From positions 1 to 54,162 of the forward strand of contig JAEUSY010000039.1 in NCBI GenBank assembly GCA_016788295.1: 54,162 nucleotides of DNA, given 5' to 3'. Below the pieces are notes generated by a model. That model did not search any database and was not told the DNA's origin. It saw only the letters and a list, made by a program, of their open reading frames with translations. Every line of letters starts with the position of its first letter. Position 1 is the stretch's first letter. This DNA comes from Flavobacteriales bacterium. GTDB lineage: Bacteria; Bacteroidota; Bacteroidia; Flavobacteriales_F; PHOS-HE28. This document shows, in pieces, positions 1 to 54,162 of the stretch. The position numbers and the translations under genes are program-made.

Positions 1-375
<375 letters not shown>

Positions 376-463
376 ATGTTTGTTTGATCTGGTTCGTTGA
401 CGAGGTCTCTCATGTTGATCTGTCGATCACAAGGACACCTGCTGTTCTCAGATTGGACAATAA

Positions 464-473
464 GTCAAAGAAC
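464..473 (-). promoter_or_regulatory. boxA-like antitermination site in the rRNA leader
   Basis: The minus strand reads agttctttga, close to the boxA consensus (TGYTCTTTGA), about 90 nt before the 16S 5' end. A second gttctttga lies at 663-671, between the two promoters. Position and sequence fit NusB/NusE-type antitermination; the role is inferred. Confidence 0.4.
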
Positions 474-563
474 TGTATCGGGTCGGGATTTGCATCCCTA
501 TTCCGGTCTCGTTCAGTCTTTCAAGCTCCCTTACTTCGGGGTCACCCCCGTCGTTTGGGACGG

Positions 564-594
564 CAAAAGTAGATGTTGTTTCGATATCTGCAAG
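564..594 (-). promoter_or_regulatory. rRNA promoter P2 (Bacteroidota type)
   Basis: Minus strand: -7 element TACTTTTG (571-564), then 19 nt upstream CTTG (594-591) in place of the -33 TTTG. The spacer equals that of P1. It lies about 190 nt before the 16S 5' end. The -33 match is imperfect, so confidence is moderate. Confidence 0.6.
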
Positions 595-690
595 TGGATG
601 TTGAAAAACTTTTTCAGACCACCCTTCGCATCTGCCTCACCATCTCCCCTTACCGGGTCGCTTCAAAGAACGTTTTTCCGAAAGCGGCTG

Positions 691-721
691 CAAATGTAAG
701 GAGCTGTTCCACATCTGCAAA
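691..721 (-). promoter_or_regulatory. rRNA promoter P1 (Bacteroidota type)
   Basis: Minus strand: perfect -33 TTTG (721-718), 19-nt spacer, perfect -7 TACATTTG (698-691). This matches the primary-sigma promoter described for Bacteroides and Flavobacterium. It drives the rrn operon through a leader of over 300 nt. The rest of 376-753 is leader and intergenic DNA without a credible gene. Confidence 0.8.
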
Positions 722-753
722 CACTGGGGTAAGAATTTTTTGATGTGCCCCCC

Positions 754-1440
754 TCAAGGCGTGGTCACGGCCACAGGCAACACCTTGCCATTGAACAGCT
801 TATGGCCGTTCAGAACAAATTCCGCCACGTACGCTCCCATCGCCTCGGCCGTTACCGGGGCCTTGAAACCGGGGAAGGCAGCCCGCAGCATATCCGTGTC
901 CACCGCCCCCAAGGCCAGGCAGTTGCTCCGTATCCCGTGGTCCTTGAACTCCTCTGCCAGGCACTGGGCCAAGCAGGCCAATGCCGCTTTACTGGCACTG
1001 TAGGCCACCAGACCCGGGAACTTGGCGCTGTCCTGGAAGCCACCCATGCTGCCAATATGTACGATGTGGCCCGGCGGGTCGCCAGCGAGCTCGGGAACAA
1101 GTGCCTGTGATAGTTCCAGTGGCGCCAATACGTTCACGGCATACAGCTTCTCCAGGTCGGCACGCTTGTGCTCGCCCATGGGTCGGTTGTGGAGCAGCCC
1201 GGCATTGTGCACCAGCCCCAGCACCCTTCTTCCCGCCACATGGGCCTTTACCCGCTCAGCCGAATCGGGTTCCGCCAGGTCCAAGGCCAGGCCTTCCATG
1301 CGCCCCTCCCCTTCCGCAATGAGTTGCTTCAATGCTTGTTCATCACGCGCAATGGCCAGCACAGGTACCTTGTGTACCTGGCATAACGCCAAGACGGTGG
1401 CCCTGCCTACGCCCCGGCTCGCCCCTGTTACGATCACCAT
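754..1440 (-). CDS. short-chain dehydrogenase/reductase (SDR)
   Basis: A 228-residue classical SDR, predicted to be a cytosolic NAD(P)-dependent oxidoreductase. It shows the cofactor motif TGASRGVG at residues 5-12, NAG at 79-81, a catalytic Ser near 131 in HIGSMGG, and the YxxxK pair Tyr147/Lys151 in YSASK. The substrate cannot be told from sequence. The ATG at 1440 is chosen because the glycine-rich loop should start within a few residues and an AGGAG lies just upstream. In-frame ATGs at 1461 and 1515 would add 7 or 25 unconserved residues. It is divergent from the MscS channel gene and stands alone between that gene and the rRNA operon. Confidence 0.88.
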   Translation of the reverse strand: MVIVTGASRGVGRATVLALCQVHKVPVLAIARDEQALKQLIAEGEGRMEGLALDLAEPDSAERVKAHVAGRRVLGLVHNAGLLHNRPMGEHKRADLEKLYAVNVLAPLELSQALVPELAGDPPGHIVHIGSMGGFQDSAKFPGLVAYSASKAALACLAQCLAEEFKDHGIRSNCLALGAVDTDMLRAAFPGFKAPVTAEAMGAYVAEFVLNGHKLFNGKVLPVAVTTP

Positions 1441-1485
1441 CCCTTCTCCTACGTGCCTCATTTCTTGACCCTTTTGACGTGAACC

Positions 1486-1493
1486 TACCTTTG
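1486..1493 (+). promoter_or_regulatory. -7 box TACCTTTG upstream of the mechanosensitive channel gene
   Basis: A perfect TAnnTTTG box 62 nt before the start codon at 1556. No -33 TTTG at 17-23 nt spacing is visible. Confidence 0.35.
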
Positions 1494-1555
1494 GCGACAG
1501 CTGACCAGCGAACATGCGCTAAAGCGTCTGTACTGGTCATGCCAAATGTACCGGC

Positions 1556-2626
1556 ATGGGTGGAACGCTCCTTCATACGTTGATCTGGAACAACAGTCTT
1601 GAACAATGGCTGCTCGCGCTGGCCTGGGCCGGGGGGGCCTGGCTGGCGGGCAAGCTCCTTTACTGGGTGTCCTCCTCGGTGCTCCGGAAGCTGGCGGCAC
1701 GGACAGAAACCCGCTTGGACGACATCCTGATCGTGGCGCTGCGCGGCCCAGTGGTGGTATTGGTGACCGTGATCGGCTTCTACCTGGCCTACCACCAACT
1801 GGACATTCCGGAACGTTTGGACCGTTGGGCCGACCGGATCTTCAAGGTGGCGTCGGTGCTCACCTTCACCTGGCTGGTGGCCCGCATGCTGGATGCCTTG
1901 GTGGAGGAATACCTGCTACCGCGGGCCAAACGCGAACAGACCACCGTGATCAAGAGCCAGCTGGTACCCGTGGTACGCAGCGCCACGAAAGTGCTGGTCT
2001 GGGGCATGGGCCTGATATTGGCGTTGAACAATGCCGGATACAATGTGGGTGCGCTTCTCGCGGGCATAGGCATCGGTGGCCTGGCCATGGCCATGGCGGC
2101 CAAGGACACGGTGGCCAACATTTTCGGGGGCATCACGGTATTCGCCGACAAGCCGTTCCAGACCGGCGACCGCGTTCGGGTGGCCGGCTATGATGGCGTG
2201 GTGCAGGAAGTGGGTATCCGCAGCACACGCATACGCACGCTCGATGGTCCCATCGTTGTGGTGCCCAACTTCAAGTTCACCGACAGCGTGTTGGAGAACG
2301 TGACCAACGAACCTGCGCGTCGTATCCGGCATGAGCTCGGGCTCGTGTACCAGACCTCGCCGGAAAAAATGGAAGAGGCGCTGGCCCTGTTGCACAAGTT
2401 GGTGGACGACCATCAGGATGTGCTTGAGCAGGACCGTGTGGTCTCGTTCCATGCCTTCAAGGACTACTCGCTCAGCATCCTGTTCGCCTACCATATCCGC
2501 AAAAGCGCGGACATCATGCACACACAGTCCATGGTCCATTTGGAACTACTGCGTCGCTTCCACGCGGCTGGCTTGGAGTTCGCTTACCCAACGGCCGTGG
2601 AGCTCCAGGGTGATTACAAGCCCTGA
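1556..2626 (+). CDS. MscS-family small-conductance mechanosensitive channel
   Basis: A 356-residue inner-membrane protein with N-terminal hydrophobic segments near 15-40, 58-80 and 95-118, then the MscS pore helix and beta domain. The pore region (about 160-192) carries alternating small residues (GALLAGIGIGGLAMAMAAKD) and runs into NIFGGITVFADKPFQTGDRV (188-207) and the VVVPN motif near 237, all diagnostic of MscS. The expected role is release of solutes on hypo-osmotic shock. Length is between E. coli MscS (286) and MscK-type proteins. It ends 5 bp before the convergent mtgA stop, with no terminator between them. Confidence 0.93.
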   Translation: MGGTLLHTLIWNNSLEQWLLALAWAGGAWLAGKLLYWVSSSVLRKLAARTETRLDDILIVALRGPVVVLVTVIGFYLAYHQLDIPERLDRWADRIFKVASVLTFTWLVARMLDALVEEYLLPRAKREQTTVIKSQLVPVVRSATKVLVWGMGLILALNNAGYNVGALLAGIGIGGLAMAMAAKDTVANIFGGITVFADKPFQTGDRVRVAGYDGVVQEVGIRSTRIRTLDGPIVVVPNFKFTDSVLENVTNEPARRIRHELGLVYQTSPEKMEEALALLHKLVDDHQDVLEQDRVVSFHAFKDYSLSILFAYHIRKSADIMHTQSMVHLELLRRFHAAGLEFAYPTAVELQGDYKP

Positions 2627-2631
2627 TGCAC

Positions 2632-3393
2632 TTACTTCTTCCTGGCCTTGGCCTTTGCCTCGCGCTTGGCCTTGCGGGCCTCCTCCTTCTCGATCTTCTC
2701 CTCGCGCTTGCGCCTCACCTCGGGATCGAGCACATCGCCGATGTTGGCCATTTGGCGCACCACCCATTGCTGGCGGCTGCGGATGTAGCCTGATGGGCTG
2801 GTGCAGCTGAACCGCCGCGGGGCCGGCAAGGTGGCCGTGATCAGTGCCGCCTGTGAGGCCGTGAGCTTGGCGGCAGAGCGATCGAAACAATGGCGTGATG
2901 CCGCTTCAACGCCGAACACGCCCTTCCCCATCTCGGCCACGTTCAGGTACACTTCAAGGATCCGCTCCTTGGACCAGAGGAGCTCCATCAGCGCAGTGAA
3001 CCAGGCCTCCAGCCCCTTGCGCACATACGTGCGGCCCGGCCAGAGGAAAACGTTCTTGGCGGTCTGCTGGCTGATGGTGCTTCCACCGCGGATGCGCTTC
3101 CCTTTCTTGTTGCGCTCCATGGCCTTGCGCATGGCCTCCCACGAGAAGCCGCTATGGAACATGAACCGCTGATCCTCCGAGGCCATCACCGCCAGCGGCA
3201 TGTTCCTGGAAATGGACGACCAATCGACCACGGTGCGTTTGACGGCTCCCTGCTCGAACTTCTGCTGCACCATGACCCACGTGACCGGTGGTTCCACAAT
3301 GCCCAACAGACCGACCCAGAGCAGGGAGACCACCACGAACCAGAGGAGGCCCGCGCCGATCCATCGGAACACATGGGTAATGGTGCGGCGCAT
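2632..3393 (-). CDS. mtgA: monofunctional peptidoglycan glycosyltransferase MtgA
   Basis: A 253-residue GT51 enzyme that polymerises lipid II into glycan strands at the outer face of the inner membrane. An N-terminal anchor spans about 12-32. The catalytic motif ASEDQRF contains Glu73, followed by GGSTISQQ at 103-110, KNVFLWPGR and the second acidic motif in LEVYLNVAEMG. There is no transpeptidase domain, so it is the monofunctional form. The last 30 residues are a Lys/Arg/Glu-rich tail (KREEKIEKEEARKAKREAK), not part of the GT51 fold and probably a flexible or coiled extension. A TACTTTCG box lies at 3421-3428, 27 nt before the ATG. Confidence 0.95.
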   Translation of the reverse strand: MRRTITHVFRWIGAGLLWFVVVSLLWVGLLGIVEPPVTWVMVQQKFEQGAVKRTVVDWSSISRNMPLAVMASEDQRFMFHSGFSWEAMRKAMERNKKGKRIRGGSTISQQTAKNVFLWPGRTYVRKGLEAWFTALMELLWSKERILEVYLNVAEMGKGVFGVEAASRHCFDRSAAKLTASQAALITATLPAPRRFSCTSPSGYIRSRQQWVVRQMANIGDVLDPEVRRKREEKIEKEEARKAKREAKAKARKK

Positions 3394-3450
3394 GCGGGTG
3401 CCTACTGGCGAGCTAATGGCCGCGAAAGTAGGTGGCGGCCCAATGCCACG

Positions 3451-3488
3451 AAAAACAAGGGGCCAGCCCCGATGGACCAGCCCCTGTT
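3451..3488 (-). terminator. Rho-independent terminator after the DUF6249-like gene
   Basis: Minus strand: AACAGGGGC (3488-3480) pairs with GCCCCTTGTT (3463-3454, one bulged base), then a T run at 3455-3451. It sits between the stop of the gene at 3508 and the mtgA promoter. Confidence 0.6.
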
Positions 3489-3507
3489 GATCGACCGCTT
3501 CCGAACC

Positions 3508-3849
3508 TCAACCCTGTTGCTTGCGGCCAAAGAAGGCGTAGAAGAGCACCAAGGCCAGTCCACCGAAGATGGCCATGCCCACGAAGAAAGGCAGCGGGTT
3601 GTCATCGCCTACGGGCATGGTGGCGCGCTGGAACAAATGACCGGCCACACAACCCAGGCCCACGCCAATGAGCAACATCCCGTTCTTCAAGGTGCGCAAG
3701 TGATCGGCCATGGGGCGGTGCAGGCCGGGTGCGAGGCCCTTGTCGATCATGTTCATGCGCTCGCGGTGGCGGGTGGTGAAGTACATGTAGAACAGACCGA
3801 ACACGGAGCAGAAAAAGAAAATGATGGTGATGGCTTCCTGGGCGTTCAT
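3508..3849 (-). CDS. small membrane protein, DUF6249-like
   Basis: A 113-residue protein with three hydrophobic segments (about 6-24, 57-75 and 88-106). A conserved cytoplasmic patch after the first reads TRHRERMNMIDKGLAPG, with the RxxRMxMIdkG pattern seen in DUF6249 membrane proteins of Bacteroidota. The ATG at 3849 is chosen because the first TM starts directly after it; a GTG/ATG further upstream would add 24 polar residues. Function is unknown. In related genomes such proteins often accompany ECF sigma/anti-sigma genes, and here a sigma factor lies divergently 220 bp away, which is only suggestive. Confidence 0.75.
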   Translation of the reverse strand: MNAQEAITIIFFFCSVFGLFYMYFTTRHRERMNMIDKGLAPGLHRPMADHLRTLKNGMLLIGVGLGCVAGHLFQRATMPVGDDNPLPFFVGMAIFGGLALVLFYAFFGRKQQG

Positions 3850-3996
3850 GGCGGTGGAATGGTTCGTTACTGGGTGATGGCCCGTTGCTGTGGCCGTTGA
3901 CCATCTGACGCAGCCGCTCACGGGCCGGTTACGATCCGTTCATCCTTCGCCGCTGAAGGTCATTACAGCGCTCCCTTACCGGTGGTACCAGATGCC

Positions 3997-4027
3997 TTTG
4001 TGCCGGGCCGCACGACGCTTCCCTTTG
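3997..4027 (+). promoter_or_regulatory. predicted promoter of the ECF sigma operon
   Basis: TTTG (3997-4000), 19-nt spacer, TCCCTTTG (4020-4027). This has the same 19-nt geometry as rRNA P1, with one mismatch in the -7 box (C for A). It would give a leader of about 40 nt before the GTG at 4071. Confidence 0.5.
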
Positions 4028-4070
4028 TAACCGAGCACCGGTATCCCTGCGTCCTATCCGCCACACGCCC

Positions 4071-4634
4071 GTGGACCACAGCACCACCATCCAACACATC
4101 CTTGCCGGCGACAGCAGGGCCTACGCGGAGCTCGTGCGGCATTACCAGCGCATGGTCTATACAGTCTGCTACCGCGTGCTCCGCAACACCGAGGATGCCG
4201 AGGAGGCCACCCAGGACAGCTTCGTGAAGGCCTACCAGCACTTGGCGGGCTTTGGTGGCAGTGCCAAGTTCAGCACTTGGTTGTACAGCATCGCCTACCG
4301 CACGGCCATCAGCCACGGACGGAAACGACGCAGCGACGAGACCTCGGTGGATGATCTACCAAACCACCCCGCCAGTGCGCCCGACACCACCGGCCAACGC
4401 CATGAACTGAGGAAGCTCCTGGACAATGCGTTGGCGCGATTGGACCCCGAGGATGCATCCATCCTGAGCTTCTTTCATCTGGAGGAACTGAGCGTGGAGG
4501 AGATCGTAACCATCACCGGACTGGGTGCGTCGAATGTGAAAGTGCGCCTGCACCGTGCCCGCAAAAAGCTGCTGGACGTGATACAGGCCACCTATGGTCC
4601 CGAAGCACAACGCCTAATTTTGGAACATGCCTGA
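4071..4634 (+). CDS. ECF-family RNA polymerase sigma factor
   Basis: A 187-residue sigma-70 factor with only regions 2 and 4. Region 2 (about 18-88) includes NTEDAEEATQDSFVKAYQHL and the FSTWLYSIAYR core-binding and -10 helix signature. Region 4 (about 128-178) has LEELSVEEIVTITGL followed by the recognition helix SNVKVRLHRARKKL. The linker is Asp/Pro rich. The start is GTG at 4071, with no earlier in-frame ATG near the domain. It overlaps the next gene by 8 bp, so the two are translationally coupled. The target regulon cannot be deduced. Confidence 0.93.
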   Translation: MDHSTTIQHILAGDSRAYAELVRHYQRMVYTVCYRVLRNTEDAEEATQDSFVKAYQHLAGFGGSAKFSTWLYSIAYRTAISHGRKRRSDETSVDDLPNHPASAPDTTGQRHELRKLLDNALARLDPEDASILSFFHLEELSVEEIVTITGLGASNVKVRLHRARKKLLDVIQATYGPEAQRLILEHA

Positions 4635-5004
4635 CCCCAAGGATGAGCTCCACCACCTGTTCCGGGCAGCGGGTCATTCCGGGCCGGACAGGGACCTCAC
4701 GGACCGCATCATGGCCCGGGTGGCCGTTACGCCCATCCTTCGGCCCACGCCGGTCAAACCCATTCTTGGGCGCACTGCATGGATGGCCATTGGTGCACTT
4801 GCTGCTTTGGTTATGGTGATCGCTGTGGTGATTGGACAAGGACAGGAGAGCAAAGGCCTCTACACGACCGACCTGTTCAACAACCTCTCTACTTCACTAC
4901 CGGCTACCGATAATTGGGCCATCTGGCTGGCCGGTCTTTCCGCCAGCCTGGTGGTGCTCGGTGCCTTGGACCGCATGTTGGCCATTGGCCGTCGATCGGC
5001 CTGA
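4627..5004 (+). CDS. membrane protein coupled to the ECF sigma factor; candidate anti-sigma factor
   Basis: A 125-residue protein with a cytosolic N-terminal half (DELHHLFRAAG and LTDRIMARVAV), a TM near 50-70, a short exposed loop and a second TM near 98-117. No zinc-binding HxxxCxxC motif of the ZAS anti-sigma family is seen. The 8-bp overlap with the sigma gene and the topology argue that it controls that sigma factor. This is inference from position, not from a recognised domain. It is followed by a shared terminator facing tpx. Confidence 0.7.
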   Translation: MPDPKDELHHLFRAAGHSGPDRDLTDRIMARVAVTPILRPTPVKPILGRTAWMAIGALAALVMVIAVVIGQGQESKGLYTTDLFNNLSTSLPATDNWAIWLAGLSASLVVLGALDRMLAIGRRSA

Positions 5005-5016
5005 GCGAATTCCCCC

Positions 5017-5057
5017 GAAAAAGGAACGCCCACCCTGGTTGACCAAGGTGGGCGTTC
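5017..5057 (-). terminator. strong terminator between the sigma operon and tpx
   Basis: An 11-bp perfect stem GAACGCCCACC (5024-5034) / GGTGGGCGTTC (5047-5057), extended by an inner TGGT/ACCA. On the minus strand it is followed by CCTTTTT, a textbook Rho-independent terminator for tpx. The hairpin can also fold on the plus strand, where no T run follows. Confidence 0.85.
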
Positions 5058-5072
5058 GTGTGTTGGCAGGGT

Positions 5073-5558
5073 TCAGAGCAGACCCTTTGCCGCGTTCAAT
5101 GCAGCATCGTAATAGGGTTCGCTGCCCAGTTCGGGAGTTAGCTCGTGATAGCGGATCACGCCTTCCTTGTCGATGACCCACACCGCGCGGCAGGTGATGG
5201 CCTGCATGGGACCTTCGGCGATGGCCGCGCCCCACTTCTCGCTGAGATCACGGTAGCGAAAATCGCTGCCCGTGTGCACGTTGGTGATGCCCTCGGTGTC
5301 GCAGAAGCGCTTCATGGCAAAGGGCAGGTCCATGCTCACCACGAGCACGTGGGCGCCAAGCCCTGCGGCCTTCTGGTTGAAGGTGCGCGTTTCGGTGGCG
5401 CATACGCCGGTATCGAGGCTGGGCACGGACAGCAGCACCACCACGTTGCCCTTCAGCGAGGCGAGGTCGGCGTCGGTGCGGTCCTGTTTTACAAAACGTA
5501 ATTGCGGTGCGGTGGCACCCACGCCGGGGAGGGTGCCAATGGTACGGGGTTGAGCCAT
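5073..5558 (-). CDS. tpx: thiol peroxidase Tpx
   Basis: A 161-residue atypical 2-Cys peroxiredoxin that reduces hydrogen and alkyl peroxides with thioredoxin. The peroxidatic Cys53 lies in PSLDTGVCATETRTF and the resolving Cys86 in KRFCDTEGI. The VPSLDT motif and a length near the usual 165-168 support Tpx over Bcp or AhpC. A third Cys near 123 (ITCRAVW) is extra. It lies 47 bp downstream of purL on the same strand with no terminator between, so co-transcription with purL is possible. It ends before a strong hairpin terminator. Confidence 0.95.
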   Translation of the reverse strand: MAQPRTIGTLPGVGATAPQLRFVKQDRTDADLASLKGNVVVLLSVPSLDTGVCATETRTFNQKAAGLGAHVLVVSMDLPFAMKRFCDTEGITNVHTGSDFRYRDLSEKWGAAIAEGPMQAITCRAVWVIDKEGVIRYHELTPELGSEPYYDAALNAAKGLL

Positions 5559-5605
5559 TTCTGTGTTGTGAAGGTTCGGTACGTGGAAGGAACAGCGGAT
5601 AGCGC

Positions 5606-7861
5606 CTACTGTTCGTTCATGATCTTGGGGATGGCCTCTTCGTAGACCTTCCGGGCCTCGTCGATGGTGCCGAAACGCTGGTCATCCACCACCAATTTGC
5701 CCTGGGTCACGTGGCCGAGGAGCATGCTGGGCACACGGCTCTGGGCCATCATGTCCAGGAACTCGTCCTCGTTGTCCTGGTCCACCGTTACGATCACGCG
5801 GCCCTGTGCCTCACCGAAGAGGAAGGCATCCTCGCGCACTTCACTGTCGGTGACCACATCGAAGCCGAGCCCGCGGGGCAGGGCCATTTCCACCAGGGTG
5901 GTCCACACGCCGCCATCGCTCACATCGTGCGCAGCGTTGATGAGGCCCTGACGGATGAGCATGAGCAGCATGGTGTGCAGGCGCTTCTCCTCATCGAGGT
6001 TGAAGTACGGCGCCGGCGAGCGCTCGATGCCGTGGATGCGCGTGAGGTATTCGCTGCTCGCGATATCGTCCACCACCTTGCCGATCAGGAAAATGAGATC
6101 GCCCTTCTGCTTGAAGTCGAGGCTCATGCGCTTGCTCACATCGGGCACAATGCCCACCATGCCGATCGTGGGCGTGGGGAACACCGGGATGTTGCGCTGT
6201 TCGGTAACGGTGTGGTTGTAGAAGCTCACGTTGCCACCGGTAACGGGTGTCTCGAAGGCACGGCAGGCATCGCCCATGCCCTTGATCACCTGCGCGAACT
6301 GCCAGTACACCTCGGGATCGTAGGGGTTGCCGAAGTTGAGGCAATTGGTGACGCCGCAGGGCTCGCCGCCGGTGCAGGCGATGTTGCGCGCGGCCTTGCT
6401 CACCGCGATCATGGCGCCGGTGTACGGGTCGGCGTGCACGTAGCGGCCGTTGCAATCAACGGACACGGCCAGGCCTTTGCCCGTTTCGCGCACCAGCACC
6501 AGGCCGGCATCGCTGGGGGCGTTGGTGCTCATGTTGTTGGTGCGCACCATGGTATCGTACTGCTCGCTCACCCAGCGCTTGCTGGCAATGTTGGGGCTGG
6601 CCAGCAGGTCATAGGCCACCGCTTTCAGGTCGGCGGGCTCGTCCACATCATCGAGCTGGAACTTCTTGTTCTCGGCGAAGTAGGCGGGCTCCTTCTGCTC
6701 GCGGTCGTACACGGGTGCGCCACCGCCCAGCACCAGGCTTTCGGCAGGCACCTCGGCCACCAGCTCGCCGTGCATGTAATAGCGGATCTGGCCACCGTCC
6801 GTCACGGTGCCGATCTCCACACAGTTCAGGTCCCACTTGTCGAAGATGGCCTTCACCTCGGCCTCGCGGCCTTTCTTCACCACCACCAGCATGCGCTCCT
6901 GGCTCTCGCTGAGCAGGATCTCCCAAGCACGCATGCCCTCCTGACGCGTAGGCACGCGATCCAGGTGGATGTCCATGCCCGCTTCGCCCTTGGCGCTCAT
7001 CTCGCTGGTGCTGCAGGTGATACCCGCCGCGCCCATGTCCTGCATGCCGATGATGGCATCGGTCATCGACAGTTCGAGCGAGGCTTCCAGCAGCAGCTTC
7101 TCCATGAAGGGGTCGCCCACCTGCACGGCCGGCAGATCGTCCATGCTGGTCTCGGTGATGTCCTTGCTGGCGAAGGAGGCGCCGTGGATACCGTCCTTGC
7201 CGGTGCTGCTGCCCACAATGAACACGGGGTTGCCCTTGCCGTGGCTGGTGGCGCTGATCACGCGATCGGTGCGTACGATGCCCACGCTCATGGCGTTCAC
7301 CAGCGGGTTGGTGGTGTAGCAGGGGTCGAAGTAGACCTCGCCGCCCAGCACGGGCACACCGAAGGCATTTCCGTAATCGCCGATGCCCTTTACCACGCCG
7401 CGCATGTGCCAGCGGCTGCGGGATTCGGTGCTGATATCGCCGAAGCGCAGGCTGTTGAGCTGTGCGATGGGACGCGCGCCCATGGTGAAGATGTCGCGGT
7501 TGATGCCGCCCACGCCCGTGGCCGCACCCTGGTAGGGCTCAATGGCGCTGGGGTGGTTGTGGCTCTCGATCTTGAAGGCGCAGGCCCATCCGTCGCCGAT
7601 GTCCACCAGGCCGGCGTTCTCCTGTCCGGCCTCGGCCAACAGTTTCGGGCCGCTGCGCGGAAGGGTCTTCAGCTGCTTGATGGAGTTCTTGTAGGAGCAG
7701 TGCTCGCTCCACATCGCGCTGTAGATGCTCAGCTCGGTGAAGTTGGGCTGCCGGCCCAGGATGCCCTTGATCTTATCGAATTCCTCGGGCAGCAGACCGA
7801 GCTTCTTGGCGGTATCCACGCCAGCGGGCGCGGTGTCGGGGTTGACGGTGGTGGTGGCCAT
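5606..7861 (-). CDS. purL: phosphoribosylformylglycinamidine synthase, small PurL form
   Basis: A 751-residue FGAM synthase of the small type (about 740 residues), step four of de novo purine synthesis. It contains only the ATP-grasp-like synthase; the glutaminase (PurQ) and PurS are separate and not in this window. Visible marks are SEHCSYKNS near residue 52 with the catalytic His, [20 protein letters not shown] (ATP site), [14 protein letters not shown] and HDVSDGG near the C-terminus. The frame stays open far upstream over the divergent gene, but homology starts just after the ATG at 7861 and a -7 box lies 10 nt before it. Many Bacteroidota carry the long fused PurL, so the small form is a useful lineage mark. 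Confidence 0.95.
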
Positions 7862-7871
7862 GATGAGGGCG

Positions 7872-7879
7872 CAAAGGTA
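7872..7879 (-). promoter_or_regulatory. -7 box TACCTTTG of purL
   Basis: A perfect TAnnTTTG on the minus strand, ending 10 nt before the purL ATG. It predicts a 5' leader of only a few nucleotides. No clear -33 TTTG. Confidence 0.5.
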
Positions 7880-7944
7880 ACCGGGGCTGGGACGTGGCGG
7901 GGAGCGCGCCACCCCCGGGCATCCCCCCACCCCGCCCCCGCGTC

Positions 7945-7952
7945 TACCTTCG
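7945..7952 (+). promoter_or_regulatory. -7 box TACCTTCG of the membrane protein gene at 7961
   Basis: The box ends 8 nt before the ATG, so transcription is predicted to start at or near the start codon. One mismatch from TAnnTTTG. Confidence 0.4.
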
Positions 7953-7960
7953 GCCCGCCC

Positions 7961-9271
7961 ATGTCCGGAGCCCTCCTCGCCATTGCCTATTGTGCCTTGT
8001 TCCTTTTCGGGATCCGGCGTTGGGCGTTCTTCAGGGCCGTACCCGGGCTGCCGGTTCGTTGGATCGGCGCCTTCTTTGTACTGAAAGTGCTGGCGGGCAC
8101 CGCGCTCTGGGCCGTGTACACCTACATCCACCCCGACCGCGCCACGGCAGACATCTACAAGTTCTTCGACGATAGCGCGGTGATGACCAGCGCGCTCTTC
8201 GCCAAACCGGCCGATGGCCTGCGCATGCTGTTCGGCCTCGGCAACGACACGCCCTACTACACCGAGCACTACTACAGCGCCATGAACAACTGGGTGCGGC
8301 AGTACGAGAGCAATCTCTACAACGATGCGCACACCATGATCCGCTTCAATGCCTTGCTGCGCCTGTTCTCCTTCGGCCACTACCACGTGCACACGGTGTT
8401 CGCCAGTCTCATTTCGCTCATTGGTCTGGTGGCGCTGTACAAGGCCTTGGTGCCCTTTGTGCGCGGCATGGAGCGGCTGCTTGTGGCCGGCGTGTTCCTC
8501 TGGCCCAGCCTGCTGTTCTGGTCGAGCGGGGTGCTGAAGGAATGCCTGCTGATCGGCGGATTGGGCCTGTTCGTACACGCCGCGCTCAGCATGATCCACT
8601 CCGGTGCCGAACGGCGCGCACTGGTGCAAGGCCTGCTCGGTCTGTTAATGATGTTGTTGGTGAAGTACTACGTGCTGCTCTGCCTCCTTCCGCCGCTGGT
8701 GGCCTACGCGTGGCAGGTGCGGCGTGGCGGTGGTGCGTGGACGAAATTCGCCGTGGTGCATGGGCTTGCGGTGCTGCTTGTCCTAGGCGCCGCACGCCTG
8801 GGGTCGGGCACCGACATCATGTACCTGCTCAGCGTGAAGCAGCACGACTTCATCGGGCTGGCGCACTTCACCGGTAGTGGCAGCCATGTGGACACGCCCC
8901 TGCTGAAGCCCGATGCGCTCACCTTCCTGAAGGCCGTTCCGAGCGCCTTCCACATGACCTTCATTTCGCCTTTCGCCACTTGGCATCGCGGCGCCCTGGG
9001 GCTGATGGGCGCCGTGGAGAACCTGCTGATCCCACTGGGTACGCTGTGGGCGCTCTGGTACCGACGCAAATGGTCGGCCGTGAACCTTCCGATGCTCCTG
9101 TTCAGCGCGTGTTTCGTGGTGTTGCTCGCGCTCATCATCGGTTGGAGCATTCCCATTGTGGGCGCCATGCTGCGCTACCGCATCCCCTTGTTGCCCTTCG
9201 TGGCGCTCATTTGGCTGCTTGTGGCCGATCCTGCGCGCATTCCACTTCCCAAGTTCCTTCGCACGCCATGA
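7961..9271 (+). CDS. polytopic membrane protein of unknown function
   Basis: A 436-residue protein with about ten hydrophobic segments, two short ones at the N-terminus and the rest from about 140 onward. The loop at about 55-130 is soluble and Tyr/Asp rich ([31 protein letters not shown]). The layout, a large loop between TM1-2 and a helical core with [13 protein letters not shown], resembles polysaccharide polymerase or GT-C type glycosyltransferases, but no catalytic motif is clear. The open frame extends far upstream opposite purL; the ATG at 7961 is chosen because hydrophobic sequence and the promoter box both begin there. It overlaps the next gene by 4 bp (ATGA). Confidence 0.8.
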
Positions 9272-10968
9272 CCAGATCCCTGCTCTTCCTCCTGTTGCTC
9301 GCCACCGGCTGTGCCTTCCGCTCCGAGCCCGCCGACCTGGTGGTGCACAACGCCCGCATCCACACGCTGGACGAGGCCAACACCGTGGCACAGGCCATGG
9401 CCATCCGCGACGGACGCATCATCGAGATCGGGCCCGAGCGCCAGATCCTGAACAAGTACGCCGCCACCGAGACCTTCGATGCCGCCGGGCGTTCGGTGTA
9501 CCCCGGTTTCATTGATGGGCATTGCCACTTCTTCGGCTACGGGCTGAACAAACAGAAGGTGGACCTGCAAGGCACCAAGAGCTGGGCCGAGGTGCTGGAG
9601 CGCACCGTGGCCTATGCGAAAGCGCATCCGGAAAAGACCTGGATCCTGGGCCGTGGGTGGGACCAGAACCTGTGGGACAATAAAGAGTTCCCCGACAAGA
9701 CCGAACTGGACCGCCTCTTCCCCGACCGGCCGGTGCTGTTGCAGCGCGTGGACGGACATGCGGCCATTGCCAATTCCACGGCGTTGCACCATGCGGGCAT
9801 CACGGCCAACACGCGCATTGCGGGCGGGCAGGTGCTGGGGCGCTTCACCACGACCAAGGGCGACACCTCGTGGACCGAGCCCGCCATGGTGGCCGAGATC
9901 AGGCAGATGGGCTACCCGTTCTGGGAACCCACCGGCGTACTGGTGGACAATGCCGTGAGCGTGTTCCAGACCATTTTCGATGAGGCCGATGAGGCCACCA
10001 AACGCAAGGCCCTGCTCGATGCCCAGGCCGACTGCTTCGCCGTGGGCCTCACCATGGTGGTGGATGCCGGGCTCGATGTGGGCACCATTGAACTGATCCG
10101 CCGCATGCAGCAGGAGGGCGTGCTGAAGATGCGCGTGTACGCCATGGTGGCCGATGCGCCCGATAACCTCGCTCACTTCGCGAAGGCCGGTCCCATTGCC
10201 GATGAACGCCTGTGGGTGCGCAGTGTGAAGGTGTACGCCGATGGTGCCCTAGGCAGTCGCGGTGCATTGCTGAAAGCGCCCTACAGCGACCAGCACGACC
10301 ACCACGGCCTGCAATTGGCCAGCCGCGAGCACTTCGCCGAAGTGGCGCAATGGTGCAAGCAGCACGGCTTCCAGATGAACACGCACTGCATCGGCGACAG
10401 CGCGAACAAGCTCCTGCTCGATGTGTATGCCGAAGTACTTGGCGGCACCAACGACCTGCGGTGGCGCATCGAACATGCGCAGGTGGTATCGCCGCAGGAC
10501 CGTCCGCTCTTCGCGCAATACAGCATCATCCCCAGTGTGCAACCCACGCATGCCACCAGCGATGGACCCTGGGCCGGTGACCGCTTGGGGCCCGAACGCG
10601 TAACGCACGCTTACGCCTACAAGGACCTGCTGGGCACCTTGGGCCTGCTGGCACTGGGCACCGACTTCCCGGTGGAAGGCATCGATCCGCTGCAGACCTA
10701 CCGCAGCGCCGTGCTGCGCCAGGCGGCCGGTGGCTGGCCCGAGGGCGGCTACCAGACCAACAACGCCTTGAGCCCCTTGGAGACCTTGCGCGGCATCACC
10801 ATCTGGAACGCGCTGGCCACCTTCACTGAAGCGGACCTCGGCACCATCGAGGTGGGCAAACGCGCCGACCTTACCGTGGTGGACCGCGACCTGGCCACCA
10901 GCACACCCGAAGGTTTGCGAAAAGCCAAGGTGGTGGCCACCTTCGTGAACGGCGAGCGCGTGTTCTGA
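9268..10968 (+). CDS. amidohydrolase family 3 lipoprotein (YtcJ-like)
   Basis: A 566-residue metal-dependent hydrolase of the YtcJ/amidohydrolase_3 family. The N-terminus is a lipoprotein signal (LLLLATGC, lipid Cys15), so it is exported and membrane-anchored. The metal site shows HxH in DGHCHFFGYG (His85/His87), later His in NTHCIGDSANK, HAQVV, and the Asp of LGTDFPVEG. The C-terminal composite domain ends with VGKRADLTVVDRDL. Substrates of this family are mostly unknown. The ATGA overlap with the upstream membrane protein suggests coupled translation. Confidence 0.92.
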   Translation: MTRSLLFLLLLATGCAFRSEPADLVVHNARIHTLDEANTVAQAMAIRDGRIIEIGPERQILNKYAATETFDAAGRSVYPGFIDGHCHFFGYGLNKQKVDLQGTKSWAEVLERTVAYAKAHPEKTWILGRGWDQNLWDNKEFPDKTELDRLFPDRPVLLQRVDGHAAIANSTALHHAGITANTRIAGGQVLGRFTTTKGDTSWTEPAMVAEIRQMGYPFWEPTGVLVDNAVSVFQTIFDEADEATKRKALLDAQADCFAVGLTMVVDAGLDVGTIELIRRMQQEGVLKMRVYAMVADAPDNLAHFAKAGPIADERLWVRSVKVYADGALGSRGALLKAPYSDQHDHHGLQLASREHFAEVAQWCKQHGFQMNTHCIGDSANKLLLDVYAEVLGGTNDLRWRIEHAQVVSPQDRPLFAQYSIIPSVQPTHATSDGPWAGDRLGPERVTHAYAYKDLLGTLGLLALGTDFPVEGIDPLQTYRSAVLRQAAGGWPEGGYQTNNALSPLETLRGITIWNALATFTEADLGTIEVGKRADLTVVDRDLATSTPEGLRKAKVVATFVNGERVF

Positions 10969-11020
10969 GCGGCAGCCTTTCCACAAGGCACACGTCTTAC
11001 CCGAAACCACCGCGCAACGA

Positions 11021-11539
11021 ATGAGCAACAATCTGGCCTTCGAGTGTGATCAGGACTGGCATGACATGCGCCCCACGGCGAACGGCCGCCATTGTGCGCA
11101 GTGCGATCATGCCGTGGTGGACTTCACCCACTGGGACCGGCAGGCCATGCTGGAACACCTGCACGCGAACCCCGGCACCTGCGGCCTGTACACCACCGAA
11201 CAGGTGGAGCCGGACCTCGTGCCGATCGCTGACATTGGCGGTGGACTGTTGCGCGGGGCCTTCGCTGCCATGGCCGCGCTTGCGTTGCATACGGCACACG
11301 CGCAAACGCCAACGCCCGCTCCAGCACCCACGGAACAGCAGCCCGTTGTGCAGCCCGGTCCGCGCGTGGAAAGCCGCGCCGAGAAGGACCCCGACGCCAA
11401 GTGCTGGATGGAAGAGCCCACGGAGGAGGCCGCACCGGTGCGCCAACACCGCCGCAGCAAGCTCTACGTCTCCAAGCGTTTCCCGTTCGTACACAAGCGG
11501 CGTCCGCGCCGGATGGGCAAACTGGCGCGCTATCTCTGA
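11021..11539 (+). CDS. CxxC N-terminal domain protein with one TM segment, copy 1
   Basis: A 172-residue protein. The N-terminal 60 residues carry Cys9, the pair Cys25/Cys28 (GRHCAQCDHAVVDFT) and Cys54 (PGTCGLYT). This is the 'C..W..M....G..C..C...V.DFT' pattern that heads many Bacteroidota proteins and looks like a small metal-binding or redox module. A hydrophobic segment follows at about 72-93 (ending AHAQ), then a Pro/Thr-rich linker and a basic C-terminus with SKRFPFVHKRRPRR. The cytosolic side would hold the Cys domain. Function is unknown. It is followed 4 bp later by a diverged duplicate. Confidence 0.82.
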   Translation: MSNNLAFECDQDWHDMRPTANGRHCAQCDHAVVDFTHWDRQAMLEHLHANPGTCGLYTTEQVEPDLVPIADIGGGLLRGAFAAMAALALHTAHAQTPTPAPAPTEQQPVVQPGPRVESRAEKDPDAKCWMEEPTEEAAPVRQHRRSKLYVSKRFPFVHKRRPRRMGKLARYL

Positions 11540-11543
11540 ACCC

Positions 11544-12068
11544 ATGGCCACACAGCACATCCACCAGCAACGCGGCATGCGCTTCACCTGCGATCAGCGT
11601 TGGGAGGCCATGCGCCCCGAAGGCACCGACCGCTACTGCGAGCAATGCGCCAAGCCGGTGATCGACTTTACGGCATGGTCGCGCACCGATTTGAAAGCGT
11701 GGTACGCCGAGCATCCCGAGACCTGCGGTATGTTCCGCATCGAACAAGTGGACCCTGGCCTGGTGCCCGTGCCCGAACTGCCTCGCGGACTGCTGAACAG
11801 CGCCATGGCCGCACTGGCCGCGCTCACATTGCACACCGCGCAGGCCCAGGTGCCCACACCACGCACTCCGCCCACGGAGCAAACGCCAGCAAGCACAACG
11901 ACCACCCACCTCGAAACCGCTGTGGTCGACGAGAAATGCTGGATGGAGAAACCAGCCCCCGAGAAGGCCGTGGCGCCCAAACCACGGGCGCGGTATTATG
12001 TGTCCGGGCGCTTCCCCTTCGTACACAAGCGCAGGGCCTTCCGGACCATCGGGTGCCCTTCGTTCTGA
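11544..12068 (+). CDS. CxxC N-terminal domain protein with one TM segment, copy 2
   Basis: A 174-residue paralog of the preceding gene. It has Cys16, Cys32/Cys35 (DRYCEQCAKPVIDFT) and Cys61, the same membrane segment (LLNSAMAALAALTLHTAQAQ), the same linker type and the same end (YVSGRFPFVHKRRAF), including an identical KCWME motif in mid-linker. The two differ at roughly half their positions, so the duplication is old and both are maintained. The start at 11544 is the first ATG after the previous stop. It is convergent with the DinB gene, whose stop is 3 bp away. Confidence 0.82.
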   Translation: MATQHIHQQRGMRFTCDQRWEAMRPEGTDRYCEQCAKPVIDFTAWSRTDLKAWYAEHPETCGMFRIEQVDPGLVPVPELPRGLLNSAMAALAALTLHTAQAQVPTPRTPPTEQTPASTTTTHLETAVVDEKCWMEKPAPEKAVAPKPRARYYVSGRFPFVHKRRAFRTIGCPSF

Positions 12069-12071
12069 GGT

Positions 12072-12653
12072 TCAAACCTCCTTTAGCACGCGGTCTATCT
12101 GCAGGAAGTGACGTTCCTGGTGGGCGATCGGGAAACGGAAGGCATCGCCGGCCTTGAACCGGATGATGGGGCCCAGGGTGCTGGTGACCTTCTCCCCTTC
12201 CAGCCCGCGGGTACGTGCCCGCTCCAGCAGGCCCATGAAACCGTGCAGCATCTCGCGGAAACGCAGCAGGGGCGCCAGCGCATCATCGGCGTTCACCGGC
12301 GCGGTGCGTGCGGGATCGAACATGCGCAGCGTACGCATCCGCATCGGGATATCGCCGTTGGACTTCGGTGTCATGGCGTTTACGGAATACTGGCCCAACA
12401 GGCCGGGCGTGAAGGTGGACCTGAAACGCAAGCCGTTGTTCTCGTTGGCATAGAGCCGCTGGAGAAGCCGGTGGTAATGTCCGCTGCTCAGGTTCATGTG
12501 CTGCACCACCTCCATCACGCTCCAGCGGTCGGGCGCTGGGCGCTTCAGCAAGCGTTCAGTTGGCAGGTCCAGCAGAGCATCCACGTGGGCCAGTTGCACA
12601 CGCAGTTGCTGCTGAAGGGCATCGATCAGGGTGCGGGTATCAAGTGTCGGCAT
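12072..12653 (-). CDS. DinB/YfiT-like four-helix protein
   Basis: A 193-residue DinB superfamily protein (DinB_2 type). Marks are the first helix LIDALQQQLRVQLAHVDALL, PAPDRWSVMEVVQHMNLSSGHYHRLL with the first metal His, and the closing helix IAHQERHFLQIDRVL with the other His residues of the usual three-His site. These proteins are metal-dependent thiol-transfer or stress enzymes, but the substrate here is unknown. A TAGTTTCG box (12668-12661, minus) ends 7 nt before the ATG. Confidence 0.88.
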   Translation of the reverse strand: MPTLDTRTLIDALQQQLRVQLAHVDALLDLPTERLLKRPAPDRWSVMEVVQHMNLSSGHYHRLLQRLYANENNGLRFRSTFTPGLLGQYSVNAMTPKSNGDIPMRMRTLRMFDPARTAPVNADDALAPLLRFREMLHGFMGLLERARTRGLEGEKVTSTLGPIIRFKAGDAFRFPIAHQERHFLQIDRVLKEV

Positions 12654-12660
12654 GGCGGTG

Positions 12661-12668
12661 CGAAACTA
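12661..12668 (-). promoter_or_regulatory. -7 box TAGTTTCG of the DinB gene
   Basis: The box ends 7 nt before the ATG at 12653. One mismatch from TAnnTTTG. Predicts a near-leaderless transcript. Confidence 0.35.
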
Positions 12669-12711
12669 CGCGGGTGGCCAAGGGCGGGCACTTGACCTGG
12701 ATCAAGAACGC

Positions 12712-13278
12712 TCACCGCACCTTTGCCCGCAAGCGGCTGAAGGTCTCGGGCGTCATGCCCAGGTAGGAGGCGATGTCCTTCTGGGCCACCAGTTGCAACA
12801 GGTGCGGACTGCGTTGCACCAGGCGGCGGTAGCGCTCTTCGGCGGAGAGCGCCAGTTGCTCCACCTCGCGCGTGGCGCGGCCTGCGATCAGCTCTTCCAG
12901 GATCAGGCGGCCGAAGCGTTCCATGGCCGGCATGCGGTCGTACAAGCGGTAGAGATCGGCGCGCTCGATGCCCCAGAGCACACTGTCGGTAACGGCCTGC
13001 ACCTGGAAACGGCCGGGGCGCTGCGACACAAAGGAATCGAAGTCGCCGGACCAGCTGTGGTCGTACGAGAAGCCCAGGCAATGGTCGTTGCCATCGTGCT
13101 CGAAATAGAGGCGCTGCACACCGCTCTCCACGATGTAGAACCTGCGCTCCACCCTGCCCGCCTCGGAAACGCGCCCGCCCTTCGCAAAGGTGTAGGTGTG
13201 CCAGCACGGCACCACCTCGGCCCACTCGGCATCAGTGAGCTTCACGTAACGTTCAATGGTGCGGCGGACCAGTTCCAC
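12712..13278 (-). CDS. Crp/Fnr-family transcriptional regulator
   Basis: A 188-residue regulator: cNMP-binding fold at about 25-120 (GRVSEAGRVERRFYIVESGVQ) and a C-terminal winged helix with QKDIASYLGMTPETFSRLR as recognition helix. This is the short Bacteroidota form. The residues that bind cAMP in E. coli Crp are not conserved, so the ligand is unknown. The start is taken as GTG at 13278: the frame has an ATG only far upstream inside the divergent gene, homology begins here, and GACCTTCG lies 4 nt before it. It is divergent from the aspartoacylase-like gene (77 bp). Confidence 0.85.
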   Translation of the reverse strand: MELVRRTIERYVKLTDAEWAEVVPCWHTYTFAKGGRVSEAGRVERRFYIVESGVQRLYFEHDGNDHCLGFSYDHSWSGDFDSFVSQRPGRFQVQAVTDSVLWGIERADLYRLYDRMPAMERFGRLILEELIAGRATREVEQLALSAEERYRRLVQRSPHLLQLVAQKDIASYLGMTPETFSRLRAKVR

Positions 13279-13341
13279 GGCGCGAAGGTCCGTATTGTGC
13301 CAAGCGCCAGCAACGCCCGGCGGCCGTGAACGGCGGGCGGC

Positions 13342-13349
13342 TAACTTGG
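13342..13349 (+). promoter_or_regulatory. -7 box TAACTTGG of the hydrolase gene at 13355
   Basis: The box ends 5 nt before the ATG, so the mRNA would start at or next to the A of the start codon. One mismatch from TAnnTTTG. Confidence 0.4.
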
Positions 13350-13354
13350 CAGCG

Positions 13355-14338
13355 ATGACAGCACGGTCCACATCCCACAACGACCCGGCCAGTTGCACCC
13401 TGGTGCGCATTCTGGGCGAATCGGTGCGCCCCGGCGAGCACCGCACCCTGGACCTGCAGGTGGCCAAGCTCTACACCCGCACCAGTGTGGAGATCCCCGT
13501 GGTGGTGCACCGCGGTCCGCAGGAAGGGCCCGTGCTGCTGGTACTTGCGGGCGTGCATGGCGACGAAGTGAACGGCATCGACACGGTGCGCCGCATCCTG
13601 GCCGACATCGCCGAGCGTCCGTTGGAACGCGGCACACTGGTGGCCATTCCCATCCTCAATGTCTTCGGCTTCCTGGCCATGAAACGCGAGCTGCCCGATG
13701 GCCGCGATCTCAACCGCTTTTTCCCCGGCGCGGCCAATGGCTCGTTGGCCAGTCGCCTGGCGCATGCGCTGGTCACCGAAGTACTGCCCGCCGTGGACGT
13801 GGTGATCGACCTGCACAGCGGCGCAGACCAGCGCCACAACCACCCGCACCTGCGCTTCACCGAGGGCGACGAAGGTTCGTGGGATATCGCTCAGGTCTTC
13901 GACCCACCACTGGTGCTGCGCGCGCCCATCCGCGAAAAGTCGCTCCGCGCCCACCTGAACCACCAGGGCAAGCGCTACGTGCTCTTCGAGGGCGGCAAGG
14001 CGCGCAGCCTGGACGAGGATGCCGTGCGCGAGGCCTACCGCGGGGTGGCCCGCGTGATGGAGCACCTCGGCCTGTGGAGCGGCCCCTCGGACCCCACCCG
14101 CGGCACATCCATCCTCACCGGCTCCAAGTGGGTGCGTGCGCCGCTGGCCGGGCTCTTCCACCCCGTGATGGAGAACGGCTCGAAGGTGGACAAGGGCATG
14201 GTGCTCGGACTGGTGAGCGACCCCTACGGCGAGGCCGTGCGGCAGGTGCGCGCCCCTTTCCCCGGCCACATCATCTGCGTGAACACCGCCCCCGTGGTGA
14301 ACCAGGGCGATGCGCTGTTCCATTTGGGGATATCGTGA
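13355..14338 (+). CDS. succinylglutamate desuccinylase/aspartoacylase-family zinc hydrolase
   Basis: A 327-residue M14-like zinc hydrolase of the AstE/AspA superfamily. The zinc ligands are seen in AGVHGDE (His68, Glu71) and DLHSGADQR (His154), with the DxNR substrate motif at 118-121 (DLNRFFPG). The C-terminal 75 residues form the beta domain typical of bacterial members (PLAGLFHPVMENGSKVDKGMVLG). No arginine-catabolism genes are nearby, so AstE in the strict sense is unlikely; the substrate is open. Homology starts at the ATG at 13355. Confidence 0.9.
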   Translation: MTARSTSHNDPASCTLVRILGESVRPGEHRTLDLQVAKLYTRTSVEIPVVVHRGPQEGPVLLVLAGVHGDEVNGIDTVRRILADIAERPLERGTLVAIPILNVFGFLAMKRELPDGRDLNRFFPGAANGSLASRLAHALVTEVLPAVDVVIDLHSGADQRHNHPHLRFTEGDEGSWDIAQVFDPPLVLRAPIREKSLRAHLNHQGKRYVLFEGGKARSLDEDAVREAYRGVARVMEHLGLWSGPSDPTRGTSILTGSKWVRAPLAGLFHPVMENGSKVDKGMVLGLVSDPYGEAVRQVRAPFPGHIICVNTAPVVNQGDALFHLGIS

Positions 14339-14461
14339 GGGACGGCCCCATGCGGATCGGGCCGGTGCAAGCCCCTCAGCGCAACGCACAGGCAAATGCC
14401 TGGGGCTATGTGCGGGTGAAGCAACAGGAACCGCTTGGCTCTAATTATGTCCTTCCAGGCG

Positions 14462-14578
14462 TTGGGTTACCTTGGCAGGAATGGAACACCATGGTGAGAC
14501 TTGGCAGTGCGGCGTTGAGGCGCAGGGTCCCCTGCGGGAGACCCTGCGGAGGTTGGAGACTGGTGGTAACCCAGTACG
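14462..14578 (+). repeat. leader repeat, copy A (island A 5' flank)
   Basis: About 115 bp closely matching 19852-19958. It begins with a -7-like box (TACCTTGG), has an identical 20-nt core (14504-14523, ggcagtgcggcgttgaggcg) and ends exactly at the start codon of the next small gene. The 10-nt length difference lies just before that start. It could be a promoter plus structured leader. A short frame (LGSAALRR..C.R.CGGW) is open in both copies. Confidence 0.75.
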
Positions 14579-14785
14579 ATGAAGAACACACTTGATCTTG
14601 TCGGAGGAGCGCTCTGGTGGCTGATGTTTTGCACGCCCCTAGTGTTCTTTCCGATAATATGGCGCACATCCAAGGCGGCCAGATGGAAGAAGGTTCTCAT
14701 TGCCATAGTCTGCTCAGTCATCACATCAGCTGTATTCTATGCAATCAGTCTAGCAATCATCTTCTGTGATGGGATGGGACCATAA
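14579..14785 (+). CDS. small membrane protein, island A
   Basis: A 68-residue protein with two hydrophobic helices (about 7-27 and 38-60) joined by a basic loop (RTSKAARWKKV). Base composition is clearly lower in GC than the neighbours. It starts right at the end of the leader repeat, and its stop lies directly before the CCGC-TAGC-GCGG hairpin element. No family recognised. The tight fit between two repeats argues for a real, transferred gene, though coding status is not certain. Confidence 0.5.
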   Translation: MKNTLDLVGGALWWLMFCTPLVFFPIIWRTSKAARWKKVLIAIVCSVITSAVFYAISLAIIFCDGMGP

Positions 14786-14810
14786 CCCCCGCTAGCGCGG
14801 ATGTAGCTGG
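14786..14810 (+). repeat. hairpin element, copy A
   Basis: CCCCC, then CCGC-TAGC-GCGG (4-bp stem, 4-nt loop), then ATGTAGCTGG. Nearly identical to 20348-20373. Directly follows the stop codon of the small gene. It resembles REP-type palindromes of Bacteroidota. Confidence 0.65.
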
Positions 14811-14895
14811 GTAATGCACTTCCCGCAATTCAAGACAGAGTGCTAAAGCCAAAATCACTCACACTACAGCCTGGTGATAAAGGCAAACCGAAGCA

Positions 14896-15210
14896 ATGAG
14901 ACGTCATAGAACTTTCCTGTCATGGGTACTTATTACGTCCCTCGTACACCTTGGCTTTGTGGCGAGCGACTACTATGGCATTATTTCAGTAACTTCCTCG
15001 AGGGGGTGTGATGAATTGAAAAACATACTAATTAGTTTTCCTCAAATGATACCTGCGTACATCGACATATATTCAGGTAGTCGATATGGTGTAACATTCT
15101 TCGGAGTTGTTGGCCTCTTTCTTGCGTGGGGAATGCTTTTGGTCCCAATCCATCTCGGCGTTCATGCGCTAATTATGCTGATTCGGTCATCCATACTCCG
15201 CAGGCCCTAG
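14896..15210 (+). CDS. small membrane protein, island A (second gene)
   Basis: A 104-residue protein with an N-terminal hydrophobic helix (about 6-24), a polar loop with TSSRGCDELKN, and a second helix pair (about 67-98, VTFFGVVGLFLAWGMLLVPIHLGVHALIML). The DNA is AT-richer than the flanks, with codons unlike the surrounding GC-rich genes. No family recognised. Start and reality are less certain than for the larger genes. Confidence 0.5.
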   Translation: MRRHRTFLSWVLITSLVHLGFVASDYYGIISVTSSRGCDELKNILISFPQMIPAYIDIYSGSRYGVTFFGVVGLFLAWGMLLVPIHLGVHALIMLIRSSILRRP

Positions 15211-15286
15211 TCGGGCGGCAATGTTTCAATCTAGGCCGGGGCTAGTTCCACGATGCTACCGGAATGCGGCCTTCGACCCCGCTCTC

Positions 15287-15406
15287 GCGAATCTTCCCTG
15301 ATCGCTCCCGCGGATCTTCGATCCGTGGTCTTCTCCACATCCTCGTTCAAGGCAATAACGCTGCCGCCCTGCTACTCCCACGAGAAAGCCGGAATAACCG
15401 CTTCGA
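15287..15406 (-). repeat. degenerate repeat, island A 3' flank
   Basis: This stretch aligns with 20434-20546; shared blocks include CGCTnCCGCGG and TCTCCACATCC. On the minus strand both translate to related peptides (here SVIALNEDVEKTTDRRSAGAI; at the other site TVAVVAGDVERSAERRAAEAL), but stops interrupt this copy. It looks like an old coding or mobile relic. The sequence at 15211-15286 and 15407-15609 shows nothing I can name. Confidence 0.55.
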
Positions 15407-15609
15407 ACCTAAAGGCCGGCAGGCAGGCTTTCGAAGTGGCCGTTCTGGGGTTCGGCATGCCATCGGGCAACAGATTTCTTTGAGTTCCGGAGATACCGGT
15501 GGGCAATTTTCGATCTGCCCGTTCGATGGTGGCGACCGTTCCGGATGCTTTTCGGGCATGGCCGGTGAAGTTCCTGGCCAGGTTTTCGGCCTTTCGGTCC
15601 TTTTGGCGG

Positions 15610-15765
15610 TCAGTCCCTGGTGCCTGGGCACAGCGAGCAGTTCACCTGCTTGTTCTCAGCAATGCGGATGGCCCGGGCTTGGCTGATGGCTTGCTGGCCA
15701 TTCAAGGCTTGGTCCGGCCTGGTGTAGGCCTCCATGGGGATGATGCCTTTGAGGGAGCCGTGGGG
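15610..15765 (-). pseudogene. C-terminal remnant of an IS3-type transposase
   Basis: The minus strand encodes PHGSLKGIIPMEAYTRP followed by about 35 residues to a TGA at 15612. The 'H.SL.G.tP.eAY' pattern is the usual end of the rve integrase domain in IS3-family OrfB transposases. No catalytic DDE core and no upstream frame remain, so it is a fragment. It lies beside island A and suggests past insertion or recombination here. Confidence 0.5.
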
Positions 15766-15954
15766 TAAGCCCCCGCCCGGTCCCGCCATGCGGCGGGAGG
15801 CAGCGGCGGCTGGCCAATGGAACTGCCCTGCGAGGGCAAGGTTGAATGCATCTCCAAGAATGAATGGCCGAACTCGGGAGAAGCCGACACCACCTTTTCA
15901 GCGGAACGAACTTCGGTCGCGGATGTGTACCTTCATTGCCCAGCCCCCACTGCC

Positions 15955-18153
15955 ATGGACCACACCCGTTACCTGCTTGCCGTATTGCTAAGCCTATCCA
16001 CCGCCCTGCTGCACGGTCAGGAGTTCGAGCGGCTTACGGGTTGGCCTGTGTTCAACGGCCAGGTGCGGGCCATGGTGCTCGACGAGAGCGCCGATGTGCT
16101 CTACGTGGGTGGCACCTTCACCACGGTGAACGGGCAACCGAGGGCGCGTTTGGCGGCACTGAACAGCAATACGGGCGCCCTGCTGCCCTTCAACCCCGGT
16201 GCCGATAGCACGGTACACACACTTGCACTGCAGGGCGACATCCTGTACGCAGGAGGCGACTTTCTTCTGCTGGACAACACCCCCAGGCAGCGGCTTGGCG
16301 CCTTGGACAAGACCACGGGCACCCTGCTGCCCTGGGCACCGGCGGTGAACAGCACCGCACGCTGCCTGCTGGCACATGCGGGCGTGGTGCATGTGGGCGG
16401 GTGGTTCAGCCAGGCCAATGGCCAACTGCGCGCGCAACTGGCCGCGTTCAGTTCGGCCGATGGCACACTGCTGCCCTGGGCGCCGGCCACCAACGGCCCG
16501 GTTTTCGCACTGCTGTTGTCCGCCGATTCGCTGGTGGTGGGTGGGGCCTATACAACGCTGAACGGCCTGCCCCGTGGCCGGTTGGCACGTGTGGACCGCG
16601 TGAACGGCCAGCTTTCCCCATGGGCACCGAACGCCAACAACACGGTGACCGCCTTGGCATTGGAGAGCGGAGGACACCTGGTGGCGGGTGGCTCCTTCAC
16701 GAACGTCAACAACCAACCGATGACCGGTGTGGTGCGCCTGAACACGGTTACCGGCGCAGTGGTGGATGGTGCCACTACCATCTCCGGGGCCGTTCAATGC
16801 CTGCAGGTAACGGACCAGTACATAATGGCCGGTGGGTTCATGCCGAGCATTGCCGGATCGGCCACACGGCACTTTGCTTCCTTCGCCAGCAACGACCTGG
16901 GCTTCAACACCGGTTCGCCGAGGCCCAGTTCCACCGTGTACGCCATGGTGGTCACCGCCGATCGGGTGTACTTGGGGGGCGCCTTCACCCAGGTGGAGAC
17001 CACGTCCACCGGCCCCTTTGTGGCCTACTCCCACTGCACCCCCACCACCTGGTTCGCGGACAACGACCAGGACGGCTTCGGCAACCCTGCCATTTCCGTA
17101 AGCGCATGCACGCAACCGAACGGCCATGTGCCGAACGCACTGGACTGCAACGACAACGACGCACTGATCGGCCTTGGGCCCACGTGGTATCGCGATGCCG
17201 ATGGCGATGGAGCAGGCGACCCGTTCAACACCCTGGCCGCATGCACGGCCCCGCCCGGCTATACCGACAATGCGCAGGATTGCGACGACACCAACGACCA
17301 GATAGCACCTGGCCTGGCCTGCAACGATGGCGACCCGTTCACCACCCAGGATGCCACCCTGCCCTACCCGGCCTGCGGATGCGCGGGTGTGCAGCTGCTG
17401 ATCACCGCCAAGGTGATGCTCGAAGGCCCCTATGAGCCCAGCGCCGGGCTGATGCACGACCTGCTGCGGCAGGCCGGGCTGGTGCCATTGACAGAGCCCT
17501 ACACCGCCCTTGGATACGACCTGGCCGGATCGCCGCACCAAGGAGGCGAGACCATTTCGCCATCCGTACTGCTGGTGACCGGACCGAACGCCATTGTGGA
17601 CTGGGTGGTGCTGGAACTGCGCCAACAGAACGACCGCTCGGCCATGGTGGCCGCGCGCTTCGTGCTGGTGCAACGCGATGGCGACGTGGTGGACCTTGAC
17701 GGCGTATCGCCCGTGCGCTTTGCGGTACCCTTCGGCAACTACCACCTGGCGGTAACGCACCGCAATCACCTGGGCGTGGTGCAACAGGCCCCGGGCTACC
17801 TGGAGGTGACCTCGTTGGACCTCACCTCCCCCGCAACGGCCACTGCGGACCCGGACGACCGTGTGCAGGTGGCCGGTGTCATGCTGCTGCGGCAAGGCGA
17901 TGCCAGCTTTGGCGGCGGCGTGAAATACACCGGCGAGGACAACGACCGCGACCTGGTGCTGCAACGCATAGGCGGCACGGTACCCACCAATGCGGCCTAT
18001 GGCTACCATGGCGAGGACATCAACTTGGACGGTGTGGTGAAATACACCGGCGAGCAGAACGACCGGGACCGGATCCTACAGGCCATTGGCGGCGTGGTAC
18101 CCACCAACACACGCGCCGACCCCTTCGGCCGCCCGGCCACCGGAGGCCTGTGA
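15955..18153 (+). CDS. large secreted propeller protein with MopE-like and EF-hand-like repeats
   Basis: A 732-residue exported protein. A signal peptide covers about 1-22 (YLLAVLLSLSTALLHGQ). Residues 30-355 are tandem blades of the form 'LYVGGTFTTVNGQPRARLAAL'. Residues about 365-475 hold MopE-like calcium/metal motifs (DNDQDGFGNP, DCNDND, DADGDGAGDP, DCDDTND). A C-terminal domain starts at ITAKVMLEGPY and ends with two repeats VKYTGExNDRDxxLQxIGGxVPTN, preceded in the second by DINLDG, like dockerin/EF-hand loops. No classic T9SS domain is visible at the end. The ATG at 15955 precedes the signal peptide; TACCTTCA lies 22 nt upstream. Confidence 0.85.
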   Translation: MDHTRYLLAVLLSLSTALLHGQEFERLTGWPVFNGQVRAMVLDESADVLYVGGTFTTVNGQPRARLAALNSNTGALLPFNPGADSTVHTLALQGDILYAGGDFLLLDNTPRQRLGALDKTTGTLLPWAPAVNSTARCLLAHAGVVHVGGWFSQANGQLRAQLAAFSSADGTLLPWAPATNGPVFALLLSADSLVVGGAYTTLNGLPRGRLARVDRVNGQLSPWAPNANNTVTALALESGGHLVAGGSFTNVNNQPMTGVVRLNTVTGAVVDGATTISGAVQCLQVTDQYIMAGGFMPSIAGSATRHFASFASNDLGFNTGSPRPSSTVYAMVVTADRVYLGGAFTQVETTSTGPFVAYSHCTPTTWFADNDQDGFGNPAISVSACTQPNGHVPNALDCNDNDALIGLGPTWYRDADGDGAGDPFNTLAACTAPPGYTDNAQDCDDTNDQIAPGLACNDGDPFTTQDATLPYPACGCAGVQLLITAKVMLEGPYEPSAGLMHDLLRQAGLVPLTEPYTALGYDLAGSPHQGGETISPSVLLVTGPNAIVDWVVLELRQQNDRSAMVAARFVLVQRDGDVVDLDGVSPVRFAVPFGNYHLAVTHRNHLGVVQQAPGYLEVTSLDLTSPATATADPDDRVQVAGVMLLRQGDASFGGGVKYTGEDNDRDLVLQRIGGTVPTNAAYGYHGEDINLDGVVKYTGEQNDRDRILQAIGGVVPTNTRADPFGRPATGGL

Positions 18154-18186
18154 AACCGCCCTGCTGATGGCCTCGTAGAACGGGGC

Positions 18187-19755
18187 ATGTTCAAGTTCGG
18201 GACCGCCCTGCTCTTCACTTCGTTGTGCGCCACAGCGCTGGCACAACAGATGATCCCCGACCCCACCTTCGGGAACAATGGGCTTGTGCTGGTGCCCTTC
18301 TATGGGACCACGCCCGATTGCTACATCTCCGTGGTGCGCCCGCAACCCGATGGACGCGTGGTGGCCGTGATGCTGCGCACCGACCAAACGCCACGGCCGC
18401 TGGTACTGCGCCGGTACCTGCAGAACGGCAGCATCGACCCCACCTTCGGCCTCAATGGGGAAACCTCGCTGGTGGTGACCACGCCGGGCCAGGTGCCCCT
18501 GCTGGAGACCGCGCGGATCCGGCCCGACGGGCGGATCCTGGTGCTGCTGCGCGATGGCGGTCGCAACCTGCTTGTCCAATTCACCCCGCACGGCGAACTG
18601 GACCCTACGTTCGGCCAAGGGGGCATTAAGCTGCATGCCGGCGCACAGACCTTCGATACCTACAACCTGTACATCGACGAGCAAGGCCGCGCACTGGTGG
18701 TGGGCGCGCACGGACCCTATGCGTCCATTACACGCTATCTGCCCACAGGTGAACCGGACATGAGTTGGGGCACCAATGGCATTGCATCGCCCATGGCACC
18801 CATCTTCAGCAGTGCGGCGGTGGACCTGGCACCAACGCCCGAAGGCGGCTACGTGGTGGTGGGCACACAGACCGGCACCGTGGTAACGGCCTCGTGGATA
18901 GCGAAGCTGGACCCTTGGGGGCAACCGGTGAGCACCTTCGGCACCGATGGGTATGCCCTTATGGACCTGCTGCCCGCAAGCCTGGGGCCCAAGCGCGAGC
19001 AACTGCGGCGTGTAGTGCTGCGCGCGGACGGAAGCATTGTGGCGGTGGGCAATATCAGCAGCCTTTCCGTGAACCTGAACGTGATCCTGTTCGCCTTGAC
19101 CGCGAACGGCCAATACGATACGACCTTCGGGAGCGGGGGTAACCACCAGATCATCCTGACCAATGGGCTGAACGTGCCCACACCGGAGATCTTCCTGCGC
19201 AACGATGGACGCGTGCTCGTGGCAGGCGTGCAGACAGGACCCTCACTGAGCGACAACCGCCTGGTGTTCCATGAATTCCTGCAGGACGGAACGCCCAACA
19301 GCGGGTTCGGTAGTGGAGGCACGCTCTCCTACGTGCGCCCGGCCATGGCGATCAACAGCTCAGGCGGGCTCAATTTCCTGCCCAATGGAACGCTCCTTGC
19401 CAATGTGGACCTTACGCACCTGGGCCAATACAAACTGGGCATTCTGCGTCTGGAGCAAGCGGACATCACCACCGGCATCGCCACCGAAGAAGGCAGCACT
19501 GCCCAACGGTTCGGCGCCTACCCGAACCCCACCAGCGGCACCATCACCCTGCAAACGGAAGCGCTGCACGGACCCGCGTACGTGCGGTTGCTCGATGCGA
19601 TGGGACGTGAACTGCAGCACTGGGACCTGAGCGCGCTGAACCTGGCCCAAGGCCAGCCCGTGCAACTGCGCACCGACCTCCCCGATGGCGTTTACACCCT
19701 TCGCGTAGGGCTCGGTGCCGACAGCCCAACGGCACGTGTGGTGCTGCAACGCTGA
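18187..19755 (+). CDS. delta-60 repeat protein with T9SS sorting domain
   Basis: A 522-residue secreted protein. Signal peptide 1-19 (FGTALLFTSLCATALAQ). Residues 24-420 contain delta-60/DUF5122 propeller repeats, each with 'DPTFGxxG' (24-32, 84-91 and later). A type A T9SS C-terminal domain covers about 440-522 (FGAYPNPTSGTITL ... LPDGVYTLRVGL ... RVVLQR), which directs export through the outer membrane and attachment to the surface. It lies 33 bp after the propeller protein on the same strand and is probably co-transcribed. Binding partner unknown. Confidence 0.9.
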   Translation: MFKFGTALLFTSLCATALAQQMIPDPTFGNNGLVLVPFYGTTPDCYISVVRPQPDGRVVAVMLRTDQTPRPLVLRRYLQNGSIDPTFGLNGETSLVVTTPGQVPLLETARIRPDGRILVLLRDGGRNLLVQFTPHGELDPTFGQGGIKLHAGAQTFDTYNLYIDEQGRALVVGAHGPYASITRYLPTGEPDMSWGTNGIASPMAPIFSSAAVDLAPTPEGGYVVVGTQTGTVVTASWIAKLDPWGQPVSTFGTDGYALMDLLPASLGPKREQLRRVVLRADGSIVAVGNISSLSVNLNVILFALTANGQYDTTFGSGGNHQIILTNGLNVPTPEIFLRNDGRVLVAGVQTGPSLSDNRLVFHEFLQDGTPNSGFGSGGTLSYVRPAMAINSSGGLNFLPNGTLLANVDLTHLGQYKLGILRLEQADITTGIATEEGSTAQRFGAYPNPTSGTITLQTEALHGPAYVRLLDAMGRELQHWDLSALNLAQGQPVQLRTDLPDGVYTLRVGLGADSPTARVVLQR

Positions 19756-19806
19756 ACCAACGCAGCCGGGGAACTTTCCGAATGAAGGTGGCCACCGGGC
19801 CGTAGC

Positions 19807-19821
19807 GTTCTCGGCGAGAAC
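19807..19821 (+). terminator. possible terminator hairpin after the delta-60 gene
   Basis: Perfect inverted repeat GTTCTC-GGC-GAGAAC, 51 bp after the stop. No T run follows, so only a weak call. Confidence 0.3.
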
Positions 19822-19851
19822 CTCTCGGGGCTACTTACGCCTAACCAGGAG

Positions 19852-19958
19852 TTCGGTTATCTTGGCGGGAAAGGAGCACCATTGTGATGCTGGGCAGTGC
19901 GGCGTTGAGGCGCATGGGCACCTGCAGGAGGGCCTGCGGAGGTTGGGGAGCGGGGGCG
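19852..19958 (+). repeat. leader repeat, copy B (island B 5' flank)
   Basis: Partner of 14462-14578. It begins with TATCTTGG, contains the identical 20-nt core at 19894-19913 and ends at the ATG of the next gene, as copy A does. Confidence 0.75.
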
Positions 19959-20357
19959 ATGAAACACCTCTTGCTCTTGGCCCTAACCGGTGTTGCCACG
20001 GTCTCCTTTGCTCAAAGTGATCGGGCAACATTCTTCTTCGTTGAGCATTCCCGAGAGTTGAGCCCTGGTATCATTGCCCGCCTCGACTCACTATGCTTAT
20101 TGATCAACGCGGATCTCTTCCTCAAGGAAAAGGTGGTATTCAATGTCTATGGCTACGCAAGCCCAGCTGAATTGAAGGTTGCGCCATCTATCGATGAAGA
20201 TCGCGCGCGTGCCGTTGCCCAATACATGATGACTCACTGCATTCCTGACTCGGCGATGTGGCATATAGTTGATGTCACGAATCTCCGCAAGGATCCATCT
20301 GGTCTTTCTGCAGTTGGCATCACGACAGGAGGCCGGAGATCCCCCCCCCCCCGCTAA
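19959..20357 (+). CDS. small exported OmpA-like protein, island B, possibly truncated
   Basis: A 132-residue protein with a signal peptide (about 1-19, LLLLALTGVATVSFAQ). The body resembles the first part of an OmpA-C domain: FFFVEHSRELSPGIIARLDSL, VVFNVYGYASPAEL and SIDEDRARAVAQYM. The last third of the OmpA fold with its Arg motif is missing; the reading frame runs through a C12 tract and stops inside the hairpin repeat (…RRSPPPR). This suggests recombination at the repeat cut off the original 3' end. Codon use is AT-richer than neighbours. The ATG at 19959 follows directly on the leader repeat. Confidence 0.6.
   Translation: MKHLLLLALTGVATVSFAQSDRATFFFVEHSRELSPGIIARLDSLCLLINADLFLKEKVVFNVYGYASPAELKVAPSIDEDRARAVAQYMMTHCIPDSAMWHIVDVTNLRKDPSGLSAVGITTGGRRSPPPR
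20341..20352. repeat. poly-C tract (C12)
   Basis: Twelve consecutive C residues within the last codons of the OmpA-like gene. Slippage would change its C-terminus. It could also be a sequencing or assembly weak spot. Confidence 0.85.
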
Positions 20358-20373
20358 CGCGGATGTTCGCTGG
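20348..20373 (+). repeat. hairpin element, copy B
   Basis: CCCCC, then CCGC-TAAC-GCGG, then ATGTTCGCTGG; partner of 14786-14810. The loop TAAC supplies the stop codon of the upstream gene. Confidence 0.65.
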
Positions 20374-20433
20374 TTCGGATCTGTTATCCGGACCAACGCA
20401 TTGAAAGCCCCTTCAAGATCCGCAGCCACCTCT

Positions 20434-20546
20434 GAACGTTCTCCGAGCGCTTCCGCGGCTCTACGCTCCGCACTCCTCTCCACATCCCCGGCCACGACCG
20501 CAACGGTGCTGCCGAACAGTGCTCGGGGCAACAGTATCTTCGCTTG
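20434..20546 (-). repeat. degenerate repeat, island B 3' flank
   Basis: Partner of 15287-15406. Here the minus-strand frame is open (LFGSTVAVVAGDVERSAERR and onward, rich in Ala, Glu and Arg) but has no good start and no family I recognise. The rest of 20358-20695 shows no gene. Confidence 0.5.
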
Positions 20547-20695
20547 GAGTGGTAGTGGAGCCTCATCATTTCTGGTACTTCAGTGCGCGGGATGAAGCTT
20601 GACTATGGGAATGTTGAGACTTGAACGCATTTAGGGAGCGGGGATCACAGATCACGATCGAACATCGGCAACCCATGAAGCAGTATGAGGGATCC

Positions 20696-20968
20696 ATGGA
20701 ACGCAGATGTGCGCGAGCGTGGGTTTTTCTGTTCCTTACCTCCACCTTGCTTGTAGCATGTGCCTCTCCTGAACCGGAGGAACCTCCAACTGTCACCTTA
20801 CGTGGCGACAGTTTGATGATTTCTCGATCACAGTACGTTAGCATGGTGAATACTTATCTCGATCATATGAGGTCTCAACCCGACCTCATTGATACGGCCG
20901 ACTGTATTACCATGATCAGACTGTATAATACCATCGAGCTTGAACGAGGATCGGCAACAACGGACTAA
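20696..20968 (+). CDS. small lipoprotein, island B
   Basis: A 90-residue protein with a lipoprotein signal (AWVFLFLTSTLLVAC; lipid Cys near residue 21), then an acidic Pro-rich spacer (SPEPEEPP) and about 60 residues with DSLMISRSQYVSMVNTYLDHM. Predicted to be anchored in the periplasm or outer membrane. The ATG at 20696 is preferred over ones at 20675 and 20621 because a GAGGGA lies 5 nt before it and the basic n-region follows. Its TAA directly abuts the ATG of the next small frame. No family recognised; GC is lower than in core genes. Confidence 0.6.
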   Translation: MERRCARAWVFLFLTSTLLVACASPEPEEPPTVTLRGDSLMISRSQYVSMVNTYLDHMRSQPDLIDTADCITMIRLYNTIELERGSATTD

Positions 20969-21130
20969 ATGGCGATTTATAACCAGATCTTCATTCGCTC
21001 TTATCTCAAAACTGCGATCCGCTTGACCAATGCGCATCTGTCGAAGGGTATGAGCTACTACTCGGACAAGTACAAGGTTTGCATCGGTGGATTCCCTGAT
21101 GACAATAGCAGATTCTACATCTTGGACTGA
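20969..21130 (+). CDS. 53-residue hypothetical protein, island B
   Basis: A short frame starting at the base after the lipoprotein stop (TAA then ATG) and ending in TGA at 21130. The product starts MAIYNQIFIRSYLK and ends NSRFYILD; it has no signal peptide and no membrane helix. Zero-spacing coupling and low-GC codons like its neighbour support it; its small size and lack of any recognised family argue for caution. Confidence 0.35.
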   Translation: MAIYNQIFIRSYLKTAIRLTNAHLSKGMSYYSDKYKVCIGGFPDDNSRFYILD

Positions 21131-21165
21131 AGTTGCCCCCAGACCTGCGCAGGCTCTGCCCCCCA

Positions 21166-21200
21166 GAAAAACACAAAGCCCCGACCAATGCCGGGGCTTT
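21166..21200 (-). terminator. Rho-independent terminator of the subtilase gene
   Basis: Stem AAAGCCCCG (21175-21183) / CGGGGCTTT (21192-21200). On the minus strand it is followed by GTGTTTTT. It lies 20 bp after the subtilase stop. Confidence 0.75.
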
Positions 21201-21220
21201 GCTCTGTAGTTGCGTTGCGC

Positions 21221-23833
21221 TCAAGGCAGCTTCACGAAGCGCTGCTGCCAGCGTTCGTTGCCGCGCTCCAGGCGCAGGGCGTAGGTGCCGGGTGCCAGGT
21301 TGCTGAGGGGCAGTTGCATCGTGCCTTCGGCGTTCACCGTGCGCTGCAGCACCAGTTTGCCGCCTGCATCCACCACGCTGAGGCGCACCGTGCCACCACC
21401 TGCGGGCAATTGCACCGTGATCTGCTCACGGGCGGGCGATGGCCACAGGGCGGGCGTGGCGGTGGTGCTGCCTTCGGCGAGCCCGGTGATGATCACCTGC
21501 ACGGGTGCGCTCATGGCCGAGCAGCCGTTGGGCGCTTCGATCTGCACGGCGTAGGTGCCCGATGAACCGGCCACGAAGGTCTGCGCGGTGGCGCCATCAA
21601 TGGGGTTATCGTTGTGGAACCACTGGTAGGAATCGCCGGGCGTGCTGGTGAGCTCCAGGCCGTTGGCGGTGATCACGGGTGCCGTGGGTGCGGGCAGCAC
21701 CGTGAAGGTGAGCGTATCGCTGAAGGTGCGGCAGCCGGAGGCGTTGTAGGCGATCACGCTGAGCGGTCCGGCGCCCACGTAGGCCAGCGGATTGGTGTCG
21801 CCGCCATTGCTCCACTGGAAGGTGGCGAGGTCGCCGGGCACCAGCACATCAATTGGGTCATTGTCGCACATCTGATCGCTCTCGGCCTGCAGCGCCACGT
21901 TGGCCAGGTTGGTGGTATTGAGCAGCGCGAAGGCATCGAGCTTGCCGTAGCCGTGGATGTTGTTGGGAACGGCGCCCGTGAACTGGTCGGCCACGGCGGT
22001 GCTGTGCAGTGCGGCGATCACCTCTTCCACCGGGGCGGTGGTGCACTTCTGGAAGTAGAGCGCAATGGCCCCGGTGACCACGGGCGATGCGATGGAAGTG
22101 CCGCCGGCACGTGAGTGCAGGCCGCCCTGTGCCACCTTGTGCGGTTCAAGGGCGGTAAGGATGGCGAGGTTGTCGGCGGTATTGGCCGTGAAGGTGACAT
22201 CGCCCGTGGCGGTGACGTTGGGTTTCTGCCGATCATCGCGTGTGGGCCCCAGGCTGCTGTTGATGGTGATGGCGCCGGGCGTACCGGGCACGGTCTGCGG
22301 GTTGCCGTTCACATCGATGTAGGACACCACGTTGTAGTGATTGCCCACGGTGACCACCTTGTCCGAGCAGGCCCAGCTGTCCACCAGGTGCTTGTTGCGG
22401 TCGGGCAGCACGTACTTGGCAATGGGTGGGAAGGTGGCCAGGGAGGGGATGTCGGTGACCATGAGGCAGCCGTTGCCGATCTGCAGGCTGCTCCACACAT
22501 CGAAACGGCCGGTGCCGGTTGTCATGAAGCGGAAGTTGTAGGCGTTGGAATCGGGCTGGGCCAATACCACCTGCAGTTGCACCTGATCGCCACGCTGCGC
22601 CGCGTAGTATTGCACCACGCCGAGGCGCTGGCCGCTGCTGTTCTTCAGGGTATCCACGATGACGCCGCCCAGGTTGGGCGCAATGGTGCGGTAGGGCGTG
22701 CGCCCCCTGAACTGATAGCTGGGCGTTACGCGATCGGCACCCACGGCGTATTGCACATTGGCGAAGTCGGCCAGATCGGCCCACACCTCGAAGAACACGT
22801 AACCGTACTGCTGGCCGTTGAAGGTGAGGTTGGGGTTGTATCGGAACCAGGTGAAGGCGCTATCGGGCGTTACCTCGGTGCGCAGGTGGTAGGGCAGGAA
22901 CTGGTTGCTGTTGCCGATGGCGCAGACCATGGCCCGTCCGCCGCGGGCGGTGAGCATGCTATCGATGAGCAGGGCGGCGGCGTCCTTGCCGTCGTGCGAG
23001 CCGTAGTAGGTGCCGAGGCTGGCGTTGATCACGGCCGGTTTGCCCATGGCCTCAGCCTCGTCCAGGATGTACTTCACCCCATCGGCCACCACGCTGCGCC
23101 AGTTGGGCGCGTTGAACTTGCTGCTGACCACGATAATGGACGCGCCGGGGGCCGCTCCTTTGTGCCTTCCGTTGGCCAGGCCGTTGCCCACGGCCGTGCC
23201 GGTGACCGTGGTGCCGTGGCCGTTCAAGCCGGGCTGGTCCACGGAGGTCATCTGCCCGTTGTTGATCATGGTGCTGTCCCACACCTGGCCGTAACCATAG
23301 GGCTGTGGGGTGAGCTGTGCGTTGAAGGGCAGCGTTTGGTCCCAATACTTCACGATGCGGGTGCGGCCGTCGGCATCCTTGAAGTCGCCGTGGGTGTGGT
23401 CCAGCCCGGAATCGATGATGCCCACCACCACGCCGGTGCCATCGTAGGCCTGCGGCAGGGGCGCCTGTCCGGCATGCACCAGGTCGATGCGGTTGCGAAC
23501 GCGCATGGTGTCGTTGAGCACATGGCCGGGATCGAGGCTGAACTCGAAGCGTTCCACGGCCACCTCGGCGGCCAGGGCCTCCACCCGGGCCACGGGGATG
23601 CGGGCGCTGGTGATGCGGCCGGTGCTCATTTTCACCACACCCCCGTGGGTGCGCACGGCCTGGGCCACCGCAGCGGCCGTGCCGTGGATGAAGAGGTCCA
23701 CCTGGGCATCGGCGGCGTGCACGCCATCGAGGTAGGCGCGCAGCACCAGATCGATCTTGGTGCGTTGTTGCGCGGAGAGCGGGGCCACAAGCACAAGGGC
23801 CGTGGCGAGCAGCAGGACGTAGCGTTGGAACAT
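21221..23833 (-). CDS. S8 subtilisin-like protease with T9SS sorting domain
   Basis: An 870-residue secreted serine protease. Signal peptide 1-21. A propeptide-like region runs to about 125. The catalytic triad is Asp141 (VGIIDSGLDHTHGD), His206 (NGHGTTVTGT) and Ser580 (GGTSIASPVV). The long stretch between His and Ser (about 330-510) holds an inserted beta-rich domain, as in other Bacteroidota subtilases. After the catalytic domain come a PKD/Ig-like region (about 640-780) and a T9SS C-terminal domain (LWPSPAREQITVQL ... LAPGTYALRLERG ... RFVKLP). Probable role: surface-bound or released protein degradation. Confidence 0.94.
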   Translation of the reverse strand: MFQRYVLLLATALVLVAPLSAQQRTKIDLVLRAYLDGVHAADAQVDLFIHGTAAAVAQAVRTHGGVVKMSTGRITSARIPVARVEALAAEVAVERFEFSLDPGHVLNDTMRVRNRIDLVHAGQAPLPQAYDGTGVVVGIIDSGLDHTHGDFKDADGRTRIVKYWDQTLPFNAQLTPQPYGYGQVWDSTMINNGQMTSVDQPGLNGHGTTVTGTAVGNGLANGRHKGAAPGASIIVVSSKFNAPNWRSVVADGVKYILDEAEAMGKPAVINASLGTYYGSHDGKDAAALLIDSMLTARGGRAMVCAIGNSNQFLPYHLRTEVTPDSAFTWFRYNPNLTFNGQQYGYVFFEVWADLADFANVQYAVGADRVTPSYQFRGRTPYRTIAPNLGGVIVDTLKNSSGQRLGVVQYYAAQRGDQVQLQVVLAQPDSNAYNFRFMTTGTGRFDVWSSLQIGNGCLMVTDIPSLATFPPIAKYVLPDRNKHLVDSWACSDKVVTVGNHYNVVSYIDVNGNPQTVPGTPGAITINSSLGPTRDDRQKPNVTATGDVTFTANTADNLAILTALEPHKVAQGGLHSRAGGTSIASPVVTGAIALYFQKCTTAPVEEVIAALHSTAVADQFTGAVPNNIHGYGKLDAFALLNTTNLANVALQAESDQMCDNDPIDVLVPGDLATFQWSNGGDTNPLAYVGAGPLSVIAYNASGCRTFSDTLTFTVLPAPTAPVITANGLELTSTPGDSYQWFHNDNPIDGATAQTFVAGSSGTYAVQIEAPNGCSAMSAPVQVIITGLAEGSTTATPALWPSPAREQITVQLPAGGGTVRLSVVDAGGKLVLQRTVNAEGTMQLPLSNLAPGTYALRLERGNERWQQRFVKLP

Positions 23834-23837
23834 GGGC

Positions 23838-23845
23838 TAAAGGTA
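23838..23845 (-). promoter_or_regulatory. -7 box TACCTTTA of the subtilase gene
   Basis: The box ends only 4 nt before the ATG at 23833; a leaderless mRNA is predicted. One mismatch from TAnnTTTG. Confidence 0.45.
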
Positions 23846-23852
23846 TCGGTGC

Positions 23853-24323
23853 TCACAGGCCGCACATGCGGGCATGCGAGGGCATTTCAACCAAGAAATC
23901 CACACGACCGGTGGAATGTTCGACCCGGCAGCAATAATGCCGGAGGCCGTTGGTGACGAAGAGGTAAGCCACTTGGAACACGGTGTTGTAGCGCGCGGCC
24001 TGCTCGAAGGTGGCCTGGGTGATGCGAACCGAGGGGGCCTTGCATTCCACCAGCGCTATGGGTTCCCCGTGGTCGTTGTGTACCAGGATATCGGCCCTTT
24101 TGCTGAGCCCGTTCATCGTGAGCGAGCGCTCCACGGCCAGCAGCGACAACGGCACCTGAAGGTCGTATACCAGGAAATTGAGGAAATGCTGGCGCACCCA
24201 TTCCTCGGGCGTTAGTGCCACCCAACGGCGCCGCACGGGATCGAAAACCTGAGGTCCATCGGGACCGTGCTTAGTTTTGACACCGTGGTCGGGCAGTTCC
24301 AATGTCGGGACGCCGGGCTCCAT
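23853..24323 (-). CDS. orphan HsdR N-terminal (type I restriction R_N) domain protein
   Basis: A 156-residue protein matching the HSDR_N_2 domain. A nuclease-like PD-(D/E)xK pattern is visible as ADILVHNDHGEPIALVECKAP, with the acidic residue and E-C-K, followed by a conserved Gln/Tyr helix (QATFEQAARYN) and LFVTNG. No methylase, specificity subunit or helicase is nearby, so it is not a restriction system; such orphans are widespread next to holA in Bacteroidota. The frame is open far upstream, but homology starts at the ATG at 24323. Its start lies 12 nt from the divergent AMP nucleosidase start. Confidence 0.82.
   Translation of the reverse strand: MEPGVPTLELPDHGVKTKHGPDGPQVFDPVRRRWVALTPEEWVRQHFLNFLVYDLQVPLSLLAVERSLTMNGLSKRADILVHNDHGEPIALVECKAPSVRITQATFEQAARYNTVFQVAYLFVTNGLRHYCCRVEHSTGRVDFLVEMPSHARMCGL
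24272..24279 (+). promoter_or_regulatory. -7 box TAGTTTTG upstream of AMP nucleosidase
   Basis: A perfect TAnnTTTG inside the 5' part of the divergent HsdR_N gene, 56 nt before the GTG. No -33 TTTG found. Confidence 0.35.
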
Positions 24324-24335
24324 CACCCTACAAAA

Positions 24336-25109
24336 GTGCGCACCAAGGAGGACATCGTGAAGAACTGGCTGCCCCGGTACACCGGGCTTGCGCTGGAAGA
24401 CTTCAAACCCCACATCCTGCTGACCAACTTCGACAACTACTTGGACATCTTCTGCCAGCAGACCGGGGCCACCATCCCCGTGAAGGACAAGGCGATGAAG
24501 GTGGCGGTGGCCGAGGACATGGTGATGATCAACTTCGGCATGGGCAGCCCCAACGCCGCCACGCTGATGGACCTGCTGAGCGCCATAGACCCCAAGGCGG
24601 TGCTGTTCCTGGGTAAGTGCGGTGGACTGAAACGCAAGAACGAGCTGGGCGACCTGATCCTGCCGATCGCCGCCATACGGGGCGAGGGTACCAGCAACGA
24701 CTACTTCCCGCCGGAAGTGCCGGCCCTGCCGAGCTTCATGATCCATCGCGCGGTGAGCGGGGTGATCCGCGACATGGAACTGGACTACTGGAGCGGCACG
24801 GTGTACACCACCAACCGCCGCGTATGGGAGCACGACGAGGCCTTCAAGGAACGGCTGCGTGTGCTGCGCGCCATGGCCATCGACATGGAAACGGCCACCC
24901 TGTTCATGACCGGCTTCGCGAACAGCATACCCACCGGAGCGCTGTTGCTGGTGAGCGACCAGCCCATGGTGCCCTGGGGCGTGAAGACCAGCGCGAGCGA
25001 TGCCAAGGTGACGGGCTCGTTCGTGGAAACGCACGTGCGCGTGGGGATCGAGGCGTTGCGCGAGATCATCAATGAGGGGCGGTCGGTGAAACACTTGCGG
25101 TTCGAGTGA
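24336..25109 (+). CDS. AMP nucleosidase, Bacteroidota type
   Basis: A 257-residue enzyme of the nucleoside phosphorylase fold that splits AMP into adenine and ribose 5-phosphate. Family marks: TKEDIVKNWLPRYTG at the start, MGSPNAATLMDLLSAI, FLGKCGGLKRKNELGDLILP, EGTSNDYFPPEVPALPSF, and the purine-nucleoside binding AIDMETATLF near 200. It is much shorter than E. coli Amn and matches the 255-260 residue Bacteroidota form. The GTG at 24336 is chosen since family members begin with [V/M]KTKE; a start at 24267 would add 23 unconserved residues. Divergent from the HsdR_N gene; the downstream neighbour is holA. Confidence 0.92.
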   Translation: MRTKEDIVKNWLPRYTGLALEDFKPHILLTNFDNYLDIFCQQTGATIPVKDKAMKVAVAEDMVMINFGMGSPNAATLMDLLSAIDPKAVLFLGKCGGLKRKNELGDLILPIAAIRGEGTSNDYFPPEVPALPSFMIHRAVSGVIRDMELDYWSGTVYTTNRRVWEHDEAFKERLRVLRAMAIDMETATLFMTGFANSIPTGALLLVSDQPMVPWGVKTSASDAKVTGSFVETHVRVGIEALREIINEGRSVKHLRFE

Positions 25110-25155
25110 GGAGCGAGGAAGGAAGGAGGAAGGAGGAAGAAGGAGGAGCAAGAAT

Positions 25156-25184
25156 GAAAAATGTAGAATGTAGAATGTAGAATG
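25156..25184. repeat. short tandem repeat (TAGAATG)x3
   Basis: Three perfect TAGAATG units at 25164-25184, preceded by a variant. They sit in a purine-rich stretch (ggaggaagaaggagg) from about 25112. Intergenic between AMP nucleosidase and holA. Such 7-nt arrays are common between Bacteroidota genes; no function known. Confidence 0.7.
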
Positions 25185-25281
25185 AGGAAGGTCGATCGGG
25201 CTTGGATCTTGACAGCCTGATCCAGTGACGAACTGACACCTGACCACATCCTCCCCCGAAGAACGACAACCTCCCACCGGC

Positions 25282-26304
25282 ATGGCCTCCACCATCGACG
25301 ATTACAAGAAGATCATGCTCGACGTGCGGGCGGGCAAGTTCAAGCCCGTTTACCTGCTGCACGGCGAGGAGGGATTCTTCATTGATCGCATTGCCGACGA
25401 GATCGAGCAGTTGGCCCTGCAGGACCACGAGCGCGACTTCAACCAGAGCATACTCTATGGCCGCGATGTGGACCCGGACACGGTGAAGGACACCTGCCTC
25501 CGCTACCCCATGATGGCCGAACGGCAACTGGTGGTGGTGCGCGAACTGCAGAACTGGCGGGTGGACCAGTTGGACAAGCTGGAGGCCTACATGGCCAAGC
25601 CCACCCCCACCACCCTGCTGGTGCTTTGCTACAAGCACAAGAAAGTGGACGGGCGGAAGACCATCCTGAAGACGATCCAAAAGAGCGGTGGAATTGTGTT
25701 CGCCAGCGACAAGGTGAAGGACGACAAGCTGCCCGACGTGCTGATGGGATTCGCCAAGGGCATGAAGCGCAAGCTGGGCGCCGCTGAGGCCCAGCTGTTG
25801 GCCAACCACCTGGGCAGCGACCTGGCCAAGGCCGTGAAGGAAGTGGAGAAGCTGTGCCTGGTGACCGAAGAGGGCGGGCAGATCACCGCGGACGCCATCC
25901 AGCGCTTCGTGGGCATCAGCAAGGACTACAACATCTTCGAGCTGCAGAACGCCATTGGCAACCGCAACGCCGAGCGCGCCCAACGCATTGCCAACCACTT
26001 CGCGGCCGACCCCAAGGAATATCCGTTGGTGCTCACCATCGGTCTGCTCAACACCTACTTCGCCAAGCTGGCCGTGGTGCATGCCCTGCAAGGCAAGGGT
26101 CCGCAGGAACTGGCCGCCGGGCTGAAGGTGAACCCTTTCTTCATCAAGGATTACGTGGCCCAGGCGCGGAACTACCCCCTGCCGAAGATCGCCGAGATCC
26201 AGCGGTACCTGCGCCAATGCGACCTGCGCAGCAAGGGCTTGGGCGGCGATGGCAGCGACCACGGCGAACTGCTGCGCGAGCTGCTGGCCCGCATCATGGG
26301 CTAA
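25282..26304 (+). CDS. holA: DNA polymerase III subunit delta
   Basis: A 340-residue clamp-loader delta subunit, which opens the sliding clamp. The N-terminal AAA+-like domain has KPVYLLHGEEGFFIDRIADEIE (about 21-42) and lacks a functional Walker A lysine, as expected for delta. Domain II and the C-terminal collar follow, with GNRNAERAQRIANHF and YPLVLTIGLLNTYFAKL. Length agrees with the family (about 340). Start chosen at the first ATG; a purine-rich intergenic region precedes it. Confidence 0.94.
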   Translation: MASTIDDYKKIMLDVRAGKFKPVYLLHGEEGFFIDRIADEIEQLALQDHERDFNQSILYGRDVDPDTVKDTCLRYPMMAERQLVVVRELQNWRVDQLDKLEAYMAKPTPTTLLVLCYKHKKVDGRKTILKTIQKSGGIVFASDKVKDDKLPDVLMGFAKGMKRKLGAAEAQLLANHLGSDLAKAVKEVEKLCLVTEEGGQITADAIQRFVGISKDYNIFELQNAIGNRNAERAQRIANHFAADPKEYPLVLTIGLLNTYFAKLAVVHALQGKGPQELAAGLKVNPFFIKDYVAQARNYPLPKIAEIQRYLRQCDLRSKGLGGDGSDHGELLRELLARIMG

Positions 26305-26395
26305 GGGCCAGGCTTCCAAGGGCCAGTGACAAGGTGACCGGGGAACGGTAGTGACCACCCGCCGAACGGTGCTGCCACGATCAGCCCCCTTCCGC

Positions 26396-26403
26396 TACCT
26401 TAG
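26396..26403 (+). promoter_or_regulatory. -7 box TACCTTAG of the TonB receptor gene
   Basis: The box ends 31 nt before the ATG at 26435. One mismatch from TAnnTTTG. Confidence 0.35.
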
Positions 26404-26434
26404 CCGCCCTTGCAAGGAAACCCCCTATTGGACC

Positions 26435-28759
26435 ATGGTGCGTAACGCCCTCAAGACCGGCCTCTTCTTTTTCCTGTTGCTCACCGCCCAAGTCGGCCTT
26501 GCCCAGTTGGGCACCATCCGGGGCTTTGTGTACGACAAGGCCACTGGTGAACCCATGCTCTTCACCAACGTGATCCTGAAGGGCACCACCACCGGGGCCG
26601 CCACCGACGTGAACGGTTACTTCTCCATCACCCGCATCACCCCGGGCAGCTACACCATTATGGTGACCGCGCTGGGCTACGACACCCTGCAGAAAGCGGT
26701 GACCGTGGCCCGCGACCAGATCCTTACCGAGAAGCTCTACCTGGTGAAGGGCGCCATCCAGATGCGCGAGTTCGAGGTGAAGGGCGAGAAACAGGAATCG
26801 CAGACCCAGGTGCGCACGGGCGTTACCAAACTGACACCACGCCAGATCGAACGCATGCCCGCCGTGGGTGGCACCGCCGACCTTGCCCAATACCTGCAGG
26901 TGGTGCCGGGGGTGATCTTCACCGGCGACCAGGGCGGCCAGCTCTACGTGCGCGGTGGTTCACCGATCATGAACAAGGTGATGCTGGACGGCATGGTGCT
27001 GTACAACCCCTTCCACAGCATCGGTCTGTTCAGCGTGTTCGACAACGACATCATCCGCAACGCCGACATCTACACCGCCGGTTTCAACGCCGAGCACGGT
27101 GGGCGCGTGAGCAGCGTAATGGACATCACCACCCGCGATGGCAACAAGACCCGCCTGAGCGGTAAAGTGAGCGCAAGCACCTTCGCGGCCAAGGCCATGC
27201 TGGAAGGTCCGCTGAAGAAACAGGCCGAGCCCGGCGACGGATCTTCCTCCTTCCTCTTCAACCTGCGCCACAGCTACCTGGACCAGACCAGCAAAACGCT
27301 GTACTCCTACGTGGACACCGCGGGCCTGCCCTTCGCCTTCACGGACCTGTACGGCAAGCTGTCGTTCAATGGCGCCAACGGCAGCAAGTTCAACGTGTTC
27401 GGCTTCAACTTCAGCGATGCGGTGAACTACCAGGGCGTGAGCGACCTCGGCTGGAACAACTTCGGTGCGGGCACCAACTTCGTGCTGGTACCCGCTGGCT
27501 CGTCGGTGCTGATCGACGGTGTGTTCTCCTACAGCAACTACACCATCGAGCTGAAGGAAGGCGACCTGCCCCCGCGCCTCAGCGAGATCGCCGGCTTCAA
27601 TGGCGGTCTCAACTTCAAGTACTTCATGGGCGAGGACGAGGCCCGCTATGGCGTGGAGGTGCTGGGCTTCCGCACCAACTTCCAGTACTACAACAGCTTG
27701 GGCAACAAATACCAGCAGGAGCAGAACACCTCGGAGATCGTGGGCTACTTCAGCTACAAGAAGAAGTTCAACAAGGTGCTGGTGGAACCCGGCATCCACC
27801 TCCACTATTATGCTTCGCTGGCCGTGCCCAGTGTGGAACCCCGCATCGGCCTGAAGTGGAACATCACCGACGACCTGCGCTTCAAGGGAGCGGCCGGCAT
27901 GTACAGCCAGAACCTGGTGGCCGCCAACAGCGACCGCGACGTGGTGAACCTCTTCTACGGCTTCCTGAGCGCACCCGAGGACCTGCCCAGCACCGTGCCC
28001 GTGCGCAATGGCGATGACCGCGAGCTGAAAGACCCCCTGCAGCGCGCCAACCACTTCGTGGCCGGTCTGGAATACGACCTCAGCGACGAGCTGACCGTGA
28101 ACTTCGAGGTGTACCTGAAGGACTTCCGCCAGGTCACCAACATCAACCGCAACAAGCTCTTCAACGACACGCCCGAGTTCGCCGACAAGCCGGACGAACT
28201 GAAGAAGGACTTCATTGTGGAGACCGGACAAGCCTACGGTGCCGACCTGCAACTGAAGTACGAGAAAGGCAAGCTGTACCTGTGGGGCGTTTACAGCTAC
28301 ACCTACGTGGACCGTTTTGATGGTTTCCAGGAGTACAACCCCGTGTGGGACCGTCGCCACAACGTGAACCTGGTGGCCAGCTATGCCTTCGCCAAGTACG
28401 ACTCGTGGAAAGTGAACGTGCGTTGGAACTTCGGCAGTGGCTTCCCCTTCACGCAGACCCAGGGCTACTACGGCTCGGTGCCCTTCAACGGCAACGTGAA
28501 CACCAACTACCTTACCAGCAACGCCGACCTGGCCGTGATCTTCGGCCCCTTGAACCAGGGTCGCCTTCCGGCCTACCACCGCATGGACGTAGGCGTTACC
28601 AAGACCTGGAAGCTGGACGAGCACAAGCAGATCGACCTGGACCTGAGCGTGACCAACGCCTACGACCGCCAGAACATCTTCTACTTCGATCGCGTGCGTT
28701 TCGAGCGCGTGGACCAGCTGCCCCTGCTGCCCAGCGCCGGTATCAGCTACAAGTTCTAA
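26435..28759 (+). CDS. TonB-dependent receptor with carboxypeptidase-regulatory-like domain
   Basis: A 774-residue outer-membrane receptor. Signal peptide 1-23 (FFFLLLTAQVGLAQ). A CarboxypepD_reg-like domain at about 26-110 (IRGFVYDKATGEPMLFTNV). A plug follows with RMPAVGGTADLAQYLQVVPG and YVRGGSPIMNKVMLDGMVLYNP, then the barrel ending in an aromatic-terminated strand (GISYKF). There is no SusD partner beside it, so it is not a typical glycan-utilisation pair; the ligand is unknown. The ATG at 26435 directly precedes the signal peptide. Confidence 0.93.
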   Translation: MVRNALKTGLFFFLLLTAQVGLAQLGTIRGFVYDKATGEPMLFTNVILKGTTTGAATDVNGYFSITRITPGSYTIMVTALGYDTLQKAVTVARDQILTEKLYLVKGAIQMREFEVKGEKQESQTQVRTGVTKLTPRQIERMPAVGGTADLAQYLQVVPGVIFTGDQGGQLYVRGGSPIMNKVMLDGMVLYNPFHSIGLFSVFDNDIIRNADIYTAGFNAEHGGRVSSVMDITTRDGNKTRLSGKVSASTFAAKAMLEGPLKKQAEPGDGSSSFLFNLRHSYLDQTSKTLYSYVDTAGLPFAFTDLYGKLSFNGANGSKFNVFGFNFSDAVNYQGVSDLGWNNFGAGTNFVLVPAGSSVLIDGVFSYSNYTIELKEGDLPPRLSEIAGFNGGLNFKYFMGEDEARYGVEVLGFRTNFQYYNSLGNKYQQEQNTSEIVGYFSYKKKFNKVLVEPGIHLHYYASLAVPSVEPRIGLKWNITDDLRFKGAAGMYSQNLVAANSDRDVVNLFYGFLSAPEDLPSTVPVRNGDDRELKDPLQRANHFVAGLEYDLSDELTVNFEVYLKDFRQVTNINRNKLFNDTPEFADKPDELKKDFIVETGQAYGADLQLKYEKGKLYLWGVYSYTYVDRFDGFQEYNPVWDRRHNVNLVASYAFAKYDSWKVNVRWNFGSGFPFTQTQGYYGSVPFNGNVNTNYLTSNADLAVIFGPLNQGRLPAYHRMDVGVTKTWKLDEHKQIDLDLSVTNAYDRQNIFYFDRVRFERVDQLPLLPSAGISYKF

Positions 28760-28858
28760 GCAGGGCGAACAGCGGCCTGATCGGAAGTTCCTTCTCCACG
28801 ATCGGCGGCAGTTATCCACAACGGCCACATCGCTCAGGTGTGGCCTGCGGCAAGGTGT

Positions 28859-28866
28859 TACCTTTA
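28859..28866 (+). promoter_or_regulatory. -7 box TACCTTTA of pyrG
   Basis: The box ends 43 nt before the pyrG ATG, giving one of the longer predicted leaders in the window. No -33 TTTG visible. Confidence 0.35.
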
Positions 28867-28876
28867 CACCCCGTGA

Positions 28877-30544
<1,668 letters not shown>

Positions 30545-30553
30545 AGAGAAGAA

Positions 30554-30617
30554 CATGTGGGCGTGTGCTCATGTGGACATGTGCTCATGTGACCATGTAG
30601 GCATGTGGACATGAGTG
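30554..30617. repeat. 16-bp imperfect tandem repeat, four units
   Basis: Units start at 30554, 30570, 30586 and 30602, each beginning CATGTG and with a 16-nt period. Intergenic between pyrG and yidC. No spacers, so not a CRISPR. Function unknown. Confidence 0.75.
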
Positions 30618-30697
30618 TCCTTAGGTCGCGGTGACCTGATGCGCAGATGGCGGGGCGGCTTTCGTGCGGTGGCCACATGCCCTTCCCCCCGCCCGGC

Positions 30698-30705
30698 TAT
30701 CTTTG
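30698..30705 (+). promoter_or_regulatory. -7 box TATCTTTG of yidC
   Basis: A perfect TAnnTTTG ending 47 nt before the yidC ATG. Confidence 0.4.
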
Positions 30706-30752
30706 CCGCCCTTCGCGTGGGTGCATGAAGCCCGCGAGACCGACCCGACCTC

Positions 30753-32639
30753 ATGGACCGTAATTCGATCATCGGCATTGTCCTTATCGTGGCCATCCTC
30801 TTCGGCTACACATGGTACACCATGCCCAGCGCCGAAGAACAGGCGCGCATGCAGCGCACGCAGGACAGCCTGGCCAGCGTGGAATTGGAGAAGCGTGCCC
30901 GCGAGGCCGAAGCCCAGTTGAATGCAGCGGCCACCTCCTCTGTGCAGGACACCACTACCGTAAGGGACACCCTTTCGCTGGAAGCCACCTTGGAGAGCGC
31001 CCTGGCCGACAGCGTGCGCAACACCATGCTGGCCAAGCGCTATGGCACCTTCCACCCTGCCGCCCAAGGCACCGACAGCGAAGTGGTGATCGAGAACGAA
31101 CGCCTGCAAGTGGCCATCCGCACGCACGGCGCACGTCCTACGGTGATCCGCCTGAAGGAATACCAGACCTACCGCAAGACCCCGCTGCTGCTCGCCGATC
31201 CCGATAGCGGCACCTACGAGTTCCGGTTCTTCCAAGGCAACCTGGACCTGAGCACCAGTGACCTCTACTTCACCGCCGAACAATCCAGCAAGGATGCCGT
31301 GGTGCTGAAGGCCGCCACCACCGACCCTGGTACCTGGTTGCAGATCACCTACCGGTTGGACAGCGCGGGGTATTTCATGCACGTGAACACGGCCTTTGTG
31401 GGATCGGGCGCCAACGTGGATGTGCGCAGCCTCTTCTTCCGCTGGGAACTGCTGGGGCTGCACAACGAAAAGCACCGCGAGACCGAACAGCAGAAATGCG
31501 GCGTTTACTTCAAGTACTTCAGCGACGATCGCGACTACCTGAAAGAGACCGGCGACGACCAGAAGGAACTGGTGGGCCGCACCAACTGGGTGGGCTTCAA
31601 GCAGGACTTCTTCACCATTGGCCTCGTAAGCGAAGAGGGCTTTGCGGGCAGCGGTTCCGAGCTGGCCATTGCCACCCTCGCCGACAGCACGCACACCAAG
31701 CGCTACAGCGCCAAACTGTTCTTCGAGAAAGAGCGCGGTGCCGCGCCGTCCGTGGACATGCGCATCTACATGGGCCCCAACCACTACGGCACCTTGGTGG
31801 ACACCGAGATCGCGCAGTTCGACAAGATCATCGACCTGGGCTGGGGCATTTTCGGTTGGCTGAACAAATACCTGGTGATCCCCATCTTCAACTGGCTCGA
31901 TGGCTGGGGCTGGAGCTACGGCATCATCATCCTGGTGCTCACCATCGTCATCAAGTTGCTGCTGATGCCGCTCACGTGGAAGAACTTCGTGAGCAGCGCC
32001 AAGATGCGCCTGCTGAAGCCCGAGCTGGACGAGATCAACGGCAAGTACAAGCCCGAGGACGCGCTGAAGAAACAACAGGCGCAGATGGACCTGTACCGCA
32101 AGGCCGGCGTGAACCCCGCCAACGGTTGCGTGCCCCTGCTCATCCAAATGCCGGTGTTGTACGCCATGTTCCGCTTCTTCCCGGCCAGCATCGAACTGCG
32201 CCAGCAGGCCTTCCTTTGGGCCGATGACCTCAGCAGCTACGACAGCATCCTGGACCTGCCCTTCGTGATCCCCATGTACGGCGACCACATCAGCCTCTTC
32301 ACGCTGCTGATGAGCGCCAGCACCATCGTGTACTCGCTGATCAACCAGCAGCAGATGCCGCAGCAGCCGGGCATGCCCAGCATGAAGCTGATGATCTACC
32401 TCTTCCCCATCATGATGCTGTTCTTCCTGAACAACTTCAGCGCGGGCCTGAGCTACTACTACCTGCTGGCCAACGTGATCAGCATCCTGCAGATGACCCT
32501 CTTCAAGCACCTGTTCGTGAACGAGGACAAGATCCGCGCGCAGCTGGTGCAGAACATGAAGACGCCGAAGAAGAAGAGCCGCTGGCAGCAGCGCTTGGAG
32601 GACATGCAGAAACAACAGCAGGCCGCCCGCCGCAAGTAA
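30753..32639 (+). CDS. yidC: membrane protein insertase YidC
   Basis: A 628-residue YidC/Oxa1 insertase. TM1 lies at about 5-24 and is followed by a large periplasmic domain (about 60-340), as in Gram-negative YidC. The conserved core begins near 375 (WSYGIIILVLTIVIKLLLMPLTWKN), with a cytoplasmic helical hairpin (KMRLLKPELDEINGKYK) and further TM segments including VPLLIQMPVLYAMFRFF. The positively charged tail (TPKKKSRWQQRLEDMQKQQQ) could bind ribosomes. The usual neighbours rnpA and dnaA are absent, typical for Bacteroidota where yidC follows pyrG, as here. Confidence 0.96.
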   Translation: MDRNSIIGIVLIVAILFGYTWYTMPSAEEQARMQRTQDSLASVELEKRAREAEAQLNAAATSSVQDTTTVRDTLSLEATLESALADSVRNTMLAKRYGTFHPAAQGTDSEVVIENERLQVAIRTHGARPTVIRLKEYQTYRKTPLLLADPDSGTYEFRFFQGNLDLSTSDLYFTAEQSSKDAVVLKAATTDPGTWLQITYRLDSAGYFMHVNTAFVGSGANVDVRSLFFRWELLGLHNEKHRETEQQKCGVYFKYFSDDRDYLKETGDDQKELVGRTNWVGFKQDFFTIGLVSEEGFAGSGSELAIATLADSTHTKRYSAKLFFEKERGAAPSVDMRIYMGPNHYGTLVDTEIAQFDKIIDLGWGIFGWLNKYLVIPIFNWLDGWGWSYGIIILVLTIVIKLLLMPLTWKNFVSSAKMRLLKPELDEINGKYKPEDALKKQQAQMDLYRKAGVNPANGCVPLLIQMPVLYAMFRFFPASIELRQQAFLWADDLSSYDSILDLPFVIPMYGDHISLFTLLMSASTIVYSLINQQQMPQQPGMPSMKLMIYLFPIMMLFFLNNFSAGLSYYYLLANVISILQMTLFKHLFVNEDKIRAQLVQNMKTPKKKSRWQQRLEDMQKQQQAARRK

Positions 32640-32677
32640 GCCAAGCTGGCACGCGATCCGCATCAACACCCCCTGCG

Positions 32678-33226
32678 ATGAACAACCGCACCCATCTGAT
32701 GCTCCTTCCCGCGATCGCCACACTGCTGTTGCTGGCCTGCAAGGACAAGGCACCTGCTGCCAACAACAATACCGACCAGGCGCCCGCCACCACAGTGGCC
32801 GCTCAGGACAAGGCCCCACAGTTCGGTGGCACTGCCAAAGGCGATTCCCTCTTCTTCTTCCTGGAACGCACACCCTGCTTCGGGCGGTGCAAGGCCTACC
32901 GCATCAGCGTGTACCGCAGCGGCTACGCGCAATACGAGGGTCGCCTGAACGTGGAGAAGGAAGGCCTGCATGAGGGCCGCATCGGTGCCGACACCCTGGC
33001 CCTACTGCTGAACGAGGCCGAGCGCATCGGCTTCTTCGACATGAAGGACAGCTACGATGCGGAGGTGACCGACCTGCCCAGCACCATTGTAAAGATCTAC
33101 GCCAACGGCAAGGGGAAGCGCGTGCTGGCCCGCGTGGGTACGCCACCCGCCCTGAAAGCCTACGTGGAACAAGTGGAGAGCCTGCTGCTGCCGGTGCCCT
33201 GGAAGCCCCTGCCCGCCAAGGACTGA
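32678..33226 (+). CDS. DUF6438-like lipoprotein
   Basis: A 182-residue exported lipoprotein: signal ATLLLLAC with the lipid Cys at about residue 21, a low-complexity Ala/Asn/Thr spacer to about 50, then a DUF6438-like domain with LERTPCFGRCKAYRISVYRS (the 'CfG.Cp.Y' motif with two Cys), GYAQYEGRLNV, IGFFDMKDSY and TDLPSTIVKIY. Function of the domain is unknown. It lies 38 bp after yidC on the same strand and may be co-transcribed. Confidence 0.82.
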   Translation: MNNRTHLMLLPAIATLLLLACKDKAPAANNNTDQAPATTVAAQDKAPQFGGTAKGDSLFFFLERTPCFGRCKAYRISVYRSGYAQYEGRLNVEKEGLHEGRIGADTLALLLNEAERIGFFDMKDSYDAEVTDLPSTIVKIYANGKGKRVLARVGTPPALKAYVEQVESLLLPVPWKPLPAKD

Positions 33227-33300
33227 TCGCTTGTCCGGGACCGTCCGTCCCGCATTGCCCCGCACATCACCCGCCACCTGAACGGCTGGGTTGAAGCTGC

Positions 33301-33308
33301 TACCTTTG
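33301..33308 (+). promoter_or_regulatory. -7 box TACCTTTG of the S46 peptidase gene
   Basis: A perfect TAnnTTTG, 61 nt before the chosen ATG at 33370 (28 nt before an earlier ATG at 33337). Confidence 0.4.
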
Positions 33309-33369
33309 CGGCCCCTCAAGCATCCGGTGCGCACCCATGTACCGGACCCAAACCAAGAACCCCTATTCA

Positions 33370-35601
33370 ATGACCATGAAGCGTTCCCTTTCATTGCTCT
33401 TCGCAGCAGTGCTGGCCGTTGCCACCCAGGCCCACGAGGGCATGTGGCTGCTCACCAAGCTGAAGCAGGTGAACGAGGCCGAGATGCAGAAGCTCGGTTT
33501 CAAACTGACCGCCGAGGACATCTATGCCATCAACCGCAGCGGCATCAAGGACGCCGTGGTGCGTTTGGGCGGCGGATTCTGCAGCGGCGAGATGGTGAGC
33601 GCCGAGGGGCTCTTCCTCACCAACCACCACTGCGGCTACGACGCCATCCAGGGCCTGAGCAGTGTGGAGCACGACTACCTCACCGACGGTTTCTGGGCCA
33701 TGAACCGCGAACAGGAACTGCCCGCCGGTTTCAACGTGAGCTTCCTGCAGCGCATTGATGATGTGACCGCCCAGGTACTGGCCGAACTGAACGACGCCAT
33801 GACCGAGGACGAGCGCAACGCCAAAGTGCAGGAAGTGGGCGCCAAGCTGCGCGGCGAAGTGAAGGGCAACGGCATGAGCGCCGACTTTAAGGTGATGTTC
33901 GAGGGCAACGAGTTCTACCTCTTCGTGTACAAGACCTACCGCGACGTGCGCTTGGTGGGCACGCCCCCCAGCGCCATTGGCAAGTTCGGTGGTGACACCG
34001 ATAACTGGATGTGGCCCCGCCACACCGGCGACTTCAGCATGTTCCGTGTGTACACCGGTCCCGATGGCGAACCCGCCGACTACGACAAGGCCAACGTGCC
34101 CTTCAAGCCCGCCCACCACTTCCCGGTGAGCATGCAGGGCGTGAAGGAGGGCGACTTCGCCATGGTGATGGGCTACCCCGGCAGCACCGACCGCTTCCTC
34201 AGCAGCCACGGTGTGAAACTGGCCCTCGACATCGAGCAGCCCAGCCGCGTGAAGATCCGTCGTGCCAAGCTGGACATCTACGACGAGTTCATGAAGGCCG
34301 ACAACAAGGTGCGCATCCAATACGCCAGCAAGTACGCCAGCGTGAGCAACTACTGGAAGTACTTCATCGGCCAGCAGCGCGGACTGAAGCGCCTGCGTGT
34401 GTACGACAAGAAGAAGGCCCAGGAAGATGAACTGATGGCCTGGGTGAAAGCCAATGCAGACCGCAAAGCGAAGTACGGCGACATCGTTACACTGTTGGAG
34501 CGCGGCTACAACGAGCGCACCAAGTTCGAGAAGGCCAATACCTACATGCAGGAAGCCGCGTTCGGCAGCGAGGCCATCATCCTCGGCTTCCGCATGATGG
34601 GCCTGAAGAACCAACTGGCCACCGACCCCAAGGACGCTGCCAAGGTGAGCGCCATGGTGGCCCGTGTGCAGGCCGCTGCGGATGACTTCTGGAAGGACTA
34701 CAACCCCGCCACCGACGAGAAGGTGACCGCCACCATGTTCCGCATGATGCACACCGATGTAGAGCGCGACCTGCAGCCTACGGTGATGAACACCATCGAG
34801 AAGAAATACAAGGGCAACTTCGAGGCTTGGGCCCGTGCGGTGTTCAGCACCAGCATGCTCACCGACCGCGCCAAGCTCGACGCCTTCCTGGCCAAACCGA
34901 CGCTGAAGGCGCTGGAGAAGGACCTCGGCTTCCAGGCCTCGGAGAGCTGCCTGAACCACTACCGCAACGTGCTCGGCCCCGCCGTGGACGCCAGCCAAGC
35001 CGATCTGGACCGTGGTTACCGCCTGATGGTGGCCGCCATGCGCGAGATGGACCCCAACAAGAGCTGGTATCCCAACGCCAACAGCACCATGCGCCTCACC
35101 TACGGACAGGTTGGTAGCTACGTGCCCGGCGACGGCATGTTCTACAAGCATGTGACCACTGCTGCGGGCATCCTGGAGAAGGAGGACCCCACCAACGACG
35201 AGTTCATTGTGCCGGCCCGCCAGTTGGAACTGCTCCGCAAAAAGGACTACGGCCGCTATGCCGACGAGAATGGCGACCTGATCGTATGCTTCATCAGCAA
35301 CAACGACATCACCGGTGGTAACAGCGGCAGCCCCGTGATCAATGGCAACGGCGAACTGATCGGTATTGCCTTCGATGGCAACTGGGAGGCCATGAGCGGC
35401 GACATCGCCTTCGAGCCCGCCCTGCAGCGCACCATCAGCGTGGACATCCGCTACGTGCTGTGGACCATCGACACCTTCGCTGGTGCCGGCCACCTGGTGA
35501 AGGAGATGACCCTGGTGGAGCGCAAGCCCGTGGTTGTGGAAGAGGTGAAGCTGGAGGCCGCTCCAGTGGTGCCCGCACCCGCTACGCCGGCGAAGAAGTA
35601 A
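33370..35601 (+). CDS. S46-family dipeptidyl-peptidase (DPP7/DPP11 type)
   Basis: A 743-residue periplasmic serine exopeptidase that removes dipeptides from peptide N-termini, a hallmark of Bacteroidota that live on protein. Signal peptide at about 1-21. Trypsin-like catalytic parts: GLFLTNHHCGYDA (His in 86-87) and GNSGSPV near the C-terminus (Ser about 654). Past the Ser the sequence has DGNWEAMSGD; the absence of Arg there fits a DPP7-like preference for hydrophobic P1 better than DPP11, from memory of the family. The start is set at the ATG before the signal peptide (33376 is equally possible). The Pro/Ala-rich tail is not conserved. Confidence 0.94.
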   Translation: MTMKRSLSLLFAAVLAVATQAHEGMWLLTKLKQVNEAEMQKLGFKLTAEDIYAINRSGIKDAVVRLGGGFCSGEMVSAEGLFLTNHHCGYDAIQGLSSVEHDYLTDGFWAMNREQELPAGFNVSFLQRIDDVTAQVLAELNDAMTEDERNAKVQEVGAKLRGEVKGNGMSADFKVMFEGNEFYLFVYKTYRDVRLVGTPPSAIGKFGGDTDNWMWPRHTGDFSMFRVYTGPDGEPADYDKANVPFKPAHHFPVSMQGVKEGDFAMVMGYPGSTDRFLSSHGVKLALDIEQPSRVKIRRAKLDIYDEFMKADNKVRIQYASKYASVSNYWKYFIGQQRGLKRLRVYDKKKAQEDELMAWVKANADRKAKYGDIVTLLERGYNERTKFEKANTYMQEAAFGSEAIILGFRMMGLKNQLATDPKDAAKVSAMVARVQAAADDFWKDYNPATDEKVTATMFRMMHTDVERDLQPTVMNTIEKKYKGNFEAWARAVFSTSMLTDRAKLDAFLAKPTLKALEKDLGFQASESCLNHYRNVLGPAVDASQADLDRGYRLMVAAMREMDPNKSWYPNANSTMRLTYGQVGSYVPGDGMFYKHVTTAAGILEKEDPTNDEFIVPARQLELLRKKDYGRYADENGDLIVCFISNNDITGGNSGSPVINGNGELIGIAFDGNWEAMSGDIAFEPALQRTISVDIRYVLWTIDTFAGAGHLVKEMTLVERKPVVVEEVKLEAAPVVPAPATPAKK

Positions 35602-35610
35602 GCGTAAGCG

Positions 35611-35653
35611 AACGCACAGCAGAACGGCGGCCCTCGGGCCGCCGTTCTGCGTT
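35611..35653 (+). terminator. hairpin terminator after the S46 peptidase gene
   Basis: A 15-bp perfect inverted repeat GCAGAACGGCGGCCC (35619-35633) / (35636-35650) with outer AACGC pairing. Very stable but without a T run. Likely ends transcription from both sides, since the relic gene at 35671 comes towards it. Confidence 0.65.
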
Positions 35654-35670
35654 AGGCCGGTATGACCCGC

Positions 35671-36010
35671 TCAGCGCGCCACCTTCACCGCCTTCTTGAC
35701 CAGAGGTTCACCCTCGAAGAGGAGCGTCACGTAGTAGATGCCCGGCGTCAGATCGGCCGTGCACCACTCGAAGCGGTGCTCCCGGCGGTGCGCTGGCCCT
35801 CGAAGAGCGTGCGCAGGTGCTTCGCATCGGCAATGTTGACCAGCAACTGGGCATCAAGATCCAATGCTAACTGGAGACCCAGGGCTCATGGAGGTTCAGG
35901 GTCCCTTTCAGGACGAGGCACAGGTCGATGTCCGCTCAATTCTGCGAGGCGCCCCGCAAAGGCAGTATCATGCACAGGAGCACAAGCCCTTGGAATCGCA
36001 TTCTCCACAT
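35671..36010 (-). pseudogene. decayed third member of the T9SS family (signal peptide plus T9SS tail)
   Basis: The minus strand from 36010 reads MWRMRFQGLVLLCMILPLR and GASQN, nearly identical to the start of the intact gene at 37374. It then hits a stop where that gene has Trp25 (TGG to TGA). About 90 bp later a T9SS-like tail appears, split by a frameshift: LDAQLLVNIADAKHLRTLFEGQR in one frame and HRFEWCTADLTPGIYYVTLL to VKVAR in another, ending at 35671. The middle of the gene is deleted. The tail is not the A/B type, so it may derive from a different cargo gene. Confidence 0.72.
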
Positions 36011-36204
36011 GGCCCTCAGTTTTTCAAGAAGCGGAAACCGCCGTGCCCGCCAACCCTGATCACATACACCCCGCTTGCAAGCCGGTGCGTTGAAAGTGCA
36101 TTGCTTCGCCCGGAAATAGAAAGGAGGCTTCCTTGAAGGAGTTCCCTGCCAGCTTGGTCAACAAGACTGTAGTTGAATCGGCCGTCCGGCAATCCGATCA
36201 ACTG
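35921..36204. repeat. direct repeat, copy 1 (T9SS tail plus next signal peptide)
   Basis: About 284 bp aligning without gaps to 37285-37568 (offset 1364 bp) with only scattered mismatches. It spans the 3' end of one gene and the 5' end of the next. It marks tandem duplication or gene conversion. Confidence 0.85.
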
Positions 36205-37374
36205 CAACTGGCCATGCTCGATATTCACTGCAATGGGCGGCTCCGAAAGCTCATTCACCGACATCCCCGTCCCCAAGCTGCACGTGTCGGCGTAGGTGGT
36301 GTGCAGGTACCGCACGCCGCCGGAATTGTACTCGCCATCGATCCAGTTATTCCATGTCATCGCCAGTAGCGTGTCGCCTACGAACTCGATGTCATGCACC
36401 ATCTGCAGATCGCTGCCGAGGCCGCACCACACAGCGCCATCCCAAACGGCTATGCCCTTCGCCGGTACATGGCCGGCGTAGCTGAAGCCGCCACCCACGA
36501 ATAGTTTGCCGTTGTGTACCGCCAGTGCATGGATGTTCGGTGCTGAGTTGTAGGAGTCCGTATTGTCCGTGGTGCCAGCACCGAGCGGCTGCCAGATGCT
36601 GCCGTTCCAGCGCATGATGCACTGGCCGGCATTGCCCGCGCTGAGGTAGAAGCCTCCGCCCAGGATCAGCTCGCCGTTGTATATGATCATCTCCCATCCG
36701 CCGCTAAAGGTGCCCAGCAGGCCACCGCCCAATGGCCCCCACTGGCCGTTCTCGAAGATGTACACATCGCGGTAGCTCTGGCCCACGATGTCCATGTTGC
36801 CGCAGCACACCAACTTGCCATCGTACTTGATCACATCGAAGAGGTAGGGCTGTGGCACATTTCCGAAATCACCCACGGGCTCCCAATGGCCACCCACGCG
36901 CTTGGCGATGCCGTCGCAGGGCTGGCCATCGACCATGGTGAAGCCGCCAACCGCATATAACTCGCCGTCGATGACGCGCGTGCGATTGATGGTCAAGTTG
37001 AAATTGCCGTAGGGATGCCACCCCCCGTCATCCATGAAGGCGATGTGTGCAATTGGATTGCCATTGACACTCGAGAAGCCTCCGGCGGCTATCAGTGTGT
37101 CATTGTAACGCACCACATTGTAAACGATGTTCCCAAAAACCCCGATGGTATCCCAGCCGCTCCCCATCCTTCGATACACGCCTACTTGCCCACTGCCCGG
37201 CGCAATTTGATTCCAGCCAGTTGCATAGAGCGCTCCAGATGCAGGGTCAGTATAGAAGTCACCCCAATCCTGGAAGCTCCCAGGCAGGCCGATGTCCGCC
37301 CAATTCTGCGAGGCGCCGCGCAAAGGCAGAATCATGCACATGAGCACAAGCCCGTGGAATCGCATTCTCCACAT
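36016..37374 (-). CDS. secreted propeller protein with T9SS sorting domain (gene B)
   Basis: A 452-residue exported protein. Signal peptide at about 1-22 (LVLMCMILPLRGASQ). The body has Gly-rich repeats such as LIAAGGFSSVNGNPIAHIAFMDDG, ELYAVGGFTMVDGQP, LILGGGFYLSAGNAGQ and LFVGGGFSYAGHVPAKG, which look like a beta-propeller of the kelch/delta-60 sort. The T9SS C-terminal domain (about 380-452) is almost identical to that of gene A upstream (LIGLPDGRFNYSLVD, RLASGVYVIRV, FRFLKN). The start lies 5 bp after the gene A stop, so the two form an operon. No function beyond surface exposure can be assigned. Confidence 0.85.
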   Translation of the reverse strand: MWRMRFHGLVLMCMILPLRGASQNWADIGLPGSFQDWGDFYTDPASGALYATGWNQIAPGSGQVGVYRRMGSGWDTIGVFGNIVYNVVRYNDTLIAAGGFSSVNGNPIAHIAFMDDGGWHPYGNFNLTINRTRVIDGELYAVGGFTMVDGQPCDGIAKRVGGHWEPVGDFGNVPQPYLFDVIKYDGKLVCCGNMDIVGQSYRDVYIFENGQWGPLGGGLLGTFSGGWEMIIYNGELILGGGFYLSAGNAGQCIMRWNGSIWQPLGAGTTDNTDSYNSAPNIHALAVHNGKLFVGGGFSYAGHVPAKGIAVWDGAVWCGLGSDLQMVHDIEFVGDTLLAMTWNNWIDGEYNSGGVRYLHTTYADTCSLGTGMSVNELSEPPIAVNIEHGQLQLIGLPDGRFNYSLVDQAGRELLQGSLLSISGRSNALSTHRLASGVYVIRVGGHGGFRFLKN

Positions 37375-37568
37375 GGCCCTCAGTTTTTCAAGAAGCGGAA
37401 ACCGCCGTGCCCCTCCACCCTGATTACATACACCCCGCTCGCAAGCCGTAGTGTCGAAAGCGCATTGCTTCGCCCGGAATTGGAAAGGAGGCTTCCTTGA
37501 AGGAGCTCCCTTCCGGCTTTGTCAACAAGACTGTAGTTGAATCGGCCGTCCGGCAATCCGATCAATTC
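37285..37568. repeat. direct repeat, copy 2 (T9SS tail plus next signal peptide)
   Basis: Partner of 35921-36204. It covers the last about 60 codons of gene A and the first about 30 codons of gene B. Confidence 0.85.
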
Positions 37569-39953
37569 GATGGTGCCATCCGGATCTAGTATTATGCGTG
37601 TAGTCGGCTGAGTAGTTAATCTGGCGACCCCCACAGAAAGCTCTGAGCAGAAATAGGTGATGAAGGCATCGGAGAATTGGATGGATTGGCCCAAGTGATT
37701 GTACTGGTCATCCATCCAAGCGGTGCCGTTCCCATCGTCCAAGGGCCAGTAAGAGAGGATGTTCGTCCCTTTTTGCAGAAAGCCTGTGGCCATGACGCCG
37801 CCGTTGTACGGCGTTATCGACTTCATGTATGTCCAGGCGGTGGTTGCATCGCCGCCGAACCAGGTGCCATGAAGCAACTGCTGAGCGTCATTGAATCGAA
37901 CGAGAAAGCCGCCATTGAAGTACTCAAACTGGGTTGGCTGATCGTACCAGCCTGGCAACGCTAGGTAGGGCAATTCGATGCCGTTTGAATAGCCAGCAAC
38001 TGAGATCGTACCATCAGGAGCCTGTACGATCGAGGTGCAGACATCGGGATTCCCGCCACCTATGTAGGTGAGCCATTCCTCGGAACGGTCCGAGCCGCTG
38101 AACCTTGCGATGAAACCGTTATGGGGGTTGAAGGCAACGTTATCATACCAGTTCGGACCCTGCTCGATCGGGAATCCGTTCGCTGCGGAACCGCACAGGA
38201 AGACGTCACGTTCTGGGCCTATTGCAAGTCCATTCTCACCAATTTGGTCCAAGCCTGGCCCGCCGAGGTATGTGGACCAGAGAATATTGCCCTGATGGTT
38301 CAGCTCCACCAAGAGCACATCGGTGAAGCCTCCGAAACTCTGAGCGTATGCTCCGCCTCCGGGATCAACCAGGTCAATATCATCGCTTTCGGTGGTGCCA
38401 GCGAAAAATATCTGACTGCCGGAACCACGCACAGCATGGAATCCGTCCGTCAACGAGCCGCCGCACCAGCTGCGCATATACAACTGGTCGCTCATGTCGA
38501 AAAGCGCCATGAACCCATCCCAACCACCGGCGTGTGCCTGGTCGAGTTCGCCGGTCAATGGGTCGTATTGCTCGTCGGGCAAATCATCTTGTGCTTGACC
38601 GCAAATGGCAAGATGCCCCAGGCTCGGAATGATATCCATGCCCTCGATGTACACGTCGTGCTCGCCGAAATAGGTGGACCATTGGAGTTGACCAAACTGG
38701 TTGACCTCAGAAATGAAGCCCTTATACGTTGAGTTCGTGTTGGTGCCATCGTAATACGCGCCGCCATTGGGCAAGCCGAAAAAATCCTGCGCCTGCGTAC
38801 TCCCTCCGAAATAGATCCGTTGCTGTGGGCTTTCCCTTATGGCGAGAGAGGTGGCTCCTGATACAGAGAGCAATGCGTCGCCGCCGATGAATACTGCCCA
38901 AGATGGTTGGAACGCACTGGTGAACTTCGATAGGAAGGCCACATGATTGCCCGATGAGGCGTTGATCAATCCCGGATCGGCAGGGAATTGCACTAGTGTG
39001 GAGGACGTTCGGCCGGTGATGTACACATTGCCTTGGCTGTCTGCCCTGATCTCTTCCGCATTGTCGGTGCCATCATCGCCCACGAAGGTGCTCCAACACA
39101 AGCCCATGCCCTCCTGTGACATGCCACCCATCGGCGGCGGCCCGATCAAGAAGACCAGCGGCTTCGAGGGGTCGTAAGCGTCGTAGTTGAGGGTTACGAT
39201 GCTGCCGTTGCCCTGCGGCTCGTACTCCACGGCCCAGAGGAGTGGCAGTATGGTATTGCTCTGATCGAACTGGTAGGCCACGGGTTGTGGCAGCGTGATC
39301 CATTTGTCCTCCAACAGGATCTTCAGCCAGCCATTCACATCAATGCCCAGTTCGTTCTGGCCGGTGAACTCCAACTCTATGTCCTTGGGATCTGCGCCCG
39401 GCCACATCACGAACATCACCTTCTGTCCCAAGGTGCCACTGAAGACCCACAGATCGATGAGCGGATACACATTCGGATAGACGATGCGGTTGTAGCCCAC
39501 CACATTCGTAACGCCCGTTGGTCCGCAATGGGGCAGGTAGAAATGCCGCTCTTCGATCTTGGCCGAAGAGCCAAGCGCATCGGGGTAAAGGGCTTCGGCG
39601 CCCACCACGGACATGTCGAGGCGGCGCAAGGTGTCCGTGCCGCCAAAGGCAGTGTCCAGCACCGCATGCGTGAAGGAAATGGTGGCGTCCTTGCGGATGA
39701 AGGTGCGCGGCAGTCCTCCTTCTGATACGAAGAGCACGTCTTCGCGGAGTTGGCTATCCGTGTCAATTACCCAGCCAGTATTCTGCCAGAGGCCGTAACC
39801 CTTCTGCTGCACATCGTTGCCTGGCACCGGCGGGAATTGCGGCTGCGCCTGCGCCAATGCAATGGTGCTTATGAGCACGACGGCTAGCCAGCCTAAGCGG
39901 CTAAGCGCGGTTCTGCGGTTCTGCGGTTCTGCGGTTCTCATGGCCCAAGGCAT
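37380..39953 (-). CDS. large secreted SBBP-like repeat protein with T9SS sorting domain (gene A)
   Basis: An 857-residue exported protein. After a short N-terminus encoded by an 8-bp repeat tract comes a signal peptide (LGWLAVVLISTIALAQA). The first domain (about 30-270) resembles the beta region that precedes SBBP repeats (GYNRIVYPNVYPLIDLWVF, WPGADPKDIELEF). Then follow SBBP-type repeats (WSTFVGDDGTDNAEEI, NVYITGRTSSTLVQFP, WSTYLGGPGLDQI). A T9SS type domain ends it (GVYVIRVEGHGGFRFLKN). ATG at 39953 is favoured because TATCTTCC ends 8 nt before it; ATG 39941 and GTG 39974 are alternatives. The 299 bp upstream (39954-40252) show no gene. Confidence 0.85.
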   Translation of the reverse strand: MPWAMRTAEPQNRRTALSRLGWLAVVLISTIALAQAQPQFPPVPGNDVQQKGYGLWQNTGWVIDTDSQLREDVLFVSEGGLPRTFIRKDATISFTHAVLDTAFGGTDTLRRLDMSVVGAEALYPDALGSSAKIEERHFYLPHCGPTGVTNVVGYNRIVYPNVYPLIDLWVFSGTLGQKVMFVMWPGADPKDIELEFTGQNELGIDVNGWLKILLEDKWITLPQPVAYQFDQSNTILPLLWAVEYEPQGNGSIVTLNYDAYDPSKPLVFLIGPPPMGGMSQEGMGLCWSTFVGDDGTDNAEEIRADSQGNVYITGRTSSTLVQFPADPGLINASSGNHVAFLSKFTSAFQPSWAVFIGGDALLSVSGATSLAIRESPQQRIYFGGSTQAQDFFGLPNGGAYYDGTNTNSTYKGFISEVNQFGQLQWSTYFGEHDVYIEGMDIIPSLGHLAICGQAQDDLPDEQYDPLTGELDQAHAGGWDGFMALFDMSDQLYMRSWCGGSLTDGFHAVRGSGSQIFFAGTTESDDIDLVDPGGGAYAQSFGGFTDVLLVELNHQGNILWSTYLGGPGLDQIGENGLAIGPERDVFLCGSAANGFPIEQGPNWYDNVAFNPHNGFIARFSGSDRSEEWLTYIGGGNPDVCTSIVQAPDGTISVAGYSNGIELPYLALPGWYDQPTQFEYFNGGFLVRFNDAQQLLHGTWFGGDATTAWTYMKSITPYNGGVMATGFLQKGTNILSYWPLDDGNGTAWMDDQYNHLGQSIQFSDAFITYFCSELSVGVARLTTQPTTRIILDPDGTIELIGLPDGRFNYSLVDKAGRELLQGSLLSNSGRSNALSTLRLASGVYVIRVEGHGGFRFLKN
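39907..39938. repeat. 8-bp simple-sequence repeat (GCGGTTCT)x4 in the gene A start
   Basis: Four perfect 8-bp units directly adjoining the ATG at 39941 and within the open frame. On the coding strand the unit is AGAACCGC. Eight is not a multiple of three, so gain or loss of one unit would shift the frame before the signal peptide. Confidence 0.9.
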
Positions 39954-40237
39954 TGGTAGGCGGAAGATAATCACAGATAATTCAGATCGCTGCTTTCAGT
40001 TCACTTCATAGCTGCTCTGTGGTTGGTCAACGCGATAGTATGGCCTCCAAGAGTCGGGTGACGTAAAGGATGCATGGCAGCATACATCGTCAACCTTAGG
40101 GGCAGCCTGCGTCGCATACTTTCGGGATCACTTGAGCACTAGCCAGCAGAAACTGAAGGTATTATCGAATAGGCCTGTCCAATCGTCACTGCCGGCTCGA
40201 CCGTCGACCTCAGGGCCGCCGTTCCGCGCTCCGGGAC

Positions 40238-40245
40238 TAACTTTC
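40238..40245 (+). promoter_or_regulatory. -7 box TAACTTTC of the DUF2157 gene
   Basis: The box ends 7 nt before the ATG at 40253; near-leaderless transcript predicted. One mismatch. Confidence 0.4.
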
Positions 40246-40252
40246 CCAAGCC

Positions 40253-41542
40253 ATGCACGAACCGCGCCTCTCTGAAGCCCTGCCCGAACTGCTGCGCGAA
40301 GGACTGCTGACGCCTGAGCAGGCCGAGCGCATAAAAGCCCGATATCAAACGGGCAGCGAGCAGGCGGGCAACCGGCAGTTACTGGTGTTCGCCATACTGG
40401 GCAGCTTGCTGGTGGGCTTGGGCATCATCCTCATCATCGCGCACAACTGGGACGATCTATCCCGGCCGCTGCGAACGCTGCTCGCCTTTGCACCGGTGCT
40501 GCTGGGACAGGTGTTGGTATGGTACACGTTGCGCCACAAACCCACGGTCACCGGCTGGCGCGAGGGCAGTGCCGTGCTGCTGGCCTGCGGGCTCTGCGCG
40601 TGCGTGGCGCTCATCAGCCAGATCTACCACATCAGTGGTGAGTTGAGCGGCTACCTGCTGACCTGTTCGTTGTTGATGGTGCCGCTGCTCTATATCCCGG
40701 GGTCGTACGTAGTGTCCTTGGGCTACCTGGCCATGGTCACCTGGTATGGCACCTTGGCCCGCGTGGACCACTGGAACAGTGGCGAACTGCCATGGCCTGC
40801 GCTGCTGTTGTTGGCAGGTGCTGTGCCCTTCTACCTGCAACGTGCGCGCACCCAGGGCGGGTCCATCGGCTTCTGGTGGCTCAGCCTGTTCATGGCCTTG
40901 GCACTGGGCAGCGTGGCACAGCTCTTCTACCGCGATTGGAGCGCCCTGCACATGGTGGCCATGGTGGCACTGGCTGCGGCCTACACGTTGGTACCTTGGC
41001 TGCACAGCGACAGAACACTGCGCACGTGGCCATGGGTGTTGGTGGGCGCTTCAACGCAGCTATGCATCTTCTTCGCCTTCAGTTTCCGGGAGGTGTGGCG
41101 GGAAATGATGGAGGAAATGGACCGAGGCATTGGCGAGGATGCTATTCCGCTCACGTTGGTGCTGGCCACCGGCGCGGCCATCTACGCCATTACTGCACAA
41201 CGCAGGCGCATTTTGGAACGCTGGCCCTACCCCGAAGGCTTCCTGCTCTTTGTGGTGGCCTTCGTGGTGGCGCTGGTCTCGCCCGCTGCGGCCGCCATCC
41301 TGATGAACCTGGCCCTGTTGGGCATGGGCGTGGTGACCGTGCGGCATGGCATTGAGCAGGGATCCTTGAAGCGCATGAACCTTGGTCTCGCTGTGCTCAG
41401 CCTCACCATCCTGATGCGCTTCTTCGACACCGACCTCAGCTTTGTGTTGCGCGGCCTGGTGTTCATCGGTATCGGGGCCGGATTCCTGTACATGAACCTC
41501 CGTCTTGTGCGCCAACGCCAACGCCATGGGAACACGCATTAA
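40253..41542 (+). CDS. DUF2157 membrane protein
   Basis: A 429-residue polytopic membrane protein. The N-terminal soluble segment has LPELLREGLLTPEQAERIKARY, the family signature helix, followed by about 11-12 TM segments starting at LLVFAILGSLLVGLGIILIIAHNWDD (HNWDD is strongly typical for DUF2157). Function is unknown. It overlaps by 17 bp the gene for a GDYXXLXY-domain protein, a recurrent neighbour of DUF2157/DUF4401 proteins, which points to one complex or process at the inner membrane. Confidence 0.9.
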   Translation: MHEPRLSEALPELLREGLLTPEQAERIKARYQTGSEQAGNRQLLVFAILGSLLVGLGIILIIAHNWDDLSRPLRTLLAFAPVLLGQVLVWYTLRHKPTVTGWREGSAVLLACGLCACVALISQIYHISGELSGYLLTCSLLMVPLLYIPGSYVVSLGYLAMVTWYGTLARVDHWNSGELPWPALLLLAGAVPFYLQRARTQGGSIGFWWLSLFMALALGSVAQLFYRDWSALHMVAMVALAAAYTLVPWLHSDRTLRTWPWVLVGASTQLCIFFAFSFREVWREMMEEMDRGIGEDAIPLTLVLATGAAIYAITAQRRRILERWPYPEGFLLFVVAFVVALVSPAAAAILMNLALLGMGVVTVRHGIEQGSLKRMNLGLAVLSLTILMRFFDTDLSFVLRGLVFIGIGAGFLYMNLRLVRQRQRHGNTH

Positions 41543-42110
41543 GTGGCTCACCTTCGGGTTGATGGTGCTCTTTCAACTGGCATTGCCCGGCTGGATGATC
41601 ATCGGGCACGAGCGCGTGCTGCAGCAGGGCGAAGTGTTCCTGTTCCGCACAGCGCCCATCGACCCCCGCGACCCCTTCCGCGGCGAGTATGTCAGTTTGG
41701 ACTTCGAAGCAGAGACCGGCAACTGGTCGATGCCCGGCGCGACCACCGCCTATAAGGAGAACATGGCCTACGGCCTGCTTGAGCGCGATACGGATGGATT
41801 CGCGCGCATCGGCCAACTGCAAAGGGAAAAGCCAACGGAAGGTGCCTTCATCAAGTTGAAGTTCATGACCTGGGGCAATGATGACGTGCAACGCGTGTCG
41901 CTGCCCTTCGACCGCTTCTACCTGGAGGAAGGAGATGGCGCCACAACAGAAAAGATGCTGCAACCCCAATGGAGCAACGACACCTTGGTGCAACCGCTAC
42001 CGGCCCATGCCGTGGTGCGCGTGCTGAACGGCGAGGCGGTGATCGAGGACCTGGTCGTAGGCGGAAAATCGATACAGGTATGGCTGGAGGAGGTGCCGAC
42101 CGTGAAGTAG
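41526..42110 (+). CDS. GDYXXLXY-domain protein
   Basis: A 194-residue protein with an N-terminal membrane helix or signal (about 8-28, WLTFGLMVLFQLALPGWMII) and an exported domain carrying RTAPIDPRDPFRGEYVSLDF, the GDYXXLXY motif (here GEYVSLDF), and a second conserved part (DTLVQPLPAHAVVRVLNGEAVIEDLVVGG). Function unknown. The ATG at 41526 lies 17 bp inside the end of the DUF2157 gene, so expression is coupled. Convergent with the EI24 gene (13 bp apart). Confidence 0.88.
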   Translation: MGTRIKWLTFGLMVLFQLALPGWMIIGHERVLQQGEVFLFRTAPIDPRDPFRGEYVSLDFEAETGNWSMPGATTAYKENMAYGLLERDTDGFARIGQLQREKPTEGAFIKLKFMTWGNDDVQRVSLPFDRFYLEEGDGATTEKMLQPQWSNDTLVQPLPAHAVVRVLNGEAVIEDLVVGGKSIQVWLEEVPTVK

Positions 42111-42123
42111 CAGAAAAGGACGG

Positions 42124-42921
42124 TCAGCGCCGAACCACCTGCTCGCGCGCTCTATCCTCCACCATGGCGATGCTGGCACCAATGGCGGCCATGGCCGGGG
42201 CGAACATCACGCCGAAGAAGGGCACTTTCATCAGCAGGCTGAAGAGCGCACCGTTGGCCAGCACGATGCCCATGCGGTCGTTCACGGCGCGAACGGTCTC
42301 GCCAATGCGCATGCGGCGTCGCTCGAACACATAGTCCACCATGGAGAAGCCATAGAAATAGGCCGAGACCAGGAACAACAGCACGAAGCTGATCGGCGAG
42401 AGAACAGGAACGAACAGCGTGGCAAGCCATATCCCTACTGTAAGGCCCAGTTCTACGAAACCGTTGCGCAAGGCGATGAGCGCACCTCGCAGGGCATCCT
42501 TCACCAGTTGCGTCATGCTGAAAGGGTGGCTGCGCCCGGTGAGCAACTCCTCCGTGCGTTCGCTCGCATAGGCCAACATGGGAGAAAGCAGGATGAGCAA
42601 CAGGTACTTATTGACCTTGAAGAGCACGTAGAGCACGGCCACCTTGAGCAGGATGAGCACGAACAGTTCGCGGGCACCGTTCAGGAAGGCCTTCAGATCG
42701 CTCCAAAGCGAGGCTCCCGCAGGGCCAACCGGCAGTTCGAGCCATGCGGCGAGCCAGGCCGACAGCTCGTTCACCGGCCCTTGCACGGCCTGGAAGAACA
42801 GGTAGACCAGCAGCGCGAACAGGACGGTGGGCGCGATGAACATCCAGCCCATGCCGTGGCGCAGGGCGAAGCCGAAGGCCCGCAGGAAACCGGACAGTCC
42901 GATACGCAGATCATGCAACAT
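42124..42921 (-). CDS. EI24/CysZ-like membrane protein
   Basis: A 265-residue inner-membrane protein of the EI24 family, related to the sulfate permease CysZ. It has about 4-5 hydrophobic stretches, with MFIAPTVLFALLVYLFFQAVQG, LFVLILLKVAVLYVLFKVNKYLLLILLSPMLAYASER and SPISFVLLFLVSAYFYGFSMVDY typical of the family. No cys genes are near, so a sulfate role is not shown. The ATG at 42921 is preferred because CATCTTTG ends 6 nt before it; ATGs at 42969 and 42978 would add up to 19 residues. Confidence 0.82.
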   Translation of the reverse strand: MLHDLRIGLSGFLRAFGFALRHGMGWMFIAPTVLFALLVYLFFQAVQGPVNELSAWLAAWLELPVGPAGASLWSDLKAFLNGARELFVLILLKVAVLYVLFKVNKYLLLILLSPMLAYASERTEELLTGRSHPFSMTQLVKDALRGALIALRNGFVELGLTVGIWLATLFVPVLSPISFVLLFLVSAYFYGFSMVDYVFERRRMRIGETVRAVNDRMGIVLANGALFSLLMKVPFFGVMFAPAMAAIGASIAMVEDRAREQVVRR

Positions 42922-43009
42922 GATGCCCAAAGATGCGCTGCCCGCGAACGCCACGCGACCAAGATCCATGAACGGCAACGGACATGCGGACCGCGCAAAG
43001 GCGACGGGC

Positions 43010-43017
43010 TACCTTTG
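43010..43017 (+). promoter_or_regulatory. -7 box TACCTTTG of purB
   Basis: A perfect TAnnTTTG ending 18 nt before the purB ATG at 43036. Confidence 0.45.
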
Positions 43018-43035
43018 TCCTTTGATGACGACCGA

Positions 43036-44403
43036 ATGGAACTGGACGCCCTCACCGCCCTCTCGCCGATCGATGGACGCTACCGCGACCGTACCCGCAA
43101 CCTGGCACGCTGGTTCAGCGAACAGGCCCTGATGCGCTACCGCCTGCGCGTTGAGCTGGACTACTTCAACTTCCTCTGCGAACTGCCCTTGCCCGAGCTC
43201 GCCGGCACCGATACGGCCCGCACACATGCGCTCCGCAAACGCATTGAGGACCTGAGCACCAGCGACGCCCAGCACATCAAGGACATCGAGAAAGTGACCA
43301 ACCACGATGTGAAGGCCATCGAATACTTCCTGAAGGAACGGCTGGAGGAAGCGGGGCTTTCGGCGCAGAAGGAGTTCGTGCACTTCGCGCTCACCAGCCA
43401 GGACATCAACAACACGGCCCTGCCCTTGTTGGTGAAAGAGTTCGTGCAGGAGATGTACGTGCCCGCACTGATCACCCTGCGCGACCAGCTGCACGGGTTC
43501 GCCATGGATTGGTCCAACGTGCCCATGCTGGCACGCACACACGGCCAACCCGCCTCTCCCACCCGATTGGGCAAGGAGCTACAGGTGTTCGTGGAGCGTC
43601 TGGACCGCCAACTGAAACAGTTGCGCGACATGCCCTTCAGCGGCAAGTTCGGCGGAGCTACGGGCAACTTCAATGCGCACCACGCCGCCTACCCCGAGCT
43701 GGACTGGGTGAGGCTCGCGGACCGGTTCCTGGAAGAGAAACTGGGCCTGCGCCGCCAGCAGTTCACCACGCAGATCGACCAGTACGACGACCTCGCGGCC
43801 CTGTTCGATGCCATGCGGCGCGTGAACACCATCCTGATCGACCTGTGCCGCGATGTGTGGCAATACATCAGCATGGACTACTTCCGCCAGCGCATCAAGG
43901 CGGGCGAGATCGGCAGCAGCGCCATGCCGCACAAGGTGAACCCCATCGACTTTGAGAACGCCGAAGGCAACCTGGGCATGGCCAACGCCGTGTTCGGATT
44001 CCTCAGCGAGAAGCTGCCCATCAGCCGTCTGCAGCGCGACCTCACCGACAGCACGGTGACCCGCAACATCGGCGTGCCCATGGCCCACACCATGATCGCG
44101 CTCGATGCCATCCGCAAAGGGCTGGGCAAGTTGTTACTGAACGAGGCCGCCATCAAGCGCGATCTCGATGCCCAATGGGCCGTGGTGGCCGAAGGCATCC
44201 AGACCATTCTGCGCAGAGCCGGTTATCCGCAACCTTACGAGCGCCTGAAGGACCTGACGCGCGGCAAGGAGCGGATCACGCAGCAGGACATCGCCACCTT
44301 CATTGATGGCCTCGATGTTGCGGCCGATGTGAAGGAGCGCCTGCACCAACTGACCCCGCACAATTACACCGGTATCGACCTGCTGGGGCGCGTGCTCCCC
44401 TGA
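43036..44403 (+). CDS. purB: adenylosuccinate lyase
   Basis: A 455-residue lyase of the fumarase/aspartase fold, acting twice in purine synthesis (SAICAR to AICAR and adenylosuccinate to AMP). N-terminus MELDALTALSPIDGRY and length match the E. coli-type PurB (456). Visible signatures: TSQDINNTALPLL, the histidine in ARTHGQPASPTRLGKE, and the flexible catalytic loop GSSAMPHKVNPIDFENAEGN. The frame is open upstream opposite the EI24 gene, but homology begins at this ATG. Followed 14 bp later by the SanA-like gene. Confidence 0.96.
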   Translation: MELDALTALSPIDGRYRDRTRNLARWFSEQALMRYRLRVELDYFNFLCELPLPELAGTDTARTHALRKRIEDLSTSDAQHIKDIEKVTNHDVKAIEYFLKERLEEAGLSAQKEFVHFALTSQDINNTALPLLVKEFVQEMYVPALITLRDQLHGFAMDWSNVPMLARTHGQPASPTRLGKELQVFVERLDRQLKQLRDMPFSGKFGGATGNFNAHHAAYPELDWVRLADRFLEEKLGLRRQQFTTQIDQYDDLAALFDAMRRVNTILIDLCRDVWQYISMDYFRQRIKAGEIGSSAMPHKVNPIDFENAEGNLGMANAVFGFLSEKLPISRLQRDLTDSTVTRNIGVPMAHTMIALDAIRKGLGKLLLNEAAIKRDLDAQWAVVAEGIQTILRRAGYPQPYERLKDLTRGKERITQQDIATFIDGLDVAADVKERLHQLTPHNYTGIDLLGRVLP

Positions 44404-44417
44404 ACACGATAGCGCCC

Positions 44418-45134
44418 ATGATCGCACGCATGTGGCACGTGCTCTCGGCACGCTGGTTCCGGTGGGGAGCAATTTTGTTCACCGCGCTCACCGTCATCAC
44501 CCTGTGGTGGTGCGATCGGCAGGTGAAGCAACAGACCAGCGCATTCCTGTACGACGCAGTTGATCTGGTGCCGCATGAACATGTGGGTGTCGTGCTCGGC
44601 ACATCGGAGCGCGGCCGGGGCGGTGGACCCAACCAGTATTTCGTGCGTCGTATCGAGGCCGCTGCAGCCCTATACCATGCCGGCAAGGTGGATCACTTGC
44701 TCCTGAGCGGCGACAATCGGCACATGAACTACAACGAACCCTGGGCCATGCGCAAAGCCTTGATGGCCGCGGGCGTGGACAGTTCACGGATCACGCTGGA
44801 CTTCGCCGGTTTCCGGACGCTGGATTCCATGGTGCGCGCCAAGGAGGTCTTCGGGCAGCAGCGGTTCGTTGTCATCAGTCAGCGCTTCCACAACGAGCGT
44901 GCGGTCTTCATTGCACGCGGACTGGGCATTGAGGCCATTGGCTACAACGCGCAGGATGTTGGCGCGGCATACGGACTGCGGACCAAATTGCGCGAGCGAC
45001 TGGCCCGCGTGAAGGTGTACATCGATGCGCTGCTCGGTGTGCAGCCGCACTTTCTGGGCGAACCCGTGATCATTGGTGAGCAGCGGTTCGGAGGCGCCAA
45101 AGCGCCGATGGTCCCCGAGGCACAGGCCCGCTGA
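44418..45134 (+). CDS. SanA/YdcF-like DUF218 envelope protein
   Basis: A 238-residue protein with one N-terminal TM (about 17-35) and a DUF218 domain: HVGVVLGTSERGRGGGPNQYFVRRIEAAAALYHAGKVDHLLLSGDN, then YNEPWAMRKALMAAGV and VVISQRFHNERAVFIARG. This is the SanA (vancomycin exclusion) branch, thought to act at the envelope barrier; the biochemical role is not known. It lies just after purB and ends in a TGATCA junction where its stop abuts that of the convergent porin gene. Confidence 0.9.
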   Translation: MIARMWHVLSARWFRWGAILFTALTVITLWWCDRQVKQQTSAFLYDAVDLVPHEHVGVVLGTSERGRGGGPNQYFVRRIEAAAALYHAGKVDHLLLSGDNRHMNYNEPWAMRKALMAAGVDSSRITLDFAGFRTLDSMVRAKEVFGQQRFVVISQRFHNERAVFIARGLGIEAIGYNAQDVGAAYGLRTKLRERLARVKVYIDALLGVQPHFLGEPVIIGEQRFGGAKAPMVPEAQAR

Positions 45135-46331
45135 TCAGATCCCGAACTCCACTTGGAACATGGCGGTCCAGGAGCTTCCCGGCGAATCCAGTTCCATGTG
45201 GCGCTGCTGCCAGCGATAACCGCCGTACAACTGGAGCTTGATGCGGTGTCCATTAAGGTACTTCGTGGAGCCGAGCAGGATCTCCTCGGTGGTCTTCACC
45301 AGGCTGCCGAGCGATGCATCGGGCACCACCTGCGTGTAACGTGAAGCGAGCTCGTACTTGCTGCGGAAAAGTTTGCTCAACTGCACATTGAAACCTGTTC
45401 CGACCTGCACGAACCGGACAGCATTGCTCTCCGACACCGTAATGGGGTCGTTGGCACTGCGGTCGAAATACTCGGCCAGAATGCCCCACCCTTGGTGCTT
45501 CAGCATCATATCAGCAATGAAGGTGGTCATGCTCCGGTCATCGTACAGCGTGGGGCCCAATTGTCCTCCGGTGCGATAGGCGCGATCGTTGTAGCTGTAC
45601 GTTCCGGCCAAGCTCAATTTGGGGCGAGGCTCGAATTCCAGATCACCTTCTGAATAGTCTCCGCTCTTGGTGAACTTCCCCATAGGCAACCACTCCAACC
45701 GGCCCGTGTAGCACATGCCCGGATCACTCGGAGGCGCACCTCGGCCGTCGCCGGAAGTGAGTGCGCCCTTCAACTGGAATTCCTGCGATCCCGCTGGCAG
45801 TGTCCAATAGGCGAACACACCGAAATCGCGGTCCAACGTATATGCCGCGTTGGCAAGGGACCGATCAGGGAACTGCAGGTTGCCCGACGAGATCACGCGC
45901 TGACGGTTTCCCGGCAGCTTGCTCTGGCCGAAACCCAAATAAAACCGCTTGTTCAGGTGGTAGTACACCATGGCATCACGAATGATCTGCGGCGAGCCTG
46001 ACTCCAGATCGATATCCGAACCAGCGAACGACAACTGGATGTAATACTGGAACCTACGCTCCAGCACGAACCCATCAAAACGCAATCGAAGACGACGCAC
46101 CCTGGCATCCACCCTTGCAATATCCAGATCATCGCCGCCCTCGGTGGTCAACCCCATCCGGCTCTGCATCCGGAAGCGCAGGTTCATGAGGAACAGCGAG
46201 TCCTTGCGGATGCTCACGCCATCCTTGACCTCAAGGAGCGCACGTTCATCCACTTCGGTCTGGGCGCGTACAACGCCCGTGAGGCTCAACAGCATCGCTG
46301 CCAGCCCCCCAATGATCAGGTTACGGTACAT
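45135..46331 (-). CDS. OprP/OprO-type outer-membrane porin
   Basis: A 398-residue barrel of the phosphate-selective porin O/P family. Signal peptide at about 1-23. Repeated amphipathic strands: MNLRFRMQSRMGLTTE, VRRLRLRFDGFVLERRFQYYIQLSFAG, FGQSKLPGNRQRVISSGNLQF (the conserved FGQ.K.P...QR motif), and a terminal strand ending in FEFGI-like aromatic residues (MFQVEFGI). Selectivity for phosphate or pyrophosphate is not established. No phosphate-transport genes are near. Stop abuts the convergent SanA-like gene with zero spacing. Confidence 0.9.
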   Translation of the reverse strand: MYRNLIIGGLAAMLLSLTGVVRAQTEVDERALLEVKDGVSIRKDSLFLMNLRFRMQSRMGLTTEGGDDLDIARVDARVRRLRLRFDGFVLERRFQYYIQLSFAGSDIDLESGSPQIIRDAMVYYHLNKRFYLGFGQSKLPGNRQRVISSGNLQFPDRSLANAAYTLDRDFGVFAYWTLPAGSQEFQLKGALTSGDGRGAPPSDPGMCYTGRLEWLPMGKFTKSGDYSEGDLEFEPRPKLSLAGTYSYNDRAYRTGGQLGPTLYDDRSMTTFIADMMLKHQGWGILAEYFDRSANDPITVSESNAVRFVQVGTGFNVQLSKLFRSKYELASRYTQVVPDASLGSLVKTTEEILLGSTKYLNGHRIKLQLYGGYRWQQRHMELDSPGSSWTAMFQVEFGI

Positions 46332-46362
46332 CGCGCGGTAAATCTGTGAAGACTTTTCCAGA

Positions 46363-46845
46363 TCAGCGCGCTGTCAGGGATCGCTGAAAGACGACCAGGT
46401 CATTCGCCGGAATGGCATCCACTCCCAGGAAGCGCATCTGCGAGATCAACTGCCCTCGATGCTGGGTGCTGTGGTTCAGGCAATGCAGCACCATCTGCCA
46501 TACGGCTTGATCGTGCGCATTCCCTTTCAGATCACGGTAGGTGGCGAGCACTTGCATCCGATGCTCATCCAGCGCAAGCACCATATCGCGGAAGCGCTCG
46601 TTGATGGGCAGCAGTGATGCGATCGAACGGTCGGAAGAAGCAGGCCATGTTGTTGCATGACCTGTTATCCGCCCCCACCACGTGTTCTCCGCATCACGAA
46701 TGTGGAGCAAGGTGGCGCGCATGGTGGGGAAACTACCTCCGGCATCACGGTCCAGCCATTCATCCGGCACCTGTAGTAGCCGTTGCACGTACCGTGTATT
46801 GGCCCATAGATCGTACGCGGTGAATTGATCGAGCAGTTCCTTCAT
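46363..46845 (-). CDS. DinB-family protein
   Basis: A 160-residue four-helix DinB protein, distinct from the one at 12072. Marks: LLDQFTAYDLWANTRYVQRLL, LLHIRDAENTWWGRI with the first His, and VLHCLNHSTQHRGQLISQMR with the HxxxHR metal pair. This is the common Bacteroidota DinB form. The ATG at 46845 is preferred over an upstream start at 46893, which would add 16 residues before the first helix. Divergent from the hypothetical gene at 46940. Substrate unknown. Confidence 0.9.
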   Translation of the reverse strand: MKELLDQFTAYDLWANTRYVQRLLQVPDEWLDRDAGGSFPTMRATLLHIRDAENTWWGRITGHATTWPASSDRSIASLLPINERFRDMVLALDEHRMQVLATYRDLKGNAHDQAVWQMVLHCLNHSTQHRGQLISQMRFLGVDAIPANDLVVFQRSLTAR

Positions 46846-46939
46846 GTCGGCGGGGGTGGATAACCTTGTTAAAAATAGGTGACCTACCTCCATCGATCAA
46901 CGGAGCCGGTCCGTCGAACTTCGCGGGGACGACGACCAC

Positions 46940-47482
46940 ATGATCGCAACACTGTTCGGAAAGAAGAAGATCACCGAGGACAAGCTCGCGAACGCGTTCA
47001 TCAACGCGATGCTGGAGCTTACGGCCGAAGGCTTCCCCACGGTCGCTGCCGAACTGAACGAATCACCCGAGTTCGAAGTATCACCGGCCATCAAGGACGA
47101 TGACGATATCGCCTTCGCCCTGATCGTACTGGCGGCCAACCTCACCGAGATGCAGCGCATACTGGGCCCCGGCCTGGACAAACGCATGTTCGCTCTCTCC
47201 ATTTCCAAGTTCGCGCAGGCCATTGATGGCGACGCCACCACCGTGGAACGCCGCGTGAAGGAGATCCAAGGCCGCATGGACCGCTTGAACTTCCCCAGCA
47301 AGAACACGGTGTACGCCATGGGCAAAGTGCTGTTCCACGAGTACGACCTGTTCTGTTTCCAGGACAGTTATTTCCGCGAGATGCGCGCCCCGAACCCCAT
47401 CATCCTCAAACGGCTGAACAGCCTGATGGGCTACTTCATTTGGAGCTGGTCCGAAGTGGTGGAGCAGTACCGTGTGGTCTGA
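46940..47482 (+). CDS. conserved hypothetical protein
   Basis: A 180-residue soluble, mostly helical protein that I do not recognise. It begins MIATLFGKKKITEDKLANAF, has an acidic central part (SPEFEVSPAIKDDDDIAFAL), helices EMQRILGPGLDKRMFALSI and VERRVKEIQGRMDRL, and an aromatic C-terminus with GYFIWSWSEVVEQY. No signal peptide or membrane helix. GC-rich codon use like the core genes suggests a resident gene. Divergent from DinB, convergent with lhgO (17 bp). Confidence 0.75.
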   Translation: MIATLFGKKKITEDKLANAFINAMLELTAEGFPTVAAELNESPEFEVSPAIKDDDDIAFALIVLAANLTEMQRILGPGLDKRMFALSISKFAQAIDGDATTVERRVKEIQGRMDRLNFPSKNTVYAMGKVLFHEYDLFCFQDSYFREMRAPNPIILKRLNSLMGYFIWSWSEVVEQYRVV

Positions 47483-47499
47483 CCACTTCTGCTACCCGC

Positions 47500-48738
47500 T
47501 TAGTTCGTTGTGAGCTCGCCAATGCGCAGCTGCTCTACGGCCATGTCCACGATCTGCTCGCCAATGGCCAGCGCTGCGGTGGCGGCCGGCGAAGGCGCGT
47601 TGAGCACATGGATGTGGTTGCCGCGACGCTCGATGCGGAAGTCGTCAACCATGTTGCCATCGGTTCCTAAGAGCATGGCCCTAACACCTGCACGACCGGG
47701 CACGATATCGTCCATGGTGAGCGAGGGCACAAGGCGCTGAAGGGTCTTTAGGAAAAGACGCTTGCTGAAGGCGCGGCGATACTCGTTGATGCCATAGCCC
47801 ATGTTGCGGAAGAAGAGCTTCCAGGTGCCGCCGTACGTCAGTGCATCAGCGGTATCGCGCAGATCGAAGTCGGTCTTGCCGTAGCCTTCGCGTTTGAATG
47901 TGAACACCGCGTTGGGACCGCACTCAATGCTGCCATCGGTCATCCGTGTGAAGTGTACGCCGAGGAACGGGAATCGCGGGTCGGGCACCGGGTAGATCAG
48001 GTGCTTCACCTTGTGGCGGCCCTGTTCGCTCAGTTCATAGTAATCGCCGCGGAAGCCCACAATGCGTTCGGGGAAGGAAACACCATCGCCCTTGGCCAGT
48101 CGATCGCTCTGCAATCCACCGCAGAAGATCGCGTAGCGCGTGGAATGCTCACCCTTGCCGGTGCGCACTATGCTGCGGTCACCATCCTGCGAAATGCTGA
48201 TGAAGGCCTCGCCCAGGCTCACCCGGCTCTGCGGCTGAATGCCCAATGCCACTTCGGCCATGCGTTCGGTGGCACCCCTGAAATCGATGATGCCTGTGCA
48301 ACCAACGCGGATGCCGGCAATGCCTTCGCAATGCGGTTCGATCTCCTTGATCTGTGCGGCATCCACACGTGTCATGTCCTCGATGCCATTGGCCACGCCG
48401 GTGTTGTAGATCTTCTCCAAGCGGGGAAGTTCCTCGGCGTCGGTGGCCACGATCAACTTACCGCAGATGTCGTGCTTCACACCGTGCTGCTTGGCGAAGG
48501 CCACCAGTTCGCGCCGGCCCTTGACACAATTACGTGCCTTGAAGCTCCCGGGCTTGTAGTAGATGCCGCTGTGGATGACGCCGCTGTTGTTGCCTGTCTG
48601 GTGATCGGCCAAGGCACTCTCCTTCTCCAACAATAGAATGCGCAGACCGGGCTGTCGCGATTGCAATTTGTACAAGGTGGCGGCACCCACAATGCCACCG
48701 CCAACGATGATGACATCCCAATCCGAAGTTGCGTGCAT
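47500..48738 (-). CDS. lhgO: L-2-hydroxyglutarate oxidase
   Basis: A 412-residue FAD-dependent oxidase of the DAO fold that oxidises L-2-hydroxyglutarate to 2-oxoglutarate and feeds electrons to the membrane quinone pool. FAD site VIIVGGGIVGAATLYKLQ at about 9-26; then LLLEKES, HQTGNNSGVIHSGIYYKPGSFKA and the family pattern LGVHFTRMTDGSIECGPNAV. Near the end GTDGNMVDDFRIE and VLNAPSPAATAALAIG match LhgO rather than glycerol-3-phosphate dehydrogenase. Same strand as the MFS gene upstream (40 bp). Confidence 0.93.
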   Translation of the reverse strand: MHATSDWDVIIVGGGIVGAATLYKLQSRQPGLRILLLEKESALADHQTGNNSGVIHSGIYYKPGSFKARNCVKGRRELVAFAKQHGVKHDICGKLIVATDAEELPRLEKIYNTGVANGIEDMTRVDAAQIKEIEPHCEGIAGIRVGCTGIIDFRGATERMAEVALGIQPQSRVSLGEAFISISQDGDRSIVRTGKGEHSTRYAIFCGGLQSDRLAKGDGVSFPERIVGFRGDYYELSEQGRHKVKHLIYPVPDPRFPFLGVHFTRMTDGSIECGPNAVFTFKREGYGKTDFDLRDTADALTYGGTWKLFFRNMGYGINEYRRAFSKRLFLKTLQRLVPSLTMDDIVPGRAGVRAMLLGTDGNMVDDFRIERRGNHIHVLNAPSPAATAALAIGEQIVDMAVEQLRIGELTTN

Positions 48739-48778
48739 GCTGGAGAACTAAGCGCCACGAAGGTACGTGGGCACCCGG

Positions 48779-50137
48779 TCACTCGTCATGCGGCAGCACG
48801 GCCACCTCTGCGCGTGGGACCAGTGCAAGGAGGATCAACCCCACTACGAAGAAGCCGCCGATGAAGATGACCGTGTTGCGCAGATCACCGGTCACTTGGT
48901 AGACCAGACCGTAGGCAAAGGTCCCGAGCACCGTGCCCACGTAATAACTCACGTCGTAGAAGGAGAAGTACGAGGCGTGATCCAGGGTATCGGGGAGGAA
49001 CTTGGCGTATGTGCTGCGCGAAAGCGCCTGGCTTCCCCCCATGACCAAGCCCACGCCACAGGCGAGCAGGTAGAACTCCCATGCCCAGTGGATGCCGTAT
49101 GCTGAAACGCAGAGCAGGATCCACACACCACAGCCGATGGTCAATGCCGCAAGATTGCCCCAGGCCTTGCTCATCCGCACAAAGAGCAAGGCCCCCAGAA
49201 TGGCCACCAACTGAATGAGCAGGATACTGATGATGAGGCTTTGGTCGCTGATGGGCACCACGGCACCCAACGCATCATGGTCCTGGACCTCTTCCTTGGC
49301 ATAGGTCACCGCCAAGTACATGATCGTCTGGATGCCCATGTTAAAAACGAAGAAGGCCATGAGGTAGCCCTTCAACCGGCGGGTCGAGCGCAATTGGCGC
49401 CACACCTTGCGCAGCTCGCGATAGCCGCTGGACCAAACGTCCCCTGTGGCCTTCAGACCGTAGGGATTATCGGGCAGCACACGGAACGCGAGCTGGGCAA
49501 AGCCTGCCCACCAAAGGCCCACGGTGAGGAAGGTGATGCGTGCGGGCAGGCCGTCGCGATCGGGTATTCCGAGCAAGGTGGTCTCTCCACCGTCCAGGTT
49601 CGTTACCATCAGCAGGTTGAGCACGAGGAGGATCACGCTGCCGATATAACCCATGGTATAGCCCCGGGCACTGATCCGGTCATGGTCCTCGGGAGCAGCG
49701 ATCTCAGGCAGGAAGGCATCATAGAAAATGAGGCTCCCACTGAAACCCACACAGGCCATCATCAGCAGGAAAAGACCGATCCACAGTTGCTCCAGACCGA
49801 AGAAGAACAGACCCGCGCAGGAGGCCGCACCCAGATAACAGAAGCCTTTGAGGAAGGATAGCTTCTTGCCTGTATGATCGGCGATCCCGCTCAGCAAGGG
49901 CGAGGTGAGCGCGACAATGAGAAAGCCCGCAGACAGCGCGTACGAGTAGAGGGATTGCGCCGGGATTCCGTACCGCTGCAACACCAGGTCCGTGGTACCC
50001 TCATGCGTAATGGCCAGGTAAAAGACCGGAAAAACGGCCGTAGTAATGGTGAGCGAATAGACCGAGTTGGCCCAGTCGTAAATGGTCCACCCGCGAATGA
50101 TGCGGCGGTCGCCCTTCGGCAGGCTCGACTTCGTCAT
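48779..50137 (-). CDS. MFS transporter, UMF1/Atg22-like
   Basis: A 452-residue 12-TM permease. N-terminus RGWTIYDWANSVYSLTITTAVFPVFY is the Atg22/UMF1 signature. A loop between TM6 and TM7 follows (YRELRKVWRQLRSTRRLKGYLMAFF). The second half has GGSQALSRSTYAKFLPDTLDHASYFSFYDV, also conserved in this family. Yeast Atg22 effluxes amino acids from the vacuole; the bacterial substrate is unknown. GAAAGGTA at 50144-50151 is a -7 box on its strand, 6 nt before the ATG. Confidence 0.92.
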   Translation of the reverse strand: MTKSSLPKGDRRIIRGWTIYDWANSVYSLTITTAVFPVFYLAITHEGTTDLVLQRYGIPAQSLYSYALSAGFLIVALTSPLLSGIADHTGKKLSFLKGFCYLGAASCAGLFFFGLEQLWIGLFLLMMACVGFSGSLIFYDAFLPEIAAPEDHDRISARGYTMGYIGSVILLVLNLLMVTNLDGGETTLLGIPDRDGLPARITFLTVGLWWAGFAQLAFRVLPDNPYGLKATGDVWSSGYRELRKVWRQLRSTRRLKGYLMAFFVFNMGIQTIMYLAVTYAKEEVQDHDALGAVVPISDQSLIISILLIQLVAILGALLFVRMSKAWGNLAALTIGCGVWILLCVSAYGIHWAWEFYLLACGVGLVMGGSQALSRSTYAKFLPDTLDHASYFSFYDVSYYVGTVLGTFAYGLVYQVTGDLRNTVIFIGGFFVVGLILLALVPRAEVAVLPHDE

Positions 50138-50143
50138 GTCGGG

Positions 50144-50151
50144 GAAAGGTA
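50144..50151 (-). promoter_or_regulatory. -7 box TACCTTTC of the MFS transporter gene
   Basis: The box ends 6 nt before the ATG at 50137. One mismatch from TAnnTTTG; near-leaderless mRNA predicted. Confidence 0.45.
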
Positions 50152-50168
50152 AGGGTGCATTATGAATG

Positions 50169-50195
50169 CGGAAGGCGCCACGAGGGCGCCTTCCG
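50169..50195 (-). terminator. hairpin terminator after the OmpA-family gene
   Basis: An 11-bp perfect stem CGGAAGGCGCC / GGCGCCTTCCG with loop acgag, 22 bp after the OmpA-family stop. No T run. Confidence 0.55.
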
Positions 50196-50216
50196 AAAGA
50201 AGATGGGGTACGGGCC

Positions 50217-51377
50217 TTAGTTCAGGTCGATCTCCACACGCCGGTTCTTGCTCATGCCTACATCCGTTCCGGAAGCATCGGCAGGCTCGTCGGCACCTTT
50301 TCCGACCACGGTAATGCGGCCAGCGTCCACACCAGCCTCCACAAGTGCATCGCGCAGGGCTTCTGCGCGCTCTTTGCCAAGTTCGGTAAGATCAGGGCGA
50401 ACGCGTGCGCGGTCCATTTCCGTCACATCAATATGGCCTGTGAGACGCACTTTAATGGTGGGGTCGGCCTTGAGGTCTGTGACCAGCTCATTGAACCATG
50501 AATCCATGGAAGGATCCATGACACGCTGGAAGCGCTTGTAGTAGAACACCTGCGCATCCACTCGCTGGGCAGGTTTCAGGCTTGGGTTTACCGCACCCTT
50601 CCGGCCAAAGATGAATTCGCTCTCTGCATCCTTCAGCTGCTCGCACGTGCATGCACCACGGTCCTTGATCGGGTAGACTTCCACGTTATCGATGTAGTAA
50701 TAGGCCGAGTTCACCTGCATACGGCTCTCGCCCCGGGGGCGCTTGACCTTTTCGTTGAGGGTCTTCTCGGTGGCGGCGAAGTTGCCGATGATCAGGTAGT
50801 GCTCCGAGCCCTTGGCCTGGTAAACACCACATACGCCCTGCCAGCTGCTCATATCCTTATGCACCTTTTCACGGGCCGCAGGCACACTGATGTTGTAGGT
50901 CAGGCTGGCGTCGTCGCTCTTCACGACCTTTTGATTACCTAGCCATACACCCAGCTCTGCCACGCCATACTTGCTCAGATCGCCCAAAGTGACATAGAAG
51001 CGAACGCAATAGAGGGAGTCCTTCTTCATGCGTTGCTTCATCTGGGTCTGTAGGTAGGTACGGGGCTCCTGGTTCTGGTAGCTCCACGCACGGATCCCGG
51101 CGTAATTCGATCCGCTCAATGCCATTTGGTCACCGGCCAGGTTCTTGGGTGCGGAGACGTTGCTCTCCTTGGGGGCCATCTCGCTGAAGAGATCGGCCTT
51201 TTTCTCGGTGGGCGAGGACCAGCCGGCAGCGAGTTCAATGGCACCAGGGCGCTTCAGCTTCTTGGTCTCCACCTTTTCAAAATCGCCGTTCACCACCCAG
51301 GATCGTGTCGAGTCGATCTGCTGGGCGTAAGAGGCGGTGATACCGATCAAGGCCAGGGTACAAATGAGTATGCGCAT
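50217..51377 (-). CDS. OmpA-family outer-membrane protein
   Basis: A 386-residue exported protein. Signal peptide at about 1-19 (LICTLALIGITASYAQ). The central part (about 20-255) is a beta-rich domain starting WVVNGDFEKVE, resembling carbohydrate-binding-like N-terminal domains of Bacteroidota OmpA proteins. The C-terminal OmpA domain (about 280-386) has VRLTGHIDVTE, LGKERAEALRDALVEAGV and SKNRRVEIDL, the residues that bind diaminopimelate in peptidoglycan. Role: anchoring the outer membrane to the wall. The ATG at 51377 is chosen because the signal peptide begins there; a start at 51416 would add 13 residues. Confidence 0.9.
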   Translation of the reverse strand: MRILICTLALIGITASYAQQIDSTRSWVVNGDFEKVETKKLKRPGAIELAAGWSSPTEKKADLFSEMAPKESNVSAPKNLAGDQMALSGSNYAGIRAWSYQNQEPRTYLQTQMKQRMKKDSLYCVRFYVTLGDLSKYGVAELGVWLGNQKVVKSDDASLTYNISVPAAREKVHKDMSSWQGVCGVYQAKGSEHYLIIGNFAATEKTLNEKVKRPRGESRMQVNSAYYYIDNVEVYPIKDRGACTCEQLKDAESEFIFGRKGAVNPSLKPAQRVDAQVFYYKRFQRVMDPSMDSWFNELVTDLKADPTIKVRLTGHIDVTEMDRARVRPDLTELGKERAEALRDALVEAGVDAGRITVVGKGADEPADASGTDVGMSKNRRVEIDLN

Positions 51378-51534
51378 TGGAGCGGAGATGGTTCGACAGT
51401 TAGTGGGGTTCGCCATGCTGGAAACCAGCGAAGCGCTGGCAAGTTAAGTGTCGCCCTGCTAACACCAACTTCATGCCATTGGTGTCGGGCCCAATGATGA
51501 ACATGCTATTGCGACCATGTGATCCTGATACCAC

Positions 51535-51568
51535 AAAAAGCGAGGCCCGTGCTTTCGCACGGGCCTCG
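51535..51568 (-). terminator. Rho-independent terminator of the beta-barrel gene
   Basis: A 12-bp perfect stem CGAGGCCCGTGC (51541-51552) / GCACGGGCCTCG (51557-51568), loop of four. On the minus strand a CTTTTT run follows. Textbook form. Confidence 0.9.
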
Positions 51569-51592
51569 TTATCGGAGTTTGTAAGCCGAGGC

Positions 51593-52288
51593 TTAGAAGC
51601 GCCAGCCGAGACGCAGACCGGCAGTAGCACCGAAGCCCGAAGAGCTGGACTTCTGCTCGGGGGTCGTGCCCGTGCTGGTGTCGCCGTCGATGGTCACAGT
51701 GGCGTCGCCTTCCTTCTGGGTGGTGGTGGTGCTTGCCCAGCCGAACTCACCGCCAACGAAGAGGTTCTCGGCCACGTAGAAATCCATACCGGCAAGCAGA
51801 GCGAAGCCGAAAGATCCCACAGGGCTGTTCACTTCTGCGGTCACGCCTTCAGCGTATCCACCGCCATCACCGAAATCAGCGTAGTTGTCCCAGGTCTCGG
51901 TGGTCTTACCGCTACCGAAGGCGATCGCCAGACCCAAGTAAGGGCTCAGACGGTCGGTACCTGCGAAGTGGTATTCGATACCAGGAGCAACATTGAAGTT
52001 GGAGGTCTTCACCTCGCGCGATCCGGTAGCACCGGTACCGTCGCCGTTCTCGGTCACGTTCTCCGTGGTCTTGGAACCACCGAAGCCCAGACCGAAACGG
52101 ATGGCCAGGTTCTCGGACAGGAAGTAACGATACTTCAGAGCAGGGCTCACAACAGTGCTACCCTCGCCAGCGAGGTTCACCTGCACCTCCAGCGAGCTGG
52201 GGCTGCCTTCGGTAGGCTTCTGGGCCATGGCCAACGTAGTGGCACCGGCCAGCACAACGGTCATCAGTACTTTCTTGTTCATGTTCAT
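51593..52288 (-). CDS. outer-membrane beta-barrel protein
   Basis: A 231-residue protein with a signal peptide (about 1-23, KVLMTVVLAGATTLAMAQ) and an OmpW/OmpX-like small barrel: YRYFLSENLAIRFGLGFGG, FNVAPGIEYHFAGTDRLSPYLGLAIAFG, FGFALLAGMDFYVAENLFVGGEFGW, and a last strand ending in Phe (AGLRLGWRF), which is the usual barrel-assembly signal. Loops are rich in Thr, Gly and Asp, so they are probably surface exposed and variable. Function unknown. It is a monocistronic unit with its own full promoter and strong terminator, which suggests high expression. Confidence 0.9.
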   Translation of the reverse strand: MNMNKKVLMTVVLAGATTLAMAQKPTEGSPSSLEVQVNLAGEGSTVVSPALKYRYFLSENLAIRFGLGFGGSKTTENVTENGDGTGATGSREVKTSNFNVAPGIEYHFAGTDRLSPYLGLAIAFGSGKTTETWDNYADFGDGGGYAEGVTAEVNSPVGSFGFALLAGMDFYVAENLFVGGEFGWASTTTTQKEGDATVTIDGDTSTGTTPEQKSSSSGFGATAGLRLGWRF

Positions 52289-52307
52289 GGTTGCTTGGTT
52301 TGCGGGC

Positions 52308-52340
52308 CGAAGGTAGAAGGATCTCTTAATCTCCGCCAAA
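52308..52340 (-). promoter_or_regulatory. promoter of the beta-barrel gene, with -33 and -7
   Basis: Minus strand: TTTG (52340-52337), 21-nt spacer, TACCTTCG (52315-52308). The clearest protein-gene promoter in the window. Leader of about 15 nt. Confidence 0.65.
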
Positions 52341-52554
52341 TCGACCCTGTTAATTATTGGTTCGCGACTTGTTAACAACTTGCATGCCAGCGGACTTACA
52401 GGCCTAACCATCCATCCCTGTACATGCAGCTTTGAAGGCCGGGGGCCGCCTTTGCAATCATCGTGCCATTCGCCTTGTTCGTCGACCCGGATCGCGAGCA
52501 TGTCGCCTTGTAGGTCATCATGCGACAAACCATTAGCCCCCCATTCATGCACGA

Positions 52555-52583
52555 AGCCCTGCATTCACACGGAATGCAGGGCT
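52555..52583 (-). terminator. hairpin after the aconitase gene
   Basis: A 12-bp perfect stem AGCCCTGCATTC (52555-52566) / GAATGCAGGGCT (52572-52583), 21 bp after the aconitase stop. No T run, so a Rho-independent function is not certain. The rest of 52341-52554 shows nothing recognisable. Confidence 0.55.
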
Positions 52584-52604
52584 CCACATGGGCGTATAAC
52601 TTGT

Positions 52605-54162
52605 TCAGTTGTTCTGCTCAGCCCGGATGATGTTCAGCGCACTACCCGCCTTGAACCACTCGATCTGCTGGGCATTGTAGCTGTGGTTCACCTGGATGGT
52701 GTCACTGCTGCCATCGCTGTGCTTGAACACGAGCGTGAGGGGCTTTCCCGGCGCGAAGGCCGTGAGGTCCGTGAAGTCGATGCGATCGTCCTCGCGGATC
52801 TTGTCGTAGTCGGCCTCGTTGCTGAAGGTAAGGGCGAGCATGCCCTGCTTCTTCAGGTTGGTCTCGTGGATGCGCGCGAAGCTCTTCACCAGTACCGCTG
52901 CCACACCGAGGTGACGCGGTTGCATGGCGGCATGCTCGCGGCTGCTGCCCTCGCCGTAGTTCTGGTCGCCCACCACGATGCTGGCCACACCCGCTGCTTT
53001 GTAGGCGCGCTGAGTGGCAGGTACAGGTCCATATTCGCCGGTGAGCTGGTTCTTCACCTTGTCGGCCTCGCCATTGAAGGCGTTGATGGCACCGATGAGC
53101 GTATTGTTGCTGATGTTGTCGAGGTGACCGCGGTAGCGCAACCAGGGACCGGCCATGCTGATGTGGTCGGTGGTGCACTTGCCCTTGGCCTTGATCAACA
53201 GCACTGCATCGCTGATGTTCTTGCCGTTCCAGGCGGGGAAGGGTTCGAGCAATTGCAGGCGTTGGCTGTCGGGCTTCACCACTACGTTCACCGTGCTGCC
53301 ATCGGCGGCTGGTGCCTGGTAACCCGCATCCTCCACAGCGAAGCCTTTGGGGGGCAGCTCCCAGCCGGTGGGCTCGGCCAGCTTCACCTGCTCACCCTTG
53401 TCGTTGGTGAGGGTGTCGTTCACCGGATCGAAGGTGAGCTTGCCGCTGATGGCGATGGCGGCCACCATCTCGGGGGAGGCCACGAAGGCGTGCGTGTTGG
53501 GGTTGCCGTCCGCGCGCTTGGCGAAGTTGCGGTTGAAGGAGTGGACGATGGAGTTCTTCTCCTGCTTGTCGGCCCCTTCGCGCGCCCACTGGCCGATGCA
53601 CGGGCCGCAGGCGTTGGTGAAGATGGTGGCGCCGCTCTTCTCGAAGGTCTCGATGAAACCGTCGCGCTCAATGGTGTAGCGCACCTGCTCGGAGCCGGGG
53701 TTGATGCCCAGGTGCGACTTCGGCTTCAGGCCCTTGCTCACGGCGTCGGCCACGATGCTGGCGGCGCGGCTGATGTCCTCGTAACTGCTGTTGGTGCAGG
53801 ACCCGATCAGCGCCCACTCGATGTCGATGGGCCAATCGTTCTTGGAGGCCTTGTCCTTCATCTCGCTCACCGGCGTGGCCAGGTCGGGGGTGAAGGGGCC
53901 ATTGAGGTGCGGGCTTAGGGTATTAAGGTCGATCTCGATCACCTGGTCGAAGTACTTGGCCGGGTCGGCGTACACCTCGGGGTCGCCGGTGAGGTCGGCG
54001 GCGATCTTGTCGGCCATGGCGGCCACTTCCGCGCGGCCGGTGGCCTTCAGGTAGCGGCGCATGCTGTCGTCGTAGCCGAAGGTGCTGGTGGTGGCACCGA
54101 TCTCGGCGCCCATGTTGGCGATGGTGCCCTTGCCGGTGCAGCTCATGCTCACGGCGCCGTCA
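52605..54162 (-). CDS. aconitate hydratase, C-terminal two thirds (partial)
   Basis: About 519 residues of a TCA-cycle aconitase (citrate/isocitrate); the N-terminal part lies beyond the right edge. The 4Fe-4S cluster cysteines are seen in [12 protein letters not shown] and [10 protein letters not shown]. The mobile C-terminal swivel domain holds [22 protein letters not shown] with the active-site Ser/Arg, and the end ...[17 protein letters not shown]. The sequence matches the mitochondrial-like aconitase (about 755 residues) found in Bacteroidota more than AcnA or AcnB. A hairpin follows the stop. Confidence 0.95.

Follow-up and report, generated by a model that had tools for sequence, protein, structure and literature searches.

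REP hairpins and RAYT 3' ends as probable borders of small AT-rich genes in a Flavobacteriales genome

An insertion between two conserved genes

The window analysed here, a stretch of 54,162 nucleotides from a Flavobacteriales bacterium, carries a block of additional DNA between an AstE/AspA-like gene and a gene for an S8 peptidase (Table 1). Among the 11 loci fetched from relatives (17 other genomes matched at E 1e-20), these two genes were convergent neighbours in 10, separated by a gap of 13-748 bp, and one relative's locus, L176, aligned with window positions 21148-21245 at 80.8%. Judged by these comparisons, the 6.8-kb block was inserted between two genes adjacent in relatives.

The block holds two islands (A and B) of small genes, separated by two accessory DUF5122 genes, the second of which had no close ortholog in 45 genomes of the genus (best identity at most 35%). 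The small genes, hereafter cargo, are AT-richer than their surroundings as first described, with 45-53% G+C for A1, A2, B1, and B2 and 61.2% for the window. A1 had no match above cut-off in Pfam, NCBIfam or PADLOC, B2 had none in Pfam, and PADLOC recognized no defence genes among five cargo proteins at E 0.01. The native end of B1 is residue 127, where four relatives (73-88% identity) all end. An IS3 remnant proposed beside island A could not be confirmed, the two frames tested having no Pfam match at E 1. At Rfam gathering scores, the window contained no known RNA family, the sole match being a 16S fragment at its edge.

Table 1. Inserted block, flanking genes, and repeat-derived features (positions in the window)
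Feature	Position	Strand	Details
AstE/AspA-like gene, left neighbour	13256..14338	+	Pfam PF24827, 1.7e-33
Inserted block	14339..21147	.	~6.8 kb; RAYT-A scar A at the left edge; terminator region of the S8 gene, conserved, at the right edge
Leader A: 3' end of RAYT-A (scar A) plus REP1	14407..14575	+	RAYT-A element profile 611-817/830, E 2.5e-18
REP1 hairpin of scar A	14519..14556	+	Same 38 nt beside the intact RAYT-A gene of genome G025
Cargo A1	14579..14785	+	68 aa, membrane protein predicted by look; 47.8% G+C
REP2, short form, directly 3' of A1 stop	14787..14827	+	23.3 bits, in the profile's own alignment; A1 stop 4 nt upstream
Cargo A2	14896..15210	+	104 aa; 45.1% G+C; a single relative (85%) in the protein collection
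REP2, long form ("minus-strand repeat" A)	15277..15330	+	42.9 bits, in the profile's own alignment; nearest copies in G025
Two DUF5122 beta-propeller genes	15960..19755	+	Pfam PF17164; 64-66% G+C
Leader B: 3' end of RAYT-A (scar B) plus REP1 at 19909-19946	19806..19947	+	Profile 606-803/830, E 1.3e-18; REP1 47.1 bits
Cargo B1	19959..20357	+	Exported, OmpA-like look; last five residues and stop derive from REP2
REP2, short form, B1's TAA stop in its loop	20349..20392	+	49.2 bits, in the profile's own alignment
REP2, long form, degraded ("minus-strand repeat" B)	20434..20475	+	16.8 bits; repeat search 71%
RAYT-B 3'-end scar with inverted REP2 remnant	20547..20720	+	RAYT-B element profile 561-728/781, E 1.1e-7; alignment
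Cargo B2	20696..20968	+	90 aa, lipoprotein-like by look; start codon inside REP2 remnant
S8 peptidase with type IX sorting tail, right neighbour	21221..23833	-	PF00082, 1.4e-26; PF18962, 1.9e-8

Two REP families and the 3' ends of their transposase genes

The preliminary description saw in each island the same frame of four parts, namely a leader repeat, an unrelated small gene, a hairpin, and a minus-strand repeat. No direct repeat in the region is longer than the leader pair (139 nt, 14428-14566 and 19818-19956, 78%), copy B matching copy A at E 3.4e-27. An intact gene for a protein of 195 aa in G025 ends with the leader sequence, to which leaders A and B are 86 and 85% identical, and 84% to each other. 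We take such genes to be RAYTs, REP-associated tyrosine transposases, and read their NHVH and RYIHANP or RYIHRNP motifs, present in intact relatives of this family (RAYT-A) and of a second one (RAYT-B, see below), as HuH and tyrosine. The G025 protein matched the NCBIfam model REP_Tyr_transpos (NF047646) at 2.1e-18 and 66.6 bits, below the curated cut-off of 80; a sequence search of the PDB with RAYT-A gave no match. These alignments are strong evidence that the leader consists of the 3'-terminal part of a RAYT-A gene that has decayed, together with a palindrome, REP1.

REP1 was found upstream on the opposite strand, within 150 bp, of 13/15 RAYT-A genes; among the 13 genes whose contig continues beyond them, 12 had it downstream on the same strand and 10 on both flanks. 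These counts cover 15 of 19 listed genes that are 39% or more identical to RAYT-A, a truncated second copy in G025 being left out. The proposed covariance check of the leader fold bore out a structure: 95.7% of cells were paired and changes on both sides numbered 25 versus 4.9 in shuffles (0/500), so that the REP1 palindrome is kept by compensatory changes, while covariation of further pair types did not exceed shuffles (132/500). A GAGG is conserved at the 3' foot of REP1, which at either end lacks the GT(A/G)G head of classical REPs. With 150 candidates scored per genome, we recovered 0-70 copies per genome, in 42 of 45 genomes, and at least 37 in the genome studied. The leader is thus a real repeat but not restricted to two sites, since the genome has five long copies besides these hairpins. 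A core of 18 nt (GGCAGTGCGGCGTTGAGG; given as 20 nt in the preliminary description) is identical in both leaders and recurs in the genome's three other long copies. Contrary to that description, the leader stops short of the start codons: the REP1 unit runs to 14556 and 19946, 22 and 12 nt before the ATGs. The genome gave no RAYT-A match at E 1e-5 and the window holds RAYT 3' scars only, so that the islands are remnants and not active elements.

The CCGC-loop-GCGG hairpin does occur at both sites and nowhere else in the 3.78-Mb genome at one mismatch or fewer, although this count of 2 equals that of the backwards control and is by itself no excess. A profile of the hairpin family matched the genome at three places, each of them within these islands and part of the profile's own alignment, and at no further place among 127 of 1871 candidates scored. 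The "minus-strand repeat" is likewise real (80 nt, 71%) but reads on the plus strand, in the same direction as the hairpin. Sequence comparison strongly supports the two being short and long forms of one family, REP2, present in 0-12 copies per genome. Single copies fold, whereas the mixed alignment yielded no consensus pairs. The copies nearest to the REP2 at the end of B1 are those of three other genomes (G026, G009, and G042).

REP2 belongs with RAYT-B, which scored 92.4 bits against NF047646, above the cut-off of 80. All four RAYT-B genes counted had REP2 upstream, the three not at a contig end had it inverted downstream, and REP1 accompanied none of the four. The order of repeats in the frame holds, but its parts come from two REP/RAYT families and the RAYT-B 3' end of island B had been missed; a novel four-part element was therefore rejected, and the statement that no named element has this layout gives way to REPs and RAYT remnants. 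In another organism, cargo gene B1 follows a translated REP2 and the start of a RAYT-B gene (protein P0002, 48% identity over 48 residues, E 4e-10). The only other protein starting like it, P0007, appears by eye to be a RAYT-B element with an internal gap.

REP2 lay just past the stop codons of low-GC genes in 10 of 19 cases and elsewhere in 9; the mirrored control gave 0 and random placement a mean of 0.87 with a maximum of 5 (2000 draws). The limits were chosen after the REP2 rows had been seen, and the 19 come from 34 rows, the 15 dropped being long-form and RAYT-flanking copies, two of them within the limits; with all rows the count is 12/34.

Different genes behind the same scars

Further copies with other genes beside them, which the preliminary description named as support, were found on four other contigs of the same genome (C15, C29, C43, and C52) and in G009 and G025. 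In a cargo survey covering a minority of the at least 37 REP1 copies in the genome, DNA past the REP was lower in G+C than DNA before it at 8/8 scars, representing six independent sites. Full-length RAYT-A genes exhibited a weak trend, downstream G+C being lower in 8, higher in 3, and equal in 1 (n = 12). Three loci have a RAYT-A 3' end, cargo, and a RAYT-B 3' end in succession and in the same orientation: island B, contig C15, where the RAYT-B scar is weak (E 0.0097), and G025.

The second kind of support named there, swaps of cargo between relatives, was seen at two scars, the only ones comparable with the sister genome G009, each with the same left gene, the same scar, and different genes to the right. 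The first is the AstE site, where G009 provides the eleventh locus: a RAYT-A scar after AstE, then a different gene of 1263 aa on the opposite strand, read towards the scar. This scar, from which the break point at the REP1 end is read, is a decayed copy (70% identical to the G025 gene and 61% to scar A), and the contig ends 0.7 kb past the cargo without reaching the S8 gene. The second is a TPR-gene site (C15 and G009 contig C136, which breaks off within the variable part), for which we read five relatives with sequence past the gene start, from 41 other genomes matching. The notion of a cassette-type exchange site is thus upheld for a constant left border with differing cargo; a precise two-sided cassette is unsupported. 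Since the sister species has different genes behind two such scars, the scars likely mark places of gene gain or exchange.

Interpretation and related systems

The usual view of REPs is that a domesticated transposase moves these short repeats. In the present case, species-variable orphan genes are bordered in fixed orientation by two REP families and by orphan 3' ends of their transposase genes, and one family, REP2, caps the stop codons of such genes. We consider it probable (roughly 0.7) that the repeats are remnants of RAYT-A/REP1 and RAYT-B/REP2 and that they border hot spots for the gain and exchange of small AT-rich genes; the identity of the parts is strongly supported, and how the cargo moves we infer. 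On this view, REPs and RAYT ends would have been brought into the space separating the convergent genes by a RAYT, a HuH-tyrosine transposase of single-stranded DNA, and the RAYT genes would then have decayed. Genes arriving later probably entered by insertion or recombination at the REP hairpins, and the scar would thereby persist as the left edge of a changing set of genes. REP2 provides the stop codon of B1 and would also serve as transcript end. One report describes REPs as insertion hot spots (PMC1525189). If this were true in more genomes, REP scars would be readable markers of gene-exchange sites in the genus and a role of RAYTs in moving genes would become testable.

REPs, scars, and AT-rich accessory genes might instead merely share non-essential intergenic spaces, the REPs having no role in exchange. 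The presence of REP1 in nearly all genomes is consistent with such tolerance, as are the small extra genes without RAYT scar found in the AstE-S8 gap of some relatives. We nevertheless find it unlikely, given the constant orientation, with cargo 3' of the scar at all eight scars (six independent), and the same-strand REP2 copies just past stops, against none in the mirrored control.

A transposase acting on one REP end could also carry the adjacent gene along, REP-bounded genes moving as units, rather like gene cassettes or one-ended rolling-circle elements. Scars indeed retain only the RAYT 3' end with cargo behind it in fixed orientation, the co-oriented arrangement recurs at the three loci (weakly at C15), both families fit (B2 lies behind the RAYT-B scar), and B1 is found behind two different REP scars. 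Such capture nonetheless appears improbable: apart from a 30% pair within one genome (G038), the tested cargo genes had no second location among the loci compared, the C15 gene matching at its own locus only, and the literature searched provided no precedent, nor any paper bringing REP, Rhs, and Bacteroidetes together. It is similarly improbable that the REP/RAYT of the genus form a gene-capture system for small exported or membrane-protein genes, capped 3' by a REP2 with built-in stop. Capture, if real, would mean that a single-strand transposase credited with moving nothing but its own short repeats exchanges orphan genes in an integron-like manner.

We regard as quite improbable that the frame is selected for expression, the leader being a promoter or RNA leader and REP2 a terminator, retained for the cargo's need. 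The short distances from REP1 to the starts of A1 and B1 and the location of REP2 at stops would fit, and termination and mRNA stability are attributed to REPs in PMC3733652, but the orthologous scar in G009 has decayed and its cargo runs towards it on the other strand. One old segmental duplication of an island with later divergence of its genes, the counter-explanation named in the preliminary description, is very improbable and was rejected, as the parts of the two islands are no nearer to one another than to copies at other places: although the repeats keep the same order on one contig, 5.4 kb apart, and two degraded REP2s have no clearly nearer relative (22 versus 19; 19 versus 20), the better-preserved REP2s score higher to other genomes than to the other island (39 versus 19; 46 versus 20), the leaders are as near to the G025 gene as to each other, and the genes between show no mutual match.

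Among other mobile systems, integron cassettes place single variable genes beside a hairpin site, and IS91/ISCR elements have such genes behind one transposase end; their likeness to the islands is one of layout only. REPtrons, BIMEs, and REPINs, as PMC2817692 and PMC6006769 describe them, share with our elements a HuH-tyrosine gene between inverted palindromes, a REP family proper to each transposase, and palindromes scattered in the genome. They differ from the elements described here, which lack the GT(A/G)G head and have orphan RAYT 3' ends alone at the edge of exchanged AT-rich genes and REP2 at the stop codons of such genes. Compared with REPtrons, often in more than 100 copies per genome, REP1 has at least 37 among 150 candidates scored. 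In the hot spots of PMC1525189, REPs are likewise preferred sites for incoming DNA; that report concerns known insertion sequences inside REPs, unlike the orphan genes beside RAYT ends seen here. Y1 genes with atypical structures are mentioned in PMC6006769, which describes TnpA-Y1 subclass 2.6 as mostly from Bacteroidetes, with atypical flanking secondary structures copied elsewhere in the genome, as in our case. By eye, NHVH fits this subclass, and YIHANP or YIHRNP here stands against YIH[QN]NP there. A scan of genome contigs with RAYT-A returned one named locus, a Bacteroidetes MAG.

REP and RAYT parts at the island borders

Islands A and B, two AT-rich clusters of small orphan genes between genes for an AstE-like protein and an S8 peptidase, had been described as sharing flanking repeats, with cargo that differs as at a cassette-type exchange site. 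The repeats are real, as checked in the window and across its genome, and two REP families account for the layout described; the elements are of a known type, unusually arranged. The window is contig C30 of a 3.78-Mb genome (G000) in 61 contigs, which was compared with 44 further species from its genus. The type IX sorting tail encoded by the S8 gene of the window and the single named hit to RAYT-A point to Bacteroidota.

Long copies of the repeat preceding the cargo (the leader) were found five times in this genome, twice in the window and once each on contigs C52, C29 and C43, together with further copies of its 3' palindrome alone. Among 98 relatives' genomes, with up to eight candidates scored in each, long copies were seen only in this genome, its sister G009 and G025. 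In G025, an intact gene of 195 aa ends in the leader sequence, the palindrome comes next, and an inverted palindrome lies 5' of the gene. This gene is a REP-associated tyrosine transposase by a match below the curated cut-off; we named it RAYT-A, and the palindrome beside it REP1. RAYT-A had no match in the genome of the window at E 1e-5, so that the leaders there are orphan ends, hereafter scars. Similarity starts near one common point, the last codons of RAYT-A, on C52, C29, C43, C15 and contig C136 of G009, and scars A and B extend deeper into the gene. REP1 exhibits compensatory changes and matched 42 of the 45 genomes, with at least 37 matches in this one (150 candidates scored per genome, some copies from this genome being in the model). 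One G025 locus (L109, 5173-6389) holds an intact RAYT-A gene and then a tandem 5'-truncated self-copy with its own REP1. On C51 (~73852-73935; L008 near 1450-1540), two REP1 arms lie inside a glycosyltransferase-like open frame, adding ~40 residues in frame, and further copies occur within long open frames at L007 and L012.

The hairpin and the minus-strand repeat of the islands are the short and long forms of one family, REP2. It matched 20 of the 45 genomes, some matches being partial or part of the profile's own alignment, and its three matches in this genome are all within the islands. A second transposase, RAYT-B, is flanked by REP2 in G025, G008 and two G026 loci. REP1 was found with RAYT-A and REP2 with RAYT-B; the one exception, a weak one, is a partial match to REP2 beside RAYT-A in L251. 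Five copies of a look-alike hairpin, CCCGCTAGCGCGGATTT, were seen in G084, from another family of the class (L078, L098, L107).

Shared scars with different genes on their right

The AstE site was compared in 11 loci, fetched from the 17 genomes with an AstE gene. In 10 of these, AstE and the S8 gene are convergent neighbours separated by 13-748 bp, with a small gene (DUF202 by eye) in four of the gaps. In the window, ~6.8 kb of inserted DNA lies between them. In the 11th locus, that of G009 (AstE 94% identical), the same scar stands directly after AstE, similarity to the window fades where REP1 ends, and the next gene, an orphan of 1263 aa on the opposite strand, has no match in Pfam or PADLOC (L174, 6253-10044).

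On C136 of G009, the scar adjoins a TPR/caspase-domain gene whose ortholog (81%) on C15 of this genome likewise adjoins a scar; five further relatives whose sequence covers this site gave no match to REP1. On its right side, the scar is followed in G009 by a gene for a DUF3592 membrane protein, which reaches the contig end, and on C15 by a 97-aa lipoprotein-like gene and then a RAYT-B 3' end of weak score (E 0.0097) together with palindromes resembling REP2. At two of two scars comparable between this genome and G009, the left gene and the scar are thus kept and the right side differs. The scars are one-sided, and the proposed exchange is supported to a real but limited extent.

The base composition on either side is given below; two pairs of scars being orthologous, there are six independent sites. 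Of 12 full-length RAYT-A genes, 8 had a lower G+C on the downstream side and 3 a higher one, with no difference at the remaining gene.

Scars and RAYT-B end, with G+C of the 500 bp on either side
Feature	Position	Location	G+C left/right (%)
Scar A		island A	70/47
Scar B		island B	64/54
RAYT-B 3' end	20547-20720	island B	
C15 scar		C15	68/51
C29 scar		C29	64/42
C43 scar		C43	66/59
C52 scar		C52	64/51 (right, 130 bp only)
G009 AstE scar		G009	69/53
G009 C136 scar		G009	69/51

Such sites probably arose when RAYT placed the REPs and other DNA later came in or recombined at the REP ends. Published studies describe inverted REPs enclosing RAYT genes (PMC2817692), REPs within coding regions (PMC3733652), a subclass in Bacteroidetes that is flanked by atypical secondary structures (PMC6006769) and REPs as insertion hot spots (PMC1525189); in the open-licence literature, we found no report of RAYT ends bordering exchanged orphan genes.

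Cargo genes and REP2 at stop codons

The first cargo gene of island B, B1, was found in 1 of 197 genomes, that of the window. Its four relatives in the protein collection (73-88%) all end five residues before the end of B1: REP2 sits at the native stop and supplies a new one. One of them, P0002, has an N-terminal part reading as translated REP2 and RAYT-B start (48% over 48 residues, E 4e-10); the same gene thus also occurs elsewhere, behind a different REP scar. The second gene, B2, starts inside a REP2 remnant directly 3' of the RAYT-B scar; small AT-rich genes therefore stand behind RAYT 3' scars of both families. At three loci, in island B, on C15 (where the case is weak) and in G025, a RAYT-A 3' end is followed by a stretch of other DNA and then by a RAYT-B 3' end that reads the same way.

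Short-form REP2 lay at stops in 10 of the 19 copies with a locus on hand (start no more than 75 bp after, or 12 bp before, the stop of a frame on the same strand with 60 aa or more and a G+C of 56.5% or less), against 0 in the mirrored control and a mean of 0.87 (maximum 5; 2000 draws) at random positions in the same loci; this figure is descriptive, since the limits were chosen after the copies had been viewed, several copies lie in shared loci, and adding 15 left-out rows gives 12/34.

Two other loci were noted. In G025 (L106, C1:166000-178000), tandem Rhs-core tip modules with variable ends and small genes span ~2200-10100, with NCBIfam TIGR03696 in both modules scanned and REP2 clusters between modules; one end of the array carries a RAYT-B gene. 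In G034 (L262, C170:12000-24160), a low-GC run of small genes without NCBIfam function, three of which have REP2 at the stop or close to it, lies between genes for cyanophycin synthetase and an HtpX-like protein. The window itself also contains, at the edge of the contig, part of a 16S rRNA gene (1-373, minus strand), a run of 8-nt units of CATGTGNN type (30554-30613) and a 281-nt direct repeat, 92% identical (35921-36201 and 37285-37565).
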